Shown in pieces: positions 1-41,001 of a stretch of 41,001 nucleotides of DNA. The first letter of the stretch is position 1. Every line of letters begins with the position of its first letter. The DNA comes from Nitrospirota bacterium. GTDB taxonomy: Bacteria > Nitrospirota > Nitrospiria > Nitrospirales > Nitrospiraceae. The stretch is from the NCBI GenBank assembly GCA_020027965.1, contig JAHRHE010000010.1:1-41001 (forward strand), given 5' to 3'. The position numbers were made by a program, and so were the translations under genes. Below the pieces are notes generated by a model, which was not told the DNA's origin, ran no database searches, and saw only the letters and a list, made by a program, of their open reading frames with translations.

Positions 1-133
1 GTCCGACTGTCTGCATCAGCGACCAGAGGTTATGGTAGCCATCAGGGCGGCGATCCAGCACCCGGAGGATCAGATTCACCTTCGCCGGCGCCCTGACCAA
101 GACCTCCCGCTCTGTCGGTATCATCTTATTCAT
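1..133 (-). CDS. ispE: 4-diphosphocytidyl-2-C-methyl-D-erythritol kinase, N-terminal part (cut by window edge)
   Basis: The complement of 133-1 reads 44 codons from ATG and runs off the left edge. It contains APAKVNLILRV followed by RPDGYHNL and SLMQTV, the typical GHMP-kinase N-terminus of IspE. The enzyme phosphorylates CDP-methylerythritol with ATP in the non-mevalonate isoprenoid pathway in the cytoplasm. This pathway also feeds undecaprenyl phosphate, the lipid carrier used by MraY and MurG elsewhere in this window. A second ATG three codons downstream could be the true start, since neither has a clear ribosome binding site. The catalytic C-terminal part lies outside the window. The 126 bases between this gene and the next one show no tRNA or other feature. 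Confidence 0.88.
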   Translation of the reverse strand, partial: MNKMIPTEREVLVRAPAKVNLILRVLDRRPDGYHNLWSLMQTVG

Positions 134-259
134 CACCCGGCAGGCTGCTCATACCTACCTTAGCTGGCTGCAGCTTCTCCGTATGAAGCTTATAGCTTAT
201 TTGGGCTTCGGATGGAAGGGAATGGGCAACGCGAGGAGAGGTTGGATCGAAGCAGACCC

Positions 260-1774
260 TCAGCGACCCGACGAAGCCGTATACTCGTCATGGGCAGTGA
301 CAGTGAAGGCAAGGACCTTTCCATTCCGCTCGACCTGCAATGTCATGACCTCTCCAACCTCTGCGCGGCATTTCCGCAAGGAGTCCCAGTATGTCGTCCA
401 GGCCGCGCTCATGTGCCCATTGCACGATAGCAGGACGTCTCCTGGTCTCAGACCAGCTTGAAGGGCCGGCGAATTGGACTCGATCTCTCTGACCACATAA
501 GCACGTCTGCCTGACGCCGACTGGAGGTCCCACCTGAATCCAGCCCGCGCACTCCCTTCTAGCCCACCTTGTTGTGCCAAGCGGGAGATGATCAACCAGA
601 CCAGCGTCTGCTCCACGGTCTGCGGTGAGCCTAGCACTGACTGTGGGTACTGCGCTTCTCCGCTGAAGAGAACGACTCCAGATTCCGCATCGATCAGGCG
701 GATGGACAGGGCCGCGTGGCCGAAATTGGAGGTACCCCTCCCTTGCTCGATAACGAAGCTATTCATCAAGTGCACCACCTCGCCAACCAGGATCGCTGTC
801 GCCCCAGCCAAGCGCCCTATCTTCAATTGGATCTTTTGCTCGTCGGCGTGAGCGAGCTGGAGGCGTTGTTCCTCGAACAATCGATCCAACTGTGTTCGGT
901 CAACGACCGTGAAGCCTCTCGCGGTCAGCTGCCCAACGAACATTCCGGCAGTAGTCGCACCCGATCCCGGTGCACCTGGGGCATCCTTCAGCGGAAAGAC
1001 CGCAATGGTTATGTATTTCTCGATCGTCTCAGCGTTAATCTGGCCCGAGGCCGTCACGATGGGACGGTTTGGGGATGGTTTCCCTTGCTGTCCGCTCCCG
1101 GGGCCCTCATAACCGAACGCACCAATCGGGGCGGTCCTGCGGCGAGGTCCACCTTGTGCTTCCGCTTCCAGTACGTTCGGGGGGTAGAGGATGCTCCGCT
1201 TTCCGTCAATTATGAAGGACTCCGCAGTGTCGCCGCCCTGGAACGTCGCCACACTCATTCCAAGATAGGTCTTCGCCTTGGTCACCACGTTGCGATAGGT
1301 CTCCCCGGAATTCCCTTTCCACCAGACATCAAGCCAGTACGTGTGTAGGTTGTCCTCTTTGGGCAAGGTGAGAATCGGCACGCTGCTTGGCAGGCCCTTC
1401 ACGACGGGCTCGTGCTCTCCGCTCACCACGACCTTTTGGATGGAGACACCCGGTCCGGCATGAATGACCCACTCGACCGCGCCGGATGCACTAAGGAGGA
1501 GGATGACAGGACGTCCGGTGACGGAAACTTGAACGTCAACTTGTCCATATTTGCCCTTGTCTATGCTGATGGCGTGGAGCTCCGCAGCAGCCATCTGTGC
1601 GGCATCAGCTCCCAGATCCGAGAGATCCAGCCCAATCAGGATCCCGCTCGCGACCACCAGCAGGCCGGTCGCGCGACGGACTGGTGATACGCCTTGCGCG
1701 GGCGATGCGGGAACGAACTGCCCAGGTGGGTGCATCGGATCATCGCTGACGGGGCATCGTCGCGAAAGCCCCAT
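260..1774 (-). CDS. Exported CsgG/FlgO-like protein with C-terminal PDZ domain
   Basis: Function unknown. The protein has about 504 residues. A single hydrophobic segment near residues 33-53 suggests membrane anchoring or export. Residues about 60-195 may form a beta-rich domain, followed by a Gly/Pro-rich linker. Residues about 254-400 resemble the CsgG/FlgO fold, with ITIAVFPLKD, then FTVVDRTQLDRLFEEQ and KIGRLAGATAILVGEV. Residues about 425-495 form a PDZ domain with SPALQAGLRPGDVLL. CsgG-type domains occur in outer-membrane secretion and in envelope lipoproteins; here no lipobox is seen. The ATG overlaps the stop of the ankyrin gene as TGATG, with a GAGAGGGGGG ribosome site eight bases upstream. 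A GTG one codon earlier (1777) is possible. The coupling indicates co-expression with the ankyrin and HEAT genes. Confidence 0.8.
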   Translation of the reverse strand: MGLSRRCPVSDDPMHPPGQFVPASPAQGVSPVRRATGLLVVASGILIGLDLSDLGADAAQMAAAELHAISIDKGKYGQVDVQVSVTGRPVILLLSASGAVEWVIHAGPGVSIQKVVVSGEHEPVVKGLPSSVPILTLPKEDNLHTYWLDVWWKGNSGETYRNVVTKAKTYLGMSVATFQGGDTAESFIIDGKRSILYPPNVLEAEAQGGPRRRTAPIGAFGYEGPGSGQQGKPSPNRPIVTASGQINAETIEKYITIAVFPLKDAPGAPGSGATTAGMFVGQLTARGFTVVDRTQLDRLFEEQRLQLAHADEQKIQLKIGRLAGATAILVGEVVHLMNSFVIEQGRGTSNFGHAALSIRLIDAESGVVLFSGEAQYPQSVLGSPQTVEQTLVWLIISRLAQQGGLEGSARAGFRWDLQSASGRRAYVVREIESNSPALQAGLRPGDVLLSCNGHMSAAWTTYWDSLRKCRAEVGEVMTLQVERNGKVLAFTVTAHDEYTASSGR

Positions 1775-2700
1775 CACTTGGCCCCCCTCTCTTCGAGCAG
1801 TTTCACGATCTCGACGTTCCCGGCTCGCCTGGCGATGGAGAGTGCGGTACCGCCGCCGGCGGCGGACTCACGGACGGCGTTAACGTCTGCGCCGTGTGCC
1901 AGCAGCACGCGGGCAACCGCGGTTGTACCCATCTCTGCTGCGACCATTAACGGACTTCCGTGGACTTTCGCCTGCAAGTTGACATTCGCCCCCTTCTCGA
2001 TGAGATCCTGCACAAAGTCAGCCCGGCCCGCCCGGGCAGCTTGCAACAGGGCTGTCCTCCCATCGTCACGCTGCGCATTGACATCGGCCCCTCGGGCCAG
2101 GAGTGTCGCCAGTGTGCGCCGGTGGCTATATTCGCCTGCGCCGTACATGAGGGCAGTCTCGCCATTCATGGTCTTCGCGTTGACCTGGGCGCCGCGAGCA
2201 AGCAGGCGCTCAACAATTTGGGTGCGTCCGAACTCGGCCCCCATCATGAGCGGGGTCCGCCCGTTCTGGTTCGCCGCGTTGGGATCAGCCCCAGCTGAAA
2301 GTAGCCGATCGACCAGCTGGAGATGAGAAAGGTTGATGGCGGCGAGGAGCGCGGTTCCGCCAAAGCGGTTCTTCGCATTCACGTCGGCGCCGGCCTTAAG
2401 CAGTTGCTCGAACATCTCGGTATCTCCCCTGCCAACGGCCAGCATGAGAGGAGAGGAGCCGTTGTCGTCCGACGCGTTCACGTTGTAGCCACGGGCCAGC
2501 ATCACCCGGACTGCGTCGCGATCTCCATTGGAGACGGCGCTCAGAAAGGCCTGTTCCAGAGGCGTCGGTCCGGCACCGATCAAAGCCACGGAGAGAAAAA
2601 GCCCGACGCACAGGGAGATCCGGGAAGGCACCCAGATTTTCCCGCGCGCTGGCAGTCGAAACAGTACTTTTTCCTCGGCCTTCCTATCAAGAAGGGTCAT
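1774..2700 (-). CDS. Exported ankyrin-repeat protein
   Basis: The protein has about 308 residues. A hydrophobic segment at residues 27-44 is probably an uncleaved anchor or signal peptide. About eight consecutive ankyrin repeats fill residues 47-308, each with the G-x-TPL / LL-x-x-GADVNA pattern. Ankyrin repeats bind other proteins, so this is probably an envelope scaffold or inhibitor; no partner can be named. The reading frame is open further upstream to 2766, but ATG 2700 is preferred: AGGAGAGG lies just upstream and overlaps the TAG stop of the HEAT gene at 2709. The downstream CsgG-like gene begins in the stop codon of this one. The three genes therefore look like one translationally coupled operon. 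Confidence 0.85.
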   Translation of the reverse strand: MTLLDRKAEEKVLFRLPARGKIWVPSRISLCVGLFLSVALIGAGPTPLEQAFLSAVSNGDRDAVRVMLARGYNVNASDDNGSSPLMLAVGRGDTEMFEQLLKAGADVNAKNRFGGTALLAAINLSHLQLVDRLLSAGADPNAANQNGRTPLMMGAEFGRTQIVERLLARGAQVNAKTMNGETALMYGAGEYSHRRTLATLLARGADVNAQRDDGRTALLQAARAGRADFVQDLIEKGANVNLQAKVHGSPLMVAAEMGTTAVARVLLAHGADVNAVRESAAGGGTALSIARRAGNVEIVKLLEERGAK

Positions 2701-2708
2701 CGCCTCTC

Positions 2709-4100
2709 CTACTGGCACTGCCCCTGCTGAAGGGACTTTCCGGAGATGTTCTTGACGGCTGCCCACGCCGAGGAGCGGACTTTCGGATCCGGATCACGCT
2801 CACAGAGCCTGGACAGCTCCAGTATGGCACCATTGATCAAACGCTTATCGATGGCGTACAAAGTCTTGATGGTTCCCTCGCGGACCTCAGGCTTGGAATC
2901 CTTGAGCCCCGCCATGAGGCTCGGGACAGCCCGCTCACCGAGCTGAATGAGCACCTTCCTGGCCACTCCCTGCATCCGTGGATCGCCACCCAGGGTCTCG
3001 ACCAGAAAGGGCGCGGCAGCCAGCGCTTCTGGCCCCATCTGCTGCATCGCCATCCCCGCTCTCTCCCGCACCTCATTGTCCGGGTCCTGAAGAAGCTTGA
3101 CGAGCTCGGGAACCGCCGCAGCTTTCCCTTCTGGAGCCATCGAATGGAGCCCTGTGAGCATCCGCTTCCAGGAATCTGAATAGTCAGCTTTGATAAGCTC
3201 AACCAGCACAAGCACGCTCGCCGGGCCCATCTTGACTAGCGCCCCGGCTGCGCGCAGCGCCGTGTCGTTGTCTACGTCATCAAGTACGGGCGTGAGTCTC
3301 GGCACCGCCGCCGGCCCTACACGGATTAAACTGTTCACGGCCACCTCGCGCACCATGTAGTCGGTATCATGAAGTGCATCGACCAGGGCAGGAACGGCTT
3401 CGGCCCCGAACTGCGCAATGGCACTGGCGGCCCGTAACCGTTCTTCCTTCGCTGGACTCTTGAGGTCCCGTTGCCAGTCCGTGAAGCTCCGAACGTTGAT
3501 GCCAACGCCGGGCCCCTGGGATGACAAATGAAGCAGCAGATGCCCCCTCGAGAAACCCTTGAGCCAACGGCCCCGAACGGGACTTCTGCTCACTATGGCA
3601 AGCTGCTGCTTCCCGTCAGGGAATTCGGACGATTCGCGGGTGATGCGCTCAGAAAAGGTCGGCTCGCCACCAATGAGTTGCTTCCAATAACTGACCAGAA
3701 AATTCGAGATCGGGGTCGTGTGCGCCCCCTGTGTTCCCGTCGGCAGTTTGTAGGCTCCCGTCACGGCACGGACGCCACCTTGGTCATCCACAAACAACTT
3801 AACGAATTCTCCACCTGCCAGCGGGGAAGGAGTGCCACGCTCTACATACAAGGTCGAGGAGACAGCTTCGAGGCCGATCTCATGAAGTGGTTCCCTGGTC
3901 GTCGGCCTCTTTTCCAGTCCTAGTTTGAGGAGATGTTGGTCAAGGCCTTGAGCTGTTCCCAAAGGCGTGGCGGGGCTGATTCCGATGTCATCGGCGTGCA
4001 TGGCGGTACTGATTCCAATGTCAGCGCGGTGCATATGGAATTTCGTATAACCAACGTAGGGGATGAGAACTAAAGCCAGGAGAATAGCCAGTCTTTTCAT
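2709..4100 (-). CDS. Secreted HEAT-repeat protein
   Basis: The protein has 463 residues. A short signal-like segment (MKRLAILLALVLIPYVGY) starts it. Residues about 20-210 form a domain I do not recognise. Residues about 215-460 are HEAT/PBS-lyase-like helical repeats, with units such as AVPALVDALHDTDYMVREVA and AVPELVKLLQDPDNEVRERA. HEAT solenoids are protein-binding scaffolds. Residues about 25-46 contain an imperfect 11-residue duplication (HRADIGISTAM / HADDIGISPAT), visible in the DNA as a 33-base repeat. It is the first gene of the HEAT, ankyrin and CsgG-PDZ run. No strong Shine-Dalgarno precedes the ATG, and no clear promoter was found. Confidence 0.8.
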   Translation of the reverse strand: MKRLAILLALVLIPYVGYTKFHMHRADIGISTAMHADDIGISPATPLGTAQGLDQHLLKLGLEKRPTTREPLHEIGLEAVSSTLYVERGTPSPLAGGEFVKLFVDDQGGVRAVTGAYKLPTGTQGAHTTPISNFLVSYWKQLIGGEPTFSERITRESSEFPDGKQQLAIVSRSPVRGRWLKGFSRGHLLLHLSSQGPGVGINVRSFTDWQRDLKSPAKEERLRAASAIAQFGAEAVPALVDALHDTDYMVREVAVNSLIRVGPAAVPRLTPVLDDVDNDTALRAAGALVKMGPASVLVLVELIKADYSDSWKRMLTGLHSMAPEGKAAAVPELVKLLQDPDNEVRERAGMAMQQMGPEALAAAPFLVETLGGDPRMQGVARKVLIQLGERAVPSLMAGLKDSKPEVREGTIKTLYAIDKRLINGAILELSRLCERDPDPKVRSSAWAAVKNISGKSLQQGQCQ

Positions 4101-4499
4101 GGGCCCTTTGGATAGAACGCAGAAACGGTGTCCCGCTGTTTCCCCTTATTTCCCGTCGTGCTGAGTGTATTGGCTACCTTGGGACCATAGACGGACAGCG
4201 CCACCTGCTGAAGTGGGTAATCCACTAAAGTTTAGCTGAAGGAGCGAAGGCCGGCAAACAGTTATGAAAAATCGACAATCCTAACCTGGAGGGTAAAAAG
4301 GGGACATTCTGCGTCGGCCCGGCTTTCGTGTAAACCCAGAGCCTAGGCTGGTTCACCGACTCGGACTAAACCGGACTGACGTAAATCAGCGAGGGAGATT
4401 GAGGGTCAGGCATGCGTATTGACTCAGAACGCGCCAGCGGCCGCCGCTGCTTGGACGTGCCGGCTCCGCTAATAATTGGACTTCTCCCCTTTTCCCTCC
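4101..4499. other. 399-base gap without a recognisable gene
   Basis: No credible reading frame, tRNA or terminator is visible. The gap contains an 11-base palindrome CTAAAGTTTAG (4225-4235) and a 15-base perfect palindrome CAGCGGCCGCCGCTG (4435-4449), neither followed by a T run. It separates the HEAT operon promoter region from the 3' end of the AT-rich gene at 4500. Confidence 0.5.
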
Positions 4500-5024
4500 T
4501 TAGGCTCCCTCTTCATCTTCAGCAAACCCGTATGAGACATACCACTCTGAACGCGGCGCGCTAAAATCAAGGCAGAAGAGATTTTCCATGTCTGAGAGCT
4601 TCTGAAGATCGGCATAGGTCTTGGGCCATTGAGGATGAGTTTTACCTTCGTCAAGAAAACAGACAGTCGCTGCTTTCTGCACTCCCGCCAAGTCGAGATC
4701 TTTGAATATTATGAAATGGATCTTGGTTGCACTTCTGACAAACTTGTTCACAGACTTTTTTCTATCGTAAAGACTTGTGTATAAATTGGAGTTCTTGTCG
4801 CGAAGTTCAGTCTTAACCCCATTTCGATAGTCGGGCCAAGCATAGCCAATGAGAACCTTCGTATTCTTTTCCAGCACTGCCTTTATCCATTTCGTCGCGT
4901 GAGGCATCACTTCTTTGTACAGAGAGGATTCACTCGATAGAACTTCTAATTCACCGGCTCTCACAGAAGCTGGACAAATCAAAGCCATCCCAGTAAGCAA
5001 AGCAATCAAGAGCCAGGACTTCAC
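4500..5024 (-). CDS. AT-rich secreted protein of unknown function
   Basis: The frame is open to 5066, but a GTG at 5024 is the likely start. It has AAAGGAGGG immediately upstream (5036-5028) and begins exactly at a signal peptide (KSWLLIALLTGMALICPASVRA, then GELEV). The mature part is about 150 residues, rich in Lys, Asn, Tyr and Phe, with WIKAVLEKN, FIIFKDLDLAG and a final WYVSYGF. I recognise no family. Base composition is clearly more AT-rich than in all neighbours and many codons end in A or T. This suggests acquisition by transfer. It stands alone between two large non-coding gaps, with no operon partner. Confidence 0.7.
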   Translation of the reverse strand: MKSWLLIALLTGMALICPASVRAGELEVLSSESSLYKEVMPHATKWIKAVLEKNTKVLIGYAWPDYRNGVKTELRDKNSNLYTSLYDRKKSVNKFVRSATKIHFIIFKDLDLAGVQKAATVCFLDEGKTHPQWPKTYADLQKLSDMENLFCLDFSAPRSEWYVSYGFAEDEEGA

Positions 5025-5250
5025 TTTCCCTCCTTTCGTCAATCTCATCGACTCGGTCGAGGACACTGCCTAGGAACCAGCGCCCCTTTTAGGCGCGGCT
5101 GAGGGTCAACCTTGGGGCAGGATGGACAAGGCCTATAAGTATAATGAGCGGGGGAAGGGGGTCGGGAGTGATTTTCAGGGCCGCTTCGGCCAGCCGCAGG
5201 CATTTATTTCGGCGAGTGGGCGGGGTGGACTGAGATTGGCACGTTTTTCT

Positions 5251-5600
5251 TTTCTAGGCGGGGTGGTTTGGCTCACCCCTCTTGCGCGCGGCATCACCCA
5301 CTGCATCTCAAAGAGAAACGGGCACCGACACACCCACCGCTCCTCCCAAAGCCGGGTGGCCTGGCTCACCGCAATTACGCGCGTCGCGCGAGCACACCTC
5401 GTTCACTAACCTACTTCCTTAGGGCGGGTGGCCTGTCAGCCTCAGACTGCGCGCGTCCAGCGAGCACACTATCCACCACTTTCCGAAACGATAGATCTTG
5501 TGTGCGCGATGCGCGAGCACGTGAGGCTGCTAGGCCACCACGCCGTATCTTTCTTGAGTGCGAGGTGCGCGAGCAGGCGGGTCAGCCAGGCCACCCGGCT
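5251..5600. repeat. Cluster of direct and inverted GC-rich repeats
   Basis: The gap 5025-5598 holds no credible gene but several copies of one motif. GCCGGGTGGCCTGGCTCACC (5351-5370) recurs in inverted orientation at 5580-5599 with one mismatch. Looser direct copies start near 5259 and 5423, and another inverted copy lies near 5522-5545. Each is followed by GCGCGCG-rich sequence. A 20-base string at 5500-5519 (GTGTGCGCGATGCGCGAGCA) recurs exactly at 16395-16414. The rightmost inverted copy runs into the 3' end of the pilR-like gene. Confidence 0.7.
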
Positions 5601-6984
5601 AATCCCTTCCGCCTTTGATTGCGTACTTCTCCAACCGATACCGGAACGAGCGGGTGTTCAAGTGCAGGAGCCTCGCCGCCTTCTTCTTGACCCACTTGGC
5701 CCGCTCCAGCGCCTTCAGGAGCAGGTCCTTCTCAATCGTGTTGATCATCTCCTCCAGGTCCAACCCATCGGGAGGCAGGTCGGCCGGATGGCCCAGGGCG
5801 GACGGCGGAGCGACGGTGCGGTGGAGCCACGACCCGATATCCTCCTCCGTGATCGCCGGTCCCGCGGCAAAGGCGACCACGCGCTCAACCAGGTTCTCCA
5901 GCTCCCGGACGTTGCCTTTCCATTCATGCTCCAGGAGGAGGCGCATCGCCTCCGGCGCGAGCGTGGGCACGACCTTGCCGTTGGCGCTCGAGAACTTCTC
6001 CAGGAAGTGCTCTACGAGGACCGGAATGTCGCCCGTGCGCATGCGCAGCGGCGGGAGGTGAATCGGGATCACGTCCAGCCGGTAGTACAGGTCCTCCCGG
6101 AAGGCTCCCTCCGCCACGGCCTTCTCCAGGTCTCGGTTGCTGGCCGCGATGATCCGGATATCCACTTTGACATCGCGGGTGCCGCCGACCCGCCGGAATT
6201 CGCGTTCCTGAATCACCCGGAGCAGCTTGACCTGGGTGGCCGGGGTCGTCTCTCCGATCTCGTCCAGGAAGATACTGCCTCCGTCGGCGACCTCGAACAG
6301 GCCCGCCTTGTTGGACACTGCGCCGGTGAAGGATCCCTTCACATGACCGAACAGCTCGCTCTCCAGCAGCGGCTCCGGCAGGGCGCTGCAGTTCACCGTG
6401 ACGAACGACATCCGGCTTCGCGAGCTGTTGTAGTGGATCGCGCGGGCGACCAGTTCCTTCCCCGTGCCGCTCTCGCCACAGATGAGGACGTTGCTCTTGG
6501 TGTCGGCCACCTTCTTAATCACGTCGAACACTTTCTGCATGGGCTCGCTCTTCCCGATGATCTGGGACAACGAGGCCTGGCTGGCCATCTCTCGTTTGAG
6601 CAGAATGTTTTCGGCGGAAAGGCGACGCTTCTCCAGCGCGTTCCTGATGATCAACTGGACCTCATCCACCTGGAACGGCTTCGTCAGGTAGTCATAGGCC
6701 CCGGACTTCATCGCCTCGACCGCCGACTCCGTCGACGCGAAGGCCGTGATCATCAACACGACGGTTTCAGGCGAGGCTTTCTTCACCGCCTTCAGGACTT
6801 CCAGCCCGCCCTTCTTGGGCATCTTGAGGTCCGTGATCACGAGGTCGAAGATCTCCTTGTCCAGTTGCGCGATCGCCTCTTCGCCGTCGGCGGCGACCGT
6901 GACCTCGTACCCGGCCCGCTTGAGCATGATGCTCAAGACGTCCCGCATGCTGCGCTCGTCGTCGACGATCAGTATCTTTTCCAC
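5599..6984 (-). CDS. pilR: Sigma-54-dependent response regulator, PilR/NtrC-like
   Basis: The protein has 461 residues. It carries a receiver domain (1-120; VDDE near the start, phospho-acceptor Asp52, Lys102), an AAA+ sigma-54 activation domain (about 140-370) and a Fis-type helix-turn-helix (about 415-457). Visible motifs are Walker A GESGTGKE (170-177), Walker B GGSIFLDE (235-242) and GSFTGA (217-222), where Ser replaces the usual Ala of the GAFTGA loop. The loop still has the Thr and Gly needed to contact sigma-54. The start is GTG after GGGTAGGGAACC, 16 bases inside the upstream kinase gene, so the two are a coupled two-component pair. Next to pilC, regulation of pilin transcription by RpoN is likely. 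The gene name rests on context. Confidence 0.88.
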   Translation of the reverse strand: MEKILIVDDERSMRDVLSIMLKRAGYEVTVAADGEEAIAQLDKEIFDLVITDLKMPKKGGLEVLKAVKKASPETVVLMITAFASTESAVEAMKSGAYDYLTKPFQVDEVQLIIRNALEKRRLSAENILLKREMASQASLSQIIGKSEPMQKVFDVIKKVADTKSNVLICGESGTGKELVARAIHYNSSRSRMSFVTVNCSALPEPLLESELFGHVKGSFTGAVSNKAGLFEVADGGSIFLDEIGETTPATQVKLLRVIQEREFRRVGGTRDVKVDIRIIAASNRDLEKAVAEGAFREDLYYRLDVIPIHLPPLRMRTGDIPVLVEHFLEKFSSANGKVVPTLAPEAMRLLLEHEWKGNVRELENLVERVVAFAAGPAITEEDIGSWLHRTVAPPSALGHPADLPPDGLDLEEMINTIEKDLLLKALERAKWVKKKAARLLHLNTRSFRYRLEKYAIKGGRD

Positions 6985-8663
6985 GGTTCCCTACCCTCAT
7001 GCCAGAGGCGCGCGCCGAGGTCGGCCGTCAGCGGCACACAGACGACGAAGCGCGACCCCTGCCCTTCCTCACTCTCCACGCGGATCCACCCGCTGTGAAG
7101 ATCCACGATGCGATGAACGGCGGCCAGACCCAACCCGGATCCTTCCCTCTTCGTGGTGAAAAAGGGGAGAAAGATTTTGTCGAGATCCTGCTTCTTGATC
7201 CCCTCGCCGGTATCCTGGAAGGCAATCTCGATCACGTCACCTCCCCGGCCACCCGAGCCGACCCGCCGGCGGCCGGTGGAGATCGTGAGCGATCCTCCGT
7301 TCGGCATCGCCTCGAACGCGTTGGTTGCGAGATTCCAGAACACCTGCTTCATCTGGTCGGGGTCCACTTGGGCGACCATCGGGCCAGGAGCCGGATTCGT
7401 CTTGATGGTCAGGTTCTCGTGTGACCGCGCTTCGTGCCGGATCAGGTCCAGCGTTTCGGCCAGCAGCGCGTTGAGATCACACTCCTTGAGGTTCAGGGCC
7501 GGCGGCCGGGCATACATCAGGAATTCCGTGATGATCGCATCCAACCGTGTCGTTTCCCGGATGGCGATGTCCATGAGCGGGGCGTTGCTCTCGTCCAGCT
7601 GGAGGTCTCTTCGCAGCATCTGCATCGCACCAGCCAGCGCGGCCAAGGGGTTGCGAATCTCGTGCGCCATGCCGGCCGACATCTCGCCCAGCGTGGCCAG
7701 CCATTCCTGGCGACGCATCTCCTCCTCCATGTCGCGGATCTGGGTGACGTCCTTGAACACGCCGACGAGGCCGGTGCGGACCCCGCCTTCCGTGAGTGGC
7801 GACAAGGTCATCCCGAGCACGAGCCGGCTGCCATCTGCCCGCTGTCCCTCCCCCTCGAACCGGTGGGGCTCAGTCAAGGTCGAGGGATCCGTTCCGAACA
7901 GGTCTCCCTGCTTCCAGTTGAACACCTCCGACCACGGTCGGTCTTGCACGGTCTCCAGGGAGTACCCGGTCACCTCTTGGGCAGCCAGGTTGAAGGAGGT
8001 AATCCGGCCGACCGCATCCGTGGTAAACACCCCGCTGCTGATACTTTGGACGATATTCTCGTGGAATGCCTGGAGTCGACTCAGCCCGCGCTCTTTTTCG
8101 ACCAGCGACTGGTCAGCCCGGCGCAACTGCTCGGCAAGTGCCCCGCTCAGCAATCCCACCATCACCAGCGCCAGTCCATGAACTCCGAAGGCTTGAAACG
8201 ATTCGCCAACCGACAGGCGACTCGGCTGGATCCACCCAGCCGATTCGAAGACACCGTACAACTGAATGTTGGTGATCAATCCGAACAAGATCACGGAAAA
8301 CCCCGCCGTGACCAGGCCTCCGCGGCGCCGCAGGATCAAGCTCGACAGCGTAACCGTGATGACATAGAGGACCGAGAACGGGCTTTCCACGCCTCCCGTC
8401 CGGGCCACCAGAAACGTTTCCAGCAGCAGGTCCACCCCGATCTGCAGATAGGCAAAACGGGTCAGGGAGAGGAGGGAGGTGAGGTACCGGACCGTCACGG
8501 CATAGGCGATCGTGATCCCGTAGGTGAACACGATCATGGCATAGAACGTGAAGACGAGCTCGCCCCGTCCGAGCTGGAAGGCGATCGACAGACCGAGCAG
8601 CAGCGTGACCGCCACGACTCGAAGGCCCATCAACCAGTGCAGTTTGACTCTTAGATCGTCCAT
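6969..8663 (-). CDS. pilS: PilS-like membrane sensor histidine kinase
   Basis: The protein has 564 residues. About six membrane segments occupy residues 10-180, as in PilS. A PAS domain follows (about 200-310). The HisKA motif GMAHEIRNPLAAL gives phospho-acceptor His334. The ATPase domain shows an N-box (NLATNAFEAMP), DTGEGI (484-489) and GSGLGL (508-513). It should autophosphorylate and pass phosphate to the adjacent sigma-54 activator, whose start overlaps it by 16 bases. In type IV pilus systems PilS senses pilin in the membrane; that role is inferred from architecture and from pilC upstream. The start ATG has only a weak ribosome site. Confidence 0.87.
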   Translation of the reverse strand: MDDLRVKLHWLMGLRVVAVTLLLGLSIAFQLGRGELVFTFYAMIVFTYGITIAYAVTVRYLTSLLSLTRFAYLQIGVDLLLETFLVARTGGVESPFSVLYVITVTLSSLILRRRGGLVTAGFSVILFGLITNIQLYGVFESAGWIQPSRLSVGESFQAFGVHGLALVMVGLLSGALAEQLRRADQSLVEKERGLSRLQAFHENIVQSISSGVFTTDAVGRITSFNLAAQEVTGYSLETVQDRPWSEVFNWKQGDLFGTDPSTLTEPHRFEGEGQRADGSRLVLGMTLSPLTEGGVRTGLVGVFKDVTQIRDMEEEMRRQEWLATLGEMSAGMAHEIRNPLAALAGAMQMLRRDLQLDESNAPLMDIAIRETTRLDAIITEFLMYARPPALNLKECDLNALLAETLDLIRHEARSHENLTIKTNPAPGPMVAQVDPDQMKQVFWNLATNAFEAMPNGGSLTISTGRRRVGSGGRGGDVIEIAFQDTGEGIKKQDLDKIFLPFFTTKREGSGLGLAAVHRIVDLHSGWIRVESEEGQGSRFVVCVPLTADLGARLWHEGREPWKRY

Positions 8664-8863
8664 GGGTTCCCATCGCCCACCGACCTCAGGCTGAAGCCCC
8701 GCACGCGATCGCGCCGAATGTCCGAACCCCTGGTGACGCCGGCGTTCACCACACAGCTGACCCGGCGCTGGAGAGGCGCAGGAGGAGGAGGGCCACCCGG
8801 GCCCCCGGGAAGGACGTCACAGAACTCTGTGCGGCTGAATTCTTCGTCGTCGCGCCGCGGACT

Positions 8864-8971
8864 CTAGTGCCGTCCCAACTTGTTGGCCCTCGATTGGGCC
8901 AACGCTATGGCAAGCCGCTTCTGCAGGTGGTAGTGTTCCTATTTCTGCGAAAAGGGTTGGGACGGCACTAG
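8864..8971. mobile_element. 108-bp MITE-like element with perfect 16-bp terminal inverted repeats
   Basis: CTAGTGCCGTCCCAAC (8864-8879) and its exact reverse complement (8956-8971) bound a 76-base core. The core has its own hairpin, GTTGGCCC/GGGCCAAC. No coding sequence is present. The ends start with TAG/CTA next to a TA dinucleotide, which recalls IS630/Tc1-type miniature elements that duplicate TA; this is inference. The right arm contains the TAG stop codon of pilC (8970-8968). The rest of the gap (8664-8863) shows nothing else. An alternative reading is a structured 3' untranslated element or terminator of pilC. Confidence 0.7.
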
Positions 8972-10179
8972 CCGACCACCGCGGCCATCTGGAAAATTGG
9001 GAGGTACATGGCGATGACGATAAACCCGATGATCGTCCCGAGAAACACCATCATCGCCGGTTCCAGGAGTGAGGTCAGCGCGGCCACCGCTGCATCCACC
9101 TCGTCATCGTAAAAGTCGGCGATCTTGCCCAGCATCGCGTCCAGGGCACCGGTGGACTCACCCACTGAAATCATGTGCGTGACCATCTTGGGGAAGACCT
9201 CGCTCTTTGCCAGCGGCTCAGCCACCGTCTTGCCCTCGCTGATACTCTGCCGCGCTCCCAGAATGGCTTCCTCCACCACCTTGTTCCCTGACGTTTTGGC
9301 CACAATTGCGAGGCCATCCAGGATGGGCACCCCGCTGGTGATCAGGGTGCCGAGCGTCCGGGTAAACTTCGCGACGGAGGCCTTTCGAATCAAGTCTCCC
9401 ATGACCGGCAATCTGAGGAGGAAGCGATCGATCTTCAAGCGTCCGTCGGGTGTCGCGTAATACTTCTTGATCCCAAAGGCCGCCAGGGCCGCTGCGATTA
9501 TCATGTAAATGATATTCGATTTCATGAAGTTGCTGAGGTCGATGACGAGTTGGGTCGGGCCGGGGAGTCCGACCCTGCCCCCGGACATCTCGGCGAACAT
9601 CTGCGCAAAGATCGGGATCACATAGATCATCAGGACGGTGATCACGATCACTGAGACGCCCAGGATGGCGGCGGGATAGACCATGGCGGACTTGATCTGG
9701 CTCTTGAGCTTCATGGCCTTCTCGATATGCTTCGCCAAACGGCCCAGGATGGTATCCAGCAAGCCGCCGATTTCCCCGGCATGGACCATGTTGACGTAGA
9801 GCTCGTCGAACACTTTGGGATGCCGTTTCAGCGCGTCCGCAAACGTGGACCCTCCCTCCACGTCCATCCGAACCTCTCCGATCGTCTTGCAGAACGCCTT
9901 GTTTTCCGATTGGGTGGAGAGAATTTCGAGGCACTGGATGAGTGGAAGGCCCGCGTTAATCATGGTCGCGAACTGGCGCGTGAAGACCACAATGTCTTTG
10001 TCACTGACACCGCCACCGAGGGTGAAGCCCGCCAGGCCGCCCGGCTTTTCCTGGACAGTCGTGACGGTGAGGCCCTGCCGCCGGAGCGTATCTAGGGCCT
10101 CATCACGGGACTTCGCGACCTGCTCGCCCTTTCTAATGGTCCCCTGGCGGGTCCTCGCTACATAGGTGAAGGTGGCCAT
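8968..10179 (-). CDS. pilC: Type IV pilus inner-membrane platform protein PilC (GspF family)
   Basis: The protein has 403 residues, the usual length. Two GspF domains are seen. The first, about 70-190, has FTRQFATMINAGLPLIQCLEIL; the second, about 270-395, has KFTRTLGTLITSGVPILDGL. Each precedes membrane segments (about 170-195, 215-240, 375-395). PilC is the inner-membrane platform that couples the assembly and retraction ATPases to pilin polymerisation. The start has AAAGGGTACAGCAG just upstream. It lies upstream of the pilS- and pilR-like genes, matching common pilC-S-R order, but the pilB and pilT ATPase genes are not in the window. The stop codon lies inside the inverted end of a MITE-like element. 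Confidence 0.92.
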   Translation of the reverse strand: MATFTYVARTRQGTIRKGEQVAKSRDEALDTLRRQGLTVTTVQEKPGGLAGFTLGGGVSDKDIVVFTRQFATMINAGLPLIQCLEILSTQSENKAFCKTIGEVRMDVEGGSTFADALKRHPKVFDELYVNMVHAGEIGGLLDTILGRLAKHIEKAMKLKSQIKSAMVYPAAILGVSVIVITVLMIYVIPIFAQMFAEMSGGRVGLPGPTQLVIDLSNFMKSNIIYMIIAAALAAFGIKKYYATPDGRLKIDRFLLRLPVMGDLIRKASVAKFTRTLGTLITSGVPILDGLAIVAKTSGNKVVEEAILGARQSISEGKTVAEPLAKSEVFPKMVTHMISVGESTGALDAMLGKIADFYDDEVDAAVAALTSLLEPAMMVFLGTIIGFIVIAMYLPIFQMAAVVG

Positions 10180-10508
10180 CTGCTGTACCCTTTAGTATCC
10201 CGCTTAGTATCGCGCCTCACGTACTCCACCCCCAGGGAGGAGCCGCTCGCCGTTCGATGCGCAAGGCGTGGTGGTGGGGTGCACGATGCAGAGGGAAGGA
10301 TGTGGCGGCTCTCCCACGGTCCGATCGATCACGAAGCGTCGCGCCCGATGAGCAACCGAAACTGTTCCCATTTCACGCGCTGTTCTCAGGGGTTAGACGA
10401 ATCTTTAGAGTATAGCCGAACAACGAGAAGTCTATCGAAGGACCTTCGGCTTGTCAACTTTGGAGGCAGTTTCAAAATCGAGGGTGTCCGCTGGATACCG
10501 CGGAGCGC
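10180..10508. other. Leader region upstream of pilC without a gene
   Basis: No credible coding or RNA gene is seen. On the minus strand a TTGACA (10457-10452), a 13-base palindrome CGAAGGTCCTTCG and a TATACT (10414-10409) occur, but the two hexamers are 37 bases apart and cannot form one normal promoter. The stretch may hold the pilC promoter, which I cannot place. Confidence 0.4.
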
Positions 10509-11045
10509 TCAGACCTCGCCGGCGCTGGCATGGGTAACACCACGGTAGAGGTAGTGGAATCCGGAGACGATGGTCAACGCCACCATCAGATAGAGAACCG
10601 GCTGGATCAGGTGCAGATCCATCTGCCGAGCAGTCAGCATGACCACCAACAGGATGTACACAAGCTGCAGGAGGGTCGTGCCCTTCCCCAGGAGTGTCGG
10701 CGAAATGTCTACCCGCGATTCCGTCAGTCGCGCCACCAAGGTCCCCGTCATCAGGATCATGTCACGGCTGACGACCAGGATTACGATCCACAAAGGGACC
10801 AGATGAAGGACGGCGAGCGTCGCGAAGCCCGAGGTGAGCAGCAGCTTGTCGGCCAGCGGGTCGAGGTAGGCGCCGAGTCTCGTGCGCTGGTTGGCCACGC
10901 GTGCGATGGTGCCGTCCAGGCCGTCCGTGATCGCCGCCACCGCGAGCACGATCAATGCATGCTCATATCGCTCGTAGATGAGGAATCCGACGAAGACAGG
11001 GACTAGCAGGATGCGCAGGACCGTCAAGCTGTTCGGGACGTTCAT
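10509..11045 (-). CDS. pgsA: CDP-diacylglycerol--glycerol-3-phosphate 3-phosphatidyltransferase
   Basis: The protein has 178 residues, the family's length. The CDP-alcohol phosphotransferase motif is complete: DGLDGTIARVANQRTRLGAY followed by LDPLADK, giving the D-x2-DG-x2-AR-x8-G-x3-D-x3-D signature. Several membrane helices follow. The enzyme makes phosphatidylglycerol phosphate from CDP-diacylglycerol and glycerol-3-phosphate at the inner membrane. It begins NVPNSLTVLRI, typical of PgsA. No ribosome site is obvious before the ATG, but a consensus promoter lies 66-94 bases upstream. It is transcribed divergently from the small gene at 11218. Confidence 0.94.
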   Translation of the reverse strand: MNVPNSLTVLRILLVPVFVGFLIYERYEHALIVLAVAAITDGLDGTIARVANQRTRLGAYLDPLADKLLLTSGFATLAVLHLVPLWIVILVVSRDMILMTGTLVARLTESRVDISPTLLGKGTTLLQLVYILLVVMLTARQMDLHLIQPVLYLMVALTIVSGFHYLYRGVTHASAGEV

Positions 11046-11110
11046 AGCGTGGTGGCAGCGCCCGGCCTCTTTGCCATGGTCTCAACCCTGTCTGACTGAC
11101 CGGGCGTGCC

Positions 11111-11139
11111 ATGATAAGTACCCTGCGCGGGCTTGTCAA
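11111..11139 (-). promoter_or_regulatory. Sigma-70 promoter for pgsA
   Basis: On the minus strand, TTGACA (11139-11134) is separated by 17 bases from TATCAT (11116-11111). This is a perfect -35 and a five-of-six -10. The implied leader to the pgsA ATG is about 60 bases. Confidence 0.7.
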
Positions 11140-11145
11140 CAACGG

Positions 11146-11174
11146 TTGAACTCTATGACCTGCCCGACTATAAT
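11146..11174 (+). promoter_or_regulatory. Sigma-70 promoter for the small plus-strand gene
   Basis: TTGAAC (11146-11151), a 17-base spacer and a perfect TATAAT (11169-11174) precede GGAGGG (11207-11212) and the TTG start at 11218. Its -35 lies six bases from the -35 of the divergent pgsA promoter. The two form an inverted pair, GTCAAC-AAC-GGTTGAAC. Confidence 0.75.
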
Positions 11175-11217
11175 CAGCCCGGTTCAGGCGCAACTGCCAC
11201 GACACTGGAGGGACTCC

Positions 11218-11538
11218 TTGAGCACGCTCCCATTGTCCTTCAAGAAAGAGGGTGTCATCGAACGGCACCAGCTGGAGGGAATTGATCCGAGCGACCGCTC
11301 TTTCAGCAGATCCATCTTGGTAAGCCGAACCGCCCAGGGATATTCGGCAAAAGTGATGTACGAAGCCCTCACGGTAGAAGGCCAGACCTATTCCACAGTA
11401 GCTGCGGCCGTGAAGAACCTGGTGGACAAACTCCGGGAGTTGGGCTTCCGACGGATGCGGACACGGCTCAATTTCAGGGGACGCCGCTACCTCGCTGAAA
11501 AAGAAACCTGGATCGAGCACCCCGACACCAGCCAGTAG
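11218..11538 (+). CDS. Small conserved-looking hypothetical protein
   Basis: The frame is open upstream, but TTG 11218 is chosen. It has GGAGGG five bases upstream and a textbook promoter whose transcript would begin near 11181, downstream of the earlier ATG codons of the open frame (10978 and 11155). The 106-residue product is basic, with MYEALTVEGQTYSTVAAA, KNLVDKLRELGF and RRMRTRLNFRGRRYLAEKE. It has no signal peptide or membrane segment, so it is probably cytoplasmic. I do not recognise the family; the residue pattern looks like a real small alpha/beta protein. Its last codons, AGC CAG TAG, lie at the edge of a palindromic repeat, as do those of murE. It is the only plus-strand gene in the central part of the window. 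Confidence 0.72.
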   Translation: MSTLPLSFKKEGVIERHQLEGIDPSDRSFSRSILVSRTAQGYSAKVMYEALTVEGQTYSTVAAAVKNLVDKLRELGFRRMRTRLNFRGRRYLAEKETWIEHPDTSQ

Positions 11539-11542
11539 CCCA

Positions 11543-11583
11543 TAGCGAATAGCCAGCAGCTCTGAGCTACCAGCTACTCGCTA
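11543..11583. repeat. 41-bp near-perfect palindrome between convergent genes
   Basis: Arms 11543-11562 and 11564-11583 match at 17 of 20 positions around a single central base (TAGCGAATAGCCAGCAGCTC against GAGCTACCAGCTACTCGCTA). It lies between the ends of two convergent genes (11538 and 11584), so it may act as a bidirectional terminator, although no T run follows. It shares AGCCAGTAGC-type words with the murF-murE gap. Confidence 0.65.
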
Positions 11584-12735
11584 TCAGCTTCCACCTATCA
11601 ATTCTTCATAGATCAGATCGTGGATCAGGGGTCGGAACTTCTGGATGCCGTTGTTCTGTCTGGTCGGATGGACCCGATTGGAGAGCAGGACCACTTCAAG
11701 TTGTTTCAACGGGTCGATCCACAGCGAGGTCCCGGTATACCCCAGGTGGCCGAAGGAGATTGGCGAGAACCGCGTCCCTGAAGAGGAGGGCGCGGACGGC
11801 GTATCCCAGCCCAGTCCCCAGCTCGAGCCGGCCGTTCGCTCCTGCCTCGCGACAAAGTGCCGGACCAGCTCCGGTGAGAGCAGGCCTTCCCCTCCCAAGT
11901 AGGCTTGCACCCAACATCCCGAGACCGTCAACACCGCTGAAGCCGTCCCGAACAGACCGGCGTGCCCGGCCACTCCGCCTATGGCATAAGCATTTTCGTC
12001 ATGCACGTCCCCTCGGAGCACGCGGCCGCGCCACGGATCTTCCTCGGTCGGCGCCACCAGGCGGCGGTCGATCCGCTCACGATTCCCGTCGTTGGCTGGT
12101 TCCCCAGACCGCATCGTACCCCGCCCCAGGAACGAGAGCGGCGCGGCCTTCATCGGGCCATGGACTCGGCTCAGGCAGAAGGCGGCCAGGGAACCTCCGG
12201 TGAGCCGTTCAAGGATGAATCCCAGCAACATGAACCCCAAATCACTGTAAAGGCTGCGCGCTCCGATCGGATAGACGACGGCCTCCTGGCGGATCAAATC
12301 CAGAACCAGGTCCTTGGCGGCCGGGCTGCCTAGGTAACCCGGCTGGTCGCGATCTCGCTCCGCAATCCGTTCGTAGAAGGGGCGCCAGGCAGGCAGGCCG
12401 GAACTGTGATTCAAGAGATGGAACAGCGTGGCGCAACCGATCCCGCTTCCCTGCAGTTGCGGGAGAAGGTCGTGCACCGGCTGTTCAAGGCTGAGGCGTT
12501 GCTCCTGGATCAGGCACAGCGCGGCGGTAGCGGTGGCCAGCGGTTTGGTTAACGAGGCGAGGTCATAGACCGTCTCGAGGGTGGCCGGCTCCGGCTCTGG
12601 AATGAGCGCGGCGTGCCCGAACGCGCTTTGGTAGGCCACGCGACCGCGCAGCCGAACGAGGAGGACCGCCCCCGGGAAGACCCCCGTCTCCAGGGCGGAC
12701 TGCATGGCGTTCGCAATACGATCTGACCCGGTCAT
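11584..12735 (-). CDS. Serine hydrolase of the beta-lactamase (class C/PBP4*) family
   Basis: The protein has 383 residues. SLTK (61-64) supplies the nucleophile Ser and Lys. YSD (163-165) stands where YxN is usual, and HLGYTG (330-335) replaces the KTG triad. The stretch VHDENAYAIGG then VAGHAGLFGTA is typical of a subgroup of these esterase- or peptidase-like enzymes. No clear signal peptide is seen, so a cytoplasmic or non-classically located hydrolase is possible; in some bacteria relatives cut muropeptides or esters. Substrate cannot be assigned. It is near the end of the dcw run and is separated from divIVA by a REP-like hairpin. Confidence 0.85.
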   Translation of the reverse strand: MTGSDRIANAMQSALETGVFPGAVLLVRLRGRVAYQSAFGHAALIPEPEPATLETVYDLASLTKPLATATAALCLIQEQRLSLEQPVHDLLPQLQGSGIGCATLFHLLNHSSGLPAWRPFYERIAERDRDQPGYLGSPAAKDLVLDLIRQEAVVYPIGARSLYSDLGFMLLGFILERLTGGSLAAFCLSRVHGPMKAAPLSFLGRGTMRSGEPANDGNRERIDRRLVAPTEEDPWRGRVLRGDVHDENAYAIGGVAGHAGLFGTASAVLTVSGCWVQAYLGGEGLLSPELVRHFVARQERTAGSSWGLGWDTPSAPSSSGTRFSPISFGHLGYTGTSLWIDPLKQLEVVLLSNRVHPTRQNNGIQKFRPLIHDLIYEELIGGS

Positions 12736-12779
12736 CGTGAAGAGGAAAGAGTGGGAGCGTCACACGGACAGGCACGCCG

Positions 12780-12817
12780 CCCTTCGACAAGCTCAGGACC
12801 CCGAGCCTCGTCGAGGG
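12780..12817. repeat. REP-like hairpin (CTTCGACAAGCTCAGG type)
   Basis: Arms near 12780-12794 and 12803-12817 (CCCTTCGACAAGCTC against GAGCCTCGTCGAGGG) form an imperfect hairpin between divIVA and the serine hydrolase. The word CTTCGACAAGCTCAGG is one I know as a widespread intergenic repeat in many bacterial genomes. Confidence 0.6.
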
Positions 12818-12841
12818 GCAGCGGCGAGCCAGTCCCTAGGG

Positions 12842-13336
12842 TCAGCCGGTGATCTCCTCGGTCCGACTGTCCCGGGCCGGGTGCTTCCCGTCGCTTTCCT
12901 CGATCTCGAGCATGCGCTCAAACGTCCGCAACATGGACCGCAGGCGCTCGATCGCGAGCAGGCGCTGTTTCTGAAGGTCCGTCAGCTCACGCTGCAGAGT
13001 GGCAAGGTCGCTCCGAGCCTCCCGGAGGAGCTCGCCCGCCTTCAACTCGGCTTCCTTCATGATCAACTCCGCATCTCGTTGAGCCATCTGCTTCAGCTCC
13101 TCAGCCAGGGCTTGGGTGGAGACCAGCGTGTGCGACAGGGTCGACTCGGTCTTCTTCAGTTCGGTCAGGTGGGCCTCGGTGTGCGCGAGTTTGTCGCGCA
13201 GCATGGTCATCTCGCGATTCTGGGTCTCCACAGTCGTGGCGAGGTCCTCGAGAAACCGGTCCACCTCGGCACGATCGTATCCTCGAAATCGGACCCTGAA
13301 TGCCATCTGCTGGATGTCGAGCGGCGTCAGCTTCAT
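12842..13336 (-). CDS. divIVA: DivIVA-domain coiled-coil protein
   Basis: The protein has 164 residues. The N-terminus KLTPLDIQQMAFRVRFRGYD then EVDRFLEDL is the DivIVA/GpsB membrane-binding lipid domain, followed by a long coiled coil to about residue 145 and an acidic tail. DivIVA proteins gather at curved membrane and septa and recruit division or wall enzymes; the gene is a standard downstream partner of ftsZ, yggS and yggT. Its ATG overlaps the yggT stop as ATGA (13333-13336), so translation is coupled. Confidence 0.9.
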   Translation of the reverse strand: MKLTPLDIQQMAFRVRFRGYDRAEVDRFLEDLATTVETQNREMTMLRDKLAHTEAHLTELKKTESTLSHTLVSTQALAEELKQMAQRDAELIMKEAELKAGELLREARSDLATLQRELTDLQKQRLLAIERLRSMLRTFERMLEIEESDGKHPARDSRTEEITG

Positions 13337-13650
13337 GGTTCTCGAAGCCTCCCTCCAAGATCATACACGGTGCCGACCAGGAAAAAGTCCAAGAAGTAGA
13401 TCGCCGCGATGAGAATAATGGGCGAGATATCGATCCCCATCCCTCGATAGCCCATCATTCGAAACATCTTGTGACGAATTGGCTCGAGCAACGGATCGGT
13501 CAGACGATTCAACGTCTGAACGATCGGATTCCACGGGTCTGCGTTCACCCATGACAGCACGACTCTGATAATGACGACCCAGATATAAGTCTGCAGGAGC
13601 ATATGCAGCACCGAGGCTAGCGCCGAGAGGAAGTTGCCCGCGACAAACAT
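13333..13650 (-). CDS. yggT: YggT-family membrane protein
   Basis: The protein has 105 residues with two membrane segments (about 8-32 and 75-97) around VLSWVNADPWNPIVQTLNRL and TDPLLEPIR, the family signature. YggT proteins are linked to division-site and osmotic roles, but the biochemical function is unsettled. The ATG shares one base with the proC stop (TGATG), and the 3' end overlaps divIVA by ATGA. Confidence 0.92.
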   Translation of the reverse strand: MFVAGNFLSALASVLHMLLQTYIWVVIIRVVLSWVNADPWNPIVQTLNRLTDPLLEPIRHKMFRMMGYRGMGIDISPIILIAAIYFLDFFLVGTVYDLGGRLREP

Positions 13651-14450
13651 CAGTCGCCGAGCTCCTTGGATCGTTTCGTCGCGGCTTCGACCGCGGCCAT
13701 GAGAGTGGCCCTCAGTCCACCCTGTTCCAACCGATGAAGCCCAGCCATCGTGGTCCCTCCGGGAGAAGCCACGCGATCTTTGAGACGGCCCGGATGCTCG
13801 CCCGTCTCAAGAAGCATACGCGCAGCACCCAGGAGGGTCTGGGCGGCCAGCAGTTCGGCGGTGCTCCTGGGCAGGCCCATCTTGACGCCGCCGTCCGCCA
13901 GGGCCTCGATCGCCGCAAACGCATAGGCCGGACCGCTCCCGCTCAGTCCGGTGACGGCATCCATCAAGCGCTCCTCGACCACCACCACGCGACCGACGGA
14001 TTCGAACAGGGACCGGACCAATCGCATCTCGTCCTCGGTGACACCCGGACCGGCGGCCAGGGCGGAGACTCCCTCACGCACCAGGGCCGGCGCGTTCGGC
14101 ATCACTCTCACGATCCGGCTCGCAGGTCCCAGCCACCCGGCGATTCGCCTGATGGAGACCCCGGCCGCGATGGAGATGACCAACCGTCCGGCCAGCGCCG
14201 AGGCCAGACCCTCCAGCACCGCATCCAGGGACTGCGGCTTCACGGCCAGCAGCACCACCTCGGCCCAAGCGGCGGCCGCTCCGTTGTCGGACCCCACGCG
14301 CACGCCGAACCTCCGCTTGATCAGATCCCGTCGCTCGATGCTGATATCGGTCGCGTACAAGGCGTCCGGGGAGACCGTCTGCGAGGCGAGCAGGCCCGCG
14401 AGCAACGCCTCGGCCATCTGGCCCGCTCCGATGACAGCGATTCGTTTCAT
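13650..14450 (-). CDS. proC: Pyrroline-5-carboxylate reductase
   Basis: The protein has 266 residues. The Rossmann motif is IAVIGAGQMAEALLAGL, and the C-terminal signature region reads LSGSGPAYAFAAIEALADGG with a later SPGGTTMAGL. It makes L-proline from pyrroline-5-carboxylate with NAD(P)H. An ATG at 14465 is also in frame, but ATG 14450 begins directly at KRIAVIG and has CGGAG five bases upstream. The gene sits 18 bases after yggS, a common arrangement in which proC joins the yggS-yggT-divIVA group without an obvious metabolic reason. Confidence 0.94.
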   Translation of the reverse strand: MKRIAVIGAGQMAEALLAGLLASQTVSPDALYATDISIERRDLIKRRFGVRVGSDNGAAAAWAEVVLLAVKPQSLDAVLEGLASALAGRLVISIAAGVSIRRIAGWLGPASRIVRVMPNAPALVREGVSALAAGPGVTEDEMRLVRSLFESVGRVVVVEERLMDAVTGLSGSGPAYAFAAIEALADGGVKMGLPRSTAELLAAQTLLGAARMLLETGEHPGRLKDRVASPGGTTMAGLHRLEQGGLRATLMAAVEAATKRSKELGD

Positions 14451-14468
14451 GAAGGCTCCGTGCATGAG

Positions 14469-15185
14469 TCATGCGGGACGCGGACCGAAGATCGCCGTGC
14501 CGACACGCACCAGCGTCGCGCCCTCTTCCACGGCGATCTCGAAATCCTGGGACATGCCCATCGACAACTCGTCCATCCGGACACGGGGCAAGCCCATCCG
14601 CGCCACACGTTCGGCGAGCTCGCGTAGCCGGCGGAAAAACAGCCTGCGCGATTCGACCTCGCCCGTGAGCGGAGGAATCGTCATCAGACCCTTGACTGCG
14701 AGGTGGGACATCCGATCAAGCGCCACGACCGAGTCCGCCATGACGTCCGGGCTAAAGCCGGCCTTGGTCGGCTCCCCTCCAAGATTCACCTCGAGGAGCA
14801 CAGGCTGGCAGACCCCCGTCTCCCCTGCCCGACGATCGATCTCCGAGGCCAGTTCCACGCTCTCCACCGAATGGATCATCTCGAAGCGACCAACCACCGA
14901 CCTGGCCTTGCGACGCTGGAGACGACCAACGAAGTGCCAGGCCAGCCCTTCACGCGCTCCGATCGCGTCCATCTTGGGGATCGCCTCCTGAAGACGGCTC
15001 TCCCCCAGGAGATTCACTCCCGCCTCAATCGCCGCGCGTACACGCTCCACCGGCACGGATTTGGTCACCGCGACCAGCCGAACGCCCTCGGGCCGTCGCC
15101 CTGCGCGCTGGGCCGCGAGGCGGATCCGCTCCAAGACGGTTCGAACGTTGCTGGTAATGACATCTTGCTCGAGTCTGTCCGCCAA
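14469..15185 (-). CDS. yggS: YggS/PLPBP family pyridoxal phosphate-binding protein
   Basis: The protein has 238 residues. RLVAVTKSVP holds the PLP lysine (Lys42), GESRLQEAIPK and WHFVGRLQRRKA follow, and the C-terminus has ELSMGMSQDFEIAVEEGATL and VRVGTAIFG. It is a single-domain alanine-racemase-fold protein without known catalysis that keeps free PLP and amino-acid pools balanced. The usual HFIGxLQxNK is varied to HFVGRLQRRK. The start used here is TTG, with no strong ribosome site, so the N-terminus is uncertain by a few residues. Confidence 0.93.
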   Translation of the reverse strand: MADRLEQDVITSNVRTVLERIRLAAQRAGRRPEGVRLVAVTKSVPVERVRAAIEAGVNLLGESRLQEAIPKMDAIGAREGLAWHFVGRLQRRKARSVVGRFEMIHSVESVELASEIDRRAGETGVCQPVLLEVNLGGEPTKAGFSPDVMADSVVALDRMSHLAVKGLMTIPPLTGEVESRRLFFRRLRELAERVARMGLPRVRMDELSMGMSQDFEIAVEEGATLVRVGTAIFGPRPA

Positions 15186-15238
15186 TCCGGGCCACCATGC
15201 TCAACCAGTGATGAACGATGGCCGCTGGCCGATTTGTT

Positions 15239-15307
15239 GAATTCTTGATTTTGTGATTTGCCGATTCTTCAATGAGGAAATCAGCAAATCAACAAATCCA
15301 GAAATTC
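15239..15307. repeat. AT-rich long inverted repeat between pgeF and yggS
   Basis: Arms 15239-15270 and 15276-15307 are near reverse complements over about 32 bases, built from GATTTG/CAAATC words (TTGTGATTTGCCGATT against AATCAGCAAATCAACA). The loop is about five bases. It is conspicuously AT-rich against its surroundings and could form a strong hairpin in the mRNA. The rest of the gap (15186-15414) shows no gene. Confidence 0.65.
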
Positions 15308-15414
15308 TTCATCGTTCTGATTGTCCGGCTGGCCCGTATTCTACCGGAAGACGCTCGCGAATGTCAGGTCTCTTCGCCAGGCCGTGGGAAAACGAAGGAG
15401 ATGACGCCACCGGC

Positions 15415-16158
15415 TCAACGGCGGATCCGCATGATGCCGCTGACCATGGTTCCGCGGACCGTCCCTTCCCGTCGGTAAGAATAGAAGAGGGCCGGATGGC
15501 AGACCGTACACACGCGCACGGTCCGGATCTGCTCCTCCGGTACGCCGGCCGATGCTGCCTGGCGCCACAGGAGCTCCTGCAGGTCCAGCATCGCCTTCCT
15601 CCCTCCGACTTCGCGAACGACGTTCCGCCAGTCGGGGAAGCCTGCACGGAGCCTTTCCAGGACCGGCTCGTCCACTTCATAGCAACAGGGTCCGACGGAC
15701 GGCCCGATCCCGATCTGCATGCGCAGGGGGTTCGACCCGAACCGTCGGCGGAGAATCGAGAGGGTCTTCGGGAGGACGCCGGCAATGGCCCCTCGCCATC
15801 CGGCATGAACCGCCGCCACCACCTTGGACATTGGGTCGTGGACCAGCACAGGCACGCAGTCGGCCGTGCGCACCGTGAGTAGAACCCGAGGCCGATTCGT
15901 GATGAGGGCATCCCAGCCTCCCGCAAGAGTCTCTCCGACCTTGACCGGCCGGTCCAGCACGAGGGCGTCCGTGCCATGCACTTGCTTCACCGACACCACG
16001 GCGACCGGCGCTCCGGCGGCCGGGTCGCCGGGGGTTCCCTGCGTGACGGAGGCGGTGTCCGAGGTCGGGCCGGCAGGTCGGTGGCGCGTCCCGAAAAAAT
16101 GCCTGACGCCGTCCTTCCTGTCCGCGAACGCCGGCAGCGTAATCAGTCCATGAGCCAT
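15415..16158 (-). CDS. pgeF: Peptidoglycan editing factor / laccase-domain protein (YfiH family)
   Basis: The protein has 247 residues. The zinc/copper site is visible as SVKQVHGTDA, RTADCVPVLVHD and AVHAGWRG (His, Cys, His), with GIGPSVGPCCYEV and YSYRREG downstream. Family members are purine nucleoside phosphorylase-like and, in E. coli, PgeF removes wrongly incorporated residues from UDP-MurNAc peptides. Its position directly after ftsZ supports the wall-quality role. Two ATG codons (MAHG, then HG) are close together. Confidence 0.92.
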   Translation of the reverse strand: MAHGLITLPAFADRKDGVRHFFGTRHRPAGPTSDTASVTQGTPGDPAAGAPVAVVSVKQVHGTDALVLDRPVKVGETLAGGWDALITNRPRVLLTVRTADCVPVLVHDPMSKVVAAVHAGWRGAIAGVLPKTLSILRRRFGSNPLRMQIGIGPSVGPCCYEVDEPVLERLRAGFPDWRNVVREVGGRKAMLDLQELLWRQAASAGVPEEQIRTVRVCTVCHPALFYSYRREGTVRGTMVSGIMRIRR

Positions 16159-16284
16159 ACTACGTTCTACGGTTGGCGTGATGTTGGTCTTCTACCCCGT
16201 CCACCCCAATCAACGGCTCGGCTGGACAAGATGGGGGCGGAGGGTGTTGCCATGCTGGGCACATTTTGGGGGGGACAGGTCTGA

Positions 16285-16414
16285 CCCCAATTGCGCGCGT
16301 TATCACTGCGTCTCGTGAAGCGCACCTCGTGAAGCGTATCTCGCAAACAATCTCACGAGATAGGAGCGACGAGATACGAACGACGCTGAAAGAAGTGTGC
16401 GCGATGCGCGAGCA
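16285..16414. repeat. Repeat cluster between ftsZ and pgeF (ACGAGATACG and GCGCGAGCA families)
   Basis: The gap 16159-16474 has no gene. CTCGTGAAGCG-type words recur at 16313 and 16327. CGTATCTCG (16335-16343) pairs with CGAGATACG (16370-16378). GTGTGCGCGATGCGCGAGCA (16395-16414) is identical to 5500-5519, and AATTGCGCGCGT near 16290 resembles a word near 5373. Confidence 0.65.
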
Positions 16415-16474
16415 GGGGATCAGCGCGGACTTCCCGTCGCTTCTCCCTCCACCCTTCCCCAGCCGAGCGTCCCT

Positions 16475-17665
16475 TCACTCCCCTTGTTTACGCAGGAACG
16501 TCGGGACATCCCACTCGTCCTCCGGGAGTAAGCTGGGGCCGCGCTCTTGGCTTTCGCGCTGCGCGCCGAGACGGCGCAGGAACCCGGCCCGTCCCACATC
16601 CTTGGAGGGCGCCTCGGCGGCCGCCGCACGGGCTCCGGCCAGCGCCGGCTGGGCTGCGCGGACCGCTGAAGCGGCCCGTTCCGTCGTCGGGGGTTTGAGT
16701 TCGAGGTCCTCGCCTTCGAAGCCGGTCGCGATGACCGTCACGACCAGGTCATCCCCGACATCCGGATTGATCACCTGCCCGACGATGATATTGGCATGCG
16801 GATCGGCCGCCTCCTTGATGATCGAGGCCACCTCATCCACCTCATGCAGGGCCAGGCTCGGCCCGCCCGTGATGTTCAGCAGCACCCCGCGAGCCCCGTC
16901 GATGCTCCCCTCTTCCAGCAGAGGGCTCGCGATGGCCTTCTGTGCCGCTTCATTGGCGCGATTAGTCCCGCGCGAGATTCCCATCCCCATCACGGAGCGA
17001 CCCGTGTAGGTCATGACCGTCCGAACGTCGGCGAAGTCCACATTGACATGCCCCGCCGTCGTGATCACATCGGCAATCCCTTGGATCGCTTGTCGTAGAA
17101 TGTCGTCGGCCACCTTGAAGGCTTCCAGAAGCGGGGTGGTCTTGTCCACGATCCCGAGCAACCGTTGGTTGGGGATCACCAAGAGCGTGTCCACGTGCTT
17201 CCGAAGCTCCCGGAGCCCCTCTTCGGCGTAACCCATCCGGCGCTGGCCTTCGAACTGGAACGGCTTCGTCACGACCCCGACCGTGAGTGAGCCCAGCTCC
17301 CGAGCAATGGCGGCCACGATGGGCGCGGCCCCGGTGCCGGTGCCACCGCCCAGGCCCGCGGTGACAAACACCATCTCAGCTCCATCGAGACTTTCGCGGA
17401 TCCGGTCCCTGCTTTCCAACGCTGCTTCCTTCCCCACCTCCGGCCTGGCTCCTGCCCCCAGCCCGCGAGTCCGTTCCGGTCCCAGTTGAATTCTGAAGCC
17501 GGCTCGCGAGAGTCCCAGAGCCTGCAGGTCGGTGTTGGCCCCGATGAACTCCACATGGCTGAGTCCCGAGGCAATCATCGTGTTCACGGCGTTGCACCCG
17601 CCGCCCCCGACGCCGATGACTTTGATGTGAACCGGCATAGGCTGGTCTTCCTGAAATGAGAACAT
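16475..17665 (-). CDS. ftsZ: Cell division GTPase FtsZ
   Basis: The protein has 396 residues. The tubulin signature GGGTGTG lies at 106-112, the T7 catalytic loop NVDFADV at 208-214, and the conserved tail DVPTFLRKQ at the extreme C-terminus, where FtsA and other partners bind. The variable linker (about 325-380) is Ala/Arg/Glu-rich. FtsZ polymerises into the Z-ring. The ATG has AAGGAGGAG six bases upstream, the strongest ribosome site in the cluster, in keeping with high FtsZ demand. It lies 57 bases after ftsA. Confidence 0.97.
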
Positions 17666-17722
17666 CGTGTCTCCTCCTTCTTCTTAAGCCAATTGCGAGC
17701 AGCTCTTACCTCTTCGCTGCAC

Positions 17723-18958
17723 TTAAAAGAACTCCAGCATCCACTCCCTCATTCGTCCGAAGACACGACCCGCTCTCCTGCCGCCACGAAGGCCGGCCGG
17801 TTCGAGGTCGTCGGCATGCTGACACGCGTGCAGGATCAGCCCGACACCGGTCGCATACATGGGGTTGCTGACGATATCGCGGAGTCCTCCCACGCCGTTC
17901 GGAACTCCGCGCCGGACCGGCAGATCAAGCACCCGTTCGGCCGCCTCAAGGATGCCGTTCAGCAAGGAGGTGCCACCGGTGATCACCGAGCCGGCCGCCA
18001 GCATACCCTCGTACCCCGTGCGCTTCAGCTCACGGCCCACCAGGTCAAACATCTCCTCCACGCGTGGCTCGATGATCTCGGCCAGAAGCTTGCGGGACAG
18101 GCTCCGGGTCGGTCGATCGCCGACGCTCGGCACCTGCACCATTTCATCGTCCAGCACCAGCTCCGCCAGCGCCTGGCCATATCGGATCTTGAGCTTTTCC
18201 GCTTCGACCTGGGGGGTGCGCAGCCCGATCGCCAGATCGGTGCTCAGATGCTGCCCTCCGATGGGAAGCACCGCGGTGTGTCGGATGCTGCCCTCCAGGA
18301 AGATGGCGAGGTCCGTGGTGCCCCCGCCAATGTCCACCATGACCACTCCCAACTCCCGCTCCTCGGGGCTCAGGACCGCGACGCTGGAGGCCAGCGGTTG
18401 CAGCACAATGTCGACCACGTCCAGGCCGGCTCGATTGACGGATTTGATGAGGTTCTGCGCCGAGGTGACGGCGCCGGTGATGATGTGCACATCCACCTCC
18501 AGCCGGGTCCCGGACAATCCCAGCGGCTCCCGAATGCCGTCCTGATGATCCACCACGAATTCACGAGGCAGGACGTGGAGGACGCGCCGGTCTTGCGGCA
18601 AGACGGCCACGGCTCGCGCCGATTCCATCGCCCGTTCCACATCCGCCCGGGTGACTTCCTGCTTCTTCAGCGACACCACGCCGCGCGAGTTGCCGGCTGA
18701 GATGTGGCTGCCGGCGATACCGGTGTAGACGGAGTTGATCTGGACGGCCGCCATGAGCTCGGCCTCCTCCACGGCTTTCTTCACCGATTCGACGGTGCTC
18801 TCAATGTTCACGACAACGCCTTTGCGCAGACCTCGCGACGGACTCGAGCCCAACCCGATGATGTTGACCGCACCGTCTTCTGTCGTTTCCGCCACGATGG
18901 CACAAATCTTCGTCGTGCCGATGTCCAGACCCACCACGATATGCTCTCGCTTGGCCAA
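17723..18958 (-). CDS. ftsA: Cell division protein FtsA
   Basis: The protein has 411 residues with an actin fold: VVGLDIGTTKICAIV (phosphate 1), VMVDIGGGTTDLAIF (phosphate 2) and VITGGTSLLNGI (adenosine). The 1C-type region is present around 80-165. The C-terminus GRMREWMLEFF is an amphipathic helix that tethers FtsZ to the membrane. The start is TTG with AAAGGGGGTGAG upstream, which overlaps the ftsQ stop. The gap to ftsQ is six bases. Confidence 0.96.
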   Translation of the reverse strand: MAKREHIVVGLDIGTTKICAIVAETTEDGAVNIIGLGSSPSRGLRKGVVVNIESTVESVKKAVEEAELMAAVQINSVYTGIAGSHISAGNSRGVVSLKKQEVTRADVERAMESARAVAVLPQDRRVLHVLPREFVVDHQDGIREPLGLSGTRLEVDVHIITGAVTSAQNLIKSVNRAGLDVVDIVLQPLASSVAVLSPEERELGVVMVDIGGGTTDLAIFLEGSIRHTAVLPIGGQHLSTDLAIGLRTPQVEAEKLKIRYGQALAELVLDDEMVQVPSVGDRPTRSLSRKLLAEIIEPRVEEMFDLVGRELKRTGYEGMLAAGSVITGGTSLLNGILEAAERVLDLPVRRGVPNGVGGLRDIVSNPMYATGVGLILHACQHADDLEPAGLRGGRRAGRVFGRMREWMLEFF

Positions 18959-18964
18959 CGCCGC

Positions 18965-19789
18965 TCACCCCCTTTCCCGGATGATGACTTTGCCCTGATA
19001 GCGGAGATCGATGTCGCCATGGCTCATCTCTCGGCCGCCGCTCGCGCGGACGGCCCGTTCCACCTGTTGATAGCGGCGCCATTGCTCCTCAACGGAGGAG
19101 GGCGCAAAATGGAATCGCCGGCCTCTGACGGTGGCCACCTGTCTATCCGGACGACCCACATCCACCTCAGTCTGGCTCTGGAAGGCCGGGCCGAGCAGGG
19201 CGGCTACCTTGATCCCGCTCAGGGCTGCCTGGCGCGGACCAGCCTCCCCCAGCATGAGGCCGTGCGGATCGATTCCCACCAGCACCGGGAGCCCAGGCTC
19301 CGTTCCCTTCATCAGCACCGAGAGCACACGTCCTTCCTCATCCAGCAGCAGGCGGAACAGGGGCGTCTTGAGGACAGCCGCCGGGCGGCGTTCGGTGACC
19401 GACACCGTCAGGGTCCCGGGGAACCGTCGGCTCACCCTCGCCTCTTTGATCCAGGGATGGGACATCAGCTGGCTCACCAGCCGGGACGGAGTCAGCGAGA
19501 ACAGCGTTTCGCCGGGTCGGAGGGCCAACCGCTCCAGCACCTCCGCTCGCGTTACATGCCTGGCTCCGACCAGCGACACGTCCCGGACCTCAAACCAGTG
19601 GGCCACTAGGGGTCCACCCTCTTGATAGGCTTTCCACCCGGCGACACCGAGCGGGACCGCCAGCACCATCCAGGCCGCCCACACCAACAGTCGACGGGCT
19701 CCATGCCGCCTCGGCCGGCGCGCAGCGTAGATTGGCTGCCTTGGCAGATTGGGCCACATCCCGACGTGCAGAGTGCCCCAGCGCTTCAT
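18965..19789 (-). CDS. ftsQ: Cell division protein FtsQ
   Basis: The frame is open to 19987, but ATG 19789 overlaps the ddl stop as ATGA and has AGAGGAGG upstream. The 274-residue product has a basic cytoplasmic N-terminus, one membrane helix (about 33-52), a POTRA domain beginning FEVRDVSLVGARHVTRAEVL and a FtsQ beta domain ending near DIDLRYQGKVIIR. FtsQ links cytoplasmic Z-ring proteins to the periplasmic FtsL complex. Confidence 0.94.
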   Translation of the reverse strand: MKRWGTLHVGMWPNLPRQPIYAARRPRRHGARRLLVWAAWMVLAVPLGVAGWKAYQEGGPLVAHWFEVRDVSLVGARHVTRAEVLERLALRPGETLFSLTPSRLVSQLMSHPWIKEARVSRRFPGTLTVSVTERRPAAVLKTPLFRLLLDEEGRVLSVLMKGTEPGLPVLVGIDPHGLMLGEAGPRQAALSGIKVAALLGPAFQSQTEVDVGRPDRQVATVRGRRFHFAPSSVEEQWRRYQQVERAVRASGGREMSHGDIDLRYQGKVIIRERG

Positions 19790-20733
19790 GAGCCTCCTCT
19801 GCCCCGAGCCCGCCTGAGGGCGGACAGTAGAATGCGTTCTGTCAACGAGTCGTAATCCATGCCCGCCTTGGCCGCCGCCATGGGCAAGAGGCTGGTCTCG
19901 GTCATGCCGGGCACGGTGTTGATCTCCAGGACATAGGGGCGGCCCCGTGGGGTGACACGAAAATCCACCCGAGCCGCTCCTTGGCACCCGACCACTTCAT
20001 AGGTCCGGACCGCCAGCACTCTGACCGCCTTGGCGACCGCGGCGGACAGCGGCGCCGGGCACAGGTACTGCGTGCGGCCCTTTTCGTACTTGGCGGCGTA
20101 ATCATAGAAGCCGCCCATCGCGAGGATCTCGATGATCGGGAGCGGTTTCCCATCCAGCACCGACACCGTGATCTCCCGACCGGGGATATAGGCCTCGACG
20201 ACCGCTTCCGGGTCGTACGCATGGGCCCCCCGTAGCGCGGCAGCCCATTCGGACCGACGGCGGACGACGGTGACCCCGAAGGTGGAGCCCTGCGCCGCCG
20301 GTTTGACCACCACCGGCCAGCGCAGGCCGACTGGGGGGACCGCAAGCCCCCCGGTCCGCGACCGTCCCGCCGTGACGACCGTGCCCGGCGGCACCGGAAT
20401 CCCGTGGCAGTTCAGCAGCGTCTTGGCCATCGCCTTGTGCATCGCGACGGCACTGGCCCTCACGCCCGACCCGGTGTAGGGCAGGCCCATCACTTCAAGG
20501 AGACCCTGGATCGTGCCATCTTCACCACCGGGACCGTGGAGAGCCACAAAGACCAGCTCCACCTTTTTCGCCCGCAGATGCTCCGCGACCGAGGCATCCG
20601 CATCAATCGTCACCGCCTCGTATCCACGACGCAGCAGCGCGCGGTGCACCGCCTGGCCGGTTCGTAAGGAGATCTCCCGCTCGGCCGACCGGCCGCCCAT
20701 CAGAACTCCAATGCGCGCGCTCGTGAGTGGCAT
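19786..20733 (-). CDS. ddl: D-alanine--D-alanine ligase
   Basis: The protein has 315 residues with an ATP-grasp fold: GVLMGGRSAEREISLRTG at the N-terminus, VELVFVALHGPGGEDGTIQG, WPVVVKPAAQGSTFGV and YVLEINTVPGMTETSL. The serine and tyrosine of the typical active site (GSxxGV loop) are present. It makes D-Ala-D-Ala for MurF, encoded about 7.6 kb upstream. The ATG lies beside an ACGAGATACG-type repeat and has no strong ribosome site. The 3' end overlaps ftsQ. Confidence 0.96.
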   Translation of the reverse strand: MPLTSARIGVLMGGRSAEREISLRTGQAVHRALLRRGYEAVTIDADASVAEHLRAKKVELVFVALHGPGGEDGTIQGLLEVMGLPYTGSGVRASAVAMHKAMAKTLLNCHGIPVPPGTVVTAGRSRTGGLAVPPVGLRWPVVVKPAAQGSTFGVTVVRRRSEWAAALRGAHAYDPEAVVEAYIPGREITVSVLDGKPLPIIEILAMGGFYDYAAKYEKGRTQYLCPAPLSAAVAKAVRVLAVRTYEVVGCQGAARVDFRVTPRGRPYVLEINTVPGMTETSLLPMAAAKAGMDYDSLTERILLSALRRARGRGGS

Positions 20734-20736
20734 ACC

Positions 20737-20822
20737 CGTCGCTCGTATCTCGTCGCTCGTATCTCGTCGCTCGTATCTCGTCGATTCCTTACGAGATACG
20801 CTTCACGAGGGACGCTTCACGT
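20737..20822. repeat. Tandem 14-bp repeat and hairpin between murB and ddl
   Basis: The unit CGTCGCTCGTATCT occurs three times in tandem without mismatch (20737-20750, 20751-20764, 20765-20778). CGTATCTCGT (20772-20781) then pairs perfectly with ACGAGATACG (20791-20800) over a nine-base loop. GCTTCACG words follow. The whole lies within the 92-base gap. Confidence 0.8.
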
Positions 20823-20825
20823 CCT

Positions 20826-21755
20826 TTATGGTTGTCCCACGATCTTCAGCTCCAGCTCCAGCGTGACCCCGGTCTGTTCTTCCACGGTCCGTCCGACTTT
20901 CTTGATCAGCGCGATCACATCGGCTGCCCGGGCGTGCCCCCGGTTCACGATGAAGTTGGCGTGCTTGTCCGACACCTGGGCGTCACCGATTTGCGCGCCC
21001 TTGAGACCTACGGCTTCGATGAGTTGCCCGGCCGCCCCCGCCGCCGGATTCTTGAACACGCACCCCGCACTGGGAAGGGTCAAGGGTTGGGTCTCCTTCC
21101 GATACCGCAGATAGTCTTTCACCACGTGCTGGAGCTTCTCCCGGGACGCCGGCTTGAGCTGAAGCCAGACCCCCACGACAATGCCGCGCGGCAGGAGTGC
21201 CCGACGGTAGCTGAACGGGATGTCCGAGGCCTGGCAGTCTTGAATGGCTCCCGTCGGTTCCACCACACGAACTGCCTTGACAGAGTCCTTCATTTCACCC
21301 AGGCGCGTGCCGGCGTTCATGACCACACACCCGGCCACGGTGCCCGGGATGCCCGCGGCCCACTCGAGCCCGCCCAATGACCGGCTGATCGCATGCCGCA
21401 TGAGCGTGGGCATCCCAACTCCGCCCTCGGCATAGATCACCCCATGCGGTTCGTCCCGGATGGCTGTTAGCTTGGCGAGACTGACCACGATGCCACGGAT
21501 GCCTCCATCGCGTACCAGGAGGTTGGTGCCCCCGATCACAAAGATCGGGATTTTGGCGGTCCGCGCCTGACGAACCAGTCTGGAGAGATCCGCGACGTCC
21601 GCCGGGATGACGAGCGCGTCGGCCGGTCCCCCGATCCGGAACGACGTGAAGTCGCTCAGGGGTGCGTCGAACTGGACCTCTCCCTGGATCCCCGACACCA
21701 CCTCGCGCAACTCGCGCGCCCCGACCCGTCGTGTCTCGCCGCGGCCGTTTCGCAT
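20826..21755 (-). CDS. murB: UDP-N-acetylenolpyruvoylglucosamine reductase
   Basis: The 309-residue frame chosen starts at ATG 21755, with GGGAGGCAGG immediately upstream; the frame is open to 21908. FAD-binding motifs include TSFRIGGPADALV, FVIGGTNLLVRDGG and GLEWAAGIPGTVAGCVVMNAG. The catalytic segment reads PSAGCVFKNP, with Cys where E. coli MurB has Ser; this variant is common in the family. It reduces the enolpyruvyl group to UDP-MurNAc using NADPH. MurA is not in the window. Confidence 0.95.
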   Translation of the reverse strand: MRNGRGETRRVGARELREVVSGIQGEVQFDAPLSDFTSFRIGGPADALVIPADVADLSRLVRQARTAKIPIFVIGGTNLLVRDGGIRGIVVSLAKLTAIRDEPHGVIYAEGGVGMPTLMRHAISRSLGGLEWAAGIPGTVAGCVVMNAGTRLGEMKDSVKAVRVVEPTGAIQDCQASDIPFSYRRALLPRGIVVGVWLQLKPASREKLQHVVKDYLRYRKETQPLTLPSAGCVFKNPAAGAAGQLIEAVGLKGAQIGDAQVSDKHANFIVNRGHARAADVIALIKKVGRTVEEQTGVTLELELKIVGQP

Positions 21756-21781
21756 CCTGCCTCCCAGGCCTGATGTCGCGC

Positions 21782-23161
21782 TTACAACCGATCCAATAAG
21801 TCGAGCCCGGCCTTCCAGATATCGCCGGCTCCCAGCGTGATGACCAGATCTCCGCTCCTCAGCGAGGGCAGGACCCGCTCCGCTAGGGCCTCCTTCCGGT
21901 CCACCCACGTCACCGCCGGGTGGCCGGCCGCCCGAATCGCGTCACACAGCTTCTCCCCCGACACCCCGGGAATCTCCGCCTCGCCGGCCGGATAAATCTC
22001 GGTCACGAACAAGGCGTCGGCCTGATCGAAAGCGCGGGCGAAGTCATCCGCGAGGTCGCGTGTGCGCGTGTAGCGATGAGGTTGGAACAGCACTACCAGC
22101 CGCCTGTTCCATCCCTGCTTCGCCGCCAGGAGCGTGGCGCGAATCTCTGTCGGATGATGCCCGTAGTCGTCGACGACCATGATCCCGCCCTTCTCCCCGC
22201 GGAGGTGGAATCGACGCTCCACGCCCGTGAACGCCGCGAGACCTTTCCGGATCAAATCGACGGGCACCTCCAGTTCCAGACCGACCGCGATCGCGGCCAG
22301 CGCGTTGGAGACGTTGTGGACGCCGGGCGTGGAGAGACGGAAGGGGCCCAGGTTCTTCCCTCGAAAGTAGGCCCGAAATTCGCTTTCCCACTTCCTGAGG
22401 GCGATCTCGCCGGCTCGGAAGTCGGGTGGCGGAGATCCGGCTTGTTCCTGCAGTCCATATGTCTGGTAGCGTTTGATGACCTGTCCGAGCATCTTCCGGA
22501 TGTACTCGTCATCAGCACACAGCACGGCCAACCCGTAGAAGGGGATGCGGTTGATGAACTCCAGAAAACTTTCCTGCAGTCGTTCCATCGTCCCGTAGTG
22601 ATCCAGGTGCTCGCGGTCGATGTTCGTCACCGCGACGATGGCCGGGGACAGCCGCAGAAATGACCCGTCGCTCTCATCGGCTTCCGCCACCAACAAATCG
22701 CCGCGCCCGAGACGGGCGTGGCTTCCGAGGGCATTGACCTTGCCGCCGATCACGATGGTCGGATCAAGCCCCCCCTCCGCCAGGACCGCCGCCACCATGG
22801 AGGTGGTCGTGGTCTTGCCGTGGGCCCCCGCAATGGCGACCCCGTACTTCAGACGCATCAACTCGGCCAGCATTTCCGCGCGGGGGATGACCGGGATAAC
22901 CTTGGCGTGAGCCGCCACTACTTCCGGATTGGATGCCGGCACAGCCGATGAGACTACCACCACCTGCGCATCGCCCACGTTGGACTCGTGATGTCCGATG
23001 AAGATGCGTCCGCCCAGCTCCTCCAGGCGCCGGACCGTCTCTGAGCGATGTTGGTCGGAGCCGGTGACCTTGTAGCCGAGCGTGAGCAGGACTTCAGCGA
23101 TGCCGCTCATCCCGGCTCCACCGATGCCGACGAGATGGATATGCTGAATCTTTCTAAACAT
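21782..23161 (-). CDS. murC: UDP-N-acetylmuramate--L-alanine ligase
   Basis: The protein has 459 residues. N-terminal [17 protein letters not shown] is the UDP-binding loop, GAHGKTTTT (112-120) the ATP loop, with DESDGSFL and [13 protein letters not shown] in the central domain and [14 protein letters not shown] in the C-terminal domain. It adds the first residue, L-Ala, to UDP-MurNAc. It has no strong ribosome site and begins next to an ACGAGATACG-type repeat, where the downstream half of the dcw run is separated from murG. Confidence 0.96.
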
Positions 23162-23167
23162 CGCAAA

Positions 23168-23277
23168 CCGTCATTCGTAAAGCGTGAAGCGTATCTCGTG
23201 CGGCATCGCTCCAATCTCCCATCTCGTATCTCGTGAAGAGTCTGACAAGATACCCTTCACGAACGACGAGATACGAA
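23168..23277. repeat. Long hairpin of the ACGAGATACG family between murG and murC
   Basis: TCGTATCTCGT (23224-23234) pairs with ACGAGATACGA (23266-23276) over 11 bases. The nested CGTGAAG (23232-23238) pairs with CTTCACG (23255-23261). GAAGCGTATCTCGTG near 23187 is a further copy. The element fills nearly the whole 116-base gap. Confidence 0.78.
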
Positions 23278-24414
23278 TTACGCCTCTCGCCTGGCGAGAG
23301 CGAGGCACTCGCCCACGATCACCTCGGCGGAATCGGTTCGCCCGATCGCCCGGCTCCGCGTCCCCATGGCAGCCAAGCGGGAAGCATCGCGCAGGAGCGC
23401 GGTAATCTCCCCGGCCAGCCGAGGGCCGGTCAGTTGATCCTGCAGCAGCAGCACCGCGGCGCCCGCTGAGGCCAGGACCTGCGCGTTCCGCTCCTGGTGG
23501 CCGTAGATCGCGGACGGTAGCGGAATCAGGATGGCCGGCTTTCCGCAAGCCGTGAGTTCCGCAATGGTCACTGCCCCGGCGCGTGCCACCACCAGATCCG
23601 CCGACCGCAAGGCTCTCGGCATATCGAACAGGAAAGGAACGACCTCCGCCCGGTCGTGCCCGATCCCGGCCTTGTCGTAAGCCGCCTTGACGCGTGCATA
23701 ATCTGCTTCACCGGTCTGATGGATGACGGCGAGCCCGTTGTCCCCGACTTTTCCTTGAAGATGAGGCAACGCCTCCACCATCGCATTGTTGATGGCTCGC
23801 GCGCCCTGACTCCCGCCGAACACCAGCAGGGTCAGTCTTTGACCCGCTTGCCCTCTCTTGGACAAGGTCGGCGGAGCCGCCCCTCCGGCCTGGGCCGCCG
23901 TCGGCTCGAAAAATGCCCGCCGAACCGGCGTCCCGGCCAGTCGGACTTTCGATGACCCAAAGTGGGATCCGGCCGAAGCGAAGGCGACGAACACCAGATT
24001 CGCCAGTGGCCCGAGCGCCTGGTTGGCCATGCCCGGGACCGCATTCGGCTCCAGGATCACCCGGGGAATACCCAGTAGCCACGCCGCCATCAGCACAGGC
24101 GGGCTGGTATACCCGCCGACCCCGATCACGAGGTCCGCGCGCCGTCCTCGCAGAACCTTGACTGACTGCCAGCACGCCACCGGGAGGTGCAGCAGCGCGC
24201 CCGCGGCCCTTGCCAGTCCGCGCCCCATCACCGGACGTGCCGCGACCCGCTCGAGCACGAAGCCTTCTTGCGAAAGCACTGTCCCCTCGAGCCCGCGCTG
24301 GGTGCCGACGAACACGATGGACGTGTCCGGCTCCCGATGCAGGAACTCTCGCGCCAGGGCCACTGCCGGATACAGGTGCCCCCCCGTGCCTCCGGCGGCG
24401 ATCACGACCGTCAT
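23278..24414 (-). CDS. murG: UDP-GlcNAc:undecaprenyl-PP-MurNAc-pentapeptide transferase
   Basis: The true start is ATG 24414, overlapping the ftsW stop as ATGA; the frame stays open far upstream through ftsW by chance. The 378-residue product has the GGTGGHLYPAVALA loop at the N-terminus, VIGVGGYTSPPVLMAAWLLG, LEPNAVPGMANQAL, LLVFGGSQGARAIN and VVARAGAVTIAELTACGKP. It transfers GlcNAc to lipid I, forming lipid II at the inner face of the membrane. Confidence 0.96.
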   Translation of the reverse strand: MTVVIAAGGTGGHLYPAVALAREFLHREPDTSIVFVGTQRGLEGTVLSQEGFVLERVAARPVMGRGLARAAGALLHLPVACWQSVKVLRGRRADLVIGVGGYTSPPVLMAAWLLGIPRVILEPNAVPGMANQALGPLANLVFVAFASAGSHFGSSKVRLAGTPVRRAFFEPTAAQAGGAAPPTLSKRGQAGQRLTLLVFGGSQGARAINNAMVEALPHLQGKVGDNGLAVIHQTGEADYARVKAAYDKAGIGHDRAEVVPFLFDMPRALRSADLVVARAGAVTIAELTACGKPAILIPLPSAIYGHQERNAQVLASAGAAVLLLQDQLTGPRLAGEITALLRDASRLAAMGTRSRAIGRTDSAEVIVGECLALARREA

Positions 24415-25613
24415 CGTGCGGCCACCCAACTGGCGAACCCACCGGCCCGCCGCCCGCCTTGTCGGTCGCGCGAGATGCTCAATAGTATGCCGATCCCCAC
24501 GAGGCTCACGAGGAGTGATGACCCGCCGTAGCTCATCAGCGGCAAGGTCAATCCTTTGGTCGGCAGCAGGCCGGTGACAACACCGGCGTTGATTAACACC
24601 TGGAGCCCGAGCAAGAGTGTAATGCCGAGGGCCAAATACCGTCCGAACGGCTCCCGCGCGCGTCCGGCGATCTGGAATCCCTTGAACACCAGGATCATGA
24701 ACAACACCATGACGAACGCAGTCCCCAGCAACCCGAGTTCCTCGCCGACCAGCGCCAGCATGAAATCCGTATGCCCCTCCGGCAGGAAGAACAGCTTCTG
24801 CTTGCTCTCCCCCAGCCCGATCCCGAACAAGCCACCGCTGCCGAACGCCAGAAAGGACTGCGTCATCTGAAAGCCGGCATCTGTGGGATCCTTCCAGGGA
24901 TCCACGAACGTCATCAGGCGTTGCCAGCGGTAGGGTGAGGTCCGTACCAGGGCGAACAGCAGCGCCAAGCCGGACAGAACCAATCCAGTGAGGTGCCTGA
25001 GCCGAGCCCCGCCCAGGAACAGCAGGCCCATCGTGACCAGCCCGATCACGACCGCCGTCCCCAGATCCGGTTGCCACAAGACCAGGCCTCCGAGCAGTCC
25101 ACTCACGATCAGCGGCGGGAGCAAGCCCGCGATCCACTCCGTCACCCGCTCCTCTTTCTTGGCCAAGTAGGCCGCCAGGTACACAACCACCACAAGTTTG
25201 ACGAACTCGGCCGGCTGCACGGACAGCGGGCCGACCCGAAGCCAGCGCCGCGCGCCCTTGACCGCGACGCCGATCGACGGAACCAGCACCAGGATCAGCA
25301 GCATGGCCGAACAGGCCACCATCGGCAGCGCCATCCTTCGCCAGACGGTGTAATCGAGACGCGAGGCGACGTGCAGCAGCAGAAACCCGAATGCCAGCCA
25401 CGCGAGCTGGCGTTTGAGAAAGTACAACGGGTCGTGGAAACGATTCCCGGCGACCACCGCGCTCGCACTGAACACCATCACGAGCCCGAGCAGGGCGAGG
25501 ACCATGGCGACCAGCAGCACACTGGCGTCGGGTCCCATCCGCTGGTGTGCCGGACTGGCCGAGGTCGGCCACGGAAGTCCCAAGGTTCCCGCGTCGCTCC
25601 CGCTGCGTGACAT
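24411..25613 (-). CDS. ftsW: SEDS glycosyltransferase FtsW
   Basis: The protein has 400 residues with about ten membrane helices. Signature segments are VKGARRWLRVGPLSVQPAEF, LPEGHTDFMLALVGEELG and GLLPTKGLTLPLMSYGGSS. FtsW polymerises lipid II at the septum together with the transpeptidase FtsI. The ATG has GAGGAG seven bases upstream. It overlaps murG at the 3' end, placing lipid II synthesis and use in one coupled block. Confidence 0.96.
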   Translation of the reverse strand: MSRSGSDAGTLGLPWPTSASPAHQRMGPDASVLLVAMVLALLGLVMVFSASAVVAGNRFHDPLYFLKRQLAWLAFGFLLLHVASRLDYTVWRRMALPMVACSAMLLILVLVPSIGVAVKGARRWLRVGPLSVQPAEFVKLVVVVYLAAYLAKKEERVTEWIAGLLPPLIVSGLLGGLVLWQPDLGTAVVIGLVTMGLLFLGGARLRHLTGLVLSGLALLFALVRTSPYRWQRLMTFVDPWKDPTDAGFQMTQSFLAFGSGGLFGIGLGESKQKLFFLPEGHTDFMLALVGEELGLLGTAFVMVLFMILVFKGFQIAGRAREPFGRYLALGITLLLGLQVLINAGVVTGLLPTKGLTLPLMSYGGSSLLVSLVGIGILLSISRDRQGGRRAGGFASWVAAR

Positions 25614-25654
25614 TCATCCGCTCCTCATCCGCCCCGTGCCTCGGGCCCTCATTC

Positions 25655-27067
25655 TTATGGCAGCGCCTGCACCAGTGCCTTGAACTGCCGGCCCCGGTCC
25701 TGGTAGTCGGCAAACATGTCGAAACTGGCACAAGCGGGCGACAGGAGCACCACATCACCAGTCTCGGCGTTCCGGACCGCCAGGTCTACCGCCTCGCGAA
25801 GGGTCGCGGCCTGGCTGATCCGATCGAAATCGCCCAGCGCTTCCCGAATGCGCGACGCCGCTTCGCCGATGAGGATCAGCCGTTTCACCCGCTTCCGCAC
25901 GGGCTCACGCAGTCGACTGAACTGGCCGCCCTTGTCGCGTCCGCCGGCGATCAGGAGGACCGGCCCGTCGAGACTTTCCAGGGCCTTGATCGTGGCGTCG
26001 ACATTGGTGCCTTTGGAGTCGTTCACGAACCGGACTCCCTGCCGATCCCGCACGATCTCCAGCGCGTGCTCAAGACCTGGGAAGCTCCGGAGGACCCGGC
26101 TCATAACCTCGCTGGGACACCCGCAGAGAACCCCGACTGCCAGCGCGGCCATCGCGTTCGCCAGGTTGTGATTGCCCGGCGCTCGAATCTCCTCCCGGCG
26201 GCAGATGGCGGTCCGGTGTCCGTCGATGGTCGCCACGATGCGATCCTGATCCAGGTACACTCCCTCAAGCGCTTCTTGTTCGAGGGTTCGGGTGCGGCTG
26301 AAGCCCAGCACCCTTGCGCGCAATCCGGAACGCAGTGCTCCCACCCGCTCGTCGTCCAGGTTCAACAGCGCCACATCTCGCGCGGTCTGATTCTCGAAGA
26401 TCCTGGCCTTGGCCGCCGCGTACGACTCTACCGAGGGGTACCGATCCAGATGGTCCGGTGTGATGTTCAGCACCGCTGCGACCCAGGGGCGAAATCGCTG
26501 GATGGTCTCGAGCTGAAAGCTGGAGACCTCCGAGACAATATAGTCATAGCGTAAGGAGGCGGGTCCTCCCGGTCCTCCCCCAGCCTGGTACGTCATCAGG
26601 GCCGCTTCGGAAAGCGCGGTGCCGAGATTCCCTCCCACGAAAACCCGTTTGCCGCTCTGCTCCAGCAGCAGCCCGACCAGCGTCACCGTAGTGCTTTTCC
26701 CGTTCGTCCCGGTAATCGCGATCACGGGCGCCCTCAGAAACCAGGACGCGAGCTCCAGCTCCCCGATCACCGGGATGCCTCGTCGGCGCACCCGGTTCAG
26801 CGCATCCAGACCCGAAGGCACACCGGGACTGATCACCACCAGGTCGGCTCCCTCCAACGCCGAGTCGTACCCTGCCCCCACCGCGACCGTCACATGCCGC
26901 CGATCCACACGCGACAGCGTGTCCGCAAGCCCGGCCTCTTCCTTGGCGTCCGCCACCGTGACCCGCGCCCCGACCGCCTGAAGCAAGCGCATCGCCGCGA
27001 CTCCACTTCTGGCCAGTCCGACGACTGTCACCTTCTTGTCCCTGAGCTCCACCCCTGACGATGACAT
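25655..27067 (-). CDS. murD: UDP-N-acetylmuramoylalanine--D-glutamate ligase
   Basis: The protein has 470 residues. [17 protein letters not shown] is the UDP-binding part, [14 protein letters not shown] (about 117-130) the ATP loop, [19 protein letters not shown] the central helix and [19 protein letters not shown] the Mur-ligase C-terminal part. It adds D-Glu to UDP-MurNAc-L-Ala. An alternative GTG start five codons in (VELRDKK) is possible. It is separated from mraY by a 124-bp inverted-repeat element. Confidence 0.95.
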
Positions 27068-27088
27068 AACTCAATGCTCGCACCCCTT

Positions 27089-27212
27089 CAGGACGCTCAA
27101 AATGGCTTTCCAACGAGGCCGCAGGAAGCGAGGGCCCCGAGGCGTACTGTACAAGTACGTTGAGGGGGCAGAGCGACCGAGAACAAAGTTGGGAGCCATT
27201 TTCAGCTTCCTG
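27089..27212. repeat. 124-bp structured inverted-repeat element between mraY and murD
   Basis: The left arm 27089-27114 (CAGGACGCTCAAAATGGC and on) is an imperfect reverse complement of the right arm 27188-27212 (GTTGGGAGCCATTTTCAGC and on). The core contains the near-palindrome GTACTGTACAAGTAC. It begins three bases after the mraY stop codon. A related CAGGATGTTGAACAAGG word directly follows the asnS stop. I recall similar elements from Nitrospira-type genomes, but cannot verify this here. Confidence 0.7.
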
Positions 27213-27215
27213 ACA

Positions 27216-28292
27216 CTAGCGTATCTTCAGGGTGCTTAAACTCAACAGCGCCAGCAGGATGGCAAGGATCCAGAGCCGGACGACCACCTTCGGTTCCTCC
27301 CACCCTTTGAGCTCGAAATGGTGGTGGATCGGCGCCATCAGGAAAATCCGCTTCCCCCTCGATTTGAAGGAGGCGACCTGGAAGATGACGGAGATCGCCT
27401 CGATCACGAACACTCCACCCACCAGGAGCAGCAGCAACTCGTGTTTGCTGACCACGGCGACCGTGCCCAACGCGGCGCCCAGGGGCAGGGAGCCGACATC
27501 CCCCATGAACACCGAGGCTGGGTAGGTGTTGAACCAGAGGAATCCCAGGCTGGACCCGAAGATGGCCGCGGTGAACACCGCTAATTCGCCTGCTCCTTCG
27601 ATATAGGGGATGAGCAGATATTCCGACATGATCTTGTTCCCGACCACGTAGGCCACGATGGTATAGGCAAGGGCCGCGATCATCACCGGCCCCACCGCCA
27701 GCCCATCGAGGCCATCCGTCAGGTTCACCGCGTTCGAGCTCCCGACGATCACCAGGATCGCAAAGGGAATGTAGAAGAGTCCGAGATCGGGCGTGATATG
27801 TTTGAAGAACGGCACGTTCAAGTGCGTCGAATAGCCCGGTGAAAAATAAAAGAACAGGCCGATCCCCAAAGCCAGGACGGCCTGGGCGAGCATCTTCTGG
27901 AGGACGGAAAGGCCCTTTGAATGGCCCTTGATAAACTTGATGTAGTCATCCACAAACCCCACCAGACCGAACCCGACCGTGGCGAAGATCACGAGCCACA
28001 CGTACCGATTCGCCACATTGGCCCACAGCACCGTGGACAGGACGACTGCGAACAGGATCAGGATCCCGCCCATGGTCGGGGTACCGGTCTTGGCCTGATG
28101 CCGCTGTGGGCCATCCTCCCGAACACGTTGTCCCAGCCGGATCTCCTGCAGCTTCCGGATGACCAGCGGGGCGAGCACGAACGCGATCAGAAACGCCGTG
28201 ACCGCCGCATAGATGATGCGGAAGCTCAGGTACCGAAACACGTTCAGGAAGGAGAACTCCGTATGGAGGGGATACAGCCAGAGATAGAGCAT
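27216..28292 (-). CDS. mraY: Phospho-N-acetylmuramoyl-pentapeptide transferase
   Basis: The protein has 358 residues and about ten membrane helices. [27 protein letters not shown] with catalytic Asp115-Asp116, [16 protein letters not shown] and the loop [14 protein letters not shown] are the complete MraY signature. It makes lipid I from UDP-MurNAc-pentapeptide and undecaprenyl phosphate. The ATG has AAGGTAG a few bases upstream. AT-rich palindromic DNA separates it from murF. Confidence 0.97.
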
Positions 28293-28302
28293 GGGCTACC
28301 TT

Positions 28303-28335
28303 AATTTCGAATTTCGAATTTCGAAATTCGAATTT
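28303..28335. repeat. TTCGAA/AATT palindromic repeat between mraY and murF
   Basis: A run of AATTTCGAATTTCG words contains a perfect 20-base palindrome, TTCGAATTTCGAAATTCGAA (28313-28332). It is sharply AT-rich against its surroundings and lies just before the mraY ribosome site. Confidence 0.75.
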
Positions 28336-28373
28336 GCGGCTTTAGGGTTGAACTCATAACCAGAAACCGAGAA

Positions 28374-29819
28374 CTACACACTTTTTCGTCGTCCTGTTGT
28401 GAGCGGCTCTATGACCCGTTCCATCTTCATTCCACGGGACGCTTTCACCAGGACCACGTCGCCAGCCTGAACGGCGGTGTGGAGCTGGACGCCTGCCGCG
28501 ACCGCGTCGGGCGCTTCGCGCACGCTTCCAGCCGCCATGCCGGCGGCGCGAGCCCCGGCTGCCAGCTCACGACCCAACACCCCGCAGGCAATCAACTGCG
28601 ACACGCCGCGGCCCGCAAGGTAGGCACCCACGTCCCGATGAAGGGCGACCGCCTCGGGCCCGAGTTCCAGCATATCGCCCAGCACGGCGATGGTTCGTCG
28701 GCCCATCCCGAGTTCGGCCAACAGGTCAATGGCGGCCTTCATCGAGGCGGGATTGGCGTTGTAGCAATCGTTGATGACCCTGACCCCGCTCCAAGTGAAC
28801 ACCTGCGACCGCATGGCCGCCGGCCGGAAGCGCGCCAATCCACGGACGATCCCGACCGCACTCACCCCGAGGAGGTGGCCGACCGCCGCGGCCGCCAAGG
28901 CGTTGGACACATTGTGGATGCCGTGCACCCGCAGAAAGGCGCGCTCGCCACGCGCTCGGCCCGGAAGGCTCAGCCGGAACGCCGTCCCACGGCTCGAGTC
29001 CGTGAGGACCTCGGTGGCCCGGACCTGTGCGCGCGGTGACAATCCGAAGGAAAGCACCCGGCACCGTGCCCGAGAGGCCAGGTACTCGTAGTAGGCATCA
29101 TCCGCATTGAGGACGGCCGCCCCATCCGGCGGAAGCAGATCCAGCAGCTCCCCCTTCGCCTGGGCGGAGGCCTCCAGGCTTCCGAAAAACTCGAGGTGGT
29201 CGGGACCGATATTGGTAATCAGACCGATGGTGGGCGCGGCGATCTCGCCGAGGCGGGTGGTCTGGCCCTTCTGGTCCACGCCCATTTCCACGACCGCCGC
29301 CTCATGACGCGAGGTCAATCGGAGCAAGGTCTGGGGAACTCCGATGCGGTTGTTCAGGTTTCCCTCGCTCTCCAGCACGCGCCAACGCTGCGCTAGCACC
29401 TCCGCCACCATATCCTTGGTCGTGGTCTTGCCGTTACTGCCCGTCACCGCCACGATCGGAATGTCGAACCGGCGCCGGTGGTGAGCCGCCATCTGCTGAT
29501 ATGCCAGAAGAGGATCGGGCACTCCCAAGAGGATGGACGCGGCCAGACCGGGACGGCGGCCTGTTCGCTTCTCAAGAGGTGTCGGCCGGAATCGGTCCTG
29601 CACGACCGCGCCGACCGCCCCGGATCGAAAGGCCGCCTCCACAAACTGGTGGCCGTCGAAGTGCTCACCCTTCAAGGCCACGAAGAGGTCGCCGGCGCGG
29701 ACCCGGCGCGAATCCGTACACAGACGCCGGATTCCGATCCGCCGCCCATTCACCGATCGACCGGACACCACGTGGGCGTTGGTGATCTCCAAGACCTCCT
29801 CGACGGTAAAGAGCGACAT
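28374..29819 (-). CDS. murF: UDP-N-acetylmuramoyl-tripeptide--D-Ala-D-Ala ligase
   Basis: The protein has 481 residues. TDSRRVRAGDLFVALKG is the N-terminal UDP-binding part, GSNGKTTTKDM (from 127) the ATP loop, EMGVDQKGQTTRL and ITNIGPDHLEFFGS the central domain, and INDCYNANPASMKAAIDLL the C-terminal domain. It adds D-Ala-D-Ala from Ddl. No strong ribosome site is seen at the ATG, which follows the repeat-filled gap after murE. Confidence 0.95.
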   Translation of the reverse strand: MSLFTVEEVLEITNAHVVSGRSVNGRRIGIRRLCTDSRRVRAGDLFVALKGEHFDGHQFVEAAFRSGAVGAVVQDRFRPTPLEKRTGRRPGLAASILLGVPDPLLAYQQMAAHHRRRFDIPIVAVTGSNGKTTTKDMVAEVLAQRWRVLESEGNLNNRIGVPQTLLRLTSRHEAAVVEMGVDQKGQTTRLGEIAAPTIGLITNIGPDHLEFFGSLEASAQAKGELLDLLPPDGAAVLNADDAYYEYLASRARCRVLSFGLSPRAQVRATEVLTDSSRGTAFRLSLPGRARGERAFLRVHGIHNVSNALAAAAVGHLLGVSAVGIVRGLARFRPAAMRSQVFTWSGVRVINDCYNANPASMKAAIDLLAELGMGRRTIAVLGDMLELGPEAVALHRDVGAYLAGRGVSQLIACGVLGRELAAGARAAGMAAGSVREAPDAVAAGVQLHTAVQAGDVVLVKASRGMKMERVIEPLTTGRRKSV

Positions 29820-29837
29820 AAATTAATGCAGCAACCA

Positions 29838-29940
29838 GCACATAGCTGGAAGCGAGTAGCCGAAAGCCGGGAGAGATCCACGGCCTTCTCTTGCTGCTCG
29901 CTGCTCGTTCCTCGCTACTGGCTATGGGCTACGCGCTGGA
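29838..29940. repeat. AGCGAGTAGC/GCTACTGGCT repeat overlapping the murE 3' end
   Basis: AGCGAGTAGCC (near 29851) and CTCGCTACTGGCTATGGGCT (29911-29930) form distant inverted words around CTGCTCGCTGCTCG. The repeat supplies the last codons and TAG stop of murE (GTA GCC CAT AGC CAG TAG). The same AGCCAGTAGCCCATAGC string occurs at 11530-11546 in the other orientation relative to its gene group. Confidence 0.6.
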
Positions 29941-31414
29941 GTATCTCCAGCGCTATTTCGCGGTCGTCGAAATGGATCCGGGTGCTGCCGAGGATCTGAT
30001 AATCTTCATGGCCCTTCCCGGCCAGGAGCACCATATCCCCGCGCTTCGCCTCCCGGATCGCCGCTTCGATCGCCTGTCTCCGATCGGCGATCACCTGATA
30101 CCGCACCCGGGCCGGATCGAGCCCCGCGCGAACCCCGGCCTCCACCTCCCGGAGAATCGCCATCGGGTCCTCGGTGCGCGGGTTGTCTGAAGTCAGAATC
30201 ACCACATCGCTCTGCTCCGCGGCCACGCGCCCCATCTTGGGCCGCTTGCCCCGATCGCGATCGCCGCCACATCCGAAGACAGTGATGATTCGGCCGGTTT
30301 TCAGGGCGCGTGCAGCCGCGAGCAGGCGCGCGAGCGCGTCTTCGGTGTGGGCATAGTCCACAATCACGCTGAAGTCCTGCCCGGCCTCCACCCGCTCAAA
30401 CCGTCCCGGTATCGTAGTCACCGCGAGGAGGCCCTGTCGGATCGTGTCCGGGGACAGCCCTTCCTGCAGCCCCACCCCGATTGCCGCCAGGATGTTATAG
30501 ACGTTGTGTTCCCCCACCAGCCGGCTTTCGACTTGAAACCCGCCGGCCGGCGTCACCGCCGTGAACGTCGTTCCCGAGATCGAGAGGCGGACATCCTGAG
30601 CCTGGATGTCGGATCGATGCTTCACGGAATAGGTCCACACCGGGACGGTGGTGGCGCTGCAGACGCGAGCCCCCCTGGCGTCATCCAGATTGACAATGGC
30701 GCGCTTGGGCCCGGTTTTGACGCCGGGGTCTGCCAGGCCGGCGAACAGGCGCAGTTTGGCCAGGAAGTAGTCTTCCATGTCGGCATGGAAATCCAGGTGG
30801 TCCTGCGTCAGGTTCGTGAACACCGCCACATCGAATTCGCAGCCAGCCGTGCGGTCCAGGGCAAGGGCGTGCGATGATGCCTCCACCACGGCGTAGTCGA
30901 GCCCATCCTCAACCATTCTGGCCAGCAATGCCTGAAGCTCGACAGCTCCGGGAGTCGTATGGGCCGCGGCGAGCTGCCGCGAGCCGATCTGGTACGCCAC
31001 CGTGCCGATGAGCCCAGCCCGCCGCCCACCTGCTTCCAGGACGCCCTTGCACAAATAGGTGACGGTGGTCTTCCCATTCGTCCCCGTGATTCCGATCAAC
31101 CTGAGACGGGCGGAGGGGTCGTGGTGGAGCCGGCTGGCGAGCAAGCCCAATGCCCGCCGCGAATCCCGCACGCGGATCACGGGAACCGCCGCTGGTCCCT
31201 TCGGCCACGGCTCCTGGATCACCAATGCGGAGGCCCCCGCGGCCAGGGCCTGCCGCACATACGCATGCCCGTCGACCTGGTAGCCTTTGACGGCCACGAA
31301 TACGCTGCCCGGTTTCACGCGGCGGGAATCATCGGTCACATCGGAGACTCCGACGTCCAGGTTCCCGTTCACCTCCGGCGCCTCCAGCGGAGCAATGAGC
31401 TGGGCCAAGGTCAT
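29915..31414 (-). CDS. murE: UDP-MurNAc-tripeptide synthetase (meso-diaminopimelate adding)
   Basis: ATG 31414 overlaps the ftsI stop as ATGA; the frame is open further to 31561. The 499-residue product has TDDSRRVKPGSVFVAVKG, the ATP loop GTNGKTTVTYL (from 111), VEASSHALAL and the C-terminal SDNPRTEDP. The DNPR motif marks meso-diaminopimelate specificity, so this organism should have DAP-type peptidoglycan. The last residues VAHSQ come from repeat DNA. Confidence 0.96.
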   Translation of the reverse strand: MTLAQLIAPLEAPEVNGNLDVGVSDVTDDSRRVKPGSVFVAVKGYQVDGHAYVRQALAAGASALVIQEPWPKGPAAVPVIRVRDSRRALGLLASRLHHDPSARLRLIGITGTNGKTTVTYLCKGVLEAGGRRAGLIGTVAYQIGSRQLAAAHTTPGAVELQALLARMVEDGLDYAVVEASSHALALDRTAGCEFDVAVFTNLTQDHLDFHADMEDYFLAKLRLFAGLADPGVKTGPKRAIVNLDDARGARVCSATTVPVWTYSVKHRSDIQAQDVRLSISGTTFTAVTPAGGFQVESRLVGEHNVYNILAAIGVGLQEGLSPDTIRQGLLAVTTIPGRFERVEAGQDFSVIVDYAHTEDALARLLAAARALKTGRIITVFGCGGDRDRGKRPKMGRVAAEQSDVVILTSDNPRTEDPMAILREVEAGVRAGLDPARVRYQVIADRRQAIEAAIREAKRGDMVLLAGKGHEDYQILGSTRIHFDDREIALEILQRVAHSQ

Positions 31415-33165
31415 GGGCCCGCCCGACCCGCGCGGCGAACCCCGATCGATTCGCCTTCTGCCAAGGCCACGCGCACCGGTGCCTGGGAAGTCACCCCAAG
31501 GTAGGGGAGCACTTGTTCGGCCACCCGCCGGAACACCGGGGCGGCCACGACCCCTCCCCACGCCTCTGTCTGTGGCTCATCGATCACGACCAGGATGCAC
31601 AGCCGGGGGTCCTCGGCCGGGACAAAGCCGACAAACGATCCAATGAACAGTGTCGTCGAATAGGTCCCGGTTCTCGGGTCCACCTTCTGCGCCGTCCCTG
31701 TCTTGCCGGCGACCCGGTAGCCGGAGACCGCCGCACTCTTCCCCGTTCCGCGACTCACCGCGCCTTCCAGGATCCGGGTCAGCTTCTGCGCCGTTCCCTC
31801 TGAGATCGGCTGGCGCCGCACCTGCGGGGACGCCTGGTACACCGCCTTCCCCTTCCCGTCGCGGATCTCGGCTACCACATGGGGCTTCATCAGCCATCCG
31901 CCGTTGGCTACGGCCGACAGCGCGGTCGCGAGCTGGACGGCAGTTACCCCGATCTCCTGCCCCATCGCGATCGAGGCCAGCGACCGCCGCCCCCAGCTGC
32001 GGGAATCCCTGACGAGCCCGGCGGCCTCACCTGGCAGGTCGATCTCGCTCCGCTCCCCGAATCCGAAGGCTCGGAGGACGCGAGACAGTCGGTCGGGACC
32101 CAGGGCGAGGGCGGTCTTCACTGCTCCGATGTTACTGGAACGTTCGAGCACCTGAGCGAAGGTCATCCATCCGGAGGGGTCGTGGTCATGGACCACGGTA
32201 TTCGCGACGGTCATGCTGCCGCGTTCGCCGAAGAGAATGGTCTGCGGCTCCATCACCTTGTCCTCCAGCGCGGCGGCGGCGACGAGTACTTTGAGGGTGG
32301 ATCCGGGCTCATAGACATCCGTGACCGCCCGATTGCGCCACCGGTCGGCATACAGGGAGCCAAGGGAATTCGGGTCGAAGGTGGGAACCAAGGCCATCGC
32401 CAGGACCGCGCCGGTGCGAGGCTCCATGACAATGATCGTCCCGCCCTTGGCGCGGGAGGCCGCGACCGCTTCCTCGAGCTCTTTCTCCGCAATATACTGG
32501 ATGGTCTCGTCGATCGTCAGCGTCACGCTGTGCCCGGACGACGGGCCTTGTTCCGTGAAGCCTTTCGGAAAGACGCTCCGGCCCAGGGCATCGCGCTGCA
32601 GCACCACCATCTGCTTCTCTCCGCGCAGATAGGAATCGTACCGATGCTCGATGCCTTCCAAGCCGTCCCCATCCATCCCGGCGAATCCGATCACGTGCGA
32701 GAGCAAGGTTCCCTTGGGATAGTACCGACGCCCTTCCAGGACCAGGCCGATGCCCTCGAGCGGTCTCCGCTGCAGACGCCGCCCCTGTTCCGGGTCCACC
32801 TTCCGCGCGATCCAGACGAAGCTTCGTTCCTGTTTAAGTTTCTTCTCGATCTCGTCGGGCCGAACGTGCAAGACCCGGCCGAGCTCACGGGCGACCGGCG
32901 TGGGATCTTCGAGCGAGGTGGGGACGCCGAAGACCGACGGCACCTCGAGATTGATTGCCAGCACTTTTCCGCGGCGATCATAGATCGTCCCGCGCCCTCC
33001 CTGGAGCGTGATGGCCTTCTCATGTTGTCGTTCGGCCTTGAGCGTCAGTTCCCCTGCCTGCAGGACCTGCAGGTTGAACAGTCGGAACAGGACGATGACA
33101 AACCCTGCCAGCAAGAGCAAGGCTGCGACGATCCGCCGGACGCGCAAGGGGTCCACGACGGTCAT
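31411..33165 (-). CDS. ftsI: Septal transpeptidase FtsI (class B PBP)
   Basis: The protein has 584 residues. It has one membrane helix (about 10-32), a pedestal domain with GGRGTIYDRRGKVLAINL, and a transpeptidase domain with EPGSTLK (nucleophile Ser289, Lys292), SSN (343-345) and KTGT (488-491). The usual EPGSTFK has Leu for Phe. No C-terminal PASTA domain is present. FtsI cross-links septal peptidoglycan with FtsW. It overlaps ftsL at the 5' end (33162-33165) and murE at the 3' end. Confidence 0.96.
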   Translation of the reverse strand: MTVVDPLRVRRIVAALLLLAGFVIVLFRLFNLQVLQAGELTLKAERQHEKAITLQGGRGTIYDRRGKVLAINLEVPSVFGVPTSLEDPTPVARELGRVLHVRPDEIEKKLKQERSFVWIARKVDPEQGRRLQRRPLEGIGLVLEGRRYYPKGTLLSHVIGFAGMDGDGLEGIEHRYDSYLRGEKQMVVLQRDALGRSVFPKGFTEQGPSSGHSVTLTIDETIQYIAEKELEEAVAASRAKGGTIIVMEPRTGAVLAMALVPTFDPNSLGSLYADRWRNRAVTDVYEPGSTLKVLVAAAALEDKVMEPQTILFGERGSMTVANTVVHDHDPSGWMTFAQVLERSSNIGAVKTALALGPDRLSRVLRAFGFGERSEIDLPGEAAGLVRDSRSWGRRSLASIAMGQEIGVTAVQLATALSAVANGGWLMKPHVVAEIRDGKGKAVYQASPQVRRQPISEGTAQKLTRILEGAVSRGTGKSAAVSGYRVAGKTGTAQKVDPRTGTYSTTLFIGSFVGFVPAEDPRLCILVVIDEPQTEAWGGVVAAPVFRRVAEQVLPYLGVTSQAPVRVALAEGESIGVRRAGRAGP

Positions 33166-33503
33166 GGAGTCCTCAACCCCGGCTCGCGGGGACCATGGCT
33201 GGCCAACCTGACTTCCGGTCGACCGGGCTTCCGATCAGAGGGCGCATCGGGCTCCAGCCTGACGAGGATCACCTGACCCTGGCGCGCCGGGACCATCCCG
33301 AGCCGGTCGGTCGCGGCCCGCTCGATCCGCTCCGGCGACGTCAACTTCGACACCGTGACACGCAGTTCGTCATGCTCACGCTGAAACGCGACCTTCTTCA
33401 ACTTGAGCCGTTCAACGTGGTACCCCACCCGTACGACGTCCACCCGTTCGCCGACATACAGCAGCAGGAGGGACATCACCGCCATGGCAGCGAGGATTTT
33501 CAT
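33162..33503 (-). CDS. ftsL: Cell division protein FtsL
   Basis: The protein has 113 residues. A membrane helix (about 3-18) is followed by a leucine-zipper-like helix (RLKLKKVAFQREHDELRVTV) and the conserved SPERIERAATDRLGMVPA region. FtsL sits with FtsQ in the divisome core and activates FtsWI. Assignment rests on this pattern and on position between rsmH and ftsI. The C-terminal tail of about 30 residues is Arg/Pro-rich and longer than usual. Confidence 0.88.
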   Translation of the reverse strand: MKILAAMAVMSLLLLYVGERVDVVRVGYHVERLKLKKVAFQREHDELRVTVSKLTSPERIERAATDRLGMVPARQGQVILVRLEPDAPSDRKPGRPEVRLASHGPREPGLRTP

Positions 33504-34411
33504 GGGAGCCTCCCTTCCGGCATCCGCTCGGCCACGCGCAGCTTGGCGCTGCGGGCGCGTGGATTCGTGCGGAGCTCCTCCTCAGAGGGGCGCACCGGCT
33601 TCTTCGTGAGCGCCGACAGGCACGCGCCCGGTCCGTGGGACAACGCACGAAGTGTTTGTTTCGCAATTCTGTCCTCCAGGGAGTGAAAGGAGATGACGCA
33701 GAGCCGCCCCCCCGGCGCCAGCACCCGCGTGGCATCCCGAAGCGAATCTGCCAGCGAATCCAGCTCGCCATTGACCGCGATCCTTAGGGCCTGAAAGGTC
33801 CTCGTGGCACAGTGCAGCCGTCCATGCCGGTACGAAGAAGGAACCGCGTCCCGAATCACCCCCACCAGTTCAAAGGTGGTGCGTAACGAGCCACGCACCC
33901 TGGCCCGGACCACGGCCCGTGCGATCCGACGGGCATAGCGTTCTTCCCCATACCGGTACAGCATGTCCGCCAGTTCCGGCTCGGCAAGCTGGTTCACAAG
34001 CTCCGCGGCTGTTTGACCGGATCGCTGATCCATACGCATATCCAGCGGGCCGTCGGCTGAGAAGCTGAATCCCCGTGTCGGGCAGCCGAGCTGCGCCGAG
34101 GACACGCCCAGATCGAACAGCACGCCGTCAACCTCCGAGACACCAACCGTGTGCAGATGGTGCACAAGCTCACTGAAATGACCGTAAAGGAGCGTGGCCC
34201 GTGCACCAAACTCCTTGAGGCGCTCACGGGCGACCCCTAGCGCGGCTTCGTCGCGATCAACCCCGATCAGAATCCCGTCCGGCCTGGAGAGATCCAGGAT
34301 TCGCCAGGCATGTCCACCTCCCCCGACCGTGCAGTCGAGGTACCGGCCTCCCGGACGGCACGATAACCATCGGCACACCTCATCGAGGAGCACCGGCTTG
34401 TGGATATACAA
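33500..34411 (-). CDS. rsmH: 16S rRNA (cytosine-1402-N4)-methyltransferase RsmH
   Basis: SAM-binding YLDCTVGGGGHAWRIL, VLFDLGVSSAQL and FSADGPLDMRMD are typical; the C-terminus has VISFHSLEDRIAKQTLR. An ATG at 34474 opens the frame, but it overlaps the promoter -10 (34471-34466), so the transcript begins downstream of it. A TTG at 34411 gives MYIHKPVLLDEV, the usual family N-terminus, and a 303-residue protein; a GTG at 34444 is a second option. Neither has a clear ribosome site. It is the first gene of the dcw run and overlaps ftsL by ATGA at 33500-33503. Confidence 0.9.
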   Translation of the reverse strand: MYIHKPVLLDEVCRWLSCRPGGRYLDCTVGGGGHAWRILDLSRPDGILIGVDRDEAALGVARERLKEFGARATLLYGHFSELVHHLHTVGVSEVDGVLFDLGVSSAQLGCPTRGFSFSADGPLDMRMDQRSGQTAAELVNQLAEPELADMLYRYGEERYARRIARAVVRARVRGSLRTTFELVGVIRDAVPSSYRHGRLHCATRTFQALRIAVNGELDSLADSLRDATRVLAPGGRLCVISFHSLEDRIAKQTLRALSHGPGACLSALTKKPVRPSEEELRTNPRARSAKLRVAERMPEGRLP

Positions 34412-34420
34412 GTTATTGAT

Positions 34421-34454
34421 TTCACTATTCCCACTAGATTCCACTTTTTCCCAC
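34421..34454 (-). promoter_or_regulatory. Three to four MraZ-type operator boxes upstream of rsmH
   Basis: On the minus strand GTGGGAA (34454-34448), GTGGAA (34444-34439) and GTGGGAA (34434-34428) are spaced exactly 10 bases start to start, with a degenerate GTGAAA at 34425. MraZ, the dcw repressor, binds tandem TGGGA/GTGG repeats at about one helical turn. The boxes lie just downstream of the transcription start, where bound repressor would block elongation or initiation. Confidence 0.72.
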
Positions 34455-34465
34455 TTAATGGCAAA

Positions 34466-34493
34466 AGTATACATTTCACCCAGGGATTGTCAA
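34466..34493 (-). promoter_or_regulatory. Sigma-70 promoter of the dcw cluster
   Basis: TTGACA (34493-34488), a 16-base spacer and TATACT (34471-34466) on the minus strand form a near-consensus promoter. The start of transcription should lie near 34459, directly before the MraZ-type boxes. Confidence 0.78.
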
Positions 34494-34816
34494 CTAAAAT
34501 CTTTTGTTCTCGATAGGATACGAGATTTTGAGAGGAACCAGCCTTTTCAGGAAGGCCTGGCCCTACCTCCTTGCTTTTTTGCCGAAGTGAAGCCATGGAC
34601 CGCCGGAGCAGGAGTCAGTTTCGGCCTGCCAAGAGAGACGGCCTGCTGCTCAGACCTGTGAGGTGAGATCGTGAGGAACGGGGAGCGATGGGACGCTCGA
34701 TGCTGTCGCACTATGATCGCGACCCCGCCACACAGGGACATCGCGCACGCCTACCCCTCTAGGGGGCTATGGAAAAACTCTCGGGCTGCTGGCCGGTGGC
34801 CTTGTTCAACATCCTG
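34494..34816. other. Gap between asnS and the dcw promoter; no mraZ
   Basis: No reading frame resembling MraZ or any other protein is found in this 323-base gap, although mraZ is the usual neighbour of rsmH. Directly after the asnS stop, minus-strand CAGGATGTTGAACAAGG resembles the end of the 27089-27212 element. GGCCACCGGCC followed some bases later by GTTTTTCC might be a weak terminator. Confidence 0.5.
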
Positions 34817-36109
34817 CTACGGATAGAGTTTGTAGAGCATCCTGGGGAAGGCAATCGTTTCCCGCACGTGATCCAGGCCGCAGATCCAGGCCACCGCCCG
34901 CTCGATTCCCATTCCGAACCCGGCGTGGGGGACGGACCCGTACCGTCGGAGATCGAGATACCACCGGAACGCTTCTTCGGGCAGTTTATGCTCCCGGATC
35001 CGCGCGAGCAATTGCTCGTGGTCGTGCATCCGCTGACCGCCCCCGATAATTTCTCCGTAGCCCTCAGGCGCCAGCACATCCATGCACAGGGCCAGGTCCG
35101 GCCGGGACGGATCAGTCTGCATATAAAAGGCTTTGATCGCCGCGGGATACCGATGCACGATGACCGGCCGGTCGAATTCGCTTGAGAGCAGCGTTTCTTC
35201 ATCCCCGCCAAAATCATCGCCTCGCTGGATGGGGTTCCCCTTCTTCTGGAGCAGGGCGATCGCCTCCTCATAGGTGATGCGTGGAAAGGGCGGCACGACC
35301 CGCTCGAGCTTGGAGAGGTCGCGCTCCAGGACGGCCAGGTCGTTCCGGCTTGTCTTGAGCACATGCCCGACAATGAAGCTGAGGAACCCTTCGGCCAGGT
35401 CTATCATGTCGGGCAGTTCGGCGAAGGCGACCTCCGGCTCCACCATCCAGAATTCCATGAGGTGCCGCCGTGTCTTGGATTTCTCGGCACGAAAGGTCGG
35501 CCCGAAGCAATAGACCTTTCCGAAGGCGGCCGCCGTGGCTTCACTGTACAGCTGTCCGCTCTGGGTCAGAAAGGCCGTCTCATCGAAATACTGGGTCTGA
35601 AACAGGGTGGTGGTCCCCTCGCAGGCATTGGGAGTAAAGATGGGAGTATCCACGAGCACGAAGCCGCGGTCATCGAAGAAGCTGCGGCAGGCCCGGATGA
35701 TCTCGTGGCGGATGCGTAAGATGGCATGCTGGCGGCTGGACCGGAGCCACAGGTGGCGGTGCTCCATCAGGAACCCCACCCCGTGCTCCTTCGGCTGGAT
35801 CGGGAACGGCTCGGCGAGCTGCACTGGCTCAACCCGCGTGACATCCAGCTCGAAGCCGCCCGGCGCGCGCGCTTCCTGCCTGACTTTCCCGGTCAGAATC
35901 AAGGACGACTCCTGGGTCAAGGCGGCCGATTGCGCAAACTGCTCCTCGCCCACCGTGCCCTTGCTGACCACGGCCTGGAGATCACCGGTCCCGTCACGGA
36001 CGACCAGAAAATGGATCTTCCCGCTCGACCGCCGGTGGCGGAGCCACCCGCGGATCGTGACTTCCTCGCCGACGTGGCGAGCGATGTCCTCGATGTACGC
36101 AACAGGCAT
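34817..36109 (-). CDS. asnS: Asparaginyl-tRNA synthetase
   Basis: The protein has 430 residues. An OB-fold anticodon-binding domain (about 1-105; [20 protein letters not shown]) precedes the class II catalytic core with [53 protein letters not shown] and a motif 3 [16 protein letters not shown]. It charges tRNA-Asn with asparagine. The AsnRS form is indicated by [20 protein letters not shown] and the EFWMVEPE segment. A possible promoter is TTGAAA (36191-36186), 17 bases from TAGGCT (36168-36163), but the -10 is poor. Confidence 0.94.
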
Positions 36110-36249
36110 AATGGCCGAACCCCAGTGAGCGCGGCGAGAGGGTACGAAGCTCGCGAATTTTCAGCCTATCCTATTCCCGGGACGCTTTCAAGAGCGCAGG
36201 ATTTGGTGCCGCATTTGACTTTTCGAGGCGGGGCCAGCAGAATGACGTT

Positions 36250-37215
36250 ATGGGTCTCAAGTCCGCACTCACCCTCACAGCCTGGCTAGGACTCACGCTG
36301 GCCTTGGCCTTTCTGTGGAGTGCTCCGCCCAGCGACGCGGCGGAGCCGAATCCGGCCGCTCCCCTCTACTGGTGTCCGAACAAAAACCCGGACCAGCAGT
36401 ACAAGACCGTCCCTCAACCCGGCTGCGTCCCGTTCGTTGAGAAAAAGGAAGCCGACCAGACTGGAAGGACCCCGACGAAGGAAGAACGCCAGATCAAGGC
36501 TGAGGACATCCAGAACGAGGCCTCGGCCTTCCTCCAGCGCTACCGGCAGTTTCTGAGCTGCTGCGTAGACGATCCAAACTCGATTCATGAGGTCCAGGAG
36601 TTGGAGGACCAGGCTTCGAAAATCCTTCGGGCCGTGCAGGAAACCGGTTTCATCAATATGGGCACGAGCCAGAGAGGGCGAACCGTCCAGGAGATTATCC
36701 GCCCGGTGGCTCAGGCGAGGGATGATCTCCGAAAATTGCACCAGCGGTTACAAGGCTTGGGCGAGTCAAGGCGCAACCTCAACATGCAGGACCTGGAGTA
36801 CGAACAGGCTGGGAAAGAACAGCGCAGGATCCAGGAACAAGAAGAGGGTCTGAAACGGGACTTTCGGCCGACCGCTCCGCCCGAATCAGCGCGGACGGGC
36901 ACGGAGATCCATGACACCACCATCCCCAATCGCGTCGGCACCCAGTCCCAAGACACCACGATTCCCGGAGCGACCGGCACCGCGATCGGTGGCGTGGTCT
37001 CCCCAAACACCAATCAGCAAGTTGACCTTCGCCCGCGAAGGGGCCTCGACACGCAGGACACCTCTATTCCCACGCGCGTGGGTCCCGATACGCAGGATAC
37101 GTCCCTGCCCAACAGCTTCGGGTTCGATGTCGGAACGCAGGAAAACCCGTCCGGCTCCTCGACCCAACCGCGGGTCGGCCCCGCCATCGGCGACTCCAGT
37201 TCCAACCGCCGCTGA
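36250..37215 (+). CDS. Secreted protein with helical core and C-terminal DT-x-IP repeats
   Basis: The protein has 321 residues. A signal peptide (about 1-31, ending SDAA) is followed by a segment with Cys42 and Cys59 (WCPNKNPDQQYKT and on), a CC pair at 104-105, a charged helical region (about 75-205) and a low-complexity tail. The tail contains DTTIPNRVG (222-230), DTTIPGATG (235-243), DTQDTSIPTRVGP (267-279) and DTQDTSLPNSFG (280-291). I recognise no family. The product is probably periplasmic or surface-exposed, and the tail may be intrinsically disordered. No ribosome site is clear. It is divergent from asnS and convergent with the Asp-box gene. Confidence 0.75.
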   Translation: MGLKSALTLTAWLGLTLALAFLWSAPPSDAAEPNPAAPLYWCPNKNPDQQYKTVPQPGCVPFVEKKEADQTGRTPTKEERQIKAEDIQNEASAFLQRYRQFLSCCVDDPNSIHEVQELEDQASKILRAVQETGFINMGTSQRGRTVQEIIRPVAQARDDLRKLHQRLQGLGESRRNLNMQDLEYEQAGKEQRRIQEQEEGLKRDFRPTAPPESARTGTEIHDTTIPNRVGTQSQDTTIPGATGTAIGGVVSPNTNQQVDLRPRRGLDTQDTSIPTRVGPDTQDTSLPNSFGFDVGTQENPSGSSTQPRVGPAIGDSSSNRR

Positions 37216-37280
37216 AGACTGCCTTGACGCCTCCTCCCTATTGCCTATTGCCCATCGCCCCGTGCCACGAGCCTGCGCGA

Positions 37281-38372
37281 CTAGTTGGTCGCGACCACCG
37301 GAGGCATCGCGACCCAGGTTTCTCCTCCATCCGTGCTGCGATAGAGCCCGCTGCCGTTGGTACCCACAAACAGGCTCTTCGCATCCAGTGGACTCTGGAC
37401 GAGCGAGCGGATATTGAGGCTCGCCAACCCGTTGTTGATCGCCCGCCAGGTCCCGCCGCCGTCTTCGCTCCGGTGCACCCCTTCGCGGCTCGCCACGTAG
37501 ATGACGCCTGGTCGCGCGCGATCGAGTACCATCGCGCTGATCATCTGATCCGGGAGGGCCTCCGCAATCCGGACCCAGGACTGAGCGCCATTGGTGGACT
37601 TGTAGATACCGCTCAAAGTGGCCGCGTAGACCGTGTCGGGGGCGCGGGCATCCACCAGGATCACCGTGACCCCCAGCGCCCGGGAGGATTTCAGCACCTC
37701 CGGGGGGACAAGACCATTGTTGACCTTGTCCCACCGGGTCGCACGATCGACCGATTTATACACGCCCCCGCTCGTGCCGGCATACAGGATGTGGGATCGC
37801 GTCGGGTCCTGCGCGAGCGTGACGACCATCAAGACCTCCTTCATTCCCTCCATCCGCTTCTGCCAGGTTTCGCCGCCGTTCTGCGTTTCGAAGATCCCCA
37901 TCGTGGTCGCCACAAACAGCCGGCTGCTATCCACTGGATTGAAGACGAACTGAGTCACCACCGACGTGATCGTGATATCCTCCAGCCCCGCCCGTTGAGA
38001 CACCCACCGATGCCCACCGTCGTAGCTCTTGAAGACAGCGTCCCCTTTCGTGCCGGCGTAGACGGTGGCCGGATAGGACGGATCGATGGCCATCGAAATC
38101 ACGCGCGAGTGGCTCATCCCCTTCGAGAGGTTCTCCCAGGTGCGCCCTCCATCCCGTGTCTTATAGATGTAATCGTTCGTGGCGACGTACAGAATGTCGG
38201 GCTTGGCGGGATGGAGCGCAATCACCACGATCGCGTCGCTGCGCCCGCACCCAGATCCTAGGAGAAGAAGGTAGAGGAGGGCAGTCAGACGAAAGAACGA
38301 CCAGGCTGCCGCGGCCTCAAAATGAGCAGGCAGCTTGGCTTCTAAGACCCGGTCCTTCGCTTCACGCGTCAC
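37281..38372 (-). CDS. Lipoprotein with seven Asp-box (BNR/Ycf48-like) repeats
   Basis: The N-terminus has a hydrophobic stretch ending LLLLGSGC, a lipobox with the lipidated Cys at about residue 42. Seven repeats follow, each with an Asp-box-like motif: YKTRDGGRTW, FKSYDGGHRW, FETQNGGETW, YKSVDRATRW, YKSTNGAQSW, HRSEDGGGTW and YRSTDGGETW. These form a beta-propeller related to sialidase and Ycf48-type proteins, so binding is more likely than catalysis. The GTG start at 38372 lies in repeat DNA and is uncertain; no better start is seen downstream. A role in outer envelope assembly is only a guess. Confidence 0.82.
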   Translation of the reverse strand: MTREAKDRVLEAKLPAHFEAAAAWSFFRLTALLYLLLLGSGCGRSDAIVVIALHPAKPDILYVATNDYIYKTRDGGRTWENLSKGMSHSRVISMAIDPSYPATVYAGTKGDAVFKSYDGGHRWVSQRAGLEDITITSVVTQFVFNPVDSSRLFVATTMGIFETQNGGETWQKRMEGMKEVLMVVTLAQDPTRSHILYAGTSGGVYKSVDRATRWDKVNNGLVPPEVLKSSRALGVTVILVDARAPDTVYAATLSGIYKSTNGAQSWVRIAEALPDQMISAMVLDRARPGVIYVASREGVHRSEDGGGTWRAINNGLASLNIRSLVQSPLDAKSLFVGTNGSGLYRSTDGGETWVAMPPVVATN

Positions 38373-38392
38373 GCGTCACGCTTCACGAGGCG
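38359..38392. repeat. CGTCACG/GCTTCACG repeat between yajQ and the Asp-box gene
   Basis: GCTTCACGCGTCACGCGTCA continues as CGCTTCACGAGG, a short array of TCACGC words related to the CTTCACGAGG parts of the dcw-gap repeats. It overlaps the proposed GTG start of the lipoprotein gene. Confidence 0.6.
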
Positions 38393-38394
38393 TG

Positions 38395-38892
38395 CTAGCG
38401 GTAGTTGACGAACTGCAGATCGATTCCAAAATCCTTCTGCCTGAGGAACGTGATCACGGCTTGCAGCTCATCCTTGCTCTTGCTCTGGACTCGGAGTTGG
38501 TCACCCTGGATCTGCGCCTGCGCTTTGAGCTTGGCGTCCCGAATCTCCTTGACGATCGCCTTGGCCTTGTCGTCAGGGATCCCGCTCTGGACCGTGATGA
38601 CCTGTCGGACGGTTCCCCCCAGTGCCTCTTCGACCTTCCCGTACGTGAGCGCCTTCAATGACACACCGCGTTTGACGCACTTGGCTTTCAGGATCTCCAG
38701 CACCGCTTTGAGCTTGTAGTCATCATCGGAAATAACGACCAGCTCTTTTTCCTTCTCCTTCAGAGTCAGGTCCGTCTTGGAGTCCTTGAAGTCGAAGCGT
38801 TGCCGGATTTCCTTCATCGTCTGGTCCAGGGCATTCTTCAACTCCTGCATGTCCACCCGCGAGACCACATCGAACGAACTCAGGTCAGCCAT
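38395..38892 (-). CDS. yajQ: YajQ-family nucleotide-binding protein
   Basis: The protein has 165 residues, the usual length. It begins with SSFDVVSRVDMQELKNALDQ and contains RQRFDFKDSKTDLTL, LKAKCVKRGVSLKAL and KLKAQAQIQGDQLRVQSKSK, all hallmarks. YajQ proteins bind cyclic di-GMP in some pathogens and act in gene regulation; in others the ligand is unknown. It is cytoplasmic and stands 18 bases after the PDZ gene. Confidence 0.95.
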   Translation of the reverse strand: MADLSSFDVVSRVDMQELKNALDQTMKEIRQRFDFKDSKTDLTLKEKEKELVVISDDDYKLKAVLEILKAKCVKRGVSLKALTYGKVEEALGGTVRQVITVQSGIPDDKAKAIVKEIRDAKLKAQAQIQGDQLRVQSKSKDELQAVITFLRQKDFGIDLQFVNYR

Positions 38893-38910
38893 CGCCGTGC
38901 TCCCCTTAAC

Positions 38911-39921
38911 CTATTTGATGCGAAAGGTCTTGGTCACCAAGGATCCTTCCCGCCGGATGTCCACGCGCACGTCTGACTGTGTCGGGTTCCTGGCGACGAC
39001 CTCCTGATACGCCCACCAGGCATTCAGCGGGCTGGTCACCGGGTTGTTATTGATGCGGAGGACCGTATCCCCCACCTGGATCCCGAAGAATTGAGCTGCC
39101 CGGCTATTCGTGACGATGAACCCGCTTTCATTGAGCATCCCATCGGCGACCGCGGACGACACGTTAAACCCGACGCCGGACTGCGCGGAGACTGTGGGCG
39201 AAATCATCAGCTTCAGGTCCGACAGGACCTGGCCCAGATTCTCAAGGGCGGGACGCAGCGCGGCTCCGTCCATCTCATAGGTATTGGCGTCGATCTCCTT
39301 TGCGTGGAGCAGGGCGGACAGCGTCGGGCTCGGAGTCATCGCGATCCCGGGAAGGGGACGGGAACCCTCAGGGGTTGAGGTCGCTTGATTGGGGCCGCCG
39401 GCCTGACGAAGGACTTCCTTCTCCAGGACCGCCACGGGACCGTCCAGGGCGACGAGCACCGGCTCCAGTTGAGTCACGCGCTCGACGGTTCGGTACCGAT
39501 ACCGCAACTGCTTCAGCATCACGGTTCCGGCCAACGTGAGGCCTCGGAGGCCTTCGAAAGAGGTACCGGATTGCCAGATGAGGGTTCGGCCCGTGCGCTT
39601 CTCGCGCATGGTCACCGTCCGGACCTCAACTTGCAGTACGGTGAACGATCGCATGAGATCCCGCGGATCGAACAGGACGTCGTTGCGGGTGTGCAGCGTC
39701 CGCATCTGACCCGGCTCATGCAGGATGATGGCGTATCGGGTCGGCGCCGAAAGAGTCATCTCCGCAGCGACATCCTTTGAGGCCGGGGCAGGATCCTGAC
39801 CTCGAATAGGCTGGCCGGCGCCATACACGTCGAGGGCGGTCGATGTCAGAGTTAGACCCGCGAGGAGGAGCGCGCAGCCCACGCGATCCCATCGGTGTCG
39901 TGAACTGGACGGTGATCTCAT
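38911..39921 (-). CDS. Exported GspC-like PDZ protein
   Basis: The 336-residue frame starts at ATG 39921, overlapping the upstream gene as ATGA and preceded by AAAGGA. A signal peptide or anchor lies at about 13-35. The middle has an unassigned beta-rich domain (about 58-170). A later segment, [20 protein letters not shown] to [12 protein letters not shown], resembles the pilot part of GspC, and a PDZ-like domain (about 250-332; [16 protein letters not shown]) ends the protein. GspC is a type II secretion component, but no other gsp gene is adjacent, so secretion function is uncertain. Co-translation with the SBBP protein suggests a joint envelope role. Confidence 0.78.
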
Positions 39922-41001
39922 GTGTGTGTCCTTTCTCTTAAGCCGTAATCCCGCCGCCGGGCCCTCAGGACAAAGAACAGAGTGACCGAACCCGCCAATA
40001 GACCGCCTCCGAAGCACACCAGCGCGACAAACGGTGAGGTATTGGCGAGAGAGGCCGCCGAAACCACCGGTCGCAAGGCGAACCGCGTAGCGGCTCGCAG
40101 TGGCTCACGGCCTGCAATCGCGCGGGCCACCGGCGGACTGAGCCGATAGTACGCCGCCACGAAGACCCGCCCCGGACCATTCGTGATGAGGTATCGGTCA
40201 CGGAACTCCCGGAGCACCCGCACTTCCTTTGCCAACGGCGACCCGTAGGCAGCCGTGGCGATGAAGCAGACGCCACCGCTGCCACCGCTGCTCCCTCCGC
40301 CCCCGCCGCTGGATGACATCGGAGCGATCTTGGAAACAAAGGCATCTATCGCGCTATTCTGGGACGACTGGACGACCGCCGGCGTGGTCGGAAAATTGGT
40401 GGAGCCCGTGCTGCCCGTCACGTAGGCATTGGCCGAGGTGTCGAGGGCGAGGCTGTTGCCCACGTCGGTGCCGTTGCCTCCCAGGAAAGTGGAGTAGACG
40501 AGTGGTGCCGTGCCGGTCGGATTCACCTTCGTGACAAAAATATCGCCAAGGCCAAGGCCCCCTGAAGGAGTTGGAAGGGCATCGGTGGTCGTTGGAAAGT
40601 CAGTCGACGTGGTGTTGCCCGTCACATACGCATTTGACGAAGTATCGATCGCGAGGGCGTTGCCGACATCAGTACCATTGCCTCCTAGGTAAGTAGAGTA
40701 GACCAGCGGTGCCGTGCCGGTGGGGTTCACTTTCGTGACAAAAACGTCCCCTAACGGAGTGGAGCTGATCTGAAAGACCCCCGGGGTTGTGGGAAAGTTG
40801 GTCGACCCGGTCGAGCCCGTTACAAAGGCATTCCCGGTGGCGTCCACCACGATCGCGTTGCCGACGTCCGCACCGTCACCCCCCAGATAGGTGGAATAGG
40901 CCAGCGCCGTGCCACTGGCATTCAGCTTCGTCACGAAGGCGTCTTGCGGCCCTTCCAGCGCGCAGTCAAAAGCCGTGCACGGGGCCGTGGGAAAGGTCGG
41001 A
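39918..41001 (-). CDS. SBBP-repeat beta-propeller protein with CFI-box C-terminus (partial)
   Basis: The frame is open from the right edge (first full codon at 41000), so the N-terminus is missing; the GTG at 40934 is only an internal codon. About 360 residues are in the window. Three to four SBBP repeats are seen, with [34 protein letters not shown] and [18 protein letters not shown] Ser/Gly-rich linker leads to [25 protein letters not shown] and [10 protein letters not shown], the CFI-box C-terminal domain, then a membrane helix and a basic tail. That layout suggests sorting or anchoring of a surface protein. It overlaps the GspC-like gene by four bases. Confidence 0.87.

Follow-up and report, generated by a model that had tools for sequence, protein, structure and literature searches.

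A predicted MraZ operator on the dcw promoter is separated from mraZ across the order that holds Nitrospira

MraZ, together with its own operator ahead of the dcw cluster, forms a regulatory unit whose conservation is among the highest in bacteria, and the purpose of its autoregulation is unclear. A 41,001-nucleotide stretch of DNA from a Nitrospirota bacterium (hereafter the window) raises the question of what acts at such an operator when mraZ is not beside it: the dcw promoter in the window carries MraZ-type boxes, and the first gene behind them is rsmH. A sequence-only reading of the window had left two options, namely that mraZ has moved elsewhere in the genome or that an unrelated regulator uses the site. 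This genome stands alone in its genus. We compared it with its order mates in families f1 to f4, which make up the order that holds Nitrospira (including N. moscoviensis and Ca. N. defluvii), and with other families of the class and phylum. The relevant features, all on the minus strand of the window, are given below.

34488–34493, minus: −35 hexamer TTGACA, read directly; the sole sigma-70-like match nearby
34466–34471, minus: −10 hexamer TATACT, read directly, with a spacer of 16 nt
34449–34454, minus: MraZ-type box 1, GTGGGA, 11 nt after TATACT; lies within a 27-bp site that scores 26.5 bits
34439–34444, minus: MraZ-type box 2, GTGGAA; its own GTG is in frame with rsmH
34429–34434, minus: MraZ-type box 3, GTGGGA, read directly and from the triple-box scan
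34420–34425, minus: weak, degenerate fourth box, GTGAAA, at a pitch of 9, read directly
33500–34444, minus: rsmH (mraW), first gene of the cluster (TIGR00006, 337 bits; PF01795); start at GTG 34444 or TTG 34411
33162–33503, minus: ftsL-like gene, assigned by position; its DivIC-type match of 21.8 bits is under the Pfam cut-off of 28.9
31411–33165, minus: ftsI-type penicillin-binding protein, a class assignment only, its best equivalogs being under their own cut-offs
16475–31561, minus: remaining dcw cluster (murE, murF, mraY, murD, ftsW, murG, murC, murB, ddl, ftsQ, ftsA, ftsZ)
34817–36109, minus: asnS, the gene upstream of the operator (NF003037, 554.6 bits)

The promoter and boxes bear out the earlier description. 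TTGACA, 16 bases and TATACT are read on the minus strand from 34493 to 34466, and three boxes with the layout GTGGGA-N4-GTGGAA-N4-GTGGGA follow from 34454 to 34429 at a pitch of exactly 10 nt; the degenerate fourth box is also present, at a pitch of 9 rather than 10. The promoter is the single sigma-70-like match in 1.5 kb, agreeing at 11 of 12 positions (shuffles gave a mean of 0.3). The triple-box pattern occurs once in the 41-kb window (shuffle mean 0.02), as does the promoter combined with two boxes, which was found in 0 of 100 shuffles with up to three mismatches permitted. A second three-box site in the same genome, at C225:4331, is G+C-rich, and a control pattern also gave one match, so we treated it as chance. 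GTGG(G) repeats at a 10-nt pitch and a position at the dcw promoter, 3′ of the −10 hexamer, are features of MraZ operators that this site shares. A third, mraZ as the first gene behind the operator, is found neither here nor elsewhere in the order, but it is a usual rather than a mechanistic feature of such operators. We take the window site to be a true MraZ operator of the dcw promoter, as predicted from its sequence.

The dcw cluster in the window is complete apart from mraZ. On the window contig no MraZ frame was found upstream of rsmH, where the next gene is asnS, in agreement with the earlier claim that mraZ is absent from this position. Farther upstream, a gene for an SBBP beta-propeller repeat protein (39918–40934, minus) overlaps a frame with a weak PDZ match (38911–40017).

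Where translation of rsmH begins bears on what the boxes could do. The 324-aa rsmH open reading frame opens at ATG 34474, but this codon shares bases with the −10 hexamer and cannot be where translation begins. Two in-frame starts are usable, GTG 34444, which belongs to box 2, and TTG 34411, so that the operator overlaps the transcript start, predicted near 34459, and probably the translation start as well. The GGGA of box 1 could serve as a Shine-Dalgarno sequence for GTG 34444. Box 2 gives an in-frame rsmH GTG in 24 of 62 order mates. In seven order mates (L053, L057, L059, L064, L088, L101, and L102), the box 2 GTG is the sole in-frame ATG, GTG, or TTG after the −10 hexamer, and operator and translation start therefore appear to be superimposed there. 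In one further genome, rsmH is seemingly split by a stop or a frame change (G130:C4:9325-10205).

Given that the boxes lie within the expected transcript and that box 2 so coincides with in-frame starts, the GTGGGA repeats might be an RNA-level feature, a repeated Shine-Dalgarno sequence or a leader element, rather than a DNA operator. We lend this reading very little credence: the fixed 10-nt pitch breaks the reading frame, the distances to the −10 hexamer and to the start codon vary, sister orders have arrays of the same kind before mraZ instead of rsmH, and an Rfam search of the rsmH leader returned no RNA family match.

We then asked how far the arrangement extends. Outside the order, rsmH is present in 57 of 58 sampled mraZ loci of the phylum, a box pair lies upstream of mraZ in 55 of these 58, and sister orders retain the boxes-mraZ-rsmH arrangement; inside the order, rsmH is present in 0 of 43 mraZ loci. 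We built a 27-bp weight matrix from 52 distinct mraZ-upstream operators, all from outside the order and hence independent of the window. Conservation of the boxes in related genomes had been named beforehand as one of two points on which the sequence-only reading could fail; they are kept in 61 of 64 order mates, where the matrix scores above the 99% shuffle level upstream of rsmH (median 23.8 bits, window 26.5, shuffle mean −7.9). The same matrix exceeds that level at only 1 of 41 order-mate mraZ upstreams. Across 2.48 Mb of mraZ neighborhoods (both strands counted), it gave one match above 14 bits; this match, of 20.9 bits in L190, is antisense within a coding frame and was therefore treated as chance.

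The details of the rsmH site were compared among 62 order mates. TTGACA is found in 60, TATACT in 50, and a spacer of 16 in all 62 (the finder permitted 15 to 18); the pitch from box 1 to box 2 is 10 in 60, and the distance from the −10 hexamer to box 1 varies, mostly between 6 and 13 nt. Across 60 genomes of the family, a strict triple-box pattern gave 16 matches, every one at rsmH (control pattern, 0), and the boxes accordingly resemble a DNA operator with a single target. Cultured N. defluvii has the operator site at rsmH and none at mraZ (L114). The separation of operator and mraZ is order-wide and ancient, not peculiar to this genome.

The HMM search of the full genome that the sequence-only reading had proposed found one MraZ gene (PF02381), a 155-aa frame with two PF02381 halves. 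It lies on contig C112 and the window on C248; in order mates where rsmH and mraZ share a contig, they are far apart, by 213 kb in G066 and about 342 kb in G028, for example. The neighborhood of the displaced gene is conserved and consists of divergent pyrD and ABC genes, comF, often fmdB, often an HTH_17 gene, mraZ, and then a RusA-like gene; on C112, the neighbors are pyrD, comF, fmdB, HTH_17, and the RusA-like gene. In much of the family, the HTH_17 gene, of the excisionase type and 64 aa long (L003:9873-10067, minus), immediately precedes the displaced mraZ, and the two may share a transcript. The RusA-like gene (L003:8776-9381, minus), whose Pfam match is just under the cut-off, follows mraZ in the order mates sampled. 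A TTGACA-type promoter match (at least 10 of 12 positions) is found upstream, without boxes, in about half of the sampled mraZ loci, and at many of these it lies ≈300 bp before mraZ, ahead of HTH_17. Of 41 order-mate mraZ genes, 40, including that of our genome, lack the upstream boxes that autoregulation would call for. With a single MraZ encoded on another contig, a split seen in all four sampled families, and boxes retained at rsmH, a gene that has moved elsewhere is strongly favored over an unrelated regulator.

The displaced protein belongs to the MraZ family by its PF02381 score (98.7 bits against a gathering cut-off of 23, in two stretches), whereas its TIGR00242 equivalog score of 89.9 bits is under the cut-off of 98.35. 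A D-x-x-G-R motif is present in both halves, and D11, K13, G14, R15, R23, D84, G87, R88, and R96 do not vary among 31 order mates and agree with the residues found in classical MraZ. The best matches of the AlphaFold model (pLDDT 90.9, pTM 0.83) are MraZ structures from M. pneumoniae and M. genitalium, among them the DNA-bound cryo-EM entries 9r4j and 9sz7, with query TM scores of 0.69 to 0.79 at a probability of 1.00, a predicted MraZ fold.

Could another regulator bind the boxes, such as the HTH_17 protein encoded beside mraZ or another AbrB-type protein, leaving the displaced MraZ-like protein with a different role? The protein is indeed very divergent and under the MraZ equivalog cut-off, HTH_17 is the immediate neighbor of mraZ in many genomes, and three genomes have mraZ yet degenerate boxes. 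The site nevertheless fits a matrix trained on classical MraZ operators, the displaced MraZ has invariant residues in its DNA-binding motifs, and many order mates with the boxes, G028, G040, and G115 among them, showed no HTH_17 at mraZ, all of which makes such a regulator unlikely in our judgment.

The three genomes, G064 (L092), G066 (L081), and G110 (L049), have degenerate boxes at rsmH with mraZ intact, and they offer natural cases on whether MraZ control of dcw was lost. Genome searches returned no mraZ match in four others, G109, G240, G248, and G252. In G109, the neighbors comF and RusA are missing as well, and comF in G248 is found at the end of a contig, so that an assembly gap is in both cases a likelier cause than true loss; G247, a congener of G109, has mraZ. 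G240 has comF with neither a RusA nor an mraZ match, and G252 is only 76% complete.

We consider it most probable (≈80%) that the operator-mraZ-rsmH unit has been split and that the displaced MraZ acts on dcw in trans, without autoregulation. This reading builds on observed features, namely the site, its conservation, the split locus, the lack of boxes at mraZ, the retained DNA-binding motifs, and the predicted MraZ fold. The operator and promoter would have stayed before rsmH, with the sole MraZ encoded elsewhere, usually behind HTH_17 or fmdB and without boxes. MraZ, presumably an oligomeric ring that presents one AbrB-like surface to each GTGG box, would bind the array on one face of the DNA just 3′ of the −10 hexamer and across the translation start. 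A ring so placed would lie over the early part of the transcribed region, where it could block initiation or escape; repression of rsmH and dcw in trans would follow, with activation the less likely outcome. Since mraZ lacks boxes, there should be no negative feedback, and dcw output should follow the level of MraZ supplied from another promoter.

Several comparisons point toward this split with action in trans. The site is beyond chance, the outside-order matrix recovers the rsmH sites and, with one exception, not mraZ, and the pitch stays fixed while the distance to the −10 hexamer varies. In Burkholderia cenocepacia, the MraZ site has four 7-nt repeats with 3-nt spacers, lies 3′ of the −10 hexamer, and overlaps the transcription start, and binding has been demonstrated (PMC7761207); the shared geometry suggests, by analogy, that MraZ could bind here too. 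Other evidence weighs against it. The TIGR00242 score and a very long branch mean that the specificity of MraZ could have changed, and G064, G066, and G110 keep mraZ despite their degenerate boxes. M. genitalium mraZ complements only in cis, and the authors of that study argue for a linkage requirement in repression (PMC8475190). Nor is repression certain: MraZ represses in M. genitalium and, as described in the same paper, in E. coli (PMC8475190), but it is an activator in N. elongata (PMC9395523).

The origin of the displaced gene is a separate matter. The displaced MraZ proteins all fall into a single clade (100/100), separated from all dcw MraZ of the phylum by a branch of more than 2 changes per site. 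With outgroups included, the clade joins MraZ of Bacillota and Actinomycetota (100/95) and not the phylum's dcw MraZ, and one clade with the dcw MraZ of the class is rejected (p-AU 0.026). The gene could have been relocated and then have changed fast, or a foreign gene could have replaced it; the displaced MraZ is so divergent that replacement may apply. We place roughly even odds on a laterally acquired MraZ having replaced the original dcw mraZ and taken over its old operator; against it, one clade with all MraZ of the phylum is not rejected (p-AU 0.224, from 148 columns only and with long branches), and faster change following the loss of linkage would give a similar picture. Replacement concerns origin and is compatible with an MraZ that functions in trans. 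A fuller scenario, in which the whole order lost its ancestral dcw-linked mraZ, a lateral, divergent MraZ took over the unchanged operator in trans, and a negative autoregulatory loop that is nearly universal gave way to open-loop control of cell division, another promoter determining the dosage of MraZ, is one that we put forward tentatively, as possible rather than probable.

Among open-access papers (most subscription journals being outside the scope of the search), we found none on mraZ relocation or on dcw control in Nitrospira. New here are the great age and order-wide reach of the separation, the retention of the operator at rsmH instead of mraZ, and the grouping of the displaced MraZ proteins in one divergent clade. 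A whole order, cultured nitrite oxidizers included, retains the operator apart from mraZ, and the cis-only complementation in M. genitalium makes such an order informative. If MraZ still binds the operator, the order would be a natural counter-example to the linkage requirement and a natural test of the role of feedback. The arrangement predicts a single-target regulator in organisms whose control of cell division is little studied, and it cautions that a lack of mraZ beside rsmH does not equal a lack of MraZ control.

Compared with the classical systems in which MraZ autoregulates dcw (E. coli, B. cenocepacia, M. genitalium, Listeria, and others), the site described here has the same GTGG boxes at a 10-nt pitch, 3′ of a sigma-70 −10 hexamer and ahead of dcw, and the same kind of MraZ-fold protein with two D-x-x-G-R motifs. 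It differs in that mraZ is distant and boxless instead of lying between the operator and rsmH, so that this site gives no autoregulation, and in that MraZ is highly divergent. The multicellular Neisseriaceae likewise have a dcw head without mraZ, but there the gene is gone from the genome (PMC9395523), whereas here it is kept elsewhere and the operator is conserved. Cyanobacteria, with their dispersed dcw genes, also depart from the standard gene order; they have no mraZ and a scattered cluster (PMC8871954), whereas in the window's order mraZ alone stands apart from an otherwise intact cluster.
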